From Euzebyella saccharophila (GTDB taxonomy: Bacteria > Bacteroidota > Bacteroidia > Flavobacteriales > Flavobacteriaceae), in assembly GCF_014855495.1 (NCBI RefSeq), contig NZ_JACYFJ010000001.1, forward strand, positions 496,001 to 560,000: DNA of 64,000 nucleotides, in the 5' to 3' direction. A program made the position numbers and the translations under genes. The notes beneath the pieces are model-generated. The model worked only from the letters and a program-made list of their open reading frames with translations. It searched no databases and had not been told where the DNA came from. Shown piece after piece: positions 1-64,000 of this stretch. Position 1 is the stretch's first letter. Each line of letters opens with the position of its first letter.

Positions 1-472
1 CAAATTCGGAGTAAAGCCAAGAAGTGCGAACTATAAAAAACCTTTTCATTAGAGCCCTTACTTTAACTTCGCCTTCTAACTTAGAAGCTCCGTAAACATT
101 AATAGGGTTGGTCTTATCTAAAATCGTATACGGTTCTCCTTTCGCCCCGTCGAACACGTAATCCGTGGAAATATGGATTAAAATAGTGCCATTAGCTTCG
201 CATTCTCGGGCAATATTAGCTGTACCTTGAGAATTTACAAGAAAAGCCTTTTGAGGCTCTCTTTCTGCTATTTCAACGTTCGTATAGGCCGCACAATTAA
301 TACAATAATCAAATTTGTTATTAGCGAAAACTTCGGCAATACTATTTTCATTAGAAATATCCAGCTCGCCCGAATTTTTAAAATGAAATTCAATTTCGGG
401 ATAATCACCCTGGAGCTCTTGAATACTCTTGCCTAATTGCCCATTAGCCCCTGTCACCAATACTGATAGCAT
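1..472 (-). CDS. rfbD: dTDP-4-dehydrorhamnose reductase (RmlD), partial at window edge
   Basis: The last enzyme of dTDP-L-rhamnose synthesis, reducing dTDP-4-keto-L-rhamnose with NAD(P)H. Only the first 157 codons lie in the window; the 3' part is beyond base 1. Translation from the ATG at 472 gives the N-terminal Rossmann motif TGANGQLGKSI, then CAAYTNVEIAE, then HISTDYVFDG (the S-T-D of the active site) and a Y-G-A-S-K stretch carrying the SDR Tyr/Lys pair. The start lies inside the end of rfbC, a 29-bp overlap, so the two are translationally coupled. The gene order rfbB-rfbA-rfbC-rfbD supports the assignment. I see no defect in the visible part. Confidence 0.93.
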   Translation of the reverse strand, partial: MLSVLVTGANGQLGKSIQELQGDYPEIEFHFKNSGELDISNENSIAEVFANNKFDYCINCAAYTNVEIAEREPQKAFLVNSQGTANIARECEANGTILIHISTDYVFDGAKGEPYTILDKTNPINVYGASKLEGEVKVRALMKRFFIVRTSWLYSEF

Positions 473-1016
473 CAAAATAAGATTTTAAAGTGGGTAGTTC
501 TTGGTCCTTTGATGAAACTATGGCATCATTCATATCAATCTGCCAATCTATTTCTAATTGTTCGTCCGCATAAAAAATACCCGCTTCTGAAGAGGGGTGA
601 TAATAGGCATCGCACTTATAACTGAACACAGCCTCGTCACTTAGAACAACAAAACCATGAGCTATACCTTTTGGCATAAAAACCTGCTTTCTGTTTTCTT
701 CTGTAAGGGTAAACTTAAGATGTTTACCAAAGGTGGGGCTTTCCTTTCTAATATCTACCACTACATCCAAAACCTTTCCTTTAATCGTCTGCACAAGTTT
801 AGCCTGTGCAAATTCACCCTTCTGAAAGTGTAGACCCCTAATGACATTTTTTGTAGATACGGATATATTGTCTTGCACAAAAGAAACATTTAATCCGGTA
901 GCATTTTTAAATTTCTCGTGATGAAAAGACTCGAAAAATTGTCCGCGTTCATCTGCAAATACTTTTGGCGTAACTACAAAACAACCTTCTATTTCTGTTT
1001 TTTCAATTTCCATCAA
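444..1016 (-). CDS. rfbC: dTDP-4-dehydrorhamnose 3,5-epimerase (RmlC)
   Basis: A cupin-fold epimerase of 190 residues, close to the usual 180-190, acting on dTDP-4-keto-6-deoxyglucose. Visible family motifs are FADERGQFFES near the N-terminus, FVQDNIS, VIRGLHFQ (with the catalytic His), KGKVLDVVVDIR, MPKGIAHGFVVLSD and FSYKCDAYYHPSSEAGI (with the active-site Tyr). The start is Met-Met, so the true start could be one codon later at 1013. The gene lies 4 bp after rfbA and overlaps rfbD by 29 bp, within one operon read leftward. It acts in the cytoplasm to supply rhamnose for cell-surface glycans. Confidence 0.96.
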   Translation of the reverse strand: MMEIEKTEIEGCFVVTPKVFADERGQFFESFHHEKFKNATGLNVSFVQDNISVSTKNVIRGLHFQKGEFAQAKLVQTIKGKVLDVVVDIRKESPTFGKHLKFTLTEENRKQVFMPKGIAHGFVVLSDEAVFSYKCDAYYHPSSEAGIFYADEQLEIDWQIDMNDAIVSSKDQELPTLKSYFDAISIGDRG

Positions 1017-1020
1017 ACCT

Positions 1021-1884
1021 TTATTCTCTAAGTAGGTTAATCAAATATTCCCCATAACCGCTTTTCATTAAGGGTTCGGCCAGTTCTTTGAGTTGAGTTT
1101 CATCTATAAAGCCCATTTGATAGGCCACCTCTTCTATTGCACCGATTTTAAGTCCTTGCCTTTCCTCAATTACTTGAACATACTGCGACGCTTGCATAAG
1201 GGAGGTAAAGGTTCCCGTATCTAACCAAGCGGTTCCCCTATCCAAAACAGACACCTGTAATTTCTCTTGTAATAAGTAATGTTTATTGACATCGGTAATT
1301 TCTAGCTCACCTCTATTGCTTGGCTGAATTTGCTTCGCAATATGGACCACCTCATTATCATAAAAATAAATGCCAGGTACAGCATAGTTTGATTTTGGCT
1401 TGCTCGGTTTTTCTTCAATACTAATGGCCTTTCCATTCTTATCAAACTCCACTACCCCATAGCGCTGGGGATTCTGCACGTGGTAGGCGTAAATGATGCC
1501 CCCTTCGGGGTTATTGTTCTGTTGTAATAGGGAAGCCAATCCCGACCCATAAAAGATATTGTCTCCGAGAATTAAGGCCACTTTATCATTCCCAATAAAC
1601 TTCTCCCCGATAATAAAGGCCTCTGCAAGCCCATTGGGCTGCTCTTGCGCAAGGTATTCGAATGCACAGCCATAATTGCTACCATCGCCTAAAAGTTCTT
1701 TAAATAAATCTAAGTCTTTTGGAGTGGTGATGATTAAGATTTCCCTTATACCCGCAGAAAGAAGAGTTGCCAAAGGATAATAAATCATTGGCTTATCGTA
1801 CACAGGCATCAATTGCTTGCTTACTGCCATTGTAAGAGGGTATAATCTTGTTCCGGAGCCTCCTGCCAGAATGATTCCTTTCAT
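1021..1884 (-). CDS. rfbA: Glucose-1-phosphate thymidylyltransferase (RmlA)
   Basis: Makes dTDP-glucose from dTTP and glucose-1-phosphate, the committed step of dTDP-rhamnose synthesis. It has 287 residues, the normal length for short-form RmlA. The nucleotide-binding signature [11 protein letters not shown] is at residues 8-18, followed by [27 protein letters not shown] carries the metal-binding Asp, and later come [20 protein letters not shown] and [10 protein letters not shown]. It sits between rfbB (45 bp upstream) and rfbC (4 bp downstream). RmlA is usually feedback-inhibited by dTDP-rhamnose; nothing in the sequence argues against that here. Confidence 0.97.
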
Positions 1885-1929
1885 AAATTCGCCCTTTGAA
1901 TTTCTAATTTATTTTCTACAAATAGATTC

Positions 1930-2934
1930 TCAATTCTCTAGATACCAGGTGACCGTTTGTTTTATTCCGGCGTCAAAACTCGCTTCGGGTGTCCAACCTA
2001 GTTCGTTCTTCAGTTTCTTTGCATCAATGGCATACCTAAAATCGTGACCCGGTCTGTCACTCACAAAGGTAATGAGTTCTTCGTAAGTCCCTTTTTGTCT
2101 AGGCTTTATGTGGTCTAATAGGGTACAAATAGTCTCAGAAATCTGAATATTATTCCTTTCATTATCGCCCCCAATGACATAGGTTTCACCGCTTTTACCT
2201 TTGTAAAAAATCGTATTCAAGGCAGTACAATGGTCGCGAACAAAAAGCCAATCCCTAACATTTTTTCCATCGCCATATATTGGGATGGGTTCTTCCTTTA
2301 GCGCTTTGCGGATAATGGTCGGAATCAGTTTTTCTTTATGCTGTTTCGGCCCATAATTGTTACTACAATTGCTGATGACCACGTTGAGTCCGTAGGTGTG
2401 AAAATAACTTCTAACCAAAAAATCGGAAGCTGCCTTCGAAGCACTGTAAGGGCTGTTGGGACGGTACGGACTTTCTTCAGTGAAGTACCCCGTTTCTCCT
2501 AAACTACCATAAACCTCATCGGTTGAAATATGCAAAAACCTGTTTTGTGATTGACCACCGGTATCATGATGGGTTAACCAATGTTTTCTGGCGGCTTCTA
2601 AAAGTGTAAAGGTGCCATTTACATTGGTTTTGATAAAGGCATTCGGATTTGAAATAGAGTTATCGACATGTGATTCGGCCGCAAAATGAATAACACCTTT
2701 AAACCGATACTTATTGAAAAGATTATCAACCAACTCTTCATCACAAATATCACCCTCTACAAAAAAATACCGTTCATTATTTTCAACTTCTTGCAGGTTA
2801 TCCAAATTACCTGCATAGGTAAGTTTATCGAGGTTTACCACATTTAATTCGGGATGTTCACCAAGAAAATACGGAATAAAATTGCTCCCTATAAATCCTG
2901 CCCCTCCTGTAATTAGATAGTAACTATTAGCCAT
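1930..2934 (-). CDS. rfbB: dTDP-glucose 4,6-dehydratase (RmlB)
   Basis: A 334-residue extended SDR enzyme converting dTDP-glucose to dTDP-4-keto-6-deoxyglucose with tightly bound NAD. The N-terminal dinucleotide motif GGAGFIGSNF starts at about residue 9. The catalytic segment HISTDEVYGSLG (Thr-Asp-Glu triad) is near residue 137, and the YSASKAASD motif (Tyr-x3-Lys) is near residue 168. NVRDWLFVRDHC and RPGHDFRYAID are typical of RmlB. It lies 7 bp after the Wzz-like gene and 45 bp before rfbA, so the operon order is Wzz-like, B, A, C, D. Confidence 0.97.
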   Translation of the reverse strand: MANSYYLITGGAGFIGSNFIPYFLGEHPELNVVNLDKLTYAGNLDNLQEVENNERYFFVEGDICDEELVDNLFNKYRFKGVIHFAAESHVDNSISNPNAFIKTNVNGTFTLLEAARKHWLTHHDTGGQSQNRFLHISTDEVYGSLGETGYFTEESPYRPNSPYSASKAASDFLVRSYFHTYGLNVVISNCSNNYGPKQHKEKLIPTIIRKALKEEPIPIYGDGKNVRDWLFVRDHCTALNTIFYKGKSGETYVIGGDNERNNIQISETICTLLDHIKPRQKGTYEELITFVSDRPGHDFRYAIDAKKLKNELGWTPEASFDAGIKQTVTWYLEN

Positions 2935-2941
2935 GCACCCT

Positions 2942-3946
2942 TTATTGAAGTTCGGCTGCTTTTTTATTAAGGAACTTAATGAACGATAGAATAAAGAACA
3001 AGCCTATCAATACAAGGGGAATAATTACATAAGTATTATTAAAAAGCGGTTTTCTCACTTTTTGGGTCTTCCCCATATTCAAAACGCTCAAAAGATTTTT
3101 TTGTTCGGATAGTTCCATTCGCTTCTCTTCGATTTCCTTTACGAACCTATTTTTTAAAGTAAGCAAAGAACTTATATTCAATGCACTTTCATTTTCTAAT
3201 ATTACAGATCCTGGCGCCTTCTCAAGTTGCTTATTATTTAATGTCTTTGAGTAATTGTTTACAAGATTATCGATTTGCCCAATTAACATGGTGTTCTGAT
3301 CAATTCTAAGCTGAGCATTTTCCCGAAAGGCCGTTATGACTTCTTTGAAATAGTTGTTTTTATTGATATAATCCAACATTTTCTGGGCTATTACACCACC
3401 ATTTTGGGCATCAATGTAAGTAAAGGTTATTCTATGGGCCACAATACTTTTTTGCGTAAGAACGCTTCTCATAATATCCACGGCAAAACTTTCTTCTTTA
3501 AAGCCCTGAAGCAATTCTAAGTACATCAAATCTTGTTCCGCATCTTCTTTTGCTTCTTCGGGATCGGTAATGGGTGCTATCTCAATTTTAAATCCGTCAA
3601 GATCATTAATATCAATCCCCATTTGGCTAAAAAAGACGGTGTCTTTTGCATAAATATTAGCCTGAATTTCGTCGATTACATCGTATACATAATCTTTACT
3701 TTCAAAATTAGGTCTGACGATGGTCTCTGTCTTCAGCTTTTTATCTACGATTTTAGTAAGCAAAAAACCAACAAGAACACCTACTACTACCAAGCCTATT
3801 AATATCAGCATATTTTTCTTCAGATATAGGAATGCGTAAAGAAACACATTACCGACTTTTTTGAAGCCATTACCGATCAGCTTTAGCAGTTGCCCTAAAT
3901 CAATTTCATCTGATGATGTGTTCTTAACAGGTTGGTTATCCGCCAT
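2942..3946 (-). CDS. Wzz-like polysaccharide chain-length determinant family protein
   Basis: A 334-residue inner-membrane protein with the Wzz/BcsP1 layout: a short cytoplasmic N-terminus, a transmembrane helix at about residues 46-66, a long periplasmic part rich in predicted helix (about 70-300, with a coiled-coil-like stretch near 265-290), and a second transmembrane helix at about 305-325 followed by a Lys-rich tail. It lacks the kinase domain of tyrosine autokinases. Its position directly upstream of rfbB fits a role in controlling polymer length or export of the rhamnose-containing glycan. Sequence similarity to classical Wzz is too low to judge by eye, so the call rests on topology and neighbourhood. 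Confidence 0.65.
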   Translation of the reverse strand: MADNQPVKNTSSDEIDLGQLLKLIGNGFKKVGNVFLYAFLYLKKNMLILIGLVVVGVLVGFLLTKIVDKKLKTETIVRPNFESKDYVYDVIDEIQANIYAKDTVFFSQMGIDINDLDGFKIEIAPITDPEEAKEDAEQDLMYLELLQGFKEESFAVDIMRSVLTQKSIVAHRITFTYIDAQNGGVIAQKMLDYINKNNYFKEVITAFRENAQLRIDQNTMLIGQIDNLVNNYSKTLNNKQLEKAPGSVILENESALNISSLLTLKNRFVKEIEEKRMELSEQKNLLSVLNMGKTQKVRKPLFNNTYVIIPLVLIGLFFILSFIKFLNKKAAELQ

Positions 3947-3950
3947 TTGT

Positions 3951-5636
3951 TTATGAATTAAATATTTGCCCTAAAATTTTGTCCGTAATTAAATAGGTGG
4001 GTTTTACCCCGGTAGTTCCCAGCCCTCCGGAAGCCAAAGTACTTCCTGTCACCAAGGGATTGTCAGAGGCATAATAAGCATATCTCACCTTCACATCCTC
4101 GCTTATGCTTTTTCTTATTTTGGAGGCGGATTGTATGGCTTTTTGATAGTGTACGCCCTCCATTTCCAGACCGATTACATTCCAGGTTGAATCATGGAAA
4201 AATGATAAAATATCCTTGTTCTGAAGTGAAGTTCCTAATACGGTAACCATGGTTCCTTCAAAAACTTTGAGTCCGTGGCCCTTAAAATCCTCTGCACAAA
4301 GTTCATTCTTAAATGGATAGTTGTCTGCTGTTCCTTCAAACATATGGGCAGACGGTATCATTAGATCACCTTTTCCTCCATCCAAAATCCCTGCTTTCCC
4401 CATTATGGATATGGACGCTATGTTCATAAAAACAGCATCTTTACCATCAATCGTATACGGTTTTAAAAGTTCGTCTATGGTTTCAAAAGCCTGCTCTCCA
4501 AAAGCATAATCCATGACAAAAATTACAGGTTTTTCGCTTTCAGGAATGTCTGTATCAAGTTTATAACAACAGGCATCATTCGTCATTTTCGCCGTATCAA
4601 AAATTTGAACATCAATACTGGTTCCAGAATAGTCATCAATAGCAATCATACCATTCTTTTTCGCCAGAGCACTAACCTTTTTCCTAAGCGAACCGTTGGA
4701 TGCCGAGCTTAAAGCCTCGTAAATCTCAAGACTACCCTTTTTTGGAAATTCCTTACCAAGTGCCTTTTTGGCAAAAAGAGAATTCATAACACTGTGCATA
4801 TTGGCACTTATAATATGAATGGGTCTTGAAAGAATATTGTTTTTATACAACGTTTCTTTGATGGTATTGGCCCACCTTTCTCCGTGAATATGGTGACCAA
4901 GTCTCTCGCGCAGTAAAAGGCTAAAAGTAATTGCTCTCTTTTCTCCGGTGATTTCCTCTTCAATGGCCAATTTCCCCAACCAATAGACAATTTCCAAAAA
5001 GCGCTCCGGCTTTTCATCGGTGGAAAAATGGTTATGCACGGCCATTACCTCTACAAATGATCTTCCCAAGATATTTGCCGTATGTATAAGGGCTACCTCC
5101 CTCTCCGCTTGGATAAGCTCATCTTTGTTAACGGCCTCCTCCAACTTGGTCCAATCCCTAATAGTTTTATGGGTGTCCTCGATTAAAACCTTTTTACAGA
5201 TTTTATCGGATTCTATGAACAAAAAAGTAAGATGGGTAAGAATATCATAAATATCTGAACGCCCCCGGGTAATTTCAATGTTCATCTGCTCATCGTCTAT
5301 ACGATAGCAATTACGCCTTCTTTTGGGAGGTACAATAGGCTCAAAATGCGAATGACCATATCCCTCATCCGAAGTTAAATTGATAAACCTACATTGTTCT
5401 ATCCCTTCGGGAAGTCTTTCAAGAACATAGGTTAGACCACTAAGTTCTGCCTTGTCTTCTGCAACGGAGCCATAAATTTCAGGGCGTAATTGTAGAAGAG
5501 CATCCTTTAAAGATTCTCCAGAAACCCCATTTGGTTTGTAAAAACCACGGTTAAACAAATGGCGCATGGTGATGTACAAACGCTCAATGGCATTGGTAGA
5601 TTCTTGAGCTCTGGTGGTTGTATTGTTATTGCCCAT
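3951..5636 (-). CDS. Conserved flavobacterial protein with a nucleoside-phosphorylase-like C-terminal region (DUF6909-like)
   Basis: A cytoplasmic protein of about 561 residues with no signal peptide or membrane segment. The N-terminal half is helical and charged. The C-terminal half contains FVMDYAFGEQAFETIDE, an MIPSAHMFEGTAD segment and GLEMEGVHYQKAI, the last recalling the Met-Glu ribose-binding motif of purine nucleoside phosphorylases and AMP nucleosidases. I recognise it as a widespread uncharacterised family of Flavobacteriia, and the DUF number is from memory. A longer start (GTG at 5651) is unlikely, because that GTG is the end of a TAATTTTG promoter box at 5651-5658; ATG 5636 is preferred. 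It is the first gene of the operon leading into the rfb genes, but its role there is unknown. Confidence 0.6.
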   Translation of the reverse strand: MGNNNTTTRAQESTNAIERLYITMRHLFNRGFYKPNGVSGESLKDALLQLRPEIYGSVAEDKAELSGLTYVLERLPEGIEQCRFINLTSDEGYGHSHFEPIVPPKRRRNCYRIDDEQMNIEITRGRSDIYDILTHLTFLFIESDKICKKVLIEDTHKTIRDWTKLEEAVNKDELIQAEREVALIHTANILGRSFVEVMAVHNHFSTDEKPERFLEIVYWLGKLAIEEEITGEKRAITFSLLLRERLGHHIHGERWANTIKETLYKNNILSRPIHIISANMHSVMNSLFAKKALGKEFPKKGSLEIYEALSSASNGSLRKKVSALAKKNGMIAIDDYSGTSIDVQIFDTAKMTNDACCYKLDTDIPESEKPVIFVMDYAFGEQAFETIDELLKPYTIDGKDAVFMNIASISIMGKAGILDGGKGDLMIPSAHMFEGTADNYPFKNELCAEDFKGHGLKVFEGTMVTVLGTSLQNKDILSFFHDSTWNVIGLEMEGVHYQKAIQSASKIRKSISEDVKVRYAYYASDNPLVTGSTLASGGLGTTGVKPTYLITDKILGQIFNS

Positions 5637-5650
5637 AAAAGAATTTCGCA

Positions 5651-5658
5651 CAAAATTA
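5651..5658 (-). promoter_or_regulatory. Bacteroidetes-type promoter -7 box for the rfb-cluster operon
   Basis: Read on the minus strand the sequence is TAATTTTG, a full match to the TAnnTTTG -7 consensus of Bacteroidetes housekeeping promoters. It ends 14 bases before the ATG at 5636. No clear TTG -33 element was found. Confidence 0.5.
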
Positions 5659-5773
5659 CAATTATTGGTTTACATATGTGCGGTTGTCATAAAGCTTTCA
5701 GAATATTCGTTCGCCCGAAATAAGGAAGCTGATTTCCATAACGAAAAATAAATATAAATATTCTATATGGTAT

Positions 5774-7270
5774 TTATTCTTTGAATTCCGTAAGCTTATC
5801 AGCCACGCTACGATCATTTGACAATCTCTGCACTTTGTTCTGTCCCCCTAGTTTTCCCTTTGATTTCATGAACTCATGGAAGCCACCAACTTTAATGGCG
5901 GTAATCTTTAACAACTGCAAAATATTACCTTCCATCAAATCATAATAATAGCTGTTCTGTTTTTGAAGGGATGCATCTAACGTTGCAATAAATTTCTGCA
6001 TATCCGTAGGCTTTTTTTCAAATTCAATAAGCCATTCGTGATAGGGAAGCTCGTCTCCTTCAGGGGTGATTTGTGGCGCCACCGTAAATTCATTTATTTG
6101 TGCATCGGTAGCGGCAATTGCTTGGTTCATGGCCTCCTCTACTTCTTTTGCTATTACATGCTCGCCAAAGGCGGAAATAAAATGTTTGATACGCCCGGAG
6201 ACAATAATTTTATAGGGATTCAACGAAATAAACTGAACGGTATCTCCTAAGTTGTATGCCCAAAGTCCGGCATCGGTAGAAATAATCATGACATAGTTAA
6301 CACCCATTTCAACCTCTTTTAAGGTTATTCTCTTGGGGTGCTCTTCAAAAAATTCATCCGCTTTTACAAACTCGTAAAAAATTCCGGAATTTAATAACAA
6401 CAGCATGCCTTTTTCCTTTTGGGAGTCTTGATAGGCAAAGAAGCCTTCGCTTGCCGGAAACAGCTCTATACTATCTACTTTTCTACCAATGAGCGATTCA
6501 AACTTGGCCCTGTAGGGCTCATAATTAACACCGCCGTAAATGAACAGTTGAAAGTTTTTAAATAACTCCCCCACCTTTTTACCTGATGTATCCTGCAGCT
6601 TTTCAAAATACATTTGCACCCAAGACGGAATGCCCGCAATTACGGTCATGTCTTCCTTTATGGTTTCTTGCACTATGGTATCTACCTTGGCCTCCCAATC
6701 TTCAATACAATTGGTTTCCCAACTGGGCAACCTGTTTTTTTGAAGGTAATTGGGCACGTAATGTGCAGAAATACCGGATAACCTTCCTAGTTTAATTCCA
6801 TTTTTCTCTTGCATCTCCGGGCTCCCTTGAAGAAATATCATTTTTCCATCAACAAAATCGCTATTGCCGGTTTCATTGATATAAGTAAGAATAGCATTCC
6901 TACTGGCCTCAACCTGGTTTTTTATGGAAGATTTGTTAAGCGGAACATACTTAGCACCAGAAGTCGTTCCAGATGTTTTGGCAAAATAAATAGGCTTACC
7001 CGGCCATAGAATATCTCTCTGCCCCGCAACCACCTTCTCTACGTAAGGCCTCAATTCTTCGTAATCCCTAATAGGGACCTTAGCAATGAAATCTTCATGC
7101 GAGGTAATTTCAGAAAAACCATGGTCCTTCCCAAATTTTGTGTTTGATGCCGTTTGAATCAGCTGTTTAAAAACGGCGTTTTGTGTCTCAATTGGCCGAG
7201 ATTTCCATTGCTCGGTTTTAGCAACCACATACTTTGCAAACAATTTGGCAGCAAATGATTTTAAGGACAT
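5774..7270 (-). CDS. GH3 auxin-responsive promoter family protein (ANL-type acyl-adenylating enzyme)
   Basis: A 498-residue cytoplasmic protein of the GH3 family. The plant members adenylate carboxylic acids and conjugate them to amino acids; bacterial members are largely uncharacterised. Visible motifs are the phosphate-binding loop FAKTSGTTSGAKYVPL at about residues 93-108, FPASEGFFAYQ at about 266 and YNLGDTVQFISLNPYKIIVSGRIKHFISAFGEHV at about 343-376, which matches the hinge and adenylate-binding region. Length and motif order are normal. It starts 48 bp after the M23 peptidase gene on the same strand and is probably cotranscribed. The substrate cannot be read from the sequence. Confidence 0.88.
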   Translation of the reverse strand: MSLKSFAAKLFAKYVVAKTEQWKSRPIETQNAVFKQLIQTASNTKFGKDHGFSEITSHEDFIAKVPIRDYEELRPYVEKVVAGQRDILWPGKPIYFAKTSGTTSGAKYVPLNKSSIKNQVEASRNAILTYINETGNSDFVDGKMIFLQGSPEMQEKNGIKLGRLSGISAHYVPNYLQKNRLPSWETNCIEDWEAKVDTIVQETIKEDMTVIAGIPSWVQMYFEKLQDTSGKKVGELFKNFQLFIYGGVNYEPYRAKFESLIGRKVDSIELFPASEGFFAYQDSQKEKGMLLLLNSGIFYEFVKADEFFEEHPKRITLKEVEMGVNYVMIISTDAGLWAYNLGDTVQFISLNPYKIIVSGRIKHFISAFGEHVIAKEVEEAMNQAIAATDAQINEFTVAPQITPEGDELPYHEWLIEFEKKPTDMQKFIATLDASLQKQNSYYYDLMEGNILQLLKITAIKVGGFHEFMKSKGKLGGQNKVQRLSNDRSVADKLTEFKE

Positions 7271-7318
7271 TTAAATCTGAATTTTAATTGGGGATTAAAA
7301 TATATCGAATGGTATAAA

Positions 7319-8185
7319 TTAGAAGTCGATATAATCAAGGGGGTTAACGGTATTACCATTGCTCCAGAGCTCAAAATGCAAGTGTGGCCCCGTAGTGAGT
7401 TCTCCTGTATTTCCTACGGAAGCTATCACTTCCCCGGCCCTGACCACGTCTCCTTGAGCTTTACTTAATGAACCATTATGTTTGTATACACTTAGCAAAC
7501 CATCTTTGTGTTCAAGAATAATAACATAACCGGTATCTGCCGTCCACTCAGAAAAAATAACAGTACCGTTTGCCACGGCTTTTATTGGGGTATCTGTTGG
7601 AGCGGTTACATCTACTGCAAAATGTTTTTGTTCAACGTTGTACGTATTGGATATTTCTCCATTTAAAGGAGGAAACAATACTATTTCCGCGCCCCCGGTG
7701 TTTCTTTCAAAAAGATTGTATTTATCTTCAAGAGCCACCTCGGCCCTAAGTACCGAATCTTCCCTTATTGGGGTCAAATCAATGCTGTTGGGGTCCAGTT
7801 TAAACTGTTCCCTTAGAGAATCCATATCAATTTCACCGCTCTCAATTTCACCTTTTAAAACTTGTCTAATACTCTCTAAATACCTATTGGTATTATTTAG
7901 GTTGGCTACTAGAGAATCCGTCTTGTAAGTTAAATCCGTGGCCTGCTTTTTAAGCTTTGTAGAAGAATAGCCCGGAATATATTCTCGCAAGGAGGTAAAT
8001 GCAATGAGCAGGGTGGTTAGTGCAATTAAGCCAATGATACACAGAGAGCCCGTTACAAAAACATTTAAACGACTAAGTTTAAAGGAGATTTTTTCTTCAA
8101 ACGTACTCTCGTTTAAAATGACCAAGCGATACTTGTGCAGTAGCTTTCTTTTAATTTCCTTTCTTTTCTTGACTTTCTTGGCCAT
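7319..8185 (-). CDS. M23-family metallopeptidase, membrane-anchored (LytM-like)
   Basis: A predicted peptidoglycan endopeptidase or LytM-like regulator of 288 residues. A basic N-terminus precedes a single transmembrane helix at about residues 42-64. A charged, helical linker (about 75-155) follows, then a C-terminal M23 domain. The zinc ligands appear intact: HFAVDV (His-x3-Asp) at about residue 191 and GPHLHFELW (His-x-His) at about 264. A longer start at 8194 would be a TTG lying within the -7 promoter box, so ATG 8185 is chosen. It acts in the periplasm on cell-wall crosslinks. The GH3 gene follows after 48 bp; tatA is divergent. Confidence 0.9.
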   Translation of the reverse strand: MAKKVKKRKEIKRKLLHKYRLVILNESTFEEKISFKLSRLNVFVTGSLCIIGLIALTTLLIAFTSLREYIPGYSSTKLKKQATDLTYKTDSLVANLNNTNRYLESIRQVLKGEIESGEIDMDSLREQFKLDPNSIDLTPIREDSVLRAEVALEDKYNLFERNTGGAEIVLFPPLNGEISNTYNVEQKHFAVDVTAPTDTPIKAVANGTVIFSEWTADTGYVIILEHKDGLLSVYKHNGSLSKAQGDVVRAGEVIASVGNTGELTTGPHLHFELWSNGNTVNPLDYIDF

Positions 8186-8191
8186 AATACA

Positions 8192-8199
8192 CAAATATA
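8192..8199 (-). promoter_or_regulatory. -7 box (TATATTTG) of the M23 peptidase gene
   Basis: TATATTTG on the minus strand matches TAnnTTTG and ends only 6 bases before ATG 8185, implying an extremely short or absent 5' leader. Confidence 0.5.
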
Positions 8200-8326
8200 C
8201 GGATGGAATACAATTCTTGGTCTTATGTATCCCTTTTTTCTATCATAGCAATTTTGATATTGGTTTCTCCTTATGAGTCTAAAGATGAAAGATATTTAAT
8301 TAACATCTCCATTGATAGATTTTTAT

Positions 8327-8334
8327 TACATTTG
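8327..8334 (+). promoter_or_regulatory. -7 box (TACATTTG) of tatA
   Basis: TACATTTG matches TAnnTTTG and ends 21 bases before the tatA ATG at 8356. Confidence 0.5.
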
Positions 8335-8355
8335 TGATTCAATTAAAATGCGATT

Positions 8356-8538
8356 ATGACAGCTTTACAGATATTTTTGGCTATAGGCCCATGGCAAATT
8401 GCCATTGTTGTGTTGGTGGTTCTTTTGTTGTTCGGAGGAAAGAAGATACCTGAGCTCATGCGCGGACTTGGTAGCGGAATAAAAGAATTTAAAGATGCCT
8501 CAAAGGAAGATGAACCTGTCGAGGACAAAAAGGAATAA
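8356..8538 (+). CDS. tatA: Twin-arginine translocase subunit TatA/TatE
   Basis: A 60-residue protein with the standard TatA build: a short periplasmic N-terminus, one transmembrane helix ([20 protein letters not shown], about residues 15-34) containing the diagnostic FGGKKIPEL hinge, then an amphipathic helix ([14 protein letters not shown]) and an acidic, Lys/Glu-rich tail. TatA oligomers form the pore or membrane-thinning patch that exports folded proteins. The gene is monocistronic, followed directly by a strong terminator. TatC is not in this window. Confidence 0.94.
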
Positions 8539-8561
8539 ATCTTCTACAAAAAATAGTTGCG

Positions 8562-8589
8562 AACCCTTGGCTAACACCAAGGGTTTTTT
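8562..8589 (+). terminator. Rho-independent terminator of tatA
   Basis: A 9-bp stem AACCCTTGG / CCAAGGGTT with a 6-base loop (ctaaca), running into a T tract that ends at 8589. Confidence 0.88.
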
Positions 8590-8866
8590 GTTGCCTACCT
8601 TTAAGCTACCGGGAAACCTTTCGGTACAATTTTGTCGGACTTTCTTACATTTTAGGAGCCCCACGGCTATTTTACCCACTTCATAATAGCTAGTTTGTCA
8701 ACAGTTTGGCCTTTAGGACACTACAAATAAGTCGACTTTCACAACATTATACCCTACCCGCTACATGCTATTGGCGTCCTTTGCGTTAGAATAGATACTA
8801 ATATACGGTATAACAAAACGTTTTTAACCAACCCGTTTTTACCATTTACCAAGTTCTACGTTACTT
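8590..8866. other. Intergenic region upstream of the first adhesin operon
   Basis: About 277 bases after the tatA terminator with no convincing ORF. It should hold the promoter of the adhesin operon, but no exact TAnnTTTG box stands out. Confidence 0.4.
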
Positions 8867-11800
8867 ATGCGAAGCTTACTAAAATTGTTCATTATATTGT
8901 CAATCATGGCAGGCTTTACCAGTTTTTCCCCTGGAAAAAAATCTGTTCTTAGTACCTCTATTTCTTTAGCCGAGGAGACCCCCCCCCTGTTTGCACTAGA
9001 CAATTTACCTCCTACTTTCAGCAACTGCCCACCTTCTGATGTAAACACATCATACACCCCTGGCGTTTGTGGTGCAACGGTAACATGGACGCCGCCAACA
9101 GCCTCCGCCGATGCGGTAAGTGTCACCAGTAATTATAGCCCTGGGGATTCATTCTTACCAGGAACTACAGCCGTAGTTTATCGTGCGGAAGACGCTTCTG
9201 GCAACGTGACAACTTGCTCGTTCAATGTTACGGTGGTAGATAGTGAAGACCCTATTTTTGTGACATTTCCAACGGATGTTACACTAACGGCAGACCCAAA
9301 TACCTGTACAGCACCTCATACATGGGCCGAACCTACGGCTTCGGATAATTGCCCCCCAGGTGAAGGAGTAGCACCGGTTCTTCAAGATTTTGAATCTGCA
9401 ATCAATCAATGTTATACGTTTACAAGGGCATCTATTACTAATGGAGGACAAATCAACGGCACCAGAAACATGGAGGCCACCACCATATCTAGTAGCAACT
9501 TTTTTACAAGCTCATTGGTGACACCGGTTTTTTATTTCAATGGTTTTGGAGAAATCTCTTTTTCTCATAGGATATCCGCGGTTTCCAACTCACCGTCTAT
9601 TCATTTGGATGTTCTCGATGAGAATGGTAATGTAGTTACAACAAGTTTTTTTAGCTCAACTTATACCGATACGAATGTTCATCAAGAAATTGTCCCCTTT
9701 AACTTAATAGGAAATTACCAATTAAGAATTAGATATTCTTCATCCAATCTTTTTAACTCGGGTATGCGGGCCTACCTAGATGATTTGTTGATTCCAGGTA
9801 CCATTGTTACCAATATTAACAACACGGATTGTGATTTAGCGGATTATGTTATTTTACGAACAGATGGAACAGGATTAAACAGTGGGGATCAGTTTGATAT
9901 CGGCACCACCACCATCAGATATACAGTAAGGGATGCTTCTGGAAACTTTGCCGAAAGATCATTTAATATTACGGTAGAAAATGATGTGAACCCACCTTCC
10001 GGATCTACCGAATATATTTATTGTGAAGGCGAAACGCCGTCAACTATGACAGTAAGTGTTGATATTTCCAGTGGCGAAACGGCAAATTGGTATGATGGAG
10101 GTGGTAATTTGGTAGCAACCAATACCACTAGCTATACACCACCTGCCTCGCCTGATTTTTATAGAAATTTTGTGGTATATAGTCAAAATGCAAATGGTTG
10201 TTCCAGTGAAGACTTTTTATCAATAGATTTATATCAAATACCACGCCCTGCACCCCCAAGTGTTACAAGTCCGGTAGAATATTGTGTGGGAGAAACTGCT
10301 AATCAGTTAGCGGCAACGGCACAACCTAACCATACCCTGCAATGGTACACAGTAGTTACAGGTGGTACGGCCAGTGGTACTGCCCCTACACCAAGTACTG
10401 CTAGTGCAGGTACAACCTCATATTATGTTAGTCAAATAGATGACAGCACAGGTTGTGAAAGTATCAGAGAAGAAATAGAGGTTGTTGTATACGCCTTACC
10501 TGCCGCGCCTACATTGGTTCAAAATACCGTAAATTATTGTATTGGTGACACCGCACAACAACTAGATGATTATGTGCAATCTGGAAGCAACCCCACTTGG
10601 TACGATGCGGCCACAGGCGGCTCTGTTATACCCGGTACTACCGTTCCTAGTACTGCAACAGCTGGTACAACTTCTTATTGGGTAAGCCAGACAACCTCGT
10701 CTGCCAATTGTGAAGGATCGCGTAGAAGATTGAACATTGTTGTTCATGATCCTCCTGCCATAAGTTCACAGCCCACAAATCAAACCGTTTGTGAAGGCGA
10801 AAGCACCAGTTTTACTGCAAGTGCCAATAACGCAGCCACTTTCCAATGGCAATTTTTTGATGGTTCCACTTGGGTGGATCTTAGCGATGATACTACTTAT
10901 TCCAATACGACCACCTCTACGTTGAATATTTCTAATATGGCTGTTGGCTTGGATAATTCACAATATAGAATGGTAGCTTCCAGTACTTCGCCCACTTGCA
11001 CCAATGCTATTTCGAATGCAGCCACCCTAAACGTAAATACGGCCCCAACAGTTCCAATTAGCAGTGGAGATATTACCGAATGTGCACAAGACCCTGTACA
11101 AACCATATCGGCCTCTGCCACGCCTCCTGCAGGTTCATCCCTAGTTTGGTATGATGCCCCAACTGGTGGAAATACAGTGCCCAGCCCAACTTTGAGTTCC
11201 ATAGGAAGTGTTACATATTATGCCGAGAGTGTTGACAATACAACTAGCTGCACAAGCGCGTCAAGAACTGCCGTAACATTGACCATAGAACCTATTCCTG
11301 CTGCTCCAATGAGTAGTGGTGACGTAATAGAGTGTGAGCAGAACCCCATACAGACCTTAACTGCTAACGCAACGGCACCAGCAGGCACCACCATTGTTTG
11401 GTATGATGCAGCAACCGGTGGAAATACCGTTGCCAGTCCCACGTTAAGTTCGGTAGGCACTGTCACCTATTACGCAGAAAGTGTTAGCTCTGGTAACGGA
11501 TGTTCGAGTGCCACTAGGACTGCAGTAAGCCTAACAATTGAGCCTGCACCAAATGCACCTGTAAGTGGAGGGGATATTACCGAATGTGAACAAAACCCAA
11601 TTCAGACCTTAACAGCAAGTGCAACTGCTCCGGCAGGAACTACCCTGGTGTGGTATGATGCTGCCTTTAAAGGTAACACCGTAGCCAGTCCTACTCTTAA
11701 TTCAGTGGGTACTATTACTTATTATGCAGAAAGTCAGGATAATTCCACCGCTTGTCCTAGTCATACAAGAACAGCAGTGACCCTGACCATTGAATCTATT

Positions 11801-14800
11801 CCAGTTGCGCCAACCAGCGGTGGAGACCAAACGGAATGTGAGCAGAACCCTACCCAAACAATGACCGCCACTGCCACGGCACCGGCAGGTTCTACGGTAG
11901 TCTGGTACGATGCTCCATCAGGAGGAAGTATGGTCGCTAATCCAGATTTAAATACGGTAGGTACCATAACCTATTATGCGGAAAGTAGAACCAATAGTAG
12001 TGGATGTGTTAGTGATACCAGAACAGCAGTGTCCCTAACCATGAATGCTAGGCCTACCATTGCGATAACCCCAAATTCCCAAACTTGTTCCGCAGACCTT
12101 ACCACATACTCGGTTTCGGTTGATGTAATTAGCGGTACCGTAACCTCATCAGAAGGAACAGTAGCTGATAATGGGGGTAATAACTGGACCATTTCCGGAA
12201 TAACCTCGGGCAACAATATTACCGTAACGGTAACAGACGTGAACGCATGCTCAGAGAGTATTGCTATTAATGCTCCTAATTGTGCATGTCCCACGGTAAA
12301 CGCTCCTACAAGCGGAGGGGATCAGGTGCAGTGTGAACAAAATCCTATCCAAACGCTTACTGCAACGGCAATAGCTCCAGCAGGCGCAAGTGTCCTATGG
12401 TATGATGCCCCAACCGGAGGTAATACAGTTGCTAGTCCAACACTAAATTCCGTAGGAACAATTACCTATTACGCAGAGAGCGAAGACAATGTGAATGGGT
12501 GTACCAGTGCCACACGCACCCCGGTAAGCCTTACTATCAACGGTGCCCCCAACGCTCCGGTAAGTGGAGGTGACATTACAGAATGTGAGCAGAACCCGGT
12601 TCAAACATTGACCGCCACGGCTACCGCTCCGGCAGGCTCTTCCATTATTTGGTATGATGCGCCAACAGGGGGAAATATAGTAGCCAGCCCTACCCTCAAT
12701 ACAGTGGGGAGCATTACGTATTATGCGGAAAGCGAAAATAACGCTTCAAACTGTACAAGTCTCAACAGAACACCGGTTACGCTAACTATTGAGGCAACAC
12801 CATCAGCACCCATAAGTGGTGGTGACGTTACCGAGTGTGAGCAGAACCCAATACAAACCTTAACTGCAAGTGCTACAGCACCAGCCGGTTCCAACATTGT
12901 TTGGTATGATGCGGCAACCGGAGGAAATGTGGTGGCCAGCCCCACTTTGAACTCAGTTGGTACGATTATCTATTATGCGGAAAGTGAAGATAGTGCTTCC
13001 GGGTGTGTAAGTGACAGCAGAACTCCCGTCACTTTAACAATTCAAGATACTCCAGATATATCTGTTGCATCAGGTCCAGTATGCTCTGCAGACCTCACCA
13101 CGTACGATGTAACTGTAAACGTAAGCGAAGGAAACGTCACTTCTTCCGAGGACACCGTGGTGGACAACGGAGGTAATAATTGGACCGTCTCTGGCGTAAC
13201 TTCTGGAAACGACATCACCGTAACAGTTACCGGGCCCAACAGCTGTACCCAGACTTTAAATATAACCGCTCCGGATTGTAGTTGCCCTGTAGTGGCCGCT
13301 CCTACAAGCGGTGGAGACCAAACGGAATGTGAACAAGATCCAATTCAAACATTAACGGCAACCGCAACCCCTCCCGCAAATGCAACAGTAGTATGGTATG
13401 ACTCAGCTATAGGTGGAAACGTAGTGGCAAGCCCAACCTTAAATTCCGTTGGAAATATCACTTATTACGCTGAAAGTAGACAAAATGTGACCAATTGTGT
13501 AAGTAGCACCAGAACAGCAGTGACCTTGACCATTGAAGCTGCTCCAACTGCCCCGATCAGTGGTGGTGATATTACGGAATGTGAGCAAGACCCTATTCAA
13601 ATTTTAACCGCTACTGCTACGGCGCCACCTGGTTCCACCGTTGTTTGGTACGATGCCGCGTCCGGAGGCAATGTGGTTGCCAGCCCTACCCTAAATTCAG
13701 TTGGAAATGTAACATATTACGCCGAAAGCAATAATAATAGCACCTCTTGTTCCAGCTTAACAAGAACGGCTGTAAGCTTAACAATTGAACCCGCTCCAGC
13801 AGCTCCGATCAGCGGAGGTGATATCGTGGAATGCGAACAAAGTCCAGTTCAGACTTTGACCGCATCAGCCACCGCTCCTGCCGGTTCTACAGTGGTTTGG
13901 TACGATGCGGCTTCAGGCGGAAATATTGTTGCAAGTCCTACCTTAAATAATGTTGGCACTATTACCTACTTTGCACAAAGCAATGACAATACATCTTCTT
14001 GCTCGAGCCATCTAAGAACTCCGGTCTCATTGACCATTCAAGACACTCCGGATATCTCGATAGCCTCGGCAGCTACTTGTGCACCCGATCTGTTGACTTA
14101 TGAAGTATCCGTTAATGTAAGTGAAGGCATTGTTACTTCAACTGAGGGAACCGTGGTAGATAATGGAGGAAATAACTGGACTATATCTGGGGTTACCACT
14201 GGAAACAATATTACTTTGACCGTAACCGCTCCAAATTCTTGTACGCAAACTTTGGATGTTACAGCGCCGGATTGTAGTTGCCCTGTTATACCGGCTCCTA
14301 CGAGTGGTGGTGATCAAACAGAATGTGAACAAAACCCGATTCAAACATTAACGGCAACCGCAACACCTCCGGCAGATGCAACCATCATTTGGTATGATGC
14401 TGCAACAGGTGGAAATACAGTCGCTAGTCCAACCTTAAATACTTTAGGCTTCATTACCTATTATGCGGAAAGCCGGCAAAATGTCACTAATTGTGTAAGT
14501 AGCACAAGAACTCCAGTGACCCTTACCATTGAGGCAACACCTGCTGACCCAGTTAGTGGAGGAGACCAAACGGAATGTGACGCCAACCCAACACAAACAC
14601 TTACAGCAATAGCCACAGCTCCTCCTGGATCAAGTATTGTTTGGTATGATGCCGTAACAGCGGGCAATGGAGTTACAAACCCAAATCTAAGTACCGTGGG
14701 TACGGTGACCTATTATGCAGAAAGCAGAGATAACACCTCTGGATGTACAAGTTATAATAGAGTTCCCGTAACCCTAACTATACATCCGTTACCCAATGTG

Positions 14801-17272
14801 GTTGCAAATGCTACCACCACCTCCATAAACGCAGGGGAACCTGTGACATTGACAGGTTCCGGTGCAGATTCCTATGTATGGGACAATGGAGTGACAGATG
14901 GCGATACCGTATATCCTTTAGTAACCACTACCTATACCGTGATTGGTAGCGATTCAAATTCATGTGAAAATACAGACAGTGTAACGATTGTGGTTCAAGC
15001 TACTTCCGATTTACGATTGGAAAAGAACGTGGATAATACTACCCCAAATGTTGGTGATACCGTGGTTTTCACATTAACAGCATTCAATGATGGGCCAAGT
15101 GACGATACCGGAGGTAGTATTATTACTGATATTCTACCTATAGGCTATTCATATATCTCGGATACCGGAAGTGCTGCTAATGGATTCTACGACCCCGTTT
15201 CCGGTCAATGGACCCTGCCGGCCCTTGCCAATGGTAATTCAATTTCAATTACTATCTCGGCAACAGTAAATGCCCCTACCAGCGCAGTCAATGAGTATTT
15301 AAATAGAGCAGAAGTAACTACAGTGACCCATTACGACTCAGACTCAAGCCCGGCAAATGATGATGGGGACCAAAGTGAAGATGACGAGGCTTCTATAGCT
15401 ATCGTTCCTCAAATGGCAGATTTAGAGCTAAACTCTACGCTTTCCCAACCAAGTGGTAACCCAGGTGATACAATTATGTTGACAATTGATGTTAGCAACA
15501 ATGGTCCGGATACGGCAACCAATGTTTCAGTAGAAAACTTGATCCCGGTAGGTTTCACACTTGTAAATATCAATAACGGTGGTTCCAATTCAGGAAATAA
15601 TATAATCTGGAGCGGACTTAATATACCAAGTGGTTCTACTGAATCCTTGAGTTTTGAAGTTACCGTTAACAATCCTACGAATACATCAAATGAATATTTA
15701 AATATAGTTGAGGTGATTCAGGTGGATCAATTTGATCCTGATTCTATACCAAATAACGATGATGGTGACCAAAGCGAGGATGACGAAGCCAATGCCAATT
15801 TTATTTTACAGTCTTCCGATATAGAATTGATAAATACAGTAACGCCTGATTCCGGCAACCCTGGCGACCCATTAACATTCTCCATTGAAGTAATCAACAA
15901 CGGGATAGATACCGCTACAGGCATTGATATTGAAAATATGGTTCCTTCTGGATTTACCGTAACCTCCATCAATAACGGTGGACTTCAAACGGGGAACCAA
16001 ATTCTTTGGACAGGAATTTCTGTGCCTAGTGGTTCAAGTCAAGTTTTGACCTTTGAGGTCACAATCAATGTTCCAACAAATACCAATGGTGAATATTTCA
16101 ACACGGTTCAAGTTGTTGCTGTAGACCAATTAGACCCAGATTCCAGCCCAAATAATGATGATGGCGACCAAAGTGAAGATGATGAAGATAATGCAGAGAT
16201 TGTACTTATTCCAGCAGATTTAAGTCTTTCAAAAAGATTGAGCGCATCTTCCAATCAAAATCCAAATGCCGGAGACAGGGTGATGTTCGAAATATTGCTT
16301 ACCAATGAAGGACCAGGCTTGGCAACAAACGTTACCGTAGAAGATGTGATTCCATTAGGATATCAGCTTATCAACATTAGTAATTCAGGAATTGCAACGG
16401 GTAATAGAATTAATTGGAATCTAACTTCGGTATCAGTAGGGACCCAAGTATTGAGTTATGAGGTGCAATTAAATGCGCCCACCAATACTTTGGACGAATA
16501 CACCAATATAGCCCAAGTTACAACATCTGACCAGTTTGATCCGGACTCAAGTCCGAATAATGACGATGGCGACCAAAGCGAAGATGATGAGGCCAACTAT
16601 ACTATTAATGCACCTACTGTTGACTTGGAAGTTTACAAAACAGTAAATAAAAACCAAACATTCTTTGGCGATACAATTGTATTTACCGTAAGTGTTACCA
16701 ACAACAGTAGTTATGACGCTACCAACGTGGGCATTGAAGATATTTTGCCTAGCGGATATACCTATTTGAGCAGTACGGCTACCGCAGGAGCCTATGATGT
16801 TTCCATTTCATTATGGGAAATTCCGGTAATCACTATTAGGCAAACGGTGTCCATGGAAATGACGGTGACCGTTAATGAAGATGGTCCATATACAAATATT
16901 GCTGAATTGATTTACGTTGATCAGATCGATCCCAATACAGCCAACGACAGAGCAGAATCAACTCCGGAAATAACGCAATCTGTGTGTTTAACAGTCTATA
17001 ATGAATTTTCTCCTAACGGAGATGGGACCAATGAAGTGTTTTTCATTGAATGTATTGAACAATACCCCAATAACACACTTACAGTCTATAACAGATGGGG
17101 AGCAATGGTGTTCACCGCCCAAGGATACGACAACACATGGGACGGACAAACCAATAACCAAAACACCATTAGTTCCGACAACCAATTACCGGTAGGAACC
17201 TATTACTATACTTTGGATTTAGGTGATGGAACCACCACTCCAAAATCAGGTTGGTTGTATATCAGCAGGTAA
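8867..17272 (+). CDS. Giant modular cell-surface adhesin with type B (CHU_C) T9SS sorting domain
   Basis: A 2801-residue exported protein. A signal peptide (about residues 1-22) is followed by an HYR domain (about 45-127). A second HYR domain (about 128-370) is split by an inserted jelly-roll-like segment (about 166-315). Four Ig-like modules follow (about 380-720), then 12 copies of an approximately 82-residue Ig-like repeat (core TECEQNP, WYDAATGGN, TYYAES) with three approximately 85-residue spacer modules (about 726-1972). A PKD-like module and five DUF11 repeats come next (about 2046-2700), the first four ending in an Asp-rich PNNDDGDQSEDDE motif. The last 95 residues are a gliding-motility CHU_C domain (FSPNGDGTNEVF, NRWGAMVF, PVGTYYY). 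PorP/SprF and OmpA genes follow at once, fitting T9SS export. A nine-C tract lies at codons 38-40. The ligand is unknown. Confidence 0.9.
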   Translation: MRSLLKLFIILSIMAGFTSFSPGKKSVLSTSISLAEETPPLFALDNLPPTFSNCPPSDVNTSYTPGVCGATVTWTPPTASADAVSVTSNYSPGDSFLPGTTAVVYRAEDASGNVTTCSFNVTVVDSEDPIFVTFPTDVTLTADPNTCTAPHTWAEPTASDNCPPGEGVAPVLQDFESAINQCYTFTRASITNGGQINGTRNMEATTISSSNFFTSSLVTPVFYFNGFGEISFSHRISAVSNSPSIHLDVLDENGNVVTTSFFSSTYTDTNVHQEIVPFNLIGNYQLRIRYSSSNLFNSGMRAYLDDLLIPGTIVTNINNTDCDLADYVILRTDGTGLNSGDQFDIGTTTIRYTVRDASGNFAERSFNITVENDVNPPSGSTEYIYCEGETPSTMTVSVDISSGETANWYDGGGNLVATNTTSYTPPASPDFYRNFVVYSQNANGCSSEDFLSIDLYQIPRPAPPSVTSPVEYCVGETANQLAATAQPNHTLQWYTVVTGGTASGTAPTPSTASAGTTSYYVSQIDDSTGCESIREEIEVVVYALPAAPTLVQNTVNYCIGDTAQQLDDYVQSGSNPTWYDAATGGSVIPGTTVPSTATAGTTSYWVSQTTSSANCEGSRRRLNIVVHDPPAISSQPTNQTVCEGESTSFTASANNAATFQWQFFDGSTWVDLSDDTTYSNTTTSTLNISNMAVGLDNSQYRMVASSTSPTCTNAISNAATLNVNTAPTVPISSGDITECAQDPVQTISASATPPAGSSLVWYDAPTGGNTVPSPTLSSIGSVTYYAESVDNTTSCTSASRTAVTLTIEPIPAAPMSSGDVIECEQNPIQTLTANATAPAGTTIVWYDAATGGNTVASPTLSSVGTVTYYAESVSSGNGCSSATRTAVSLTIEPAPNAPVSGGDITECEQNPIQTLTASATAPAGTTLVWYDAAFKGNTVASPTLNSVGTITYYAESQDNSTACPSHTRTAVTLTIESIPVAPTSGGDQTECEQNPTQTMTATATAPAGSTVVWYDAPSGGSMVANPDLNTVGTITYYAESRTNSSGCVSDTRTAVSLTMNARPTIAITPNSQTCSADLTTYSVSVDVISGTVTSSEGTVADNGGNNWTISGITSGNNITVTVTDVNACSESIAINAPNCACPTVNAPTSGGDQVQCEQNPIQTLTATAIAPAGASVLWYDAPTGGNTVASPTLNSVGTITYYAESEDNVNGCTSATRTPVSLTINGAPNAPVSGGDITECEQNPVQTLTATATAPAGSSIIWYDAPTGGNIVASPTLNTVGSITYYAESENNASNCTSLNRTPVTLTIEATPSAPISGGDVTECEQNPIQTLTASATAPAGSNIVWYDAATGGNVVASPTLNSVGTIIYYAESEDSASGCVSDSRTPVTLTIQDTPDISVASGPVCSADLTTYDVTVNVSEGNVTSSEDTVVDNGGNNWTVSGVTSGNDITVTVTGPNSCTQTLNITAPDCSCPVVAAPTSGGDQTECEQDPIQTLTATATPPANATVVWYDSAIGGNVVASPTLNSVGNITYYAESRQNVTNCVSSTRTAVTLTIEAAPTAPISGGDITECEQDPIQILTATATAPPGSTVVWYDAASGGNVVASPTLNSVGNVTYYAESNNNSTSCSSLTRTAVSLTIEPAPAAPISGGDIVECEQSPVQTLTASATAPAGSTVVWYDAASGGNIVASPTLNNVGTITYFAQSNDNTSSCSSHLRTPVSLTIQDTPDISIASAATCAPDLLTYEVSVNVSEGIVTSTEGTVVDNGGNNWTISGVTTGNNITLTVTAPNSCTQTLDVTAPDCSCPVIPAPTSGGDQTECEQNPIQTLTATATPPADATIIWYDAATGGNTVASPTLNTLGFITYYAESRQNVTNCVSSTRTPVTLTIEATPADPVSGGDQTECDANPTQTLTAIATAPPGSSIVWYDAVTAGNGVTNPNLSTVGTVTYYAESRDNTSGCTSYNRVPVTLTIHPLPNVVANATTTSINAGEPVTLTGSGADSYVWDNGVTDGDTVYPLVTTTYTVIGSDSNSCENTDSVTIVVQATSDLRLEKNVDNTTPNVGDTVVFTLTAFNDGPSDDTGGSIITDILPIGYSYISDTGSAANGFYDPVSGQWTLPALANGNSISITISATVNAPTSAVNEYLNRAEVTTVTHYDSDSSPANDDGDQSEDDEASIAIVPQMADLELNSTLSQPSGNPGDTIMLTIDVSNNGPDTATNVSVENLIPVGFTLVNINNGGSNSGNNIIWSGLNIPSGSTESLSFEVTVNNPTNTSNEYLNIVEVIQVDQFDPDSIPNNDDGDQSEDDEANANFILQSSDIELINTVTPDSGNPGDPLTFSIEVINNGIDTATGIDIENMVPSGFTVTSINNGGLQTGNQILWTGISVPSGSSQVLTFEVTINVPTNTNGEYFNTVQVVAVDQLDPDSSPNNDDGDQSEDDEDNAEIVLIPADLSLSKRLSASSNQNPNAGDRVMFEILLTNEGPGLATNVTVEDVIPLGYQLINISNSGIATGNRINWNLTSVSVGTQVLSYEVQLNAPTNTLDEYTNIAQVTTSDQFDPDSSPNNDDGDQSEDDEANYTINAPTVDLEVYKTVNKNQTFFGDTIVFTVSVTNNSSYDATNVGIEDILPSGYTYLSSTATAGAYDVSISLWEIPVITIRQTVSMEMTVTVNEDGPYTNIAELIYVDQIDPNTANDRAESTPEITQSVCLTVYNEFSPNGDGTNEVFFIECIEQYPNNTLTVYNRWGAMVFTAQGYDNTWDGQTNNQNTISSDNQLPVGTYYYTLDLGDGTTTPKSGWLYISR
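8979..8987 (+). repeat. Homopolymeric C9 tract inside the adhesin gene
   Basis: Nine consecutive C bases within codons 38-40, just after the signal peptide, in an otherwise AT-rich region. Gain or loss of one C would shift the frame and abolish the product. Confidence 0.85.
11043..14780 (+). repeat. Array of 12 Ig-like repeats with three spacer modules at a 996-bp higher-order period
   Basis: Twelve imperfect repeats of about 245 bp encode the SGGD-x-TECEQNP ... WYDA ... TYYAES module. The spacer modules share a CSADLTTY-like core whose Cys codon falls at 12086, 13082 and 14078, exactly 996 bp (332 codons) apart each time. The order is 4 repeats, spacer, 3, spacer, 3, spacer, 2. Confidence 0.88.
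15004..16980 (+). repeat. Five tandem DUF11 repeats
   Basis: The D-L/I-x-L/V repeat starts (Asp codons at 15008, 15419, 15818, 16217 and 16622) are spaced 411, 399, 399 and 405 bp. The first four repeats end in a conserved acidic PNNDDGDQSEDDE-type linker that looks able to bind Ca2+; the fifth lacks it. Confidence 0.85.
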
Positions 17273-17285
17273 TTAAAAAATTGTG

Positions 17286-18209
17286 ATGAAATTATTAAAC
17301 CCATATAAAATACTGGCCTTACTTCTACTGGGAACTTTCTATGCAAATGGACAGCAAGACCCACAGTATACCCAGTATCAATACAATCCTTTGACGGTAA
17401 ATCCGGGTTATGCGGGGTCAAGAGGACATCTTACACTGATTTCTCTCTATAGGAGTCAGTGGCAAGGAATAGAAGGTTCTCCGCAAACTATAACGTTCGG
17501 TATGGACACCCCGGTTGGCAAATTTGACGGGGTAGGCCTTTCCATCATTCAAGATGAGTTAGGTCCCGCCACAGAAACCTACATTGATGGTAATTATGCA
17601 CATCAGTTGGTCATTAACAACAAGGGTCACCGTATTGGTCTTGGGTTAAAGGCAGGAATTCGGTTGTTCAGCTTGGATTTTACAAAAGGAATCAGAAGAG
17701 ACCAAGATGATATTGCCTTCAACGAAAATGTAAATGGGAAGGTACTGCCCTCAATTGGTGCCGGAGCATTTTATTATTCAGAGAAGGCATATATAGGACT
17801 ATCTGTACCCAATTTATTTCCATCAGAACATTATGACCGGGAGATTGAGATAAAAGCGGACGAAAGTCTTCATATCAATTTAATCGCAGGATATGTATTT
17901 GATTTGAACGAATCCTTAAAGTTCAAGCCTTCCCTATTTGCCAAACAAGTGTTTGGGGCTCCAATATCCGTTGATGTTTCAGGCAATTTCTTGCTATACG
18001 AAAAACTAAACCTTGGCGTTAATTATAGATGGGATGATTCTGTGGCAGCCATTTTTGGGCTGCAAATTTCACCCCAATTTAACCTTGGTTATGCCTATGA
18101 TTATACCACCAGTGGACTAAATAATTATAATTCGGGTACCCATGAAATATTCTTGAGGTACCAATGGATATCGAGACTTAACAGACTAAAATCCCCTAGA
18201 TTTTTCTAA
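17286..18209 (+). CDS. PorP/SprF family type IX secretion outer-membrane protein
   Basis: A 307-residue beta-barrel-type protein with a signal peptide ending around YANGQQ. It shows the family N-terminal pattern QDPQYTQYQYNPLTVNPGYAGSRG and then many alternating amphipathic strands, ending in an aromatic-rich segment (HEIFLRYQWISR). SprF-like proteins are encoded next to SprB-like adhesins and are required to export type B cargo through the T9SS. This one lies 10 bp after the adhesin and 11 bp before the OmpA/PD40 gene, so it is likely dedicated to that adhesin. The codon before the ATG is a GTG at 17283 that would add one residue; ATG 17286 is preferred. Confidence 0.9.
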   Translation: MKLLNPYKILALLLLGTFYANGQQDPQYTQYQYNPLTVNPGYAGSRGHLTLISLYRSQWQGIEGSPQTITFGMDTPVGKFDGVGLSIIQDELGPATETYIDGNYAHQLVINNKGHRIGLGLKAGIRLFSLDFTKGIRRDQDDIAFNENVNGKVLPSIGAGAFYYSEKAYIGLSVPNLFPSEHYDREIEIKADESLHINLIAGYVFDLNESLKFKPSLFAKQVFGAPISVDVSGNFLLYEKLNLGVNYRWDDSVAAIFGLQISPQFNLGYAYDYTTSGLNNYNSGTHEIFLRYQWISRLNRLKSPRFF

Positions 18210-18220
18210 CATCCCAAATC

Positions 18221-20695
18221 ATGAAAAAACTATTTACCTCATTTATTCTAATTTACTGCTTGAGTCTTGGAGCACAAGACCTTCAAGATATCGGTTTTCA
18301 GGCTTCCCCACCTTATGAAACCGAATCATCTATGGTAACTTCATTTGACACGGCCCTATCCATAGGAGAATCCTTTGAAGAAGCGGCCGAAAAAAATGGA
18401 ATTGCCTACAGAACCTTTAGCGAATTGGCAGGGGTTGAAAACGGCTATTACATTGTCTCAGGTGTTTTCAGTGATGATAAAAATCTAGCAAAGTCAATTA
18501 AAAAATTGAAGAAGAAAGGTTTTGAAAATGCCGGCTCTATAAGCAATGAAAGCAATGGTCTACATTACCTTTATTTGGCATATTATCCTTTTGGTCTTGA
18601 AGCGGTAGATGCTTGCTCCTCTCAGCTAGATGGTAACTATAAGCAGGATGTATGGATACTGGAAGTTGAAAACAGCAATGAAATTGGGGGAGATAATTTA
18701 GAGGAAGTACCTCAAATTACATCAACAGACAACAATTTTAGCCTTGAGGAAGAAGCAGGATCTGTTTCTACAGGTATGAAAATTCATGAAAACGTAAACA
18801 AGACTAAGTTGATTCAAAGGGCCGACCATTATTTTGATAAAATGTGGTATGCCGAAGCTGCAGAACTCTACGAAGAGGCTTTGTCCAAAGGGGATAAATA
18901 CCGTTCAAAAGACATTGTCCAAAAGGCCGCCGACGCCTACTATTTTAATACAAATATGGAAAAAGCATATGAGTGGTACCATGTTCTGTACGAGAATTAT
19001 GGAAAAGAGCTCTCTGCCGATAATATTTTTAAGTATTCTCACTCTCTTAAAGGAACCGGAAAATATGCCCGCTCAAAAAGATTGATGAAGCTTTATGATA
19101 AAAAGGTGAAGGAAGAAGGGTTGGACAAGCCCAAAATTGAGCGTAGTGAAATGGTATTGGATAATATTTTAGGCAACGAAAGGGAGTTGGAACTAAAAAA
19201 TTTGGCCATCAACACTAAATACTCAGACTTCTCCCCTATGTTTTTGGATTCAAGTCAAGTTGTCTTTGCTTCTGCTAAGGATTCTTCCATCTTTAGTACC
19301 AGAACGTACAAGTGGAACAATCAGCCGTATCTTGATCTTTACGTTGCCAAAATAAATGAAGAGAATGAGGATTTAAAAGACGCTATTAAGTTTTCAAAAA
19401 AGATAAATACCAAGTACCATGAAGCCTCGGTTACGTTTAGCCCAGATAATACTACCATGTATTTCACCAGAAATAACTATGGTAAAAAACTAAAAAGGGA
19501 TAACAAAGGGGTAAATCACCTAAAAATTTACCGTTCTACAAAGGTAAATGGGGAGTGGACAGAGGCCCAAGAGGTTTCTTTTAACAGTGATGACTATTCT
19601 ACTGGGCACCCTGCATTAAGCCCTGACGGCAAAAAACTCTACTTTGTTTCAGACATGCCTGGAAGCATGGGCAAAACAGACATCTTTGTAGTGGACGTAC
19701 TGGAAGATGGAAGCTTTACGGAACCAAGAAACCTTGGAAAAGAGATTAATACAGAGCAGCGTGAAATGTTCCCGTTCTTTAACGGTGACAAGCTTTACTT
19801 TTCGTCAGATGGGCACGTTGGCTTAGGCGGATTGGATGTTTATGAGTCCGTTTATGATGAAGAGGAAGGATTTCAAGAAGTTAAGAACTTGGGCAAACCT
19901 ATCAACAGTAATAAAGACGATTTTTCCTATATAGTCAACGATGAGAACCAACAGGGTTTCTTCGCCTCCAACAGAGAAGGAGGAAAAGGAGATGATGATA
20001 TTTATTCCTTTAAAAGGCTTACCATTGAAGAGGTTCCAACGAACCAAAATGCAATTGCCGGTGTAGTAACCGAGCTAACAACCGGAGATGTTATGCCAAA
20101 AGCCTTGGTAGAGCTTCTTGATGAAAATGGTATAAAACTGATGGAAATGGAAACGGAAGAAGATGGTAGTTTTGTTTTTGAGGATTTGGACAGTGATACC
20201 AAATACACCATTAATACGGTTAAAGACCAATATGTAAATAATGAAATGGAAGTTTCTACTTTAACCAACGAAACAGTTGAAGTTGATGTTGCCCTTAAGC
20301 GTTTAGAAGACATGATTGCCCTTGAAGATGGAATCAAGAAAATTAAAACGGATATGATCCACTTCGATTTTGATAAATCATACATAAGGACCGATGCCGC
20401 CAAGGAGTTGGATAAATTGGTAAGCGTGATGAAGGAATATCCTGGAATGGTTATAAAAATTGAGTCCCACACAGATAGCAGAGGTAGTAGGGCTTACAAT
20501 GAATATCTCTCGGACCGAAGGGCGAAATCTACCAGAGACTATATCATTTCACAAGGTATAGACCCTGAAAGAATTGAAAGCGCCACCGGATATGGAGAAA
20601 GTAGATTGATCAACCAATGTGATGGGACGGTTAGATGTACGGAAGAAGAACATTATTTGAACAGACGTTCTGAATTCATTATCACAAAAATGTAG
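18221..20695 (+). CDS. OmpA-family lipid/peptidoglycan-anchoring protein with SPOR-like, TPR, PD40 and carboxypeptidase-regulatory domains
   Basis: An 824-residue exported protein with a signal peptide in the first 18 residues. Domains in order: a SPOR-like domain at about 73-150 (GYYIVSGVF ... LYLAYYPF ... DVWILEVEN); TPR-like helices at about 196-300; a WD40-like PD40 propeller at about 335-595 (repeated SPDG/Y-F-S/D units such as LSPDGKKLYFVSD); a CarboxypepD_reg-like beta domain at about 610-690; and an OmpA C-terminal peptidoglycan-binding domain at about 712-824 (IHFDFDKSYIRTDAA, HTDSRG, NEYLSDRRA, NRRSEF). This architecture is common beside PorP/SprF genes and resembles PorE-type proteins that tie T9SS parts to the cell wall. 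It is the last gene of the operon and is followed by a strong terminator. Confidence 0.88.
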   Translation: MKKLFTSFILIYCLSLGAQDLQDIGFQASPPYETESSMVTSFDTALSIGESFEEAAEKNGIAYRTFSELAGVENGYYIVSGVFSDDKNLAKSIKKLKKKGFENAGSISNESNGLHYLYLAYYPFGLEAVDACSSQLDGNYKQDVWILEVENSNEIGGDNLEEVPQITSTDNNFSLEEEAGSVSTGMKIHENVNKTKLIQRADHYFDKMWYAEAAELYEEALSKGDKYRSKDIVQKAADAYYFNTNMEKAYEWYHVLYENYGKELSADNIFKYSHSLKGTGKYARSKRLMKLYDKKVKEEGLDKPKIERSEMVLDNILGNERELELKNLAINTKYSDFSPMFLDSSQVVFASAKDSSIFSTRTYKWNNQPYLDLYVAKINEENEDLKDAIKFSKKINTKYHEASVTFSPDNTTMYFTRNNYGKKLKRDNKGVNHLKIYRSTKVNGEWTEAQEVSFNSDDYSTGHPALSPDGKKLYFVSDMPGSMGKTDIFVVDVLEDGSFTEPRNLGKEINTEQREMFPFFNGDKLYFSSDGHVGLGGLDVYESVYDEEEGFQEVKNLGKPINSNKDDFSYIVNDENQQGFFASNREGGKGDDDIYSFKRLTIEEVPTNQNAIAGVVTELTTGDVMPKALVELLDENGIKLMEMETEEDGSFVFEDLDSDTKYTINTVKDQYVNNEMEVSTLTNETVEVDVALKRLEDMIALEDGIKKIKTDMIHFDFDKSYIRTDAAKELDKLVSVMKEYPGMVIKIESHTDSRGSRAYNEYLSDRRAKSTRDYIISQGIDPERIESATGYGESRLINQCDGTVRCTEEEHYLNRRSEFIITKM

Positions 20696-20723
20696 AAATC
20701 AATAAACCAAACTTAATAAATAG

Positions 20724-20752
20724 ACCGCTACCCAAAAGGTAGCGGTTTTTTT
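20724..20752 (+). terminator. Terminator of the first adhesin operon
   Basis: A 9-bp stem ACCGCTACC / GGTAGCGGT around a 5-base loop (caaaa), followed by seven T. Confidence 0.92.
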
Positions 20753-20950
20753 ATTTCATTTGTTTTGTAACCATTTACTTGATTCCAAAACCTTTAGGCT
20801 GCTTTATCCATACAACGGGTAATTGAAACAGTTTGCCGAAATTGAACAATATGCCGTTCACCCAGTCTGATTCATTGACCGTTCATCCAATTTTTAAGGA
20901 ATTAGGTAGATAACTAACCACCTTTGTATCAGAACTTAAAATTTGAAGGT

Positions 20951-21121
20951 ATGAGAAAAATGTTACTTGTCAAAGAAATCTACTTAGAAGCTTTTAAAGA
21001 TTGGACTTACAGATTACTAAAAAAATATTTCAAGGCGTACACTTGGTTTTGCTTTGCTTTATTACTCATTGTAATCTATGCATTCATATATAGGCTTTCT
21101 ACGGGCTTTGCATTCGTTTAA
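20951..21121 (+). CDS. Small single-pass membrane protein (DUF6747-like)
   Basis: A 56-residue protein starting MRKMLLVKEIYLEAFKDW. It has a basic, amphipathic N-terminal half and one hydrophobic helix (WFCFALLLIVIYAFIYRL, about residues 32-49), ending GFAFV. I recognise the pattern from short conserved proteins of Flavobacteriia of unknown function; the DUF number is from memory. An upstream in-frame ATG at 20924 would add nine residues, but the downstream ATG has the better family-like start. It is monocistronic and followed by a very strong hairpin. Confidence 0.6.
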   Translation: MRKMLLVKEIYLEAFKDWTYRLLKKYFKAYTWFCFALLLIVIYAFIYRLSTGFAFV

Positions 21122-21140
21122 GTAGAATTCTAAAAAAAGA

Positions 21141-21170
21141 AACGCCCCGCACAATTGTGCGGGGCGTTTT
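21141..21170. terminator. Strong bidirectional terminator
   Basis: A perfect 28-base palindrome with arms AACGCCCCGCACAA / TTGTGCGGGGCGTT. T-rich stretches follow on both strands, so it can end both the small membrane-protein gene and the leftward DUF4837 gene. Confidence 0.92.
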
Positions 21171-21195
21171 GTTTGCTCTGTATTCATCAATCAGA

Positions 21196-22191
21196 TCAAT
21201 TGGCTACTTGCCCAAAACGTAGGGTTTTAAGTATAGCCTCCAACTCAAATACATCATTACGTTTTTCCGTGGCAGGGGCAAAAACAAAGCCTTCCAATAC
21301 CAATTTCCTATCATTTTCCTTATCGTTTAGAATATAGGTCAAAAATGGTCCCGCCATAGGATAATTTTTAATATCCCAAAGCCCGCGAACTTCTACTCCT
21401 TTTAACCCACCGATCTCCGTTGGATAGATAAAAGGAGCGTATGCAGGCTCAGTACGCATATAAGTGACTTTTCCTGCCACATCTGGCCCTGGAATATACT
21501 TTTCCCCTATAGAGTCTCTCATGGCCACTATATCCCTTACAAGCGTTTCCTGATTATTGAAACTGTCTCCTGGCATGGCGTATACCAAAATATTGGCAGT
21601 GCCTTTATGAATTTCCCTGTCTATCCAAACAAAGTTATTTTCGTGCTTGCCTACTTTATAAATGGAAGGTATTTTTAAGGAGATACCAAATTCATCTTCC
21701 AATACGGTACCTTTATTTAAGGAGCGCTCAAATCTTTTCTGGGCAGCAGCAACTTCAACACTCCTAAAGGATTCAATGATTTCCGGCGCCTTGATGTTCA
21801 GGTTCTCCAATATTTCAGAATTGGTAGTGCCCTTTATCACTCCTACCCTTTGGGGAGATGCATACATATCCTTTTTAATGTGGGCCAGATCTAAGGAGTC
21901 TTTGGTTACATAAAGTATGGACCTTGTGTTTCTGATCGATCCGGTAAAAAAACGTGGGTCTATTTGGTCTATGCTAAAAAGAGGTTCGTCCATAGGCATG
22001 CCCACGATTGGGGCAGCAAAGTGTTTTCGAATACTGTCTCCCACGTGGCCTCTCCACAATTCATTGTCTACCACCGCAACCATTGAATTTATGGCTCCTG
22101 TGGATTCGGGTAAATAGCTGGTGTTCTTGTTTTCCTTACAAGAAAATAATAGGGTCGTAAGGAGTAAAAATAGTGTTCCGCTGTGTTTCAT
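21196..22191 (-). CDS. DUF4837 family lipoprotein
   Basis: A 331-residue protein with a lipoprotein signal (TLLFSC, lipobox Cys at residue 18), so probably membrane-anchored and exported. The body is the DUF4837 fold: DNELWRGHVGDSIRKHFAAPIVGMPMDEPLFSI near the N-terminus and GVEVRGLWDIKNYPMAGPFLTYI followed by a lipocalin-like YILNDKENDRKLVLEGFVFAP near the C-terminus. The function is unknown. It follows the lytic transglycosylase gene by 13 bp and is probably in the same transcript, hinting at an envelope or cell-wall role. Confidence 0.85.
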   Translation of the reverse strand: MKHSGTLFLLLTTLLFSCKENKNTSYLPESTGAINSMVAVVDNELWRGHVGDSIRKHFAAPIVGMPMDEPLFSIDQIDPRFFTGSIRNTRSILYVTKDSLDLAHIKKDMYASPQRVGVIKGTTNSEILENLNIKAPEIIESFRSVEVAAAQKRFERSLNKGTVLEDEFGISLKIPSIYKVGKHENNFVWIDREIHKGTANILVYAMPGDSFNNQETLVRDIVAMRDSIGEKYIPGPDVAGKVTYMRTEPAYAPFIYPTEIGGLKGVEVRGLWDIKNYPMAGPFLTYILNDKENDRKLVLEGFVFAPATEKRNDVFELEAILKTLRFGQVAN

Positions 22192-22204
22192 TTGTTCTGT
22201 TGAT

Positions 22205-23854
22205 TTACGATGGACATGCGCACAATTTCAATTTTGTGCCTGGTTTTAGGTTTTTACCACTAATACCGTTCCATTTTCGTAAATTTTCGACAGTAATTCC
22301 AGGATATTTTTTTGAAATGGTCCATAAGGAATCCCCACTTTGTACCGTATGTGTTTTTGTTCCCGGAGGAAAAGACTTGGGTTGAGTGGATTTGTTTACC
22401 GAACTCACCGCAGCAGCACCGGGCGTTCTCCTAGGAAAAATAGTCAAACGCTGACCAACTCTCAAATCATTGCTTCTAAGACCGTTCCATCTTTTAAGTT
22501 GGCTAACACCTACACCATACCTTTCGGCAATCTTTCCAAGATAATCACCACTTCTAACCTTGTAGCGGATCCTATTTTCTTCGGCTTGCTTAACAAGTTG
22601 AGGTAAAGGGCTTTCCTTGCTTTCCAACTCTTTTTTAATATGATTATAGATGGCCTCCTCGTTCGCTACAAATTTTCCAATGGCACTTTTAGGCAATCTT
22701 AATGCATACTTTTTACCCTCTACAAAGGGTACTACATTTAATTTATAGGAGGGATTCAGAAGTCTAAGTTCCTCCTTGCTAACATCTACCAATTCTGATA
22801 TTTGGTCAAATGTAATTAGGCTTTTTACATGAACGGTGTCCGTTTCAAAATAGGGTCGCTCCACCTTCTTGCCCCTTAATCCATGTTCTTCTGCGTATTC
22901 AAAGATGTACATGGTTGCCAAAAATGCCGGTACGTAACCTGCCGTTTCCCTCGGAAGAAAGCTACGCAGGTTCCAATAATTTTTGTGTCCTCCAGACCTT
23001 CTAATGGCTTTGTTAACATTTCCTGGGCCCGAATTATACGCTGCCAGGGCCAAATCCCAGTCCCCGTATATTTCATAGAGTTTCCCTAGAAATTCGCAGG
23101 CCGCCCTCGTGGATTTTATAGGGTCGCTACGCTCGTCTACATAACTGGATACATTAAGTTTATACTGCCTTCCCGTTCCGTACATGAACTGCCATAAACC
23201 GGTAGCCCCAACCCTACTTCTAGCCCTTGGGTTAAGGGCAGACTCCACTATGGAAAGATATTTCATTTCCAAAGGGATATCATGATTGTCCAATTCCTGC
23301 TCAAAGAGTGGAAAGTAAAACTGGCTTGCCGTAAGCATTCGCTCCATTAAATCCCTCTTTCTAAAGAGAAATGATTTTATTACATTTTCGAGGGATGGGT
23401 TGTACTCTACGTTAAATGGAGTTTTTTGGTTCAACTTGGCCAAGCGAGCCTTTAGAGTATCCGTATCCAATGCGGTAGGATATTCCTTTTCGTAATCAAG
23501 ATTGACAATTTCTCGATGCATTTCATCGGAAAGCGACACATTTTGATATAATTCCTTCATCCAAAGGCTATCATATCTTGCTGCTTCTTCATGGTCTTGA
23601 AGATTGTACTTCTTCATTACCTTGTCAATAACCAAGGAAAGTCCGTCATTCATCTCACTGGAATCAACGGCCATCTCTTCCATCTGCTCCACGCCATTTA
23701 AATCCATGGCAATCGTATCCGCTCCCACTTCTTGCTTCATGGCCAAAAGAGAGTCTCTCTGAGCCTCTTTTCCGGAATCTTTCTGTTGGGCAAAAACAGG
23801 CAACGTAAAAACGGACGCAGCCAAACAAACCAAAAATTTAGTACCTGTAATCAT
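22205..23854 (-). CDS. MltD-like lytic transglycosylase with LysM repeats
   Basis: A 549-residue exported enzyme cleaving peptidoglycan glycan strands. Signal peptide in residues 1-22 (ending PVFAQQ). After a long acidic helical region comes an SLT domain at about 190-330, with catalytic Glu in SIVESALNPRA, then GATGLWQFMYGTGRQY and ALAAYNSGPGNVNKAI. A degenerate LysM-like segment (about 355-400) is followed by two clear LysM domains: YKVRSGDYLGKIAERYGVG at about 435 and HTVQSGDSLWTISKKYPGI at about 502. Length and layout match MltD homologues of Bacteroidota. The DUF4837 gene follows 13 bp downstream. Confidence 0.93.
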   Translation of the reverse strand: MITGTKFLVCLAASVFTLPVFAQQKDSGKEAQRDSLLAMKQEVGADTIAMDLNGVEQMEEMAVDSSEMNDGLSLVIDKVMKKYNLQDHEEAARYDSLWMKELYQNVSLSDEMHREIVNLDYEKEYPTALDTDTLKARLAKLNQKTPFNVEYNPSLENVIKSFLFRKRDLMERMLTASQFYFPLFEQELDNHDIPLEMKYLSIVESALNPRARSRVGATGLWQFMYGTGRQYKLNVSSYVDERSDPIKSTRAACEFLGKLYEIYGDWDLALAAYNSGPGNVNKAIRRSGGHKNYWNLRSFLPRETAGYVPAFLATMYIFEYAEEHGLRGKKVERPYFETDTVHVKSLITFDQISELVDVSKEELRLLNPSYKLNVVPFVEGKKYALRLPKSAIGKFVANEEAIYNHIKKELESKESPLPQLVKQAEENRIRYKVRSGDYLGKIAERYGVGVSQLKRWNGLRSNDLRVGQRLTIFPRRTPGAAAVSSVNKSTQPKSFPPGTKTHTVQSGDSLWTISKKYPGITVENLRKWNGISGKNLKPGTKLKLCACPS

Positions 23855-24013
23855 AGTCTATAGTCTAATCCTAAGTGAGGGCTATGGTTCTAAAACCTAC
23901 GGATTCAATAATATGCAAACAACATAAAGTTGCATATTTTTTGGCAAATAGAAAATAGCCAAAGAATTTTGCCGGAATTTTGCCGTTGCCCTCACTTATC
24001 GATAACGAGCTAT

Positions 24014-25204
24014 CTACTCTATTATTGCAGCAATGCCGGGAAGGGTTTTGCCTTCTAAACTTTCTAGCATTGCACCACCACCGGTAGATACATAGCTAAC
24101 TTTGTCCTCAAACCCAAACTGTTTTACCGCAGCAACAGAATCACCGCCTCCAACGAGGGAAAATGCGCCGTTTTGGGTAGCTTCATCAATATAATTTCCA
24201 ACCGCTATAGTGCCCTTTGCAAAATTTTCCATTTCAAACACTCCCACAGGACCGTTCCATAAAATGGTTTTTGCCTCAAGGATAACCTCTTTAAAATTGG
24301 CCAACGTTTTTGGTCCCGCATCCAATCCTTGCCATCCGTCAGGAATTTTATCTACGTCTACCACTTGGGTTTCCGCATCATTGGCAAAATCATTGGCTGC
24401 CAAAACATCTACAGGAATATGAACTTTTACGCCTTTGGTTTCTGCCTGTTTTAAAATCTCAAGGGCCAATTCCATTTTATCATCTTCACAAATGGAATCT
24501 CCTACAGAACCTCCTTGCGCTTTGATAAAGGTATAGGTCATTCCTCCACCAACTATCAAGTGATCAACTTTATCAAGAATATTTTCTATAATGGTTATTT
24601 TAGAAGAAACCTTGGCGCCTCCTAAAATGGCAAGTACAGGTTTTTCCCCGGTGCGCATAACCTTTTCGATTGCGTCAATTTCCTTGGCCAAAAGATATCC
24701 AAAGCATTTATGTTCAGGAAAAAACTCTGCCACAATAGTGGTAGATGCATGGGCACGGTGTGCTGTGCCAAAGGCATCGTTCACGTAAATGTCTCCCAAT
24801 TTACTTAGTTTTTCGGCAAAATCTTTGTCCCCTTTTTCTTCTTCGGCATAAAACCTTAGGTTTTCCAACAGCAAAACTTCTCCCGGTTTAAGGGCGGCAA
24901 CGGCCTCTTCTGGGGTAGAACCCACACAGTCATCCACAAATTTTACGCTCACACCAATTACTTCAGAAACTTTATTGGCAATATGCTGTAAAGAAAGTTC
25001 CGATTTCTTTTCTCCTTTTGGTCTACCCAAATGGCTCATTAAAACCGCACTTCCGCCATCTTCCAAAACCTTTATTATGGTTGGTTTGGCAGCTTCAATT
25101 CGGTTGGCATCCGTAACTTCAAATGTTTCATTTAAAGGAACATTGAAATCAACTCGGATCAAGGCCTTTTTATTCTTAAAATTAAAATTGTCTATCGTTT
25201 TCAT
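24014..25204 (-). CDS. pgk: Phosphoglycerate kinase
   Basis: A glycolytic enzyme of 396 residues transferring phosphate from 1,3-bisphosphoglycerate to ADP. It shows [14 protein letters not shown] at the N-terminus, [26 protein letters not shown], the interdomain segment [13 protein letters not shown], and near the C-terminus [16 protein letters not shown] and [17 protein letters not shown] longer frame extends to 25315, but its extra 37 residues look random and a TACATTTG promoter box lies inside it, so ATG 25204 is the true start. It is monocistronic and divergent from holB. Confidence 0.97.
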
Positions 25205-25225
25205 GAATAAGGTTTTAGAGAATGG

Positions 25226-25233
25226 CAAATGTA
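25226..25233 (-). promoter_or_regulatory. -7 box (TACATTTG) of pgk
   Basis: TACATTTG on the minus strand lies 21 bases upstream of ATG 25204. It also argues against the longer pgk reading frame. Confidence 0.5.
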
Positions 25234-25380
25234 AATAAAAACGAGAAAGACTGGTAATGGATAAGCGTAAGTATTTGGATGCCGTACATAAGACATTACC
25301 AAACAAGACAGCCACTTCGCATTATTGCTAAAGTTGATTGCGCCTATTTTTACGCAGCAAAATAGCTCTACTAAAAAAAC

Positions 25381-25388
25381 TATCTTTG
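25381..25388 (+). promoter_or_regulatory. -7 box (TATCTTTG) of holB
   Basis: TATCTTTG is separated from the holB ATG by only four bases (gcaa), suggesting a leaderless mRNA. Confidence 0.5.
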
Positions 25389-25392
25389 GCAA

Positions 25393-26544
25393 ATGTTGTT
25401 CAAAGATATTTTAGGTCTTACCCATATTAAAAACCATCTGGCCACCAGTGCAGATGCTGGTAGAATTCCACATGCGCAACTATTTGTAGGGCCTGAAGGT
25501 TCTGGTACTTTGGCCATGGCCATTGCCTATGCCCAATATATTATTTGTTCCAATTCTCAGGGTGAAAATGAGGGTGGTAACGAAGCTTGCAATTTAAAAT
25601 TCAATTCCATTTCCCATCCAGATATGCATTTTGCCTTTCCGGTATCCAATTCCGATAAGGTGAAATCACATGCGGTAAGTGATCATTATATGGAAGAATG
25701 GAGGCAATTTATCCTTGAGCAACCCTACGGCAATCTTTTTGATTGGTACCGCTTAATCGGTATAGAAAAAAAGCAAGGTCAGATTGGTGTGGACGAAGCA
25801 CAGGATATTGTAAAAAAACTGAGCTTAAAGTCCTATGAGGGCGGATATAAGGTCATGATTATTTGGATGGCCGAAAAAATGAACACAGCTGCCGCCAACA
25901 AACTGTTAAAACTAATTGAAGAGCCACCAAACAAAACAGTCTTTATACTAATTGCCCAAGATGAGGAGCAAATTATACAGACCATTCTTTCCCGTTGCCA
26001 AATTTTACATTTTCCTCCTTTGGCGGAAGACGCTATCGCCAATGCCCTGATCGAAAAAGGAGTTGCAGAGGAAGAAGCCATGAGAATTGCACACGAAGCC
26101 GACGGAAATTTTAATAAGGCCTTGGATTTTGTGAACAACGATTCAGAAGACCTGGTCTTTGAAAAATGGTTTGTTCAATGGGTACGAAGTGCATTTAAGG
26201 CCAAGGGCAATAAGGGTGCGATACACGAACTTCTATTGTGGAGCGATGAAGTTGCCAAAAACGGCCGGGAAACCCAAAAGAATTTTTTACAGTATTGTAT
26301 AGCGGTCATGAGGCAGGCCATGCTTATAAATTTTAATGCCAAGGAGCTTGCCTTTATGCGAATACATGTAGACGGTTTTCATCTGGAGAAATTTGCGCCC
26401 TTCGTTCATGAAAATAATATTCTGAGTATAGTGAAGGAATTGGAAGACGCCATTTATCACATAGAAAGAAATGGCAATTCTAAAATTATTCTCACCGATC
26501 TTTCCATTAGACTTACGAGATTACTGCACAGAAAAGCTGCCTAG
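25393..26544 (+). CDS. holB: DNA polymerase III subunit delta prime
   Basis: A clamp-loader subunit of 383 residues in the AAA+ family. The N-terminus (DILGLTHIKNHLATSADAGRIPHAQLFVGPEGSGT) matches delta-prime. The Walker A site reads GPEGSGTLAMA and lacks the catalytic Lys-Thr, as expected for the non-hydrolysing delta-prime subunit. VMIIWMAEKMNTAAANKLLKLIEEPPNKTVFILI is the region equivalent to Walker B and sensor 1, and SRCQILHFPPL carries the SRC motif (arginine finger). The start agrees with the family and lies directly after the promoter box. The next gene, a DoxX-like membrane protein, follows after 56 bp. Confidence 0.93.
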   Translation: MLFKDILGLTHIKNHLATSADAGRIPHAQLFVGPEGSGTLAMAIAYAQYIICSNSQGENEGGNEACNLKFNSISHPDMHFAFPVSNSDKVKSHAVSDHYMEEWRQFILEQPYGNLFDWYRLIGIEKKQGQIGVDEAQDIVKKLSLKSYEGGYKVMIIWMAEKMNTAAANKLLKLIEEPPNKTVFILIAQDEEQIIQTILSRCQILHFPPLAEDAIANALIEKGVAEEEAMRIAHEADGNFNKALDFVNNDSEDLVFEKWFVQWVRSAFKAKGNKGAIHELLLWSDEVAKNGRETQKNFLQYCIAVMRQAMLINFNAKELAFMRIHVDGFHLEKFAPFVHENNILSIVKELEDAIYHIERNGNSKIILTDLSIRLTRLLHRKAA

Positions 26545-26600
26545 AATTTGCATTGGTCTCATGGTATTTCTTAACTTTAAGTACAACCAAAAGACCGGCC

Positions 26601-26999
26601 ATGGTACATTTAGAGAATTTTTCCGCTGAAATACTTCTTCTTTTATTTTTGATAATCGTCTTTTTACAGAGTGGAATTGATAAGATTTTTGATTGGAAGG
26701 GAAATGTTACTTGGTTAAAAGACCATTTCTCCCAAACCCCCTTACAAAAATGGGTGCCATTTCTTTTATTCACCATTTTGATATTTGAGACTGTTTCCGG
26801 TATACTTTGCGGGGTGGGTCTTTTGGAAATTATAGTATACGGTAAGGCAGAATATGCTTTTTATGGAAGTGTTCTTTCCTGTATTAGTCTTTTAATGCTG
26901 CTATTCGGTCAACGTCTGGCAAAGGATTATGAAGGCGCCAAAAATATTGCGGTCTACTTTATTCCGGCGATCATACTTGTGTATATTTTAAGGACATAA
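26601..26999 (+). CDS. DoxX-like small integral membrane protein
   Basis: A 132-residue protein with four predicted transmembrane helices (about residues 8-26, 45-66, 75-95 and 108-130) and the short motif SGIDKIFDW after the first helix, as seen in DoxX-type proteins. Its function in this lineage is unknown. The frame is open from a TTG at 26553, but the extra 16 residues are unconvincing and ATG 26601 begins just before the first helix. It follows holB closely and ends at a hairpin shared with the convergent ompH-like gene. Confidence 0.65.
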   Translation: MVHLENFSAEILLLLFLIIVFLQSGIDKIFDWKGNVTWLKDHFSQTPLQKWVPFLLFTILIFETVSGILCGVGLLEIIVYGKAEYAFYGSVLSCISLLMLLFGQRLAKDYEGAKNIAVYFIPAIILVYILRT

Positions 27000-27002
27000 A
27001 AA

Positions 27003-27034
27003 AAACCTTCTCCATTTAAATTTGAAGAAGGTTT
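27003..27034. terminator. Bidirectional hairpin between the DoxX-like and OmpH genes
   Basis: AACCTTCT pairs with AGAAGGTT across a 14-base loop, flanked by A-rich DNA on the left and T-rich on the right. The stem is modest, and the site lies between convergent genes. Confidence 0.6.
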
Positions 27035-27058
27035 CCTAGAAATAAAAATCGTGTTGAT

Positions 27059-27565
27059 TTACTTCTTGTATTTATCGTTTAGAATCTTGACGATTTCATC
27101 CGTTAGATCATCTGCCTCGTTACCGTACAAAACGCTTCCGCCATCTCCACCACCTAAGATATACTGGTAGTTATTGGCTTTTCCGTAGGCTTCGATCTCC
27201 TTTTTCACTTTGCTAACTACGCTATCCATTTGCGTTTGCCCGGCAGCCTGAAGCTGTTGGTCTTCCATTTGAAGCTGTTGCCCAATCTGCTGCCCTTTCT
27301 GCTGCATTAAACCATACTCCTCTTGTGCCTTTTGTTGAGAAAGGTTTTGAGCCTTTTGCTGAAATGCTTGTGCCTCCATCTGAAAAGCTTGGGAAATACT
27401 GTCCCTTTTTTTTGTAAGTGCTTCGGCCTTTGTCTTAAACTCTGCCTCTACATCTATTTTTTCTTGATACTCGTCCATTAGTTTTATGTTATCTACATAA
27501 CCAATTTTTTGTTGTTGACAAGAAACTACTGCTAGAGCAAATACTGCCCAAACTAAATTTTTCAT
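27059..27565 (-). CDS. OmpH/Skp-family periplasmic chaperone-like lipoprotein
   Basis: A 168-residue protein with a lipobox (ALAVVSC, Cys at residue 16). KIGYVDNIKLMDEYQEK, the usual Skp/OmpH start, is followed by a long Gln/Ala/Lys-rich coiled coil (about residues 35-125, the tentacles of Skp) and a C-terminal strand region (NYQYILGGGDGGSVLYGNEADDLTDEIVKILN). Family members hold unfolded outer-membrane proteins during transit to BamA. The lipid anchor is common in Bacteroidota homologues. It is monocistronic with a good promoter. Confidence 0.88.
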   Translation of the reverse strand: MKNLVWAVFALAVVSCQQQKIGYVDNIKLMDEYQEKIDVEAEFKTKAEALTKKRDSISQAFQMEAQAFQQKAQNLSQQKAQEEYGLMQQKGQQIGQQLQMEDQQLQAAGQTQMDSVVSKVKKEIEAYGKANNYQYILGGGDGGSVLYGNEADDLTDEIVKILNDKYKK

Positions 27566-27610
27566 TTGATCTGAATGTCTATTAAGAATAATCTTCTTTT
27601 AATTGTTGCG

Positions 27611-27639
27611 CAAAAATAGGAAAGGTTTTTTAATAGCAA
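27611..27639 (-). promoter_or_regulatory. Bacteroidetes promoter of the OmpH-like gene (-33 TTG, -7 TATTTTTG)
   Basis: On the minus strand, TTG at 27639-27637 is followed after 18 bases by TATTTTTG (27618-27611). Both elements and the spacing fit the TTG-N17-23-TAnnTTTG consensus. The ATG is 45 bases further on. Confidence 0.65.
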
Positions 27640-27868
27640 CCTGATTAAATAAAATAGTACGCTACCTTATGAATGACCAGAAGATGAACAAACAAGAAAT
27701 ATAAGAAGAATTTATAGAAGTTCTCACTCGCAATTGTCAAACACTATACAAAATTGCTTGTTTTAAGGGTCTTTCCTGGGTTTTATCAGACGGCCTTAAC
27801 GATTTAAGCTTGTGAAATAAAAACACCGTTAAACAGCAGATGAGAGCCAAATCCAACAGAAATAGGAT
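27640..27868. other. Intergenic stretch between the OmpH promoter and the methyltransferase gene
   Basis: About 230 bases of AT-rich DNA with no convincing ORF, terminator or RNA-like structure that I can see. Confidence 0.4.
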
Positions 27869-28699
27869 TTATGACTTGCGTAGAATATATATAGCCGAAG
27901 AAAACTCTCCAGTAAGCAACCCCATAAAATTAGAACGTGCACCTATGTAAAGTGCCTTGAAAAAATTTTGTTTGCCCGTTTTGTACTTTTCAGATAAAAG
28001 AGAAACATAAAAAGCATCAAACCACATGGGCTTTCTTTTTATTAGACTGAATCCATGCTTTGCAAAAATCTCCTTAATAGCATTAGAGGAAAAATGCCAA
28101 AGATGTCTTGGCACATCGTAGGCTGCCCAATATTCTTGATAGTGGTCTGCGTCAAAAGATTTAAAATTGGGTACAGCTATAACTAAAGTACCGTCTTCTT
28201 CTAAAAGCAAGTTGAGTTTTTTAATATCCGATTCCAGATGGGGTAAATGTTCCAAAACATGCCAAAGGGTAATAATCTGAAACTTCTGTCCTTTTACATC
28301 ATCCAAGGAAGAAACCAACTCTACCTTTTTTTCCCTTGATTTTAACCTAGCATCTAAACTTGGTTCCATCCCATTTACAAACCAACCGGTATTTTTAGCT
28401 TGAACCAAAAAATCCCCAGTTCCAGCCCCTACGTCCAATAAAGACTTATTCTTATTGTGCACGAATCTAGCAATCATCCGCACCTTCATCCTTAGGCTAA
28501 ACTTCTTGACTGCTTGATATAATTTTTCGGTAAAAGTACGGTCGGCATCGGAATGAGAAATGTAGGAAGCACTTTGATAATATGAATCTAATTTCTCCGG
28601 TTTTGGTTCGGTCTTCAACATATCCAATTCTTGATCATGGACTAATTGAAATTTCTCCCCGCTAACTGAAAAATCTTCAGTCTCTAAATAAAGTTTCAT
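27869..28699 (-). CDS. Class I SAM-dependent methyltransferase
   Basis: A 276-residue protein. The SAM-binding motif I is LLDVGAGTGDFLVQAK at about residues 88-103, the acidic residue of motif II is in NGMEPSLDA, and LWHVLEHLPHLESDIKKLNLLLEEDGTLVIAVPNFKSFD supplies motifs III and IV with the HVLEHL signature common in glycan and small-molecule methyltransferases (methyltransf_23 type). DVPRHLWHFS is also typical. The substrate is unknown. Its start overlaps the end of the upstream frameshifted lipoprotein gene by 23 bp, so the two are probably cotranscribed. Confidence 0.88.
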   Translation of the reverse strand: MKLYLETEDFSVSGEKFQLVHDQELDMLKTEPKPEKLDSYYQSASYISHSDADRTFTEKLYQAVKKFSLRMKVRMIARFVHNKNKSLLDVGAGTGDFLVQAKNTGWFVNGMEPSLDARLKSREKKVELVSSLDDVKGQKFQIITLWHVLEHLPHLESDIKKLNLLLEEDGTLVIAVPNFKSFDADHYQEYWAAYDVPRHLWHFSSNAIKEIFAKHGFSLIKRKPMWFDAFYVSLLSEKYKTGKQNFFKALYIGARSNFMGLLTGEFSSAIYILRKS

Positions 28700-29228
28700 T
28701 GTAGTTGTGGATGGTCAGGTATTCCTCTTTTAAAGCTCGAAGATATGCTAAAACAGATTCTTTTGAAAATGAATCTTTCACTAAACAATCTGTTTGCTCA
28801 TCACTATAGACCTCTATGGCTATATACCATCTGTCCCTTCTAGTAATTTCTTCCGCAGGCACAAATTCTTCGTTATCCTCTAAAGCCAATGCCCTACTAA
28901 CGGCTACATTAAAAATTATAGGGGCCAAGTTCAACGTTTTATTTGGTATGGACACCTCATAAAATGCAAAATAGTACTGATCCTGATCTATCATGAAAGG
29001 AACATCGTCTTGCACATTGAACCCTTGTAATTGAAATTTTGTGTTGACGTAGTCATAAAACTCATTTGCTTTTTTAGAATCTTCAAAAATGAAAAAGTTT
29101 CTTTTTGATAGACCTTTCTAAAATCGCTTCCCCTTAGTAACCTTAAAATCTTTAATTGAAGGAGCTACACGAACAGGAATACAAGATGAAATCACGAAAA
29201 GCAACAATACAACAAATAGGGATTTCAT
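28677..29228 (-). pseudogene. Frameshifted lipoprotein gene (conserved flavobacterial family)
   Basis: The minus strand encodes a lipoprotein start (MKSLFVVLLLFVISSC, then VRVAPSIKDFKVTKGKRF) from ATG 29228. That frame loses sense and hits a stop, while another frame continues coherently (KRNFFIFEDSKKANEFYDYV, then VQDDVPFMIDQDQYYF) to the stop at 28677. Adding one A to the A run that reads TTT at 29115-29117 on the plus strand would restore a single frame of about 184 codons, joining RFRK to GLSKRNFF. The assembled family pattern (lipobox, VAPxIKD, FxFEDxxxAxEFYxYVNxKFQL, HNYNE near the end) looks like a real conserved protein. It is either a genuine 1-bp deletion or a base-calling error. 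The promoter and the downstream overlap with the methyltransferase are intact. Confidence 0.82.
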
Positions 29229-29261
29229 TATGAACACTTAAATGGTTTCTCTATTTGTATG

Positions 29262-29293
29262 CAAAATTAGACCAAAATAATATCCTAAGACAA
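29262..29293 (-). promoter_or_regulatory. Promoter (TTG ... TAATTTTG) of the lipoprotein/methyltransferase operon
   Basis: On the minus strand, TTG at 29293-29291 is followed after 21 bases by TAATTTTG (29269-29262), which lies 33 bases before ATG 29228. Confidence 0.6.
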
Positions 29294-29329
29294 GAAAATT
29301 TTTCCAGAAATTTATCAAATAGAACCACT

Positions 29330-29345
29330 TGTTCCACGTGGAACA
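29330..29345. other. parS-like centromere site 1
   Basis: The perfect 16-base palindrome TGTTCCACGTGGAACA differs from the classic ParB site TGTTTCACGTGAAACA only at two symmetric positions. It lies directly after the stop codon of the 157-residue membrane-protein gene. Confidence 0.82.
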
Positions 29346-29819
29346 CTAAAGCGTTTTATCTATCAAATCAACTTCAAGCAACTGAGAAACTGCTGTTCCT
29401 TGAGACCTTGCGAAGGACAAATTAGATGTTCTTACAAAAGTAAAATGTCCTTTTCCACTAAATGCCCTAACTACATAACCATCATTTTTAGTCTTGTTAC
29501 CTACCGCCGCTACAGGTCCCCAATCTGAGTTCTTCCACGACCTAACTGGAAAAACTACGATATAATCGGGCGCAGTTAAATCTAATGTAGCACCCCAAAT
29601 TGGAGTGCCAAAAAATCGTAGCAATCGTCTAGATTCAGCCTTTTTTACTAAAAAAGCATTGGAATAACCCACCAAAAAAAGCCCCAATACAGACATAAAA
29701 ACAAGTTGAGCCCATGGCGCATTATGGTTAAAAAGATAGTATACCGTTACAAGCAACAGAAAATAACCCAATATGGTAGCCACCAAGGGCTTCTTCTGAA
29801 CAAATAACACCTCTTCCAT
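29346..29819 (-). CDS. Uncharacterised two-helix membrane protein
   Basis: 157 residues with two transmembrane helices (about 13-30 and 36-55), followed by a soluble, beta-rich C-terminal part (about 60-157: FGTPIWGATLDLTAPDYIVVFPVRSW, then KGHFTFVRTSN). I do not recognise a family. Its ATG overlaps the mnmG stop by one base (TAATG), so it is translationally coupled to mnmG. A parS-like site begins at the base after its stop codon. Confidence 0.7.
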   Translation of the reverse strand: MEEVLFVQKKPLVATILGYFLLLVTVYYLFNHNAPWAQLVFMSVLGLFLVGYSNAFLVKKAESRRLLRFFGTPIWGATLDLTAPDYIVVFPVRSWKNSDWGPVAAVGNKTKNDGYVVRAFSGKGHFTFVRTSNLSFARSQGTAVSQLLEVDLIDKTL

Positions 29820-31687
29820 TACCTCCCTAAATGAACAAGCAAAACACTTATATCCGACGGATTTACCCCACTAACCCTAGAAGCCTGGGCTATGGTCACC
29901 GGCTGAATTGCATTTAATTTTTCCCGGGCTTCAAAGGAAAGCGATTTAAGCTGGGAATAATCAAAGTTAGAGGGAATTCTAACGTTCTCCAGTCGCTGCA
30001 ATTTATCTGCATTGGCTTTTTCCTTTTCAATATAGCCTGAATACTTAACCTGAATTTCTGTTTGCTCCAATACTTCCTTATCCAGTTCATTTGACTGAAC
30101 AAATGAAGAAACCTTATCAAGTTGAAGCATATGGGCCATTGTTACCTGAGGCCTAGAAAAAACCTTGAACATTTTATCAGGTTGTTTGACCAATGACGAA
30201 TTAACGTTTTCCAATATTGGATTTATTTCCTCCGGAAGAAAACTCGTTTCTTTAAAAAACTGTAGAAATAAGCCTGACTTCGATTGCTTTTCCTCCATTC
30301 TTTTTAACCTATTCTCACCAGCCAGACCCAATTCAAAACTTCTAGGTGTTAATCGTAAATCAGCATTATCCTGTCTTAAAAGTGTTCTGTATTCCGCACG
30401 GGAGGTGAACATCCGGTACGGTTCTTCCGTACCTTTTGTGATTAAATCGTCTATCAAAACACCAATATACGCCTCATCTCTCTGTAAAACGAAAGGGTCT
30501 TTTTCGTTAACTTTTAAGTGAGCATTGATACCAGCCATCATTCCTTGTGAAGCGGCCTCCTCATAGCCAGTAGTACCATTGATTTGACCTGCGAAATAGA
30601 GATTTTCGACCAATTTCGTTTCCAAGGTGTGCTTGAGTTGCGTTGGAGGAAAATAATCGTACTCTATAGCATACCCAGGTCTAAAAAACTTAACGTTTTC
30701 GAAGCCCTTTACAGACCTCAGAGCCTTAAATTGTATGTCTTCCGGCAGAGAGGTAGAGAATCCATTTACATAAACTTCAACCGTATCCCAACCCTCGGGC
30801 TCGACAAAAATTTGATGGCTATCTTTATCAGCAAACCTGTTAATTTTATCTTCAATACTTGGACAATACCTAGGACCTAAACTTTTGATCCGACCATTGA
30901 ACATTGGTGACCGATCAAATCCTTCACGTAGCAAACTGTGTACCTCCAGACTCGTATGAGTCATGTAGCAATCCCTTTGAATATCTAGAACAGGGGTGTT
31001 TAAATAGGAAAATTTTTCTGGCCTTTTATCACCAGGTTGAGGAATCATAACGGAATAATCCAGACTTCTACCATCCACCCTAGGAGGCGTACCTGTCTTC
31101 ATTCTTCCAGACTCAAAGCCTAATTCCATTAACTCCTCTGTAATACCAGTTGCAGCTCTTTCTCCTGCCCTACCGCCACCAAATTGTTTCTCTCCAATAT
31201 GAATAAGTCCATTTAAAAAAGTACCATTGGTTAGCACAACGGATTTGGACTTAATTTCAACACCTAAGGAAGTTCTAACTCCAACAATCCTCTCCCCTTC
31301 AATTACAAGTCCGCTCACCATTTCTTGATAGAAATCCAAATTAGGAATTCCCTCAAGAGCCAAACGCCACTCCTCTGCAAAACGCATACGGTCATTTTGA
31401 GCACGCGGACTCCACATTGCTGGACCTTTGGATTTGTTCAACATTTTGAACTGAATGGCAGACTTGTCGCTCACAATACCACTATAACCCCCAAGAGCAT
31501 CAATTTCACGAACAATTTGACCCTTGGCTATACCACCCATGGCAGGATTACAGGACATTTGCCCAATAGTTTGTAGGTTCATGGTGACCAAAAGGGTTTT
31601 AGAACCCAGATTGGCTGCAGCCGCTGCAGCCTCCGCTCCAGCATGTCCACCACCAACGACTATAACATCATACATTTCTTGAAACAT
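29819..31687 (-). CDS. mnmG: tRNA uridine-5-carboxymethylaminomethyl modification enzyme MnmG (GidA)
   Basis: An FAD-dependent enzyme of 622 residues that with MnmE modifies U34 of certain tRNAs. The N-terminal FAD motif [17 protein letters not shown] is followed by [67 protein letters not shown] and [15 protein letters not shown], all diagnostic. The C-terminal helical domain (about 450-622), needed for MnmE and tRNA binding, is complete. A second ATG four codons in (31675) is an alternative start. The gene is bracketed by two parS-like sites, a chromosomal neighbourhood reminiscent of origin-proximal gidA loci in other bacteria. Confidence 0.97.
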
Positions 31688-31698
31688 ATCAACCTCAT

Positions 31699-32121
31699 TT
31701 ATTTAGAATGTTCCACGTGGAACATTCCAATTTTTTCATTCTCTTTCTGTCGCATTACCAAAGCATCCTTATCCGATTTATCTTTATATCCTGATAAATG
31801 TAAAACACCATGGGCCATTACTCTTTTCAATTCCGAGTAAAACTCAACTTCAAAATCATGTGCGTTCTCTTTGACCCTTTCTATAGAAATAAAAATATCA
31901 CCACTAATACTATTTCCCTCGCAATAATCGAATGTAATGATGTCAGTTAAAGTGTCATGATTTAAATACTTCATGTTGATGTCCCACAGGTAATCGTCAT
32001 TACAAAAGATAAACGTAACGGGACCCACGACCTTGGTTTCCGAACTGATTATCCTACTTACCCAATCGGAATACTTGGTTGTGTCCAACTCGAAAATAGA
32101 TTCAAAATGAAACTCAATCAT
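31699..32121 (-). CDS. ybeY: Endoribonuclease YbeY (rRNA maturation)
   Basis: A 140-residue metallo-endoribonuclease for 16S rRNA 3' end maturation and ribosome quality control. It shows [19 protein letters not shown] and the metal site [18 protein letters not shown], where the usual third His of H-x3-H-x5-H is Asp; I recall this from other Bacteroidota homologues. The last residues MFHVEHSK are encoded by a parS-like palindrome. The start at ATG 32121 overlaps the DUF4175 stop by 8 bp; a GTG one codon earlier is less likely. Confidence 0.92.
31709..31724. other. parS-like centromere site 2, inside the 3' end of ybeY
   Basis: A second perfect copy of TGTTCCACGTGGAACA, extended to a 22-base palindrome by flanking GAA/TTC. 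It encodes the YbeY C-terminal residues MFHVEH. Confidence 0.85.
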
Positions 32122-35100
32122 CACCTTTAAAATACTCTTTAACCCTGTTTTGGTAATTTTGCCGCAAAGGTAAAGCTTGTCTATTTAAAATCTCAATTTC
32201 GTTGTTATAGTTGTCTAAAAAGGAAGGTTTTGAAATAATAGGATTCACAAACTCTTCTCTTCCAGTATAACTTTCCCGTTCTGATTTCTTTCCTTGTTTT
32301 AAAGCAGCATTCTCAAGCTTTAACAACTGATGTTGTATCTGATTGATACGTTCAAGGTTTCTTGCAGTAATACCGTTTTCCAATAAATCATTTTCAAAGT
32401 TTTCCATTTGACGGGCTAGCTTTTCCCCTAAGCGTCTATCATCTTCATTAATCATGTTACGCAACTGTTCCTCCAACTGTTGCCTAATCATCTGTTGTTC
32501 CTTATAAATCTCGTAAATTTCATTCATCTCAGATTCGCTTGTTCCCTGTTGACCATTTCCTTTTCCATTACCATTTGAGGAGGCTCCCCTACTCCCATTA
32601 TTTTCCTTTCCGTTACTACCCCCTGCATCTCCTTTCCCCTTTTGCCCATTTTGACCCTTTTCAGAACCTTGCCCATCAGCGCCCTTACCCTTTTCTCCTT
32701 TTTGACCACTAGAGCCAGAAGAATTTCCATCTCCTTTTTTGCCTTTCCCGGACATCTTCTCTTGTAAAGCACTTTGGCTTTGAATAATATCCGGTAATTG
32801 AAAACCATCTCCTTCTCCTTGGCCCTTTCCTTGTCCGGACATCATACTTTGATTCATATTATCGAGAATTCTTGCTAGAAAATCCGCTAAACTATTACTT
32901 GCCGTTAAAACGTACTTTTGATAGGAAGCCCCTTGATATATTTGGTTCTCAGCAATACTTTCTAAAGACTTATCAATGTTATAATATACTTCAGTAATTT
33001 GCTCATTTACAAATTCTGAAATTTCCGCCCTTCGAAGAGACAAAGAAAAAATACTATCGTCTACATGTTCAAACAACTCTCTAAGCCCTTGTTGGTCTTT
33101 TATGGTATTAGAAAATTGTGGATTATCACTGTCTACATCCTCAAGCCTATCATACAGACTTTCTTGCTTAAATGAAAACGTGACTAAGTTATCTAGAATT
33201 TGTCGCAACATCTCCGCATCTTCAGCATCCGTAGACTCACCACTACTAGAAGAAGATTGTTTCAAACTACTGGCCATTTCTTCCATCTTATCGGCAGCCG
33301 ACTCCTGCTTCTTGCTTGCCTTCTTTAAGCCATCTTCCTGGTCGCCTCCCTCGTTACTTTGTTCAATTCCATTATGATTTTGAAGATCTTCCAATGCACT
33401 TTTCTGGTCCTCTTTAATACCCTCTATATCCTTTTCATTAACCTTAATATTCAGCGGCTTCTTCAAGTTATTGTTATCCTCCTTCAACTCATTTAACTCC
33501 TTTTCAATATCTTCAAAATCCTCGTTAAGCCTTTGTTGATCCTTAATATCAAAATTATCTCCTAACCTCATTTTAGACAAATCATCTTGGCGTTCTGAAA
33601 GCTTCTGAAGTTCATCACTTAACTGCTGTGCTTTCTCCTCGGTATAGTATCTTTTCATCAACTCCACCAACTGCTCAAGGTTTCTATCACTACTTTGCTG
33701 TTTCTTGGCGATTTCCTCTAACCTTTTGGTTAACTCCTCTTTTTGTATCTTATTAGCAATCTTATCCAATTCTTCTAACAATCGCTGATTCATCTTCGCT
33801 TCCAATTCCTGTCTCTCCAAGCGTTCTTCCAGCATATGTTTCATTAGATCATCCCTATCGCTTTTTTCAAGATTCTCTTTTAACTGTTTACTAAACTTTT
33901 CCATCTGCGCCTCTTGCCGCTGCTGTCGCTTGAGGAAATCCTTCACTTCAGATTGATCATTGAAACTCAATTCCTTCTTTTCCTTTTGTCCCTCGCTTAA
34001 TTCCTTTAAATTTTCAGTTTGTTCCTTAGATTCCTTACGTGAACCGTCTAAACTTTTAATAAGATTTTCCTGTGCCTGTAATTCTTGTTTATTCAACTCT
34101 GAATCATCAAGTAACCCTATATTGAAAACCTGACTCTTTACCATCTTACCACCTTTGAGGCCATCATTATCTTTTACGGTAAAATAAAGTCCGTAACCCT
34201 TCCCCTCTTCCAAATCCAAACCAGACGGAAACGTGTAATAAAACTGTTCAAAATTTGTATTGGGCGTACTTATCTTTACTGTTTTTTCAAGGTCAGGATT
34301 ACTGCTGGGAAAATAAACCAATGCAACTTCCTTTACCTTGTAATCATCACCTACCTCCCCGGCATAATATGCAACGTTGGGATTAAGCGAATCTAACATT
34401 TGATTAACCTTTATCGTAGGAGGAGCATCCTTAATAACCTTCAGATTATATGCTAGTTTTTCAAAATTATGGACCTCTAAATTAGACGTGCTTAATTCAT
34501 AGTACAGACTGGAATAAATACTTTCCTCGAGTTTAAACCTATCTCTTGACTTTGTAAAACTTTGCACGGTGTCTCTGGTAATCAGTGAAACTTTATCTGT
34601 ATTGATTGCATCCACATTCCATATAACCGATGTTCCCTCTGGAATGGTAGCATTGCCTGTGGCGCTTATTTTTTCGTTCTGTTTGTCCAAATACTTGGGA
34701 TAAATAAGTTCGAGATAAAAATTATTGATTGATGGCGTGTTGATCACCGAAAGTTGATATTCCTTGGAAATCACATTAGAGGTAACAAATTGAAAAACAT
34801 TTGAAATTAATGGGGGCTGAAAAGTATATTCATACCTACCGTTATTTTTTTTCATTAAATACTCTTCCCCATCTACCTTAATCCAAATCTGTTCTGGTTG
34901 CATTTCGCCCATAGTGCCAACAACCACCGTAAAAGGCTCATTATCGTATGTTTGCAGGCTTTCGTTCATTAAAAGAAAACTAAATGGGGCAGGCGGTTCA
35001 TAAGCTAATTTATAGTTGACCACTCTATTGACAGACCCAAAAAAAGTAGAATAATTACCAGATATAAACACTACTAGAAGTACAAGAATAGGTACTATTA

Positions 35101-35566
35101 AATACTTCAAATAAGAAAAACTTTCCTTTAAATTTATAGCATTGGAGAAAGGTACAGGATTCAATTTATGCGCTCGTTGTTCAATACTCGCAACCACAAG
35201 TTCTGCTTGACTACCGTTACCTGCCAGATCTAACAGATTGGAAAGCTTGTCCCCTACTTCCGGAAAATGTTTTCCTATCAAAACCGAAGCATCTTTATTC
35301 GAGATACCCTTTTTTAGCTTAAAAAGGTAAAATAGCGGCACTAGAACAAAACGATATAGCAAGATAGCTTGAGCCAACCCAAACAATACTAATAGTATAA
35401 GACGCCCTGTAGAACCAAGCCAAAGAAAATATTCCACAGAAGTAACCAGTAAAAAAATAGCCAAGCCGATAGCACAAAATAGAATTATACCAGTGAGTAG
35501 CATTTTGGTATAATACTTTTTACTGAACTCGTTAAGCTTTTCTACTATCCTATTATAACCATCCAT
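32114..35566 (-). CDS. DUF4175 family large membrane protein
   Basis: An 1150-residue protein. Two transmembrane helices near the N-terminus (about 20-40 and 52-75) and a third at about 150-170 anchor it. A beta-rich extracytoplasmic part (about 180-480) follows, then a very long charged coiled coil (about 490-780, rich in Glu, Lys and Gln), a Gly/Ser/Lys-rich low-complexity segment (about 920-1015: GQGKGQGEGDG, SGKGKKGDG and similar) and a final helical tail. This matches DUF4175, a Bacteroidota envelope family of unknown function. A TATCTTTG box lies 7 bases before the ATG. ybeY overlaps its 3' end, so DUF4175, ybeY and mnmG appear to form one leftward operon. Confidence 0.87.
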   Translation of the reverse strand: MDGYNRIVEKLNEFSKKYYTKMLLTGIILFCAIGLAIFLLVTSVEYFLWLGSTGRLILLVLFGLAQAILLYRFVLVPLFYLFKLKKGISNKDASVLIGKHFPEVGDKLSNLLDLAGNGSQAELVVASIEQRAHKLNPVPFSNAINLKESFSYLKYLIVPILVLLVVFISGNYSTFFGSVNRVVNYKLAYEPPAPFSFLLMNESLQTYDNEPFTVVVGTMGEMQPEQIWIKVDGEEYLMKKNNGRYEYTFQPPLISNVFQFVTSNVISKEYQLSVINTPSINNFYLELIYPKYLDKQNEKISATGNATIPEGTSVIWNVDAINTDKVSLITRDTVQSFTKSRDRFKLEESIYSSLYYELSTSNLEVHNFEKLAYNLKVIKDAPPTIKVNQMLDSLNPNVAYYAGEVGDDYKVKEVALVYFPSSNPDLEKTVKISTPNTNFEQFYYTFPSGLDLEEGKGYGLYFTVKDNDGLKGGKMVKSQVFNIGLLDDSELNKQELQAQENLIKSLDGSRKESKEQTENLKELSEGQKEKKELSFNDQSEVKDFLKRQQRQEAQMEKFSKQLKENLEKSDRDDLMKHMLEERLERQELEAKMNQRLLEELDKIANKIQKEELTKRLEEIAKKQQSSDRNLEQLVELMKRYYTEEKAQQLSDELQKLSERQDDLSKMRLGDNFDIKDQQRLNEDFEDIEKELNELKEDNNNLKKPLNIKVNEKDIEGIKEDQKSALEDLQNHNGIEQSNEGGDQEDGLKKASKKQESAADKMEEMASSLKQSSSSSGESTDAEDAEMLRQILDNLVTFSFKQESLYDRLEDVDSDNPQFSNTIKDQQGLRELFEHVDDSIFSLSLRRAEISEFVNEQITEVYYNIDKSLESIAENQIYQGASYQKYVLTASNSLADFLARILDNMNQSMMSGQGKGQGEGDGFQLPDIIQSQSALQEKMSGKGKKGDGNSSGSSGQKGEKGKGADGQGSEKGQNGQKGKGDAGGSNGKENNGSRGASSNGNGKGNGQQGTSESEMNEIYEIYKEQQMIRQQLEEQLRNMINEDDRRLGEKLARQMENFENDLLENGITARNLERINQIQHQLLKLENAALKQGKKSERESYTGREEFVNPIISKPSFLDNYNNEIEILNRQALPLRQNYQNRVKEYFKGDD

Positions 35567-35573
35567 ACACTAA

Positions 35574-35581
35574 CAAAGATA
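35574..35581 (-). promoter_or_regulatory. -7 box (TATCTTTG) of the DUF4175-ybeY-mnmG operon
   Basis: TATCTTTG on the minus strand lies 7 bases upstream of ATG 35566, predicting a nearly leaderless transcript. Confidence 0.5.
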
Positions 35582-35678
35582 GGCAAAAACCAAGCCACCC
35601 TTTTGAAGATCAACACGTTGAAATATCAAGGGATAATTATAATCGACCCTGCCTTTCAAAAGTGTATAAATCAATGAT

Positions 35679-35686
35679 TATCTTTG
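35679..35686 (+). promoter_or_regulatory. -7 box (TATCTTTG) of gltX
   Basis: TATCTTTG ends 17 bases before ATG 35704 and lies downstream of the alternative ATG at 35662, which excludes that longer start. Confidence 0.55.
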
Positions 35687-35703
35687 CCGCTCAAAACAGA
35701 GTT

Positions 35704-37212
35704 ATGGCCCAAAAAATAAGAGTACGCTTTGCCCCTAGCCCAACGGGACCTTTGCATATTGGTGGATTAAGAACTGCATTGTTCAACTATCTCTTCGCAA
35801 AGAAAAATGGAGGTGATTTTATTCTGCGAATTGAAGATACCGACCAAAACCGATTTGTTGAAGGCGCCGAAGATTATATTATAGCTTCCTTGAACTGGTG
35901 CAATATTCCGTTTGATGAGGGTCCGGGTAAGGATGGTGGATTTGGTCCATACCGCCAAAGTGAACGAAAGCACCTTTATAAGAAATATGCGGAAGAACTA
36001 ATTGCCAAAGGCAAAGCCTATTATGCCTTTGATACCCCCAATAGCCTAGACGTCCATAGAAAAGCACATGAAATAGAGGGAAAAACATTTATTTATAACT
36101 GGCATAATCGCTTGAAATTAGATAATTCCCTCACTTTATCCGATGATGAGTTAAAAGATAAACTAGATTCTGGGCAAGATTATGTTATTCGATTCCTAAC
36201 CCCCGAAAGCAAGAAATTAAAACTTCAAGATAGTATTCGCGGATCTATTGAAATTGACACCAATACGCTGGATGACAAGGTTCTTTTTAAGAGCGATGGA
36301 ATGCCCACCTATCACTTGGCCAATATAGTTGATGACCATTTAATGGAAATAAGCCATGTTATTCGTGGTGAAGAATGGCTTCCTTCCTTGGCATTACACC
36401 AACAATTGTACGATGCCTTTGGATGGCAAGCCCCACAATTTGCGCACCTTCCCCTGATAATGAAGCCAGTAGGTAAAGGAAAATTAAGCAAGCGTGATGG
36501 CGAAAAAATGGGCTTTCCTGTATTTCCATTGACCTGGAAAGAATCTACAGGTTACCGAGAAGAAGGGTTCTTCCCAGAGGCCGTGGTCAACTTTTTGGCT
36601 CTCTTGGGGTGGAATCCGGGAACGGAACAAGAAATTTTTAGTTTGGATGAATTGGTTCAAGCTTTTTCCTTAGAGCGCGTAAATAAGTCAGGGGCTCGCT
36701 TTGACCCGGACAAGAACAAATGGTACAATCAATATTACTTGCAGGAGGCATCCAACGCCAGTTTGGCAAGCTCTTTCCAAGAACAATTTTTGGCCAAAGA
36801 AAATTTGAATACCCAGTTTTCTTTGGAATATGTGGAACAAGTAGTTTCGCTCATTAAAGAAAGAGCCACCTTTGTGAGCGATTTTTGGGAGCTTTCAGAC
36901 TATTTCTTTGTTTCTCCTAGTGTGTATGCCGAAAAGGCGGTAAAAAAGCAATGGAAAGAAGATACACCTGAAATTTTAAACGAAGTAAAGTCCTTGCTGG
37001 AAGTTCAAGACAACTTTAGCTCTTCACACATAGAAACCGTAGTTAAAGACTGGATCAAAGAAAAAGAGCTTTCATTCGGGAAAGTTATGCCTCCATTAAG
37101 ACTAGTAATAGTGGGAGATATGAAAGGCCCTCACCTATTTGATATTATGGCCATGATTGGCAAGAAGGAAAGTATAGACCGAATTGAAAATGCCATGGTA
37201 ACCCTTTCCTAA
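35704..37212 (+). CDS. gltX: Glutamyl-tRNA synthetase
   Basis: A class I synthetase of 502 residues charging tRNA-Glu. The HIGH motif appears as SPTGPLHIGGLRTALFNYLFA at residues 11-31, followed by GDFILRIEDTDQNR. The catalytic KMSKS loop reads KGKLSKRDGEKMGF at about residue 258. GEEWLPSLALHQQLYDAFGW and the C-terminal helical anticodon domain are complete. An in-frame ATG 14 codons upstream is rejected because a promoter box lies between it and this start. The gene is monocistronic, divergent from the DUF4175 operon. Confidence 0.97.
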   Translation: MAQKIRVRFAPSPTGPLHIGGLRTALFNYLFAKKNGGDFILRIEDTDQNRFVEGAEDYIIASLNWCNIPFDEGPGKDGGFGPYRQSERKHLYKKYAEELIAKGKAYYAFDTPNSLDVHRKAHEIEGKTFIYNWHNRLKLDNSLTLSDDELKDKLDSGQDYVIRFLTPESKKLKLQDSIRGSIEIDTNTLDDKVLFKSDGMPTYHLANIVDDHLMEISHVIRGEEWLPSLALHQQLYDAFGWQAPQFAHLPLIMKPVGKGKLSKRDGEKMGFPVFPLTWKESTGYREEGFFPEAVVNFLALLGWNPGTEQEIFSLDELVQAFSLERVNKSGARFDPDKNKWYNQYYLQEASNASLASSFQEQFLAKENLNTQFSLEYVEQVVSLIKERATFVSDFWELSDYFFVSPSVYAEKAVKKQWKEDTPEILNEVKSLLEVQDNFSSSHIETVVKDWIKEKELSFGKVMPPLRLVIVGDMKGPHLFDIMAMIGKKESIDRIENAMVTLS

Positions 37213-37333
37213 TAAGGGTTGCGAGGTTTTTTATTAGTAGACCCTATTCTTTGGTTGTAACAAAAAGAAGACTTTACATACACATTAGGTAAAGTCTTAC
37301 TATCTTCATTTGTACAACTAAAAACTTTATATC

Positions 37334-38266
37334 ATGGGTTCATTCCTTTTAATTCCTATTCTATTTTTCGGGCTCGTCATTCTGTTTTCCTCATTCTTTA
37401 TTGTAAAACAGCAGACTGCGGTAGCCATTGAACGCTTTGGAAAATTTCAAAGTATACGAAGCTCCGGTCTTCAAATGAAAATTCCGTTAGTAGACCGAAT
37501 TGCCGGTAGGCTAAGTTTAAAAATTCAGCAATTAGATGTAATTGTAGAGACCAAAACGCTGGATGATGTTTTTGTTAAATTAAAAATTTCGGTTCAGTAC
37601 GTAGTATTAAAAGACAAGGTCTACGAGGCGTTCTATAAATTGGAATACCCCCATGAGCAGATAACTTCCTACGTCTTTGATGTGGTTAGAGCCGAAGTTC
37701 CAAAAATGAAATTGGATGATGTTTTCGTAAAAAAAGATGACATCGCCATAGCGGTGAAAACGGAACTCCAAGAGGCTATGTTTGAATATGGTTTTGACAT
37801 CATCAAGACTCTGGTGACGGATATTGATCCCGATCCCCAAGTAAAAAACGCCATGAACCGAATTAATGCTTCCGAAAGGGAAAAGATTGCAGCACAATTT
37901 GAAGGTGACGCCGCACGTATTCTAATTGTTGAAAAAGCAAAGGCCGAAGCAGAAAGCAAGAGACTACAAGGACAAGGTATTGCCGACCAAAGAAGGGAAA
38001 TTGCCCGCGGTCTGGAAGAATCAGTTGAAGTGTTGAACAAAGTAGGTATCAATTCCCAAGAAGCTTCTGCCCTAATCGTAGTTACTCAGCACTATGATAC
38101 CCTGCAAGCCATTGGCGAAGAAACCAATACCAATTTGATTCTATTACCTAATTCGCCTCAAGCGGGTAGTGATATGCTGAACAATATGGTGGCCTCCTTC
38201 ACTGCGAGTAATATGATCGGCGAAAAAATGAAGGAAACCAATAAGAAAAAGAGTCTAGACGAATAA
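37334..38266 (+). CDS. SPFH/band-7 domain membrane protein (stomatin-like)
   Basis: A 310-residue protein with one N-terminal transmembrane helix (about residues 4-24). A full SPFH domain follows (VKQQTAVAIERFGKFQSIRSSGLQMKIPLVDRI to VKTELQEAMFEYGFDI, about 25-185). Next comes a Glu/Ala/Lys-rich coiled coil (about 185-245) of the flotillin/prohibitin type, and a C-terminal SPFH tail (ALIVVTQHYDTLQAIGEE). Such proteins form ring-shaped membrane oligomers that organise microdomains or regulate FtsH-like proteases. No NfeD or protease partner is adjacent. The gene is followed by a hairpin terminator. Confidence 0.92.
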   Translation: MGSFLLIPILFFGLVILFSSFFIVKQQTAVAIERFGKFQSIRSSGLQMKIPLVDRIAGRLSLKIQQLDVIVETKTLDDVFVKLKISVQYVVLKDKVYEAFYKLEYPHEQITSYVFDVVRAEVPKMKLDDVFVKKDDIAIAVKTELQEAMFEYGFDIIKTLVTDIDPDPQVKNAMNRINASEREKIAAQFEGDAARILIVEKAKAEAESKRLQGQGIADQRREIARGLEESVEVLNKVGINSQEASALIVVTQHYDTLQAIGEETNTNLILLPNSPQAGSDMLNNMVASFTASNMIGEKMKETNKKKSLDE

Positions 38267-38290
38267 AGCATTGCCTAGTAACTATAGAGA

Positions 38291-38317
38291 AGCCCGGACA
38301 TATCCGGGCTTTCTCTT
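38291..38317 (+). terminator. Terminator of the SPFH gene
   Basis: An 8-bp GC-rich stem AGCCCGGA / TCCGGGCT around cata, followed by a T-rich tail. It may also serve the convergent operon on the minus strand. Confidence 0.82.
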
Positions 38318-38335
38318 TATAAACGTAACTGTTTA

Positions 38336-38551
38336 TTAGCTAAATTTTTTCATAACCTTTCCGGCAACAAAAGAGATGATAAATTTTTGTATCACCCCTC
38401 CTATTCCACCCAGCAAATTGGTAGGATAAAAGCTTGCCTTGGTATTATTGAAGTTCAGCTTTAGATTTTCCCTCTCAATATCTTGCTGTAGTTTTAAAAT
38501 TTTTAGGTCTTGGTCTATTTCTTTAAAGGAGGTGTATTTTTTTGGAATCAT
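38336..38551 (-). CDS. Small DUF6327-like protein
   Basis: A 71-residue protein starting MIPKKYTSFKEIDQDLKILKLQQDIERENLKL, with an N-terminal charged helix and a weakly hydrophobic C-terminal part (GGIGGVIQKFIISFVAGKVM). The pattern is familiar from the last gene of YtxH/holin-like operons in Flavobacteriia; the DUF number is from memory. It overlaps the preceding gene by 4 bp (ATGA), showing translational coupling. The function is unknown; the family is often stress-associated. Confidence 0.72.
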   Translation of the reverse strand: MIPKKYTSFKEIDQDLKILKLQQDIERENLKLNFNNTKASFYPTNLLGGIGGVIQKFIISFVAGKVMKKFS

Positions 38552-38898
38552 ATCTCGTCAAAATAAAATTCAGAAAACTTTTTGAGCAATGGTTTTTGAA
38601 GTTTATCTCTAAGCAAATACAGGATAACTCCAATTAAAATATAGCAACAACCTACCACTAAGAATCCTAGCGCTTCACTATGAAGGGCTTCACCAACCCA
38701 GAATGCGGCGCTAGCGGATAGGAATAGCAGGGCTAAAACCAACATAGTCGAAACAGAAGCGATTTTGGCAAAAACCACAATTGCCTTCATCATCACCTTA
38801 AATCCTTTTAGCTTATAGTATTTATGACTATTCTCTAAATAGGATTTTGCACTTGCTTCCGCTTCGACTAGATTTTCCTTTATTTCTTCAAAAGCCAT
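38548..38898 (-). CDS. Phage-holin-family (holin-X-like) membrane protein
   Basis: 116 residues: an N-terminal amphipathic helix (FEEIKENLVEAEASAKSYLE), two transmembrane helices (about 40-66 and 72-96), and a basic C-terminus (LRDKLQKPLLKKF). This is the layout of the holin-superfamily III-like proteins found beside YtxH genes. There is no phage context, so the holin name is only a family label. It lies 3 bp after the YtxH gene and overlaps the DUF6327-like gene by 4 bp. Confidence 0.78.
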   Translation of the reverse strand: MAFEEIKENLVEAEASAKSYLENSHKYYKLKGFKVMMKAIVVFAKIASVSTMLVLALLFLSASAAFWVGEALHSEALGFLVVGCCYILIGVILYLLRDKLQKPLLKKFSEFYFDEI

Positions 38899-38901
38899 AG
38901 A

Positions 38902-39231
38902 TTACTTTTGGAGTTGGGCATTCTTTTTTCTTAAGTCTTCCAACTTTTTCTCCAAGGTCATAATAATATCGTCTGCCTTGTAGCTCATATTAGAAATGGT
39001 ATCCTCTAACTTTTGTTCAAAATCAACCTTTTTTTCTTCAGCCGTTTTAGTTAGTTCATCGGCAGCCTGACTAATTCGTTTGGTTAAATCTTCTTTAGTC
39101 TTATTGGCATTTTTTTTAATCTTTTTCCTAGTTTTTTCTCCTTTATCCGGAGCATATAATATTCCAGCTCCAGCACCTATGATAGCTCCTGTTAAAATGG
39201 CCAATAATACATTTCCACTATTGTTTGACAT
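38902..39231 (-). CDS. YtxH domain-containing protein
   Basis: A 109-residue protein with a glycine-rich membrane segment (VLLAILTGAIIGAGAGILYAPDKG, about residues 8-31) ending in the YtxH signature LYAPDKGEKTRKKI. A long Lys/Glu-rich coiled coil extends to the C-terminus. YtxH proteins are often induced by general stress. It is the first gene of a tight three-gene operon with the holin-like and DUF6327-like proteins. Confidence 0.88.
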   Translation of the reverse strand: MSNNSGNVLLAILTGAIIGAGAGILYAPDKGEKTRKKIKKNANKTKEDLTKRISQAADELTKTAEEKKVDFEQKLEDTISNMSYKADDIIMTLEKKLEDLRKKNAQLQK

Positions 39232-39583
39232 AATTGTTATTTTTTAGATGAATACTGATTTGACTTTCAGGTATCAGTTGTTTTAACCTTAAAGCACTAA
39301 ATTATGACCGATGAACGGCAAGACTTGCCCCAATCGGAGTAAAAATTGACTTTAGCCAATAATTAAGAGGAATTTAACCGTTATAAGCGCCTACAAAAGA
39401 AAAAAGAGAACTACTGATAAACTCGTATGGATGAATTTTAAAACACGCTTAAAACGCCTTAAAACAATTCATTTTTAATAGAAAAAAACTATTTGATTCT
39501 ATGTTCTAAATTATCTTAATCAATAATCTACGAAACCTATTGTTGATACTTATAGAAATAACAAAAACCTTTATCGGTTGGTT
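39232..39583. other. Intergenic region between glnS and the YtxH operon
   Basis: About 350 bases without a gene. It holds an inverted repeat GGCAAGaCTTGCC at 39317-39329. Read on the minus strand, this has a GG-N10-GC spacing like a sigma-54 promoter (TTGGGGCAAGTCTTGCC). A weak AACC/GGTT hairpin lies near the glnS stop. No exact TAnnTTTG box was found in front of the YtxH gene. Confidence 0.4.
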
Positions 39584-41266
39584 TTACTTAGATTCTATTT
39601 TTGCCCACGTGTCTCGTAGCCCTACCGTTTTATTAAATACAATTTTATCGGCTGTAGAATCAGGATCTACACAAAAATACCCCATACGCTGAAATTGCAT
39701 TCGATCACCACTATGGACATCCTTTAAACTTGGCTCCACAAAAGCGGTTATTGTCTCCAAGGAATCTGGATTGAGGTAATCCATGAAATCCTTGTCCTTC
39801 TGGCTATCGGGACTTTCATGGGTAAAAAGACGGTCATACAAACGAACCTCAGCTTCAAGTGCATGTTTACAGGATACCCAATGCAAGGTACCTTTCACTT
39901 TTCTTAAGCTTTCTTCAGTTCCGCTACCACTCTTACTTTTAGTATCATACGTACATTGAACCTCAATAATATTCCCATCGGTATCTTTTGTGCAGCTTTC
40001 GGCCTTAATAATATAACCGGATTTTAGACGTACCTCTCCCCCTATTTTTAGACGGAAGAACTTACGGTTGGCCTCTTCCCTAAAATCTTCTTGTTCAATA
40101 TAAATCTCCCTAGATAAGGGTATTTGCCTAGTACCTGCCGATTCGTCCTCCGGATTGTTCTCTATCTCCAACCATTCCTCCTTATCTTCAGGGTAATTGG
40201 TAATAACCACTTTAAGAGGATTCAACACCCCCATTACCCTGGGTGCCGTTTTGTTAAGGTCTTCCCTAGCATGAAATTCCAACAAAGAAACATCAATAAG
40301 GTTCTCTCTTTTGGCAATACCAATGGTATCTGCAAAATTACGGATGGAATTAGGCGTGTAGCCTCTCCTTCGCAATCCGGATATGGTGGGCATACGGGGA
40401 TCGTCCCAACCCTTAACGACTCCGGACTCGACCAATTGTAACAACTTTCTTTTGCTAACAACGGTGTGACTTAAATTTCGTCGTGCGAATTCGCGTTGTT
40501 TAGGCCTTAATTTATCGGACTCCACTACTTGATCCAAAAACCAATCATACAACTCCCTGTGCATTGCAAACTCCAATGTACATAAGGAATGTGAAACCTG
40601 CTCTATGTAATCACTTTCTCCATGAGTCCAATCGTACATGGGATAAATACACCAATCGGTATTCGTTCTGTGGTGCGCTTTATGTAACACTCGGTACATT
40701 ATTGGGTCGCGCATCAACATGTTGGAGGACTCCATATCTATTTTGGCCCGCAGAACATGTGATCCTTCCTTATGTTTTCCCTCTTTCATCTCTAGGAAAA
40801 GAACAAGATTCTCCTCTACACTTCGATTTCTATAAGGGCTTTCCGTTCCTGGTTGGGTTGGAGTTCCTTTTTGCGCCGCCATCTCCTCTGAAGACTGGCT
40901 ATCCACATAAGCTTTTCCCTGATTTATCAATACAACTGCCCAATCATAGAGTTGTTGGAAATAATCAGATGCATACCTTTCCGTATCCCAAGTGAATCCT
41001 AACCATTCCACATCGCGTTTAATGGCATCTACATACTCCTGCTCCTCCTTTGCGGGATTGGTATCATCGAACCTTAAATTAACGGGTGCATTGTACCGTA
41101 ACCCCAAACCAAAATTAAGACATATGGAACTGGCGTGGCCGATATGCAAATATCCGTTGGGTTCCGGAGGAAATCTAAAGCGCAATTGTTCCTTAGAATA
41201 ACCCTTTTTAAGGTCTTCTTCAATGATATGTTCTATAAAATTTAAGGACTCTACAGCCTCTCCCAT
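39584..41266 (-). CDS. glnS: Glutaminyl-tRNA synthetase
   Basis: A class I synthetase of 560 residues charging tRNA-Gln. It has the GlnRS N-terminus (NFIEHIIEEDLKKG), the HIGH motif in FPPEPNGYLHIGHASSIC at about residues 33-50, LRFDDTNPAKEEQEYV, the KMSKS equivalent SHTVVSKRKLLQLVESG at about 265, GWDDPRMPTISGLRRRGYTP, and a complete C-terminal two-barrel anticodon-binding region. Its presence with GltX indicates direct Gln-tRNA charging. The open frame runs back to 41362, but a TACCTTTG box at 41286-41293 shows that ATG 41266 is the start. Confidence 0.97.
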   Translation of the reverse strand: MGEAVESLNFIEHIIEEDLKKGYSKEQLRFRFPPEPNGYLHIGHASSICLNFGLGLRYNAPVNLRFDDTNPAKEEQEYVDAIKRDVEWLGFTWDTERYASDYFQQLYDWAVVLINQGKAYVDSQSSEEMAAQKGTPTQPGTESPYRNRSVEENLVLFLEMKEGKHKEGSHVLRAKIDMESSNMLMRDPIMYRVLHKAHHRTNTDWCIYPMYDWTHGESDYIEQVSHSLCTLEFAMHRELYDWFLDQVVESDKLRPKQREFARRNLSHTVVSKRKLLQLVESGVVKGWDDPRMPTISGLRRRGYTPNSIRNFADTIGIAKRENLIDVSLLEFHAREDLNKTAPRVMGVLNPLKVVITNYPEDKEEWLEIENNPEDESAGTRQIPLSREIYIEQEDFREEANRKFFRLKIGGEVRLKSGYIIKAESCTKDTDGNIIEVQCTYDTKSKSGSGTEESLRKVKGTLHWVSCKHALEAEVRLYDRLFTHESPDSQKDKDFMDYLNPDSLETITAFVEPSLKDVHSGDRMQFQRMGYFCVDPDSTADKIVFNKTVGLRDTWAKIESK

Positions 41267-41285
41267 AACAGAAATTTTAAAGACA

Positions 41286-41293
41286 CAAAGGTA
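41286..41293 (-). promoter_or_regulatory. -7 box (TACCTTTG) of glnS
   Basis: TACCTTTG on the minus strand lies 19 bases before ATG 41266. Confidence 0.55.
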
Positions 41294-41483
41294 GTTAAAA
41301 TGCCAAAAAATTGGATAAAAGTTCCAATCAATCCTACAAAATACAAGGTTTTCACAACACAATTAGGGCTTGATACAACATTAAATTCCCCACGCGTGTA
41401 TTAAGTAGCATATTTGTTTATCGTCGTTGTTCAAATCCCAAATCTGACATCGAACGTGTAGTAACCCAAAACTACCACTACTT

Positions 41484-43742
41484 ATGAAAAAAGCACTCTC
41501 TATCACAGGAACAACATTGGTCTTCGCATTTCTGCTTTTGGCCAACACATCACTGAACGCACAAACAATTGCACTACAGGCTCCAGAGCCTGCAGACAAC
41601 CCTAACATCGGAGGTAACTCTCCATGGGACAGAGCTTGTGGATCCGCAAGTTTTAATGAATACTTTGTGACCATCAACTGGGTGGGAAGCACCAACACCA
41701 ACAATGAATTCATTTTGGAATTATCCGACGCTTCTGGTTCATTTGCATCGGCCACAACGCTGTCCACAATTACGGACCAAAACAGCAATTCGGAATTTCT
41801 CACCAGTTTTTCCTTGGCAACCAATATACAAGGAGACGGATACAGGATGCGCGTACGAAGTACGAGTCCGGCATCCACGAGTCCGGCATCACCCGCCTAT
41901 TCCATGTACTACTTAGGGCATACCACCAACTTACACATTAGCCCAGATGGTGACGGGTCAACTCCCGGAACCCTACAGGTTTGCGATGGCGGTAACGTAA
42001 CATTGACAGTGGACAACATTCCGGCAAACGAAGTTGGTTCGTACCAATATACGTGGTATAGAAGCGGAACACCCATTGGCTCTGGCCCTAGTATAGAGAC
42101 CAGTGGAAATGGGGAATATTTTGTCTTTATAGATTACGGTGATTGTACAGGCTCCGCCAATACGGAATCCAATCATATTATTATAAGTACAGGTACCAGT
42201 ACAGGAATTGCCATTAATAATCCAGCCAACACTGCATTATGTGAGGGCGATGCTGCTCCGGCCCTAGAGGCAAATGTTCAGAATGGTTCCCATACCTACA
42301 CATGGTACAGGGACGGAAATGTAGTAAGAACTGCCCAAGCAGGAGGATTTAGCTACGCTATTGATACCGATGATCCTTCGTTTGCGGGAGATTATACAGT
42401 TCAAATTCAAGGTGCCGGTATTTGTACAGAGACCTCTGCTCCTATTACCATTACCAATGCAGGTTCCTTTAGCGTAAACAGAATTAACAACCAAAATGTA
42501 GTTGTATTACCAAGTCAATCTGAAGCTTTGAGCGTTTCTACTGATGCCAATAGTCCAACTTACCAATGGTATAGAAATGGCATTGCCATTTCGGGAGCTA
42601 CAAGTAGCTCTTATAATGTAACCCAACAAGGTACCTATTATACAGCGGTAACACAAACTGGCGGAACCTGTACTTCTACAACTATTAACTCTGAAGAAAC
42701 AACAGTAGTTAGTCCGGCTGAATTCCGATTGGAAATTGATTATGCCACAGAATATACCAGTTGTACCAATTCCAGTATGGTTCTAGAAACAGCAACTATT
42801 TATGCAGTCCTTGCCGATGGTACAGAATTGGACGTAACCGACGATGTTGCATCGAGCTTTACCTATCAATGGCAAAAAGACGATACAGCTATTTCTGGCG
42901 AAACGGCAAGATCTATAAGTCTTACTACCAATAATGAAAATGGCAATTACACCGTTGATGGTTCTTTTGCCGGAATGGATACCACCTCCAACACCCTGCC
43001 TTTACAGTTGGGCGGAAGCGGCTCTTTAGTAATTTCCAGTTCTAGTACGGTTTATTGCAGTAGTGATGATACCATAAACATTTCAACCGAAACGGATTTA
43101 AGTGGAGAAACCTTTGGATGGCAAAGAAATGGTACAACCATAAATTCTACTGATACCGTGTTGAACGTTTCAGAACCCGGTACTTACAGACTAGTAGTTC
43201 AGAAAGGAGACTGCCCATCGATTTCCAATGAAATCTCAATAACGCCCTTGGACCCAGAACTCATTTCGCTTAGTGAGGATGGAGATGTAATATTCCCTGA
43301 AGGAAGTTCTAAAACTGTTACCGCATCAGGTGGTACCGCATACCGTTGGTATGACTCCAACAATAATGAAGTAAGTTCAACAGACTCCTACAGTTTTACT
43401 GCTGAGGGCACCTATACATTGATTGCTACAATAGATAATTGTGAGATAGTAAGAACGATCACCGCAGATTACCTTGACCTATTTAATATACCAAACGTTA
43501 TTACACCTAATGGAGATGGGGCAAATGATCAATGGATCATACCCAACTCTTATTCCAATAAATCAGACGTTAACGTAATTATTTACAATGCAAAAGGAAA
43601 AGAAGTTCTCAACGCCACCAACTACCAAAACAATTGGCCAGAGAGCTCTACCAGCTTTTCCCAGCAGAACATGGTTTACTACTATGTAATAAAGAACGCT
43701 AATGAAACTTTAAAACAAGGAACCATAACCGTCATTAGATAA
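41484..43742 (+). CDS. sprC: SprC-like exported protein with Ig-like modules and type B sorting domain
   Basis: A 752-residue exported protein: signal peptide (ending SLNAQT, about residue 27), an N-terminal beta-rich domain (about 30-150), then about six Ig-like modules with the core WYRSG/WYRNG/WQRNG and terminal Cys (about 155-665). The last 85 residues are a CHU_C gliding-motility domain (FNIPNVITPNGDGANDQW, NAKGKEVL, MVYYYVIKN). Its place directly before sprD, sprB and sprF reproduces the F. johnsoniae sprCDBF operon, where SprC assists SprB function. It may sit with or near the adhesin on the cell surface. A tandem 15-bp duplication lies at 41862-41891. A near-consensus CATATTTG at 41409-41416 may belong to the operon promoter. 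Confidence 0.78.
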   Translation: MKKALSITGTTLVFAFLLLANTSLNAQTIALQAPEPADNPNIGGNSPWDRACGSASFNEYFVTINWVGSTNTNNEFILELSDASGSFASATTLSTITDQNSNSEFLTSFSLATNIQGDGYRMRVRSTSPASTSPASPAYSMYYLGHTTNLHISPDGDGSTPGTLQVCDGGNVTLTVDNIPANEVGSYQYTWYRSGTPIGSGPSIETSGNGEYFVFIDYGDCTGSANTESNHIIISTGTSTGIAINNPANTALCEGDAAPALEANVQNGSHTYTWYRDGNVVRTAQAGGFSYAIDTDDPSFAGDYTVQIQGAGICTETSAPITITNAGSFSVNRINNQNVVVLPSQSEALSVSTDANSPTYQWYRNGIAISGATSSSYNVTQQGTYYTAVTQTGGTCTSTTINSEETTVVSPAEFRLEIDYATEYTSCTNSSMVLETATIYAVLADGTELDVTDDVASSFTYQWQKDDTAISGETARSISLTTNNENGNYTVDGSFAGMDTTSNTLPLQLGGSGSLVISSSSTVYCSSDDTINISTETDLSGETFGWQRNGTTINSTDTVLNVSEPGTYRLVVQKGDCPSISNEISITPLDPELISLSEDGDVIFPEGSSKTVTASGGTAYRWYDSNNNEVSSTDSYSFTAEGTYTLIATIDNCEIVRTITADYLDLFNIPNVITPNGDGANDQWIIPNSYSNKSDVNVIIYNAKGKEVLNATNYQNNWPESSTSFSQQNMVYYYVIKNANETLKQGTITVIR
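41862..41891 (+). repeat. Tandem 15-bp direct repeat within sprC
   Basis: Two copies of ACGAGTCCGGCATC plus one base encode a duplicated Thr-Ser-Pro-Ala-Ser stretch, likely a small slippage duplication between the N-terminal domain and the Ig modules. Confidence 0.8.
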
Positions 43743-43749
43743 CCAAATC

Positions 43750-45870
43750 ATGAAACTTGCCAAAAAAATAGCACTCATACTTTTTGCTGTCCTAGGTCTC
43801 ACTAATCTTCAGGCACAAGAAGACGATCCTATTCTCCTGTACAGTCCGGCATCACAAAACCTATTGAAATTCAATAGGTTTTTGATCAACCCTACCTTTT
43901 CCACTGTACAGGAAGATAAATCGTACATCAACCTATTACACCGAAACCAATCGGTACAGTTTAAGGATAATGACCAAACCTATTTTCTAAGTTACAGCGG
44001 TAGAATAGGGGATAGAAGTGGTTTAGGACTTAGCCTTTATACCCAATCCATTGGTCCGGTATCCAATATCGGTGTTTTGGCAAACTATGCCTATGGCATT
44101 AAACTAAGCGAAAAAAGCAACTTTACTTTTGGGGGCAATTTGGCATATTACAGTACAGGACTGGATAGAAACAATGTTGATGTTATTGATGCCGAAGATT
44201 TTAGACTCAACGGTACAGAAGATAGTAATGTTCTTTCATTTCAACCGGGCTTCAATATATCCTATGGGCAATTTGATTTTGGTGTTTTTGCCGAAAATCT
44301 CTTTGATTATAATTTAAAGACAAGCGAATCCTTAACCGACTTTGCGGACAAGACCTATTCTGCACATTTGCAATACACCCATCCTTTTACCAATGACTCA
44401 GGTATAATGGAAGGTAGTAGATTAATGCCTTTGGCCAGAGTAAGAATGAACGGCCAAAACAGATTTGCTGCGGATGACACTGAAGAAACGCAGGATATAT
44501 CCTTTGGTGGAGGTCTCATTTTAGATCTACCCAAAATTGGTTGGTTACAAGGCGGATATGACAGTTTTTATGGAGCTTCTGCCGGTGCTGGTTTTAATAT
44601 CAATAAAAGACTTTCCTTGGGATACACCATGGAAAAAGGATTTACTACCGACTTTGACAATCTAGGAATAACACACGAAATTTCTTTTGCCTATTCCTTT
44701 ACTCCTAACCTTACAGAAGACAGGGTAATGCTAGAGGAAGACTATGAAGATGAACTTGCTGATAGCGAGGATATAGATAAAAATAATCTCGCATCCAACG
44801 AGGAAATTGCCGAATTAAGGAGAAAACTAGCAGAAAACGATGCCATTATTGAAGAGTTGATGTTCCGTCAAGATTCCATGGAAGCTAGTAGACAAAGGGA
44901 TTTGGAAAGACGCTTTAACATGGTCATGAGTATGGTTAGGAATGAAACCAATGGAAGCAGACCTGACCTTGAAGACCGTGCCGAGGCCATGTTCCTAGGA
45001 AACAAAACAAGACCCGTAGTTGATACGGAGAATACAACAAACAACCAAATTATACCAAACAGTACAGAATTAACGAAGGCCGAAAAAGATGCGGTCATCA
45101 GGGCAACCAAAACCCAGGAACTGGCCAGCACCGATGCAAAGAAAAATGAACCGGTGGCAATTCAAAAATTAGCTGCAAACAACTCATCTAAACCCATTAA
45201 AAGTAGAAAATTTAAAAATTTAGATGGGGTACAAGATGGTTACTATGTAGTTGCCAACGTTTATAAGGGCGGCAAATACATGGACAATTTCCTGAACAAA
45301 ATGAACGATGAGGGTTTTGACCAAACCAACTATATAGACAATCCATCCAATGGACTTAAATATGTGTACCTAAAAAGATTCGATACATGGGATGAAGCTG
45401 TCAATGCCCACAACACTCAAATGGACGGTAACTACAATGGAGACCTATGGATTATGAATGTTGACAATAAATACAGCAATGAGGCCTACGCCAGTAACGT
45501 TGATAAACTCAAGGAGAAATCTGCCAAGTATGAAAATGATGTGCTTCAACAAAATGTAATTGTTAAAGATCAAGTTGCCTCGAAGGAATTAACCAGCAAG
45601 ACTTATAAAATTGATGGTATTGGAAGCGGTTATTATATCATAGCGAATGTATTCGCCAGTCCAAAAAATGCCAATCGGTTTGTAAAACTTTTAAACTCTT
45701 ACGGGTTAAGCGCAAGCTACTTTATCAACCCAGAAAACAATTGGAGATATGTCTATTTAAAAAGACATGAATCTTGGAACAATGCCCTAATATCCTACTA
45801 CACCAACCTAAACGATTCGTACAACGACAAGATGTGGATTATGCGAGTCAAACCAAACCTACTAGCCTAA
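43750..45870 (+). CDS. sprD: SprD-like PorP/SprF-type outer-membrane protein with two C-terminal SPOR-like domains
   Basis: A 706-residue exported protein. Signal peptide (ending NLQAQE, about residue 24). A PorP/SprF-like beta-barrel region (about 25-330: YSPASQNLLKFNRFLINPTF, many amphipathic strands, ISFAYSFTPNL). A charged coiled coil (about 341-398: IAELRRKLAENDAIIEEL). A linker. Then two related SPOR-like domains at about 494-575 (GYYVVANVYKGG, YVYLKRFDTW, DLWIMNVDN) and 624-704 (GYYIIANVFASP, YVYLKRHESW, KMWIMRVK). In F. johnsoniae SprD is encoded between sprC and sprB and supports SprB-dependent gliding. It starts 7 bp after sprC, and its stop directly abuts the sprB ATG. Confidence 0.82.
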   Translation: MKLAKKIALILFAVLGLTNLQAQEDDPILLYSPASQNLLKFNRFLINPTFSTVQEDKSYINLLHRNQSVQFKDNDQTYFLSYSGRIGDRSGLGLSLYTQSIGPVSNIGVLANYAYGIKLSEKSNFTFGGNLAYYSTGLDRNNVDVIDAEDFRLNGTEDSNVLSFQPGFNISYGQFDFGVFAENLFDYNLKTSESLTDFADKTYSAHLQYTHPFTNDSGIMEGSRLMPLARVRMNGQNRFAADDTEETQDISFGGGLILDLPKIGWLQGGYDSFYGASAGAGFNINKRLSLGYTMEKGFTTDFDNLGITHEISFAYSFTPNLTEDRVMLEEDYEDELADSEDIDKNNLASNEEIAELRRKLAENDAIIEELMFRQDSMEASRQRDLERRFNMVMSMVRNETNGSRPDLEDRAEAMFLGNKTRPVVDTENTTNNQIIPNSTELTKAEKDAVIRATKTQELASTDAKKNEPVAIQKLAANNSSKPIKSRKFKNLDGVQDGYYVVANVYKGGKYMDNFLNKMNDEGFDQTNYIDNPSNGLKYVYLKRFDTWDEAVNAHNTQMDGNYNGDLWIMNVDNKYSNEAYASNVDKLKEKSAKYENDVLQQNVIVKDQVASKELTSKTYKIDGIGSGYYIIANVFASPKNANRFVKLLNSYGLSASYFINPENNWRYVYLKRHESWNNALISYYTNLNDSYNDKMWIMRVKPNLLA

Positions 45871-48800
45871 ATGATACCAAAATATATTAAAAACATTCTT
45901 ACAGGTGTCCTATTCATGGTCACTTGCACCGTTTTTTCCCAAGAGTATACTTCTTTTACAAGAACATACCCATCTGGTGATAATTATAGGTATCAAACAA
46001 ATATTAAGGGTGATCTTACATTTATTTCCAATAGTATCCTAAATAGGGATGGGGGTACGTCTACCACTGAAGCAAATGACCCCTACAACAATCTAAATAC
46101 GAACAATAACGATTGGAACACGGAAACAGGAGGTAGACTCAATTACAATGACTATAAAAATATGCAGTATATAGATGTAGATTCTGATCCCTCTACATTT
46201 AGTTCGAGCACGGCAACCTTTAATTTTCCAAACCCAGATTGTAATCGCATTAGATATGCTGCTTTGTACTGGGCCGCAACCTACCCCAGTGCTACAGCTA
46301 ATGGTTCTTATACCGCTCCCGGAAATTATACACAAAATAACATTCCCGTAGGACAGGGGAGGCAAAATGATTTTAACCAAGTAAGATTTAGGGTTCCAGG
46401 AGGAACCTATATAAATATTACGGCCGATGAGATTCTTTATGATGGTTTTACCAGTGCCGATGCTTCTGTACGAGAAAATAGCCCCTATGCTTGTTATGCA
46501 GATGTAACCAATTTAATTACCCCTTTGGCAAACCCCGCAGGGGACTATACCGTTGCAAATATAAGGGCCACTACCGGAGGGCTCACTCCTGGAGGGGGTT
46601 CAACAGGTGGTTGGACATTGGTTATCGTATATGAAAATCCAAACCTAACGGGTAAACTAATCACCACTTTTGACGGTTTTGCAAGAGTTAGAGATACTGA
46701 CCAAGTAGATGTTAATTACTCAGGGTTTAATACCATTCCAGCTGGTCCGGTTAGGGCTAATGTAGGGGCGGCCACCTTAGAAGGTGACTTCAGGATTACA
46801 GGAGATCGGTTGAGAATTAGAGCTGCCAGCAATGGTGGTTTTACAACTCTAAGCAACGGAGCCAACCCTTCAACCAACTTTTTTAATAGTAACATTACTC
46901 TTAATGGCACCGTCACAACTAACAGAAACCCTGCAAGTATAAATACCCTAGGGTATGACACAGATATTTTTTTGGTAAATAACCCCTCCAATTCAGTCAT
47001 TCCAAACAATGAAACCGCTGCTACTTTTAGGTTTCAGACCAACGGAGATCAATATTATCCATTCTTTAATTCCTTTAATGTTGAGATTATAGAACCGGAT
47101 ATTGTACTTGAAAAACGTGTTGAAGACATTAGTGGTAATGATATTACAGGACAGGGAGTAAACTTAGGTCAAATTTTAGACTATGTGCTCACCTTCGAAA
47201 ACCTTGGAAACGATGATGCCGCAAATTATACCATTAGGGATATACTTCCCATAAATGTAACCTTGGATGAAAGCAATTTACAGATGCCCACTGGTACCTC
47301 TTATAATTTCAATCCGGCAACAAGGGAAGTCGTTTTTAATATTCCGTCTAATCTAGTTAGGGTAGGGCAACCGGCCTCTAGCATTCGGATGAGGGTACAA
47401 GTAGCAGAAAACTGCTTTGATTTTATAGATGCCTGTACGGATCTTATCCAAAACCTTGCTTTTTCAACCTACGAAGGTGTTATAAACGATAACCAAATCA
47501 CCGATGACCCTAGTGTCTCAGACTTTGATACCTGTGGATTTGTTACTCCTGGTGCCACCAACTTTCTTTTAGACGACCTTTCCGACTGTAATTTTACAAG
47601 AACCGTTCAACTTTGTGGGCTAGATGTTACCCTTGATGCAGGAGATAATTTTGATGATTACATTTGGGTTCGGGATGACAACAATAACGGTCAAATAGAC
47701 CCATCTGATCCGGTTCTTAACGATGGAAACCCAGATGGAGACCTCAGTACACTTGTTGTCAATGACATAGGAACTTATATTGTTGACAAAATTGTTGCAG
47801 ACCCCTGTAAAGGCTTTAAAGAAATAATTATTGTTGAAAGGTTTGGTACTGTTCAAACCAATCCCATAGTTGATTACTTTAATGCCTTGAATTCCGATGC
47901 CGACCCTACCAACGACATTCAAGGAGAAATAGTACAATGTAGCGTTGATGGTGATCTTTTACCCAATATATTCCTATGTGGTTCAAACGATTCCCAACTA
48001 TTACAAATTAATATTACGGACGCCAATCTTACATGGGAACGCTTAGATGAATCAAGTTGTTTACCGGCCCCGGATGATTGTGCCAATAAAAATCTTACCT
48101 GCCAATGGAGCTTTGAAGCATCAGGAAATAATTTCACAGCTAATTCAGCAGGAAAATACCGATTGGTAGTTAGTTATCAAAATGGATGTTTCAGTAGATT
48201 CTATTTTGATGTCTATCAAAACGAGCTTGACATAAATCACACTTCCAGGGATATCATTTGTAATACTGATGGAAACATTACCATTACCAATTTAGGAAGT
48301 AATTACGGTTTTCAACTAGTTGATGTAGCGAATGGGACCATTGTAGTGCCTTTTAGTGCTAATAACGGACCAAGTTTTGATATTGCAAACAATGGTGCAT
48401 ATCGAGTGGATATTACTCAACTGGATAGCTCTGGTAATCCCATACCCAATGCCTGTATATTTAGCACCCCCGACATCGGAATTCTTGATAGGGATTTTCA
48501 GGTAGATGTAGAAACTACTCCCGCCAATTGTAATGATCAGGGCACTATTAAAATTGACATCTTAAATGTTGAGCCCAACTATACCTACGTACTTAGAAGA
48601 GATGACGGTACGTTGATTGACGATGAAACGGCTAGTACAAATAATACCCATACCTTTCAGGTAAATGAAGGTGATTATATCATTGAAGCGTCAACTGAAG
48701 ATGGTTGTACTTATACTGAAAACGTACGAGTAGATAGAACTCCTGATCCCACAATTTCAGCCTTGACCATTAGTGATATTGGCTGTACGGCAGGGGTTAT

Positions 48801-51800
48801 TCAACTTACAGCCAACAATGGATACCCAAATCCAGATTACAACTATGCTATTTGGAGTAGAAATGGAGTAAACCTTTACCCAGATGTAGCTTCCATTCCA
48901 GGTGATGCATACGATACAGATCCCAATTTCGTATTTGGATGGAGAGATACCGATGCTGATGATGTGGAGGAATATTTTCCGGGAGAAGATGGTACCTATT
49001 CCTTCGTAGTGGTTGATGGTAACAACTGTTTTGCTTTCTCCAATGAGGTGACCATAAATGATAACGGTACCATGAGTATCGATTCCATTAGTGAAACCCA
49101 ACCTTCCTGTAGTGGTGATGCCGATGGGGAAATTGTAATAAACATAACAGGTGGAATAGCCCCCTATCAATACAGTATTGATGGTGGTACCACCTACCAA
49201 ACTACGCCAACTTTTGTAAATCTTTCCGCTGGAAGTTACTCCATAAGAGTATTGGATAGCTCTGGATGTGATCAATCTCAGACCCATGTTTTGAGCGAAC
49301 CTTTTCCTTTAAGTGCTTCAACAGGTGTTTCAAGAGATGCTACTTGTGACCCCAATGGGGCAGAGGTAAGGGTAACCAATGTTACCGGGGGTTCAGGTAC
49401 TTATCAATACAGTTTTGATGGGGGTGCCACCTATGGTGCATCAAGCGTTGCGGTGTTACCCCCAGGAGATTACACTGTAATTGTTGATGATGGTTCTTGT
49501 GAATTCCCAATGACGGTCTCGGTAGAAGATGTACCTGATGAGCCTGAAGTAACCTTAACTCCCGAAGTGAGTTATAATTGTGATGGCACAGGTACTATAA
49601 CGGCCACACCAAATATTGCTACATACAACTATACCTATGCGCTTGACGGTGTTCTCAATTCACCTGACCCAACTAGCAATATTTTTAATAATGTTACAGC
49701 AGGCACCTATACCGTAACCACCTATTATACTTCGCAAACCCCTCCAACGCCAAGTATTTTATTAAGTGAAGATTTTGGTAGCGGAGAAACCATACCTAGC
49801 CCGAATACTAGTGGCTATACGTATGAAGATCAAACTTCCGATCCTCCGGGAGACGCAAATAGCAATATCAACGACTTTGAATATTCCGTAACCAGTGATA
49901 TCGTTGCTCCATTTGGTTCTTGGCTTAGCCCAATTGACCATACCACCGGTACGCGTGCAAGTCAAGGTAGATATTTGGTAATGAATGTTGGGACACCAAC
50001 TCCTTCTCAAATCATCTATTCCAAACAAATCAATGACGTAATCCCCAATCAAGATTTAAGTATTTCGCTTTACATTCTTAATTTAATGCGTCAGGGTAGG
50101 AGTGGTCTCGATCCTGATTTAACCATAGAAATAAGAGAGGCCGGAACAACCAACGTTATCCAATCAATTAGAACAGGTATCATACCAAAAAATACAGGAC
50201 CAAGTGATTGGGTAGAGTTTACCGCAACCTTAAATCCAGGTGCGAATACCACGTTAGATTTTGTAATTAGATCGGAAATTACCGGTAACAATGGTAATGA
50301 TTTTGTGCTTGATGATATTACTGTACACCAAGTACCAGAGGTTTGTGAGCAATTCGTAGAAACCCCGGTTACCGTAGTTGCAGGTAATGTGTTTACAGCC
50401 GCTATTACTAGTGCTACCAATGCCACTTGTAACGGCGATACAGACGCTACCCTTACTATAGAAGCAGAAAATTTTGATGCCGTTGCCGGATTTGAATATT
50501 CCATTAACGGAGGTGCATTTATTAATGCTACCACCTCACCGGTTACTACTACGACACCATTAGGTGCTGGTAACTATACCATAGTGGTGAGAAAATCGGA
50601 TGAAATAACATGTTCCAGAACGCTTACGCATTCTATAACAGAACCAACAGCAGTAGTGGCCAGTGCTTCCGTTACAACCCAGCTTACTTGTACCAACGGT
50701 GGTGCAACTATTACGGCAAGTGCAACGGGTGGTACTCCAGGTTACGAATACCAATTAGAAGATAATTTGGGAGGTACCATAGCCGGTTTTGACTTCGCCT
50801 CCAACGGAAATAATACTGTTTTTGCAGGATTAGCAGCGGGAGATTATGTCGTTCGTGTAAGGGATGTCAACTTATGTGAAGATGTTATTGATACCTCCCT
50901 TACGGTTAGCCCTATTGACCCCATTGCCTTTACTGTTACACCCACGGCTTGTTATCCTGGCGGAAATACCGCAACTATTCAGGTTGATGTGACCAGTGGT
51001 AACGGAGATTATACCTTCAGCCTCAACGGAAATCCTTGGGTAACTCCTACACCAAGTACTGATACGACCTATACTTTTACCGGACTTTCCAACGGCACCT
51101 ACACCATTAATGTTCAAGATGGTCTTGGCTGCACCGGAACATTAGAAACGATTACAATTGATCCACAATTGACGGTAGGCGCTTCCGCACCTAACATTAC
51201 AGCCTGCGCCACCTCAACCGATATTAGTATTACTGCCACTGGCGGAGACAATAATTACGTATATGCTGTTGTGCTAAACGGAACTCCTGTGGTAGATGGT
51301 GATTTTAACAATACCAATCCAGTAAGCGTATCTGCAGCTGGGGATTATGATATTCATGTAAGGGACAATGGTGGTAATGCCGGTTATTGTTCAGCGGTTC
51401 ACACTCTTACAGTAGTTCAAGATGCACCTATTGCTTTTACTCCAACACCCACCGATGTTAGCTGTTTTGGTGGCACTGATGGTTCTATAGCCATTGTGGT
51501 GGATTCGGGTGGTAATACTCCTTTTATGTACAGCATTGATAATGGAGTAACCTATGTTACCGGAGATTCCTTCCCCAATTTATCCGCTGGAACTTACCCC
51601 GTACGAGTTAGGGATTCCAACAATTGTGAATCCGTTGTACAAAATGTTACCATAAATGAACCTGCACAGATAGTTGCGGAAGCTACACTCACACAAAATT
51701 ATACCTGTACCACTGATGGAGAGATTACTATTGGCAGTATAACTCCAACTTCCGGTGGTTCAGGAGATTATCAATACAGCATCAACGGAGGTGCTTGGAC

Positions 51801-54800
51801 GGCCTCTACCACTGGCGGTCACACATTTACCTCTCTAACCGACGGTACTTATAGCATACGCGTTAGGGACGCCAATGCCACTACGTGTGGAATTACTTTG
51901 GCAGATATTATTATTGCTCCCCTACCAGTGGAACCTACACTTTCGACATCTGTTGTATATAGCTGTGATGGTACAGGAACGATTACGGTTTTACCCAATG
52001 ACCCTTCTTATACCTATAGTTTGAATGGAAGCGCGGCACAGCCGTCCAATGTATTTGCCAATGTGGCCGTAGGTCTACATACCATCACTGTTAATTACGG
52101 AAGCAACTGTACAGTAGACACCAATGCCAACGTAGAAAACGGGCATGCTTTTGAAGCGAACATTGTTTCGTTTGAAAATTTGGACTGTAACGGAGATGGT
52201 TCGGGTACGATTACCATTGATGCGGATAATTATGGTGCAGGTGGTTTTGAATATAGCCTTAATGGCAACCCCTTCGTAGGTCCATTTAGTGCCGCCGAGC
52301 AAATCACAGGTTTAGCAGCCCAAGCTTATACCATTGTAGTGCGCGATGTTGATAATCCAATAGGCGGTTGTAGCGTTACATTGAATCAAACTTTAACCGA
52401 GCCAACTCCCGTAGTTACTACCGCATCCATTACGGAACAATTTACATGTGACAATACGGGAGCTACCATAACTGCTTCAGTTTCCGGAGGAACGCCGGCT
52501 TATGAATACCAACTAGAGGATAATTTAGGAAATCCAATAGCAAGTTTTGATTTTGCTACCAACGGAAATAATGCTGTATTTACAGGATTAGCAGCAGGAG
52601 ATTACATCGTAAGAGCGAGGGATACCAATGGTTGTAGTGATCCTATTGATGGCCCTATTTCAGTAACGGCCCCAGCAGTTCCCACTTTTACAACATCCGA
52701 AACCGCATGTTATGCAGGTGCCAACGATGCCACCATACAAGTAGATGTTACCGCAGGAAACGGTAATTATACTTTTAGTTTGGATGGTGGTCCGTTCATT
52801 ACACCCAATCCAAGTACAGCAGTAACATACACCTTTGAAAATTTATCGAACGGCACTTATACTATTGATGTAAGGGATGGTTATGGTTGTATGGCCGTAC
52901 AACAAACGGTAACTATTGAACCTCAGTTAGTAGTATCTATAGATATTGACGAAATTAGTTCTTGTAATGACGGAACCATTACGGTTAATGCTACCGGTGG
53001 CGATGGAAGTTATGTATATGCCTTTGTGCCAGCCAACACAAGCCCAACTGGGTTTTACGGCGGATCCAACACCTTTACGGTTACCAATGCCATGGCAACG
53101 GCAAATCCGGCAGGGTTTGATTTGTATGTACAAGATAATGGTGGAACCGCCCCTGTTTGCTCCTTTTTGCAGGAAGATATCATCCTTACACCCTCCACAC
53201 CTTTGACCGTATCTGGTACTCCAACGGATCCAGAATGTTATGATGGCTTAGGTTTTATTGATGTAACCGTAGGTGGTGGAAACGGACCTTTTACCTATCA
53301 ATTGGTGGATTTAAGTCCGGCAGACGGTATCGACTATGGCAATACCAATACGAATGTATTCACCAGCACCCTGACCTTTAATGGTATTGGAGTAGGGGAT
53401 TATGAAATTACCATTACTGATGAAGATAGCTGTACCGTAACCTCATCTACCGTTACCATTAACAATGCCGTAGAAATTACAGCGGACATCAACCCTATTT
53501 TACCGGCTGCGTGTAATGATCCAGACCCAAACGAATATGGATTTGAATTCGATAACATAGTTACACCTACCGGTGGAACCGTTGAATACAGTCATGATGG
53601 CGGTACATCATGGCAATTATCCAATGAATTAAGAGGGCACGTATCAGGTACAGAGGTATTCCCCTCTATACGGGTGACCCTACCTAGCGGCACTGTTTGT
53701 CAGCGAGATTTTGACAGGTATATTATTCCATATCCATTGGATAACCTAGATATAAGTATAAGTGCCATCGTAGTAAATTGTAACGACCTTCAAGTTCGTG
53801 TACAAGGTACTGCTGGTGTTGCACCATACGAATATGCCTATTCTGAAGATCCAGCAAATTTTGATCCTTTAACAACAACTTGGCAAACCGGAACTTCTAC
53901 AGATTCTGGTGGAAATGCAGTACCTGCTGGTCATGGTGCTTATACGTGGATGGGCCTAACGCCTGGTAGAACCTATGTATTCTATGTAAGAGATGCTACA
54001 GGTTGTGTGCGTCAGAGCCTTATCAACGTTAACGATCTTATCACCAGACCCATTGAAATAACCGAAGTAGTAACCCCAACCTGTTTTGGAGGTTCTACGG
54101 GTGAAATAGAATATACCCTCAACCCGGGAACACCAAGTAGCCACATGAGATGGGAGTTCTTTGAAGTAGGCAATCCAATTGCCTTACAGACTAGTGGAGG
54201 TAATATTTTATTCAACAATACCATCAATATAACCGGATTGACGGAAGGGGAATACTACATAGAAATTGTACAGTCTGATGGAACTATAGACTCCTGTACT
54301 GGCGGTAGTGAAAATAGTTACTTAAATGAATTAAACGCTTTAAACGGAACGCCAAACGCTACGAGAGACATTTCTTGTAACCTTCCTGGATTAATTACCG
54401 TTGACAACATTACCGGAGGAGGTGGTGCCCCTTACACATTTGATGTTACAGGTCCAGCAGGTTTTACCGCTATGACGGGTATAACCACCAATCCTATTGA
54501 AATTCCAGTGAATTCACCGGCAGGTAATTATACGGTTACCATGTACGATCAATACAATTGTTCGGTTACGATGGCTCCTATCAATCTTGACCTGTCACCA
54601 AATCCGACCATTGATTCGGTTACTCAAGATAATTGCGCTGCCCCTATAAGTCTAACCGCTGTAGGTAATTCAGCAGCTGGTAACCTTCGATATGCCATCG
54701 TTACGGCCGGAAACCCAGCACCTAGTACGTATGTCGATAATGGAGGTGTTTTCAATAATGTAACTCCAGGTGATTACGATGTATATGTTATGGATGGTAA

Positions 54801-57800
54801 CGGATGTATAGCTACACAACCTTCTTATACCGTTCACCCTGTACTTTCAGCCGATGTACAGCTGACCAAATTATTGGATTGTACCGCTACCCCAGATGCT
54901 GTTATCAGCATTGAAGCTTTAGCAGGTTCTGGCAGCTATGAATATTCAATTACCAATACAGCAGGGGCTCCGGCAGTTGCACAGACCGCCTTCCCAAGTA
55001 ATCCTTTTGATTACAATGCTCCCTTGGCAGGCGATTATACCATTACCATTTACGATACGAATACGCCCAATAGCGCCACTTGTAATAGAGAATTTACCAT
55101 TTCGGTACCAGCTAGAATAGAACCTATTGTAGATACGATTGCAACCACTGATGTTACCTGTAATGGCGATTCTGATGGTACCATTACCATTGGTGCCACT
55201 AATACCCCAATCGGTCCGTTTACCTTTGAAATAACCTCATTTGACGGGGCGGCTACAAGTATTTTGCCAACCAGTACCACAGCAAATACGGCGACCTTTA
55301 CCGGTCTTGCCCCTACAACAACACCCGCAGGTTATATTATTACTATTACGGCCGCTGCTTCCAATAACTGTACGGTCGATAGTAGCTCAATTACCATTGC
55401 AGAACCGGCTCCTATTGCGGTAACCATGGCACCAACGGTAGAATTTGCATGTGTGGTTGGTAACAATGAAAATAATGCCAGCATAACGGTTCAAAATACA
55501 ACCGGAGGTTCCAATAATTTTGTGAGGTATGAATTCATTAATGACCTTGCTCCCGGAACACCAGTTCAAGATGGTCCGGATGCCACCTACGTAGAAACGA
55601 ATTTTGCAGGTGGAAACTACACCATCAATGTTTATGATGACAATGGTTGTGTGGGTACCACTACAGCAAGTATCGCACCTTTTGATGAATTACAATCGGC
55701 CACGATAACCGTAAATCAAACCATAACTTGTTTAACAGGGGAGGAAATTACCATCAATGCTTTCGGTTCTATAACAGATTCAAGTACACCTGCAGGTCTT
55801 GCCAATTACGAGTTTAGACAATTGCCAAGTGGAACTTTCCAGGCATCCAATATCTTCAGCAATTTACCTACGGGAAGCCATTCATTTGAAGTGAGAAATG
55901 TCAACACCAATTGTATCATTTCTGTTTCCCATACGGTTGGAGAACCTAATAATTTCGAAATTTCAGTGACCACTACAGATGTGGAATGTCATGGAACGGA
56001 TGGAACCGTAAGCTTTACCATTTCAGATGCCATAAATCCATATGCAGGCGGATTTACATGGCAAATTTACAATTCCCAAGGAACAACCACTACGGCTGAC
56101 GATACCCTTATCGCCGCTGCCAATGGAGTTTCTGCAGGGGTAGGGCCCACAACACCATTCGCTATTGGGGCAGGGGAGTACCGCGTTGAAATTACCCAAG
56201 ATTCCAATCCGTTCTGTGTATCTTCGGAATTGTTCAATATTGCAGGGCCATCAGACCCATTATCAGCCAACACCGATGTTACCCAAGTTACTTGTGATGG
56301 AAATAACGGTATTATTGAAATCATCGATTCGCAAGGCGGATGGGGAGGATACACCTATTTTGTGGCTCCGACCACTGATCCTGGACCTACCTTTCCGGGT
56401 AGTTATTTCGCCAACCCAAGATTTACTGGTCTCGCGGGTGCCCCAGGTGCTGGAATCGACTATCAAGTATGGATTGCCGATCAAAACGGATGTGAATTCC
56501 GTTTACCAGATGTCAACTTAACAGATCCTACACCTATTACCGCTGATCTAAGAATCAATCAACCTAACTGTACCAACTTGGAAGGTGAAATTGAGGTAAT
56601 CAATGTTTCTGGAGGTCAAGGAAGCAATTACAGCTATCAATTACAGATTTTCAATTCAGGTACTTCTACTTATGATGATTTTCGGACAATACAGACCAAT
56701 CCTATTTTTAGTGGTTTGGGTGCCGGTCAATATCAAGTAATCGTAAGCGACCAATGGAATTGTTCTGCCTCAACATCGGCAAGTATCGAACTTTATGAGC
56801 CAATCGTTCCTTTGGCCACGGTGGTAAAAACGATTGACTGTTCTACAACAGATCCAGGAGGTCAAATAACTATCACACAAACTGGTGGTTCGGGTAACTT
56901 CAATTATTCGGTCCTATATCCCGATGGTGTAACTACCGACGCCAACACAACAGGTATATTTACTGGTTTGACCCAGGATGACACGATTGGAGAATATGTT
57001 TTCACCATTACCGACCAAGATGTTAACCACGCTTGTAGTACGACTATTAGACAAAGCCTTTCCCCGGAAGTAATACCGGTTATTAATGTAGATAACTCCA
57101 CCAATGTTACTTGTAACGGTGCCAATGATGGTACTATTACCGTAAGTACTACGGATAGTGGGGTAGGACCTTATACCTTCAGGATTATTGCTGGGAATGG
57201 TAGTACACCAGGTTCACCTATTCTTCCAACAGCTTCAAGTAATACTGCTGCGACATTTACCGGTTTAACCGGAAGCACGGCAGGAATTACTTATACGGTT
57301 GAAGTAAGAGGCGCCAATAATTGCGCCATTACGACCGATGTTACCATTACGGAGGAAGACCCTATTACAGTAAACGCTATTTCTATTGTACAATACGGTT
57401 GTACTGCTGGCAATAATACGAACAACGCCACTGTTTCTTTTACGGGTGCAACAGGCGGAACAGGTACTTATGTGCGATATGTATTCTTACGAGATGGCAT
57501 TGTGGTGCAAGACGGTGCTAATACGACCTACAACGAAACCGATGGTCTTGGTGGCACCTACGAACTTAGGGTTTATGATGATGCAGGATGTTCCGCAATT
57601 TCTGCTTCCGATGTGGTAATTCCTTTTGTAGAAATAACCGATCCCGTGGTGACTACCACCCAAGATGCCGCTTGTAATCCTACAAATGATGCAGAAATTC
57701 AAGTAGGTATTACCATAAATCCGGCGACGGCTACACCAAATTTGGAGTTCGTGGTCGAAGGACTTAATGTAACCTATTTACAGACTATCAACTCTAGTAA

Positions 57801-60453
57801 TGATACTGAAACATTTATTGGTTTAGAATTTGGAAACTATAGAGTTACCATTACCAATTTGGATACGGGTTGTGTCTTGGAAACAGTGCATTCTGTTGAA
57901 GATCCAGACATGATAGAAGTAGTCGCTACCAAACTTACCGATGAAGAATGTTTAAATGATGGAGTAGATGATGGTAGTTTCAGTATCGTCATCAACAACT
58001 ATACTGGTGCCTATACCTACCAAGTATTTGATGTAAATGATAATCCTGTGGCTGGCTATGCAGGAACAGGAAATACCTCAACAGCCTTGGCTCCATTCAC
58101 CAATTTACCAGGTGGCATCTACTATGTAAGGGTAACCGCTACAGATGCTCCGCGATGTGATGACGATTCTAACACCATAACCATTCTTTCTCCTAGTGCG
58201 CCTATTACGGCCACTATTCGAGAGGAAGCCAATGTAACTTGTTCCAACGATCAAGGAAGTATTTTGGTTGATCCAACAGGTGGAGTGGGACCATATACCA
58301 TTCGTCTTGAAAATAATACTACCTCACAGGTTTATACTGAAACTAATGTGGAGGCCTTTATTTTCACAGGATTGTCCGCGGGAGATTTTCATGTGACCAT
58401 AACAGATGCTTACAGTTGTGTGCTTTCCGATAACATCACGTTAGTAAGACCAGATGATATTGTTGCTAGTATTTCAGCAACTACCTTAAGTTGTTTCAAC
58501 GACAATACAGCCAGTGTGACCGCTACAGTTGATCCTAGAAATATTACTCCTGTTTATCAGTATCAATTAAATGTTTATGATGATGCTGTTGGTTCAAACC
58601 TATTAAGAACTTCGGCACCTCAATCTAACGCTACCTTTAATGGTTTGGCGGCAGGATTCTATAGCATTACCGTAACTGATGATGTAAGTTGTTCCGATGA
58701 GACTTTCATTGTAGAAATTGTAAATCCCACAGAAGTAACGGCTCAACTGATCAGAACAAGTCCGTTGACCTGTACTACGGGAGTTGAATTTGAATTGAGT
58801 GCTTCTGGCGGAAGCGGTACTTACGAATATAGCGATGACAATGTTACGTGGTCGCCAATGATCGGTAATAGTGTAAACCTCCCGCTTTCAGGTATGTTAT
58901 CTGCAGGTATATACAGATATTATGTTAGGGATGCGGTAAATATGTGTACAGCGGTACTTTCCAATTCCATTGAGGAAGATATGATTGATCCATTGACATT
59001 AACGGTGGACACTTCGGCGGCAGTGATTAACTGTAACGGCGACAATACCGCCACTATCTATGCAGATGCCGAAGGCGGATTAGGTAACTATCAATACGAA
59101 TTGTATACGGATGCTACCTTAAATCCCGCATCAAGAATTGCAGGTCCACAACCTCTGGGTGAGTTCAGAAATCTTATTGCTGGTACTTATTATGTGAATG
59201 TATACAGTGAAGATTGTACTACTCCTGCTCAAAGAGTGGATATTACAGAACCTACCCCATTGGAATACACAGATGAGGTAATCAATGTTACTTGTAATGG
59301 AGAGGAAGACGGTCAAATAACCGTTAACCTATCGGGTGGTACAGGAAATTATCAATACTCCATTTCACCAAACCTAGATAGATTTGATGATGAAAACGTC
59401 TTTGAAGATTTAGCTCCTGGGGACTATACAGTTATTGCCCAAGATGGTAACGGATGTTTTATAGAATTACAATATACCATTACAGAACCTAGCATTATTG
59501 AGGTTGAAGCAATAGCATTACCAGAAGTTTGTGTAGGAGAAGAAAACGGTTCAATTGAATTAACTATTACTGGGGGGACAGCTCCTTACAGTACACGTTT
59601 GGTAAATGAAACCACTTTTGTTCAAGATCGGACCCAAATTTCAGGCTTAGCCGCAGGTGATTATATACTCTTTATTCAAGATGCCAATGGTTGTGAGGAG
59701 AATGTATTTGTAACAATTGATCCCGGTGTAAATCTTGATGCTTCCATTGAGCCGGTATACGGATGTAACGGAGATACGGCAAACAATTATGTAAACATAT
59801 TACTGGAAGATGAAAGTATTTCCGATGAGGTATTGTACGGTCTTGATACTACTGATCCGGCTCAAATGCAATTAAATCCTTTCTTTAGGGATTTAAGTTC
59901 CGGAACACATTACGTTGCTATTTCGCACCAAAACGGATGTATCGTTACCCACGAGTTCGAAATAGAGCATTTTGACCCATTGGAACTGACCCTTTCACAA
60001 GGTAACATCAATGAGATTGTGGCCACTGTTACTGGTGGAAGAGAAGAGTATACTATTTACTTTGGAGATACCAACTACGGTACCGATAACACGTACTATA
60101 TCAACAGGACCGATACTTATATAGTTACCGTTGTCGATGCCAATGGTTGTGAGGTATCTGCCAGTATAGAAATGGAGTTTATAGACATTGATATTCCTAA
60201 TTTCTTTACCCCAAATGGAGATTCGGAAAATCAATTCTGGAAGCCTAAAAACGATGAAGGCTTCCCTGAGATACTAACCATAATTTTTGATCGTTATGGT
60301 AGAGAGGTGTACCGATTAGGTGCCGGCGATCGTGGCTGGGACGGAACGTATCAGCAGAAGGAATTACCAACCGGAGATTACTGGTACGTAATAAAACTCA
60401 GAGGTGAAAATGACGACCGAGAGTTTGTTGGACACTTTACCCTATATCGATAA
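45871..60453 (+). CDS. sprB: SprB giant gliding-motility adhesin
   Basis: A 4860-residue exported protein, the largest in the window (F. johnsoniae SprB is about 6500). Signal peptide (ending TVFSQE, about residue 24); an N-terminal exported domain to about 400 (CYADVTNLI, WTLVIVYENP); a DUF11 module (about 410-515); a beta-rich Cys-containing region. A long array of about 42 SprB-type repeats follows (about 797-4770), each with a pattern like VTCNGDNDGTI, GG-x-Y-x-Y, a Gly-rich turn, Y-x-V-x-V-x-D and G-C. One repeat is interrupted by a jelly-roll insert (about 1295-1490). The last 87 residues are a CHU_C domain (PNFFTPNGDSENQFW, FDRYGREVYRL, GDYWYVIKL). In F. johnsoniae SprB is exported by the T9SS and moves along the cell surface during gliding. 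It is flanked by sprD (0 bp) and sprF (21 bp). Confidence 0.88.
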   Translation: MIPKYIKNILTGVLFMVTCTVFSQEYTSFTRTYPSGDNYRYQTNIKGDLTFISNSILNRDGGTSTTEANDPYNNLNTNNNDWNTETGGRLNYNDYKNMQYIDVDSDPSTFSSSTATFNFPNPDCNRIRYAALYWAATYPSATANGSYTAPGNYTQNNIPVGQGRQNDFNQVRFRVPGGTYINITADEILYDGFTSADASVRENSPYACYADVTNLITPLANPAGDYTVANIRATTGGLTPGGGSTGGWTLVIVYENPNLTGKLITTFDGFARVRDTDQVDVNYSGFNTIPAGPVRANVGAATLEGDFRITGDRLRIRAASNGGFTTLSNGANPSTNFFNSNITLNGTVTTNRNPASINTLGYDTDIFLVNNPSNSVIPNNETAATFRFQTNGDQYYPFFNSFNVEIIEPDIVLEKRVEDISGNDITGQGVNLGQILDYVLTFENLGNDDAANYTIRDILPINVTLDESNLQMPTGTSYNFNPATREVVFNIPSNLVRVGQPASSIRMRVQVAENCFDFIDACTDLIQNLAFSTYEGVINDNQITDDPSVSDFDTCGFVTPGATNFLLDDLSDCNFTRTVQLCGLDVTLDAGDNFDDYIWVRDDNNNGQIDPSDPVLNDGNPDGDLSTLVVNDIGTYIVDKIVADPCKGFKEIIIVERFGTVQTNPIVDYFNALNSDADPTNDIQGEIVQCSVDGDLLPNIFLCGSNDSQLLQINITDANLTWERLDESSCLPAPDDCANKNLTCQWSFEASGNNFTANSAGKYRLVVSYQNGCFSRFYFDVYQNELDINHTSRDIICNTDGNITITNLGSNYGFQLVDVANGTIVVPFSANNGPSFDIANNGAYRVDITQLDSSGNPIPNACIFSTPDIGILDRDFQVDVETTPANCNDQGTIKIDILNVEPNYTYVLRRDDGTLIDDETASTNNTHTFQVNEGDYIIEASTEDGCTYTENVRVDRTPDPTISALTISDIGCTAGVIQLTANNGYPNPDYNYAIWSRNGVNLYPDVASIPGDAYDTDPNFVFGWRDTDADDVEEYFPGEDGTYSFVVVDGNNCFAFSNEVTINDNGTMSIDSISETQPSCSGDADGEIVINITGGIAPYQYSIDGGTTYQTTPTFVNLSAGSYSIRVLDSSGCDQSQTHVLSEPFPLSASTGVSRDATCDPNGAEVRVTNVTGGSGTYQYSFDGGATYGASSVAVLPPGDYTVIVDDGSCEFPMTVSVEDVPDEPEVTLTPEVSYNCDGTGTITATPNIATYNYTYALDGVLNSPDPTSNIFNNVTAGTYTVTTYYTSQTPPTPSILLSEDFGSGETIPSPNTSGYTYEDQTSDPPGDANSNINDFEYSVTSDIVAPFGSWLSPIDHTTGTRASQGRYLVMNVGTPTPSQIIYSKQINDVIPNQDLSISLYILNLMRQGRSGLDPDLTIEIREAGTTNVIQSIRTGIIPKNTGPSDWVEFTATLNPGANTTLDFVIRSEITGNNGNDFVLDDITVHQVPEVCEQFVETPVTVVAGNVFTAAITSATNATCNGDTDATLTIEAENFDAVAGFEYSINGGAFINATTSPVTTTTPLGAGNYTIVVRKSDEITCSRTLTHSITEPTAVVASASVTTQLTCTNGGATITASATGGTPGYEYQLEDNLGGTIAGFDFASNGNNTVFAGLAAGDYVVRVRDVNLCEDVIDTSLTVSPIDPIAFTVTPTACYPGGNTATIQVDVTSGNGDYTFSLNGNPWVTPTPSTDTTYTFTGLSNGTYTINVQDGLGCTGTLETITIDPQLTVGASAPNITACATSTDISITATGGDNNYVYAVVLNGTPVVDGDFNNTNPVSVSAAGDYDIHVRDNGGNAGYCSAVHTLTVVQDAPIAFTPTPTDVSCFGGTDGSIAIVVDSGGNTPFMYSIDNGVTYVTGDSFPNLSAGTYPVRVRDSNNCESVVQNVTINEPAQIVAEATLTQNYTCTTDGEITIGSITPTSGGSGDYQYSINGGAWTASTTGGHTFTSLTDGTYSIRVRDANATTCGITLADIIIAPLPVEPTLSTSVVYSCDGTGTITVLPNDPSYTYSLNGSAAQPSNVFANVAVGLHTITVNYGSNCTVDTNANVENGHAFEANIVSFENLDCNGDGSGTITIDADNYGAGGFEYSLNGNPFVGPFSAAEQITGLAAQAYTIVVRDVDNPIGGCSVTLNQTLTEPTPVVTTASITEQFTCDNTGATITASVSGGTPAYEYQLEDNLGNPIASFDFATNGNNAVFTGLAAGDYIVRARDTNGCSDPIDGPISVTAPAVPTFTTSETACYAGANDATIQVDVTAGNGNYTFSLDGGPFITPNPSTAVTYTFENLSNGTYTIDVRDGYGCMAVQQTVTIEPQLVVSIDIDEISSCNDGTITVNATGGDGSYVYAFVPANTSPTGFYGGSNTFTVTNAMATANPAGFDLYVQDNGGTAPVCSFLQEDIILTPSTPLTVSGTPTDPECYDGLGFIDVTVGGGNGPFTYQLVDLSPADGIDYGNTNTNVFTSTLTFNGIGVGDYEITITDEDSCTVTSSTVTINNAVEITADINPILPAACNDPDPNEYGFEFDNIVTPTGGTVEYSHDGGTSWQLSNELRGHVSGTEVFPSIRVTLPSGTVCQRDFDRYIIPYPLDNLDISISAIVVNCNDLQVRVQGTAGVAPYEYAYSEDPANFDPLTTTWQTGTSTDSGGNAVPAGHGAYTWMGLTPGRTYVFYVRDATGCVRQSLINVNDLITRPIEITEVVTPTCFGGSTGEIEYTLNPGTPSSHMRWEFFEVGNPIALQTSGGNILFNNTINITGLTEGEYYIEIVQSDGTIDSCTGGSENSYLNELNALNGTPNATRDISCNLPGLITVDNITGGGGAPYTFDVTGPAGFTAMTGITTNPIEIPVNSPAGNYTVTMYDQYNCSVTMAPINLDLSPNPTIDSVTQDNCAAPISLTAVGNSAAGNLRYAIVTAGNPAPSTYVDNGGVFNNVTPGDYDVYVMDGNGCIATQPSYTVHPVLSADVQLTKLLDCTATPDAVISIEALAGSGSYEYSITNTAGAPAVAQTAFPSNPFDYNAPLAGDYTITIYDTNTPNSATCNREFTISVPARIEPIVDTIATTDVTCNGDSDGTITIGATNTPIGPFTFEITSFDGAATSILPTSTTANTATFTGLAPTTTPAGYIITITAAASNNCTVDSSSITIAEPAPIAVTMAPTVEFACVVGNNENNASITVQNTTGGSNNFVRYEFINDLAPGTPVQDGPDATYVETNFAGGNYTINVYDDNGCVGTTTASIAPFDELQSATITVNQTITCLTGEEITINAFGSITDSSTPAGLANYEFRQLPSGTFQASNIFSNLPTGSHSFEVRNVNTNCIISVSHTVGEPNNFEISVTTTDVECHGTDGTVSFTISDAINPYAGGFTWQIYNSQGTTTTADDTLIAAANGVSAGVGPTTPFAIGAGEYRVEITQDSNPFCVSSELFNIAGPSDPLSANTDVTQVTCDGNNGIIEIIDSQGGWGGYTYFVAPTTDPGPTFPGSYFANPRFTGLAGAPGAGIDYQVWIADQNGCEFRLPDVNLTDPTPITADLRINQPNCTNLEGEIEVINVSGGQGSNYSYQLQIFNSGTSTYDDFRTIQTNPIFSGLGAGQYQVIVSDQWNCSASTSASIELYEPIVPLATVVKTIDCSTTDPGGQITITQTGGSGNFNYSVLYPDGVTTDANTTGIFTGLTQDDTIGEYVFTITDQDVNHACSTTIRQSLSPEVIPVINVDNSTNVTCNGANDGTITVSTTDSGVGPYTFRIIAGNGSTPGSPILPTASSNTAATFTGLTGSTAGITYTVEVRGANNCAITTDVTITEEDPITVNAISIVQYGCTAGNNTNNATVSFTGATGGTGTYVRYVFLRDGIVVQDGANTTYNETDGLGGTYELRVYDDAGCSAISASDVVIPFVEITDPVVTTTQDAACNPTNDAEIQVGITINPATATPNLEFVVEGLNVTYLQTINSSNDTETFIGLEFGNYRVTITNLDTGCVLETVHSVEDPDMIEVVATKLTDEECLNDGVDDGSFSIVINNYTGAYTYQVFDVNDNPVAGYAGTGNTSTALAPFTNLPGGIYYVRVTATDAPRCDDDSNTITILSPSAPITATIREEANVTCSNDQGSILVDPTGGVGPYTIRLENNTTSQVYTETNVEAFIFTGLSAGDFHVTITDAYSCVLSDNITLVRPDDIVASISATTLSCFNDNTASVTATVDPRNITPVYQYQLNVYDDAVGSNLLRTSAPQSNATFNGLAAGFYSITVTDDVSCSDETFIVEIVNPTEVTAQLIRTSPLTCTTGVEFELSASGGSGTYEYSDDNVTWSPMIGNSVNLPLSGMLSAGIYRYYVRDAVNMCTAVLSNSIEEDMIDPLTLTVDTSAAVINCNGDNTATIYADAEGGLGNYQYELYTDATLNPASRIAGPQPLGEFRNLIAGTYYVNVYSEDCTTPAQRVDITEPTPLEYTDEVINVTCNGEEDGQITVNLSGGTGNYQYSISPNLDRFDDENVFEDLAPGDYTVIAQDGNGCFIELQYTITEPSIIEVEAIALPEVCVGEENGSIELTITGGTAPYSTRLVNETTFVQDRTQISGLAAGDYILFIQDANGCEENVFVTIDPGVNLDASIEPVYGCNGDTANNYVNILLEDESISDEVLYGLDTTDPAQMQLNPFFRDLSSGTHYVAISHQNGCIVTHEFEIEHFDPLELTLSQGNINEIVATVTGGREEYTIYFGDTNYGTDNTYYINRTDTYIVTVVDANGCEVSASIEMEFIDIDIPNFFTPNGDSENQFWKPKNDEGFPEILTIIFDRYGREVYRLGAGDRGWDGTYQQKELPTGDYWYVIKLRGENDDREFVGHFTLYR
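48250..60180 (+). repeat. SprB module array (about 42 modules) with apparent seven-module super-repeat
   Basis: About 42 modules of roughly 75-105 residues each begin near a Cys. Comparable Cys codons recur every seven modules, at 49108, 51463, 53236, 55159, 57112 and 59032. The spacings are 785 codons (including a jelly-roll insert of about 200), then 591, 641, 651 and 640. The clearest neighbouring matches are modules 7-9 with 14-16 and modules 25-26 with 32-33. Confidence 0.7.
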
Positions 60454-60474
60454 AAATCTTAACCTAACTAAACC

Positions 60475-61428
60475 ATGCGCAAAATACTATGGCCCTTGTT
60501 GCTCTTTATGGGCATCATAACCACAAAAGCCCAAGAGCTCAACTCTCCACAGCTCTCCCAATATTTGGCGGACAATCCCTTTGTCCTGTCCCCTGTATAT
60601 GCAGGTATTGGAGATCACGTTAAAATTAGACTTAACGGACTTACGCAGTGGGTAGGTATTAAAGATGCTCCGCAGACCCAGTCATTGGCAGCTGATATGC
60701 GTTTGGGAGAAAAATCAGGTATCGGTGTGTTTTTGTACAATGATAAAAATGGATATACCAAACAACAAGGTGCACGTGTTTCTTTTGCCCACCACTTAAC
60801 CTTGGATCGTTATGACGATGAATTCTTATCCTTTGGTATTTCATATAATTTTAACCAATTTAGGATTGATATCGATGAATTTATCGATGCTAATTTAGAC
60901 CCAGGGGTCATCAACAATAGACAGACCAGCAACCATAACTTTGACGTGGGTGCCATGTACCGCTATGGTAAATTTTACCTTAGTGCCAATGCCTCCAACC
61001 TATTAGGTAAAGACCCCAGTAATTTTACATTTGACGCAGATGAGCCCAACGAGCTTAGAAATTACTATGTGTATACAGGGTACAGATATAGAAAGAACAA
61101 AAATTCCGATCTAGAAATCGAACCCTCTTTACTTTTCAAAGTTTTTGAGAGTGATGGTCGTTCAGAAACCGATTTAAACCTAAAATTTAGATGGTATGAT
61201 TTTGAAGACTACTATTATGCAGGTGTTAACTATCGTTTCTTAAATGACCAAATAGGTAGTCCATTATACATTGCACCTTTTGCGGGTTTAAAGAAGAACA
61301 ACTTCTACTTTGGTTATTCGTATCAAATAATACTTAATGAAATTATTACGTATAGTACAGGTACCCATGTTGTTACTATAGGAGTAGATCTTTTTCAAGG
61401 TTTGAGTAACTGTCGTTGTACATACTAA
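60475..61428 (+). CDS. sprF: SprF, PorP/SprF family protein
   Basis: A 317-residue exported beta-barrel-type protein. Signal peptide (ending TKAQEL, about residue 20), then the family pattern SPQLSQYLADNPFVLSPVYAGIGDHVKIRLNGLTQWVGIKDAPQTQ, and barrel strands to a C-terminus ending in NCRCTY. In F. johnsoniae SprF is required for SprB to reach the cell surface, while the T9SS core still works without it. The gene lies 21 bp after sprB and ends the operon. It is a paralogue of the PorP/SprF protein at 17286-18209, serving another adhesin. Confidence 0.88.
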   Translation: MRKILWPLLLFMGIITTKAQELNSPQLSQYLADNPFVLSPVYAGIGDHVKIRLNGLTQWVGIKDAPQTQSLAADMRLGEKSGIGVFLYNDKNGYTKQQGARVSFAHHLTLDRYDDEFLSFGISYNFNQFRIDIDEFIDANLDPGVINNRQTSNHNFDVGAMYRYGKFYLSANASNLLGKDPSNFTFDADEPNELRNYYVYTGYRYRKNKNSDLEIEPSLLFKVFESDGRSETDLNLKFRWYDFEDYYYAGVNYRFLNDQIGSPLYIAPFAGLKKNNFYFGYSYQIILNEIITYSTGTHVVTIGVDLFQGLSNCRCTY

Positions 61429-61477
61429 GCAACTTTCTTACAGGCTATTTTATACCCAACCTTTTAGGAGTTTAATG

Positions 61478-61485
61478 TAATTTTG
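61478..61485 (+). promoter_or_regulatory. -7 box (TAATTTTG) of folB
   Basis: TAATTTTG ends 16 bases before the TTG start at 61502. Confidence 0.5.
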
Positions 61486-61501
61486 CAAAAAATTATCCAT
61501 C

Positions 61502-61864
61502 TTGGGAAAAGTTAAAGTAGAGAACATTCGGGTATATGCCCATCACGGATGTTTAAAGGAAGAAACTGCTATTGGTAGCGAATACAGGGTAGACATTTCC
61601 GTTGATGCCGATCTTACCAAGGCATCGGTATCAGACCAATTGTCAGATACTGTAGATTATGTGCATATCAATCACATCGTTAAAGAAGAAATGAAAATAC
61701 CTTCCAAACTGTTGGAACATGTAGGGCATAGGATTATCACCCGAATTTTTAACGAAATTTCCGTTGTAGAGGCCGCACAGGTGTGGGTATCAAAAATTAA
61801 TCCGCCCATTGGTGGGGATGTAGAAAAAGTTACCATTGTTCTAGAAGAAAAAAGAATCGCTTAG
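61502..61864 (+). CDS. folB: Dihydroneopterin aldolase
   Basis: A folate-pathway enzyme of 120 residues converting 7,8-dihydroneopterin to 6-hydroxymethyl-dihydropterin and glycolaldehyde. Motifs are VRVYAHHGCLKEE near the N-terminus (written here as seen: IRVYAHHGCLKEE), DYVHINHIVKEEM, LLEHVGHRI, and KINPPIGGDVEKVTIVLE at the C-terminus with the catalytic Lys. The start is TTG. No in-frame ATG or GTG exists between the upstream stop (TAA at 61478-61480) and the conserved sequence, so the TTG is well supported. The next element is tRNA-Cys, 44 bp downstream. Confidence 0.93.
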   Translation: MGKVKVENIRVYAHHGCLKEETAIGSEYRVDISVDADLTKASVSDQLSDTVDYVHINHIVKEEMKIPSKLLEHVGHRIITRIFNEISVVEAAQVWVSKINPPIGGDVEKVTIVLEEKRIA

Positions 61865-61889
61865 GTTTTACATTATCCAAGAAACAACT

Positions 61890-61897
61890 TACCTTTG
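61890..61897 (+). promoter_or_regulatory. -7 box (TACCTTTG) of the tRNA-Cys gene
   Basis: TACCTTTG lies 11 bases upstream of the mature tRNA 5' end. Confidence 0.55.
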
Positions 61898-61908
61898 CGC
61901 TTGCAAAA

Positions 61909-61982
61909 GGCATCGTGGCCGAGTGGCTAGGCACAGCTCTGCAAAAGCTTGTACAGCGGTTCGAATCCGCTCGATGCCTCCA
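61909..61982 (+). tRNA. tRNA-Cys (anticodon GCA) with encoded CCA
   Basis: The acceptor stem GGCATCG pairs with CGATGCC. The anticodon arm is AGCT-CTGCAAA-AGCT with GCA at 61941-61943. The T arm is AGCGG-TTCGAAT-CCGCT. The discriminator base is T (U73), a cysteine identity element, followed by CCA encoded at 61980-61982. The variable arm is short, so it is not Ser or Leu. Confidence 0.96.
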
Positions 61983-62018
61983 AAAAAACCCTGATTTCTA
62001 GTAGAAATCAGGGTTTTT
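61983..62018. terminator. Strong bidirectional terminator after tRNA-Cys
   Basis: A stem of about 13 bp (AAACCCTGATTTC / GAAATCAGGGTTT) with T tracts on both strands. It serves the tRNA and the convergent LysE gene. Confidence 0.9.
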
Positions 62019-62047
62019 CTTTATACAAGTTCTTTATTTTTTAGGAA

Positions 62048-62725
62048 TTAATCAAAATGGCCAAGTTCAATCCTTTCTATGCCATCTTCAATATTGAATT
62101 GATCTTTAGGTAAAAAGCCTTTTACGATTAGTACTATTCCACAAATAATTAGAATAACTCCAAGACCTCTTTTTACCCAAGAAATTCGTTCAAAAGTTAG
62201 TTTCTTTTTCAATTGCTTGGCTAGCAATATCTTTACAATATCCATGGCAAAATAGGCACCTAACATGCTACCAAAAAAAACGAACAGCCTTTTGGGTTGG
62301 TTATCTAAACTAGGGCCAACAACTATCAATAGACCCAACCAAAAAATAAGAACACCAATATTGATGAAATTCAATAAAAAGCCTTTTACCAAAAGTCCCA
62401 GATAACTACGTTTACTGGCTTTAATTTTATCCTTGATCTCTTTTTTAGGCTTTTTAAAAAAGGTAATTATTCCATAGACCAAAAGAATGACGCCTCCAAA
62501 AACGTATAACCCTGGTTGGTTGCTTAAATTTTCCAATAACTGAAAACTACTAAAATAGGCGATGGCCAGAAAAAGGATATCTGCTATAATAACCCCAAGG
62601 TCAAATACCAGCGCCGCACGGAAGCCTCTAATAGCACTGGTCTCCAACAGAACAAAGAAGACAGGACCAATCATAAAGCTTAATAATAAGCCTAATGGAA
62701 TTGCTGCCTGTACGTCTTCTATCAT
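62048..62725 (-). CDS. LysE-family amino-acid/small-molecule exporter
   Basis: A 225-residue inner-membrane protein with about six predicted helices. It has the LysE/RhtB N-terminal signature AAIPLGLLLSFMIGPVFFVLLETSAIRGFRAAL and a charged cytoplasmic loop (FFKKPKKEIKDKIKASKR). GLLVKGFLLNFINIGVLIFWLG is the second half-repeat. The substrate is unknown; amino acids are typical. A TTG two codons upstream (62731) is an alternative start, but ATG 62725 is preferred. It is monocistronic. Confidence 0.88.
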   Translation of the reverse strand: MIEDVQAAIPLGLLLSFMIGPVFFVLLETSAIRGFRAALVFDLGVIIADILFLAIAYFSSFQLLENLSNQPGLYVFGGVILLVYGIITFFKKPKKEIKDKIKASKRSYLGLLVKGFLLNFINIGVLIFWLGLLIVVGPSLDNQPKRLFVFFGSMLGAYFAMDIVKILLAKQLKKKLTFERISWVKRGLGVILIICGIVLIVKGFLPKDQFNIEDGIERIELGHFD

Positions 62726-62835
62726 ACTCAAAAAAATTATTATAAATAGACCTTACGGTAATGGACTACTACCGGAGATTTATCATACATAAGATAGGTT
62801 GATTATATCCAATTACAGGATAAGATGGTATAAAA

Positions 62836-63516
62836 TTACATACGAGTGACCGTACCACCAAAAACTGTTTTCTCGTCCATTTTAGCCGGATCACCATAAA
62901 CTAAAACCTCACCGCCTGCTTTAACGGTAGCTTTCACATAATCTGAAGCATATATTTCTGCCCTAGATCCTGCATTTACGTTTACGGTAGAAAATTTGGT
63001 CTTTAATTCCTTTCCCTCGTAAATACCACCAGTATTAATGGCAACATCCTGTAGATCTGAAGTTCCTTTGGTAGCTATGACTCCACCGGTAACTGTTTTG
63101 ATTAAAAGTTGTTCTACCTGGGCATCAATTTCCAGTTCCCCACCTTCCTGCGCCTTTAATTCAAGAACATCCTGTTGAAGTGTTTGTTCACTCGTTATTC
63201 TTGCGTCTTCATTAACATCTATGATGACCAATTTATCAGTATAATAAAGATCTACAAAGGTTTTATAGCCACTGAAAATCTTATCCAATTGCATTCGGAT
63301 TTTTAACACCCCATCATTATTAACAATGGAAACCTTCTGAATATTCTCACCGGTAATTACAGCTTTGTTCGTATCGGATTTAATCAACTTTACGGAAATT
63401 CCGTCAAAAGCTTTTACCTCCGTGAACCGGGTAAGTTCCTGTGTTAATTTAGAATCTTGAGCCTGTAGCCGAAGACCGCCAAAAAAAACAAGCGTACATA
63501 AAAAGAACTGCTTCAT
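62836..63516 (-). CDS. Head GIN domain (DUF2807) putative auto-transporter adhesin
   Basis: A 226-residue exported protein: signal peptide to about residue 19 (LRLQAQD), then the DUF2807 beta-solenoid-like fold beginning with FTEVKAFDGISVKLIKSD and continuing through regularly spaced short strands (VLELKAQEGGELEID, LLIKTVTGGVIATKG, VNVNAGSRAEIYASD, TVKAGGEVLVYGDP) to the characteristic end FGGTVTRM. The family is abundant in Bacteroidota. Its function is uncertain and the adhesin label is only a family name. It lies 55 bp after the RNase R-like gene on the same strand and could share its transcript. Confidence 0.85.
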   Translation of the reverse strand: MKQFFLCTLVFFGGLRLQAQDSKLTQELTRFTEVKAFDGISVKLIKSDTNKAVITGENIQKVSIVNNDGVLKIRMQLDKIFSGYKTFVDLYYTDKLVIIDVNEDARITSEQTLQQDVLELKAQEGGELEIDAQVEQLLIKTVTGGVIATKGTSDLQDVAINTGGIYEGKELKTKFSTVNVNAGSRAEIYASDYVKATVKAGGEVLVYGDPAKMDEKTVFGGTVTRM

Positions 63517-63571
63517 GAGGTTTTTAGGTTGATTTGTTACTGTTAAAACAAAATCTATTCCAAAAAAAGTC

Positions 63572-64000
63572 CTATTGCCCGTGCTTTCCCAATAGGGAAA
63601 AATCCAAATGCCTTTTGATGAGATCGGTATCTTTTACCATGACTACAACTTCATCTCCCAGCTGATAGGTTTTCTTGGTGCGTTCACCAACAATTGCGTA
63701 TTCTCGTTCATCAAAGATATAATAATCCCCTTTTATATCACTGATGCGAACCATTCCTTCGCATTTATTCTCAATAATTTCTACATAAATTCCCCATTCC
63801 GTTACACCACTAATGACCCCAACAAACTCTTGGTCTTTATGGTCTTCCATAAATTTGATCTGCATATATTTAATGGAGTCCCTTTCCGCACTGGCCGCTA
63901 AATACTCCATATCCGAAGAATGCTTACATTTTTGTTCGTACACTTCAACTTTGGCAGCATCCCCACCATCCAGGTAATGCTGCAGCAACCTGTGGACCAT
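63572..64000 (-). CDS. rnr: Ribonuclease R (RNB/S1), 3' part only
   Basis: The last 142 codons of a 3'-5' exoribonuclease; the gene starts beyond base 64000. The visible part begins at the end of the RNB catalytic domain (MVHRLLQHYLDGG, then CKHSSDMEYLAASAERDSIKYMQIKFM) and includes a complete C-terminal S1 RNA-binding domain (EFVGVISGVTEWGIYVEIIENKCEGMVRI to LGDEVVVMVKDTDLIKRHLDFSLL). This order and the short tail after S1 fit RNase R (VacB) of Bacteroidota. The first Met in view is internal, not a start. Confidence 0.9.
   Translation of the reverse strand: MVHRLLQHYLDGGDAAKVEVYEQKCKHSSDMEYLAASAERDSIKYMQIKFMEDHKDQEFVGVISGVTEWGIYVEIIENKCEGMVRISDIKGDYYIFDEREYAIVGERTKKTYQLGDEVVVMVKDTDLIKRHLDFSLLGKHGQ

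Follow-up and report, generated by a model that had tools for sequence, protein, structure and literature searches.

Mirror symmetry in the evolution of a giant SprB-like gliding adhesin suggests a fold-back filament with two matched antiparallel arms

The SprB-like protein encoded in a 64,000-nt stretch of the Euzebyella saccharophila genome (contig NZ_JACYFJ010000001.1, positions 496,001 to 560,000; the window) is probably a fold-back, or hairpin, filament composed of two antiparallel arms. The pairing of the arms, their physical contact and their belonging to one molecule and not two are deduced from evolutionary patterns: the lines of evidence share one axis, which is most simply explained by an antiparallel, in-register arrangement of the two halves, most probably in a single chain. 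The same patterns suggest a structural repeat of seven modules and the exposure of modules 18-23 as a tip. Such an architecture would bear on how so long and thin an adhesin withstands gliding forces. Neither a seven-module register, matched arms nor a hairpin was described in the literature listed on SprB repeats and structure, in which subscription papers and preprints were thinly represented.

The assignment to the SprB gliding adhesin family was based on three features found together: PF13573 SprB repeats in tandem (E 8.3e-98, 11 stretches in the domain search), a TIGR04131 T9SS type B sorting domain at the C end (E 2.6e-24), and an adjoining gene for a PorP/SprF-type carrier. The SprB of Flavobacterium johnsoniae (~6,500 aa) is a protein of the same kind, being a type B substrate with SprB repeats and an adjoining sprF-like carrier, and the nearest named relatives found were those of Cytophaga sp. 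FL35 (98% over the N-terminal domain) and Euzebyella marina (88%). The sprF-like gene lies downstream of sprB, and sprC-like and sprD-like genes lie upstream:

41484..43742, + strand: sprC-like gene (T9SS CTD, Ig-like)
43750..45870, + strand: sprD-like gene (PorP/SprF-type domain)
45871..60453, + strand: sprB-like gene, 4860 aa, with N-terminal domain, 42 complete modules and 1 partial, and T9SS type B C-terminal signal
45871..48231, + strand: N-terminal non-repeat domain, aa 1-787, kept as a unit in relatives; module 1 begins at aa 788
49735..50346, + strand: domain of ~204 aa inserted in module 6, as placed by the module limits
60187..60450, + strand: T9SS type B sorting domain, aa 4773-4860 (TIGR04131)
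60475..61428, + strand: sprF-like PorP/SprF carrier gene (TIGR03519, E 5.5e-62)

Residues 788-4766 correspond to 42 complete modules and a partial 43rd, delimited by paired Cys; in the 69 genes with 43 modules, Cys was found near both ends of 2825 of 2898 modules. The insert of module 6 gave a sub-threshold MAM-like match (E 0.044), and in relatives it occurred in module 6 or 13, in both, in neither, and once also in module 10, sites 6 and 13 being seven modules apart. Elsewhere in the window, positions 8867-20695 encode three products in a row: a DUF11-repeat protein of 2801 aa that carries a T9SS type B sorting domain, an ORF of 308 aa, and a protein resembling OmpA/PorE, with scores below the curated cut-offs.

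In the proposed architecture, modules 1-20 would head outwards after the N-terminal domain, the chain would turn near modules 20/21, and modules 21-40 would return beside the first arm, module i adjoining approximately module 41-i. Module 41 and those after it, together with the sorting domain, would constitute a short stalk that SprF holds at the outer membrane. In the paired arms the structure would repeat every seven modules along each arm, and the gene would grow or shrink by duplication or loss of a seven-module block; such a length change would persist if the facing stretch of the other arm changed equally, or if twice that number of modules were added around the turn. The corresponding segments of the window would be:

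48232..54036, + strand: putative N arm, modules 1-20 (module limits, mirror covariation, balanced length changes)
53203..54840, + strand: putative turn or tip, modules 18-23 (rarely deleted, divergent, centre of mosaic tracts)
54055..59493, + strand: putative C arm, modules 21-40 (module limits, mirror covariation, balanced length changes)
59512..60168, + strand: putative unpaired C-terminal stalk, modules 41, 42 and partial 43 (in some relatives longer by 3, 6 or 9 modules)

The initial annotation of the window had proposed that each module resembles the seventh one after it more than its direct neighbours. This was borne out in a 42 x 42 module matrix, in which offset 7 had a mean score of 89.4 versus 46-60 at the other offsets from 1 to 35 (z = 9.9; offset 1, z = -0.4), was the sole significant offset, and was not equalled in any of 5000 permutations of module order. 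The signal rests on modules 4-18 and 25-35. Six of the pairs that had been singled out (4/11, 6/13, 7/14, 8/15, 9/16 and 25/32), together with 10/17 and 26/33, were reciprocal best matches above the 99th percentile of 756 module pairs at offsets other than a multiple of seven; identity was 68% for 8/15, 65% for 9/16, and 43% for 25/32 and 26/33. These are just 8 of the 35 offset-7 pairs. Pair 5/12, also listed as a clear case, was weaker, with a score of 93, below the 99th percentile, and with neighbour 4 as the best partner of module 5; pair 19/26, described as weak by eye, was at noise level. The matched Cys codons, said to stand about 590-650 codons apart, did so at 586-654 codons in 29 of 35 pairs, and the other six (785-810 codons) span the ~200-aa insert of module 6. 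The copies can be delimited as follows:

49078..51423, + strand: N-arm block copy A, modules 4-10 including the insert (pairs 4/11, 6/13, 7/14, 8/15, 9/16, 10/17; 5/12 weaker)
51433..53196, + strand: N-arm block copy B, modules 11-17 (same pairs)
55126..56253, + strand: C-arm block copy A, modules 25-28 (pairs 25/32 and 26/33; 28/35 weak, 27/34 not above noise)
57079..58197, + strand: C-arm block copy B, modules 32-35, paired with C-arm copy A

Stripes at every multiple of seven had also been expected. In the window alone, offsets 14, 21 and 28 were silent (z -0.2, 0.5 and 0.4), and they emerged when 63 orthologous arrays of equal size were averaged (z 13.5, 5.8, 2.9 and 2.5 for 7, 14, 21 and 28). 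An organisation of roughly 6 x 7 modules did not hold: besides the silence of the window at these offsets, in the 63-orthologue average 33 of the 42 modules (3 and 5-36) had their best partner at an offset divisible by seven, leaving modules 1, 2, 4 and 37-42 outside the register. When the whole protein was compared with itself by blastp, no off-diagonal row appeared, and Tandem Repeats Finder, with its period limit of 500, found no array in the gene. The offset-7 resemblance is thus real, but its reach was overstated by the initial annotation.

Among orthologues gathered from relatives, the top offset was 7 in 75 of the 86 arrays examined, some of which are the same gene fetched twice; in the other 11 it was 14 (seven arrays), 11 (two), 10 (one, L017) or 29 (one). 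An alternative module model derived from relatives separated the modules less well and was abandoned. The suggestion of growth by duplication of seven-module blocks of about 1.8-2 kb was strongly supported in these relatives, in which the blocks were mostly of 1.7-1.95 kb. At the DNA level, 75 of 82 internal-repeat rows, from 50 genes, were exactly 7, 14 or 21 modules apart, four were mixed and one module off (L132, L164, L201, L203), and three differed, at 3 modules in L168 and L196 and at 5 in L113. In the 57-module genes L111, L146, L159 and L164 the best three-module run was identical within both arms, so that these duplications, or their homogenisation, must be recent. Growth one module at a time was rejected as the chief mechanism (offset 1, z -0.4 in the window and -1.5 in the 63-array average), with an exception near the C end, where modules 37/39 and 40/41 were alike in that average. 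What had been missed is that blocks are usually gained or lost in matched pairs, one in each half of the protein, a pattern suggestive of a structural constraint and not of block duplication alone.

The matched changes were observed after 121 genes were aligned module by module to the 43-module reference; a missing module was supplied wherever 80-140 residues separated consecutive modules, and a false first hit was discarded. Seven genes were set aside, four that run off a contig (L013, L157, L169, L188) and three paralogues (L026, L027, L028), and 114 were counted. As many as 105 of these hold 23, 29, 43 or 57 modules, and only 1 of the 114 holds 50; by closed frames, the array sizes were 43 (69 genes), 57 (13), 29 (16 and a paralogue) and 23 (7), with few others. 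An arm differed from the reference in 44 of the 114 genes, and in 40 of the 44 the N and C halves differed equally: 16 at -7/-7, 13 at +7/+7, 7 at -10/-10, 1 at +3/+3, and 3 further genes at -7/-7 plus C-terminal extensions. A change of -8/-7 in L200 possibly reflects a missed first module. The unbalanced genes were L137 (+7/0), L113 (+7/-2) and L191 (+7/-9); they possibly result from the collapse of near-identical repeats in assembly, and some draft genomes may contain such repeats in misassembled form. The 4445-aa frame of L191 lacks its C end, including the final partial module and an evident sorting motif, possibly by a frame break or an assembly fault. Other unbalanced extra modules were found after module 40 only and in threes (+3, +6 or +9), in the five genes L025, L168, L179, L196 and L200, two of which, L168 and L196, are those with DNA repeats three modules apart. 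Since steps of 3 and 10 also occur, the seven-module step reads as a favoured, not absolute, structural repeat of the paired arms. Modules 19-21 were deleted in no counted size variant as aligned, module 18 in four and modules 22-23 in five, the placement of a deletion within a heptad being ambiguous.

Array sizes were scattered over two approximate FastTree trees, one of the N-terminal domain and one of the tip modules, which require at least 10-11 changes of state for arrays of 57 modules and at least 10-13 for those of 29. The exact number of size-change events is uncertain, because the two trees disagree with each other and because in some genomes two sprB-like copies lie near each other. 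Two such genes on one contig, of ~4,400-4,700 aa and ~2,700 aa, were seen in G019 (L023), G118, G194 and G214, and G005 carries two close together, both of ~4,740 aa.

The position of the duplicated blocks followed the same symmetry. In 57-module genes, for which the centres of the N and C blocks were predicted to sum to 55, the sums were 55.0 in L146, 54.5 in L159, 55.0 in L164, in which both blocks are shifted outwards together, 55.5 in L165 and L162, and 56.5 in L111; in L201, with 43 modules, the sum was 40.5 against a predicted 41. Poorer fits were given by L145 (58.0), L015 (52.5) and L197 (53.5), each with 55 predicted, and the unbalanced genes missed badly (L137, 52 versus 48; L191, 53 versus 39). 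L157 and L169, also in this set, run off a contig, and no sum could be taken for L014, L113, L119 and the window, where no pair in one of the arms exceeded the threshold. The identities of the N-arm and C-arm copies correlated, at rho 0.75 over the 69 genes and 0.84 over the 13, values that are uncorrected for kinship. In L185, L203, L204, L182 and other members of a sister group, the seven-offset pairs that are most alike straddle the turn, and fourteen-offset repeats were found in L023, as expected if the addition of 14 modules at the turn lengthens each arm by seven.

The modules also covary as mirror images. Each module's divergence was taken over all gene pairs and the gene-wide trend removed, and it was observed that module i tracks module 40-41 minus i (mean residual r ~0.35, next neighbours 0.40). 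Among sums from 20 to 63, values were positive at 37-44 only, and none of 20000 random pairings was as high as the mirror pairing. For all 18 of the N-arm modules 1-18, the sum with the best-matching C-arm module was 36-43, although for modules 17 and 18 the best partner, 21, may be a mere neighbour. The axis was displaced as predicted to 54-55 in 57-module genes and to 26-27 in 29-module genes; in the 23-module class (7 genes) there was no mirror signal. A subset of 32 independent pairs peaked at sums 42, 41 and 40 (r 0.22, 0.19 and 0.11); its permutation null was badly centred (mean -0.53) and was left unused. Modules 19-24 were among the most divergent.

The DUF11 protein at 8867-17272 was first meant as a control, and was replaced owing to its few end-to-end matches in the 33 genomes searched. 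The control used was the stretch of the same operon formed by sprC, sprD and the N-terminal domain, cut into 40 segments in 65 sequences, which gave a neighbour r of 0.31 and a best anti-sum of 0.09, off centre. Within the array, modules 1-20 alone gave no positive sum, and modules 21-40 alone gave one, at r 0.12 (five pairs).

In the 43-module orthologues, the repeat region from about module 2 to module 38 exists in two deep allele classes (44 and 25 genes), which cut across the tree of the N-terminal domain as if swapped between lineages. Within each class the best sum was still 40 (r 0.19 and 0.34); the per-module tracking was lost in the larger class (rho -0.13) and was -0.75 in the smaller. 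Two more giant SprB-repeat families were noted, L209-L228 and L027 with L229-L248 (4.1-4.3 and 2.8-2.9 thousand aa). In the second paralogue family, whose arrays were parsed as 29-31 modules and, once anchored on the insert as module 6 with earlier hits dropped, hold 29 in 20 of 20 genes, the covariation axis was at 27 (20 genes). The third family, parsed as 27-30 and similarly edited (29 in 19 of 21 genes, 30 in two), showed the axis weakly, at 27 (r 0.12).

A further line of evidence came from mosaic genes. Gene pairs that are alike outside a tract and unlike inside it, or the reverse, had both tract ends at mirrored modules, as in 8-32, 10-32, 2-38, 7-32, 11-28, 17-24 and 18-22, and the tracts centre on modules 18-23. 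In 16 gene-disjoint pairs, which even so are not fully independent, the two ends summed to 39-44 with the first end ranging from module 2 to 18, and 0 of 5000 random placements of equal tracts containing the axis were as tight. The test gave 70 of 5000 in 57-module genes (5 pairs), 2 of 5000 in 29-module genes (5 pairs), and 1 of 5000 in paralogue-2 (9 pairs, in which nearly one tract, from 10 to 17-19, recurs); paralogue-3 failed it (5 pairs, 4862 of 5000). Among 2345 gene pairs, one-breakpoint mosaics with R2 above 0.7 were rare (4 pairs), versus 197 pairs with a clear two-ended tract. The evolutionary signatures that would be expected of equal antiparallel arms and a tip were mostly found, with exceptions in L137, L113, L191, the 23-module class and paralogue-3.

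The mirror rule might instead hold between chains, if two SprB molecules lay antiparallel and the N half of one paired with the C half of the other, which would explain the matched lengths, the covariation, the mirror duplications and the tracts equally well. This arrangement seems unlikely in view of how SprB is attached. According to PMC12635249, SprF anchors SprB at the cell surface, and according to PMC12618676 the C-terminal domain suffices for targeting; the anchor is thus at the C end, and an antiparallel pair would place one of its two anchors at the far end. The unbalanced extensions, in threes and at the C end only, likewise look like those of a stalk, as the hairpin would have it.

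It is quite improbable that the register has no structural reason and was merely set by an ancient seven-module duplication and kept by later unequal crossing-over. Such a neutral history accounts for the existence of the register and for the duplications that follow it, but leaves unexplained the matched changes in both halves (40/44 genes), the near absence of 50-module genes (1/114), and the mirrored placement of duplications and tract ends; moreover, older heptad copies are often just 25-45% alike.

A symmetric gradient, in which inner modules evolve fast as an exposed tip and outer ones slowly, would alone yield a mirror signal, and the inner modules are in fact more divergent. However, the tracts are step-like (R2 up to 0.91, with 0.78 inside and 0.18 outside), and a smooth gradient gives no such steps with mirrored ends at many depths. 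Nor could it yield a +7/+7 change or a pair such as Maribacter vaceletii (L120) and L118, which differ at modules 3-17 and 24-37 and share 18-23. This explanation is very improbable, and a gradient of such symmetry would in its turn hint at a fold-back. Finally, it is hardly credible that the arms do not touch and that the period matches a repeating partner, as the super-repeats of 7 and 11 Ig/FN3 modules of titin match the thick filament that sets their period, since no such partner emerged in this analysis and a partner alone fails to explain why module i follows about 41-i.

Titin and SprB are both long arrays with a higher-order module period, titin without a fold-back. Streptococcal antigen I/II may be an analogue of the proposed hairpin: this adhesin has two intertwined arms, a tip formed from mid-chain, and both ends near the base. 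SprB would work alike, but in antigen I/II one arm is helical and the other a polyproline strand, in place of Ig-like modules.

F. johnsoniae SprB is reported to form a filament of ~150 nm (PMC13104615). By a rough argument, ~60 Ig-like modules in line, at our estimate of ~4 nm each, would be longer than this, and the reported length would suit a fold-back. In the AlphaFold2 model of modules 15-27 beta structure prevailed and the modules were confident (pLDDT 83); its pTM of 0.42, versus 0.35 for an arm-only stretch, did not discriminate, and the model says nothing firm on arm pairing. Its best structural match was GhpA of Aureispira (PDB 9flp, 9fly, 9flw, 9flv, 9flu), with E 6.9e-27, 17% identity and a whole-length rmsd of 135 A for 9flp. 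A sequence search of solved structures with the whole window SprB returned no chain at E<=1e-5, and one with the A1 profile returned nine at E<=0.1, comprising phage decoration and Hoc proteins as well as Ig-like and fibronectin-type domains, and no GhpA. The likeness to GhpA, as modelled, is one of fold only, with no sequence match in these searches. According to PMC13319060, GhpA is a 5,898-residue monomer that spans its filament and is heptameric, its seven being of chains and that of SprB of modules; by analogy, a monomer spanning its filament would count against a fold-back of SprB.

Matched indels, mirror-placed mosaic ends and mirror covariation could expose fold-back in other giant repeat proteins, the method being suited to those too long for structure prediction; if the hairpin is true, the fold of a molecule of ~500 kDa would have been revealed by evolutionary symmetry alone. 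For the Flavobacteriaceae, we consider it rather likely that the main gliding adhesin is a double-stranded antiparallel Ig-like rope with a seven-module repeat and matched arms of 10, 13, 20, 23 or 27 modules, in which tips and matching arm segments are swapped together, and that at least one paralogous family is built likewise. The length of the adhesin would be quantised because both arms must match, and the complete modules would number two more than twice those of an arm, apart from any extension of the stalk. In such a hairpin, the N-terminal domain would lie beside the anchor and the middle of the chain would be the gripping tip, the filament would have half the length for a given mass, and two strands would share the load.
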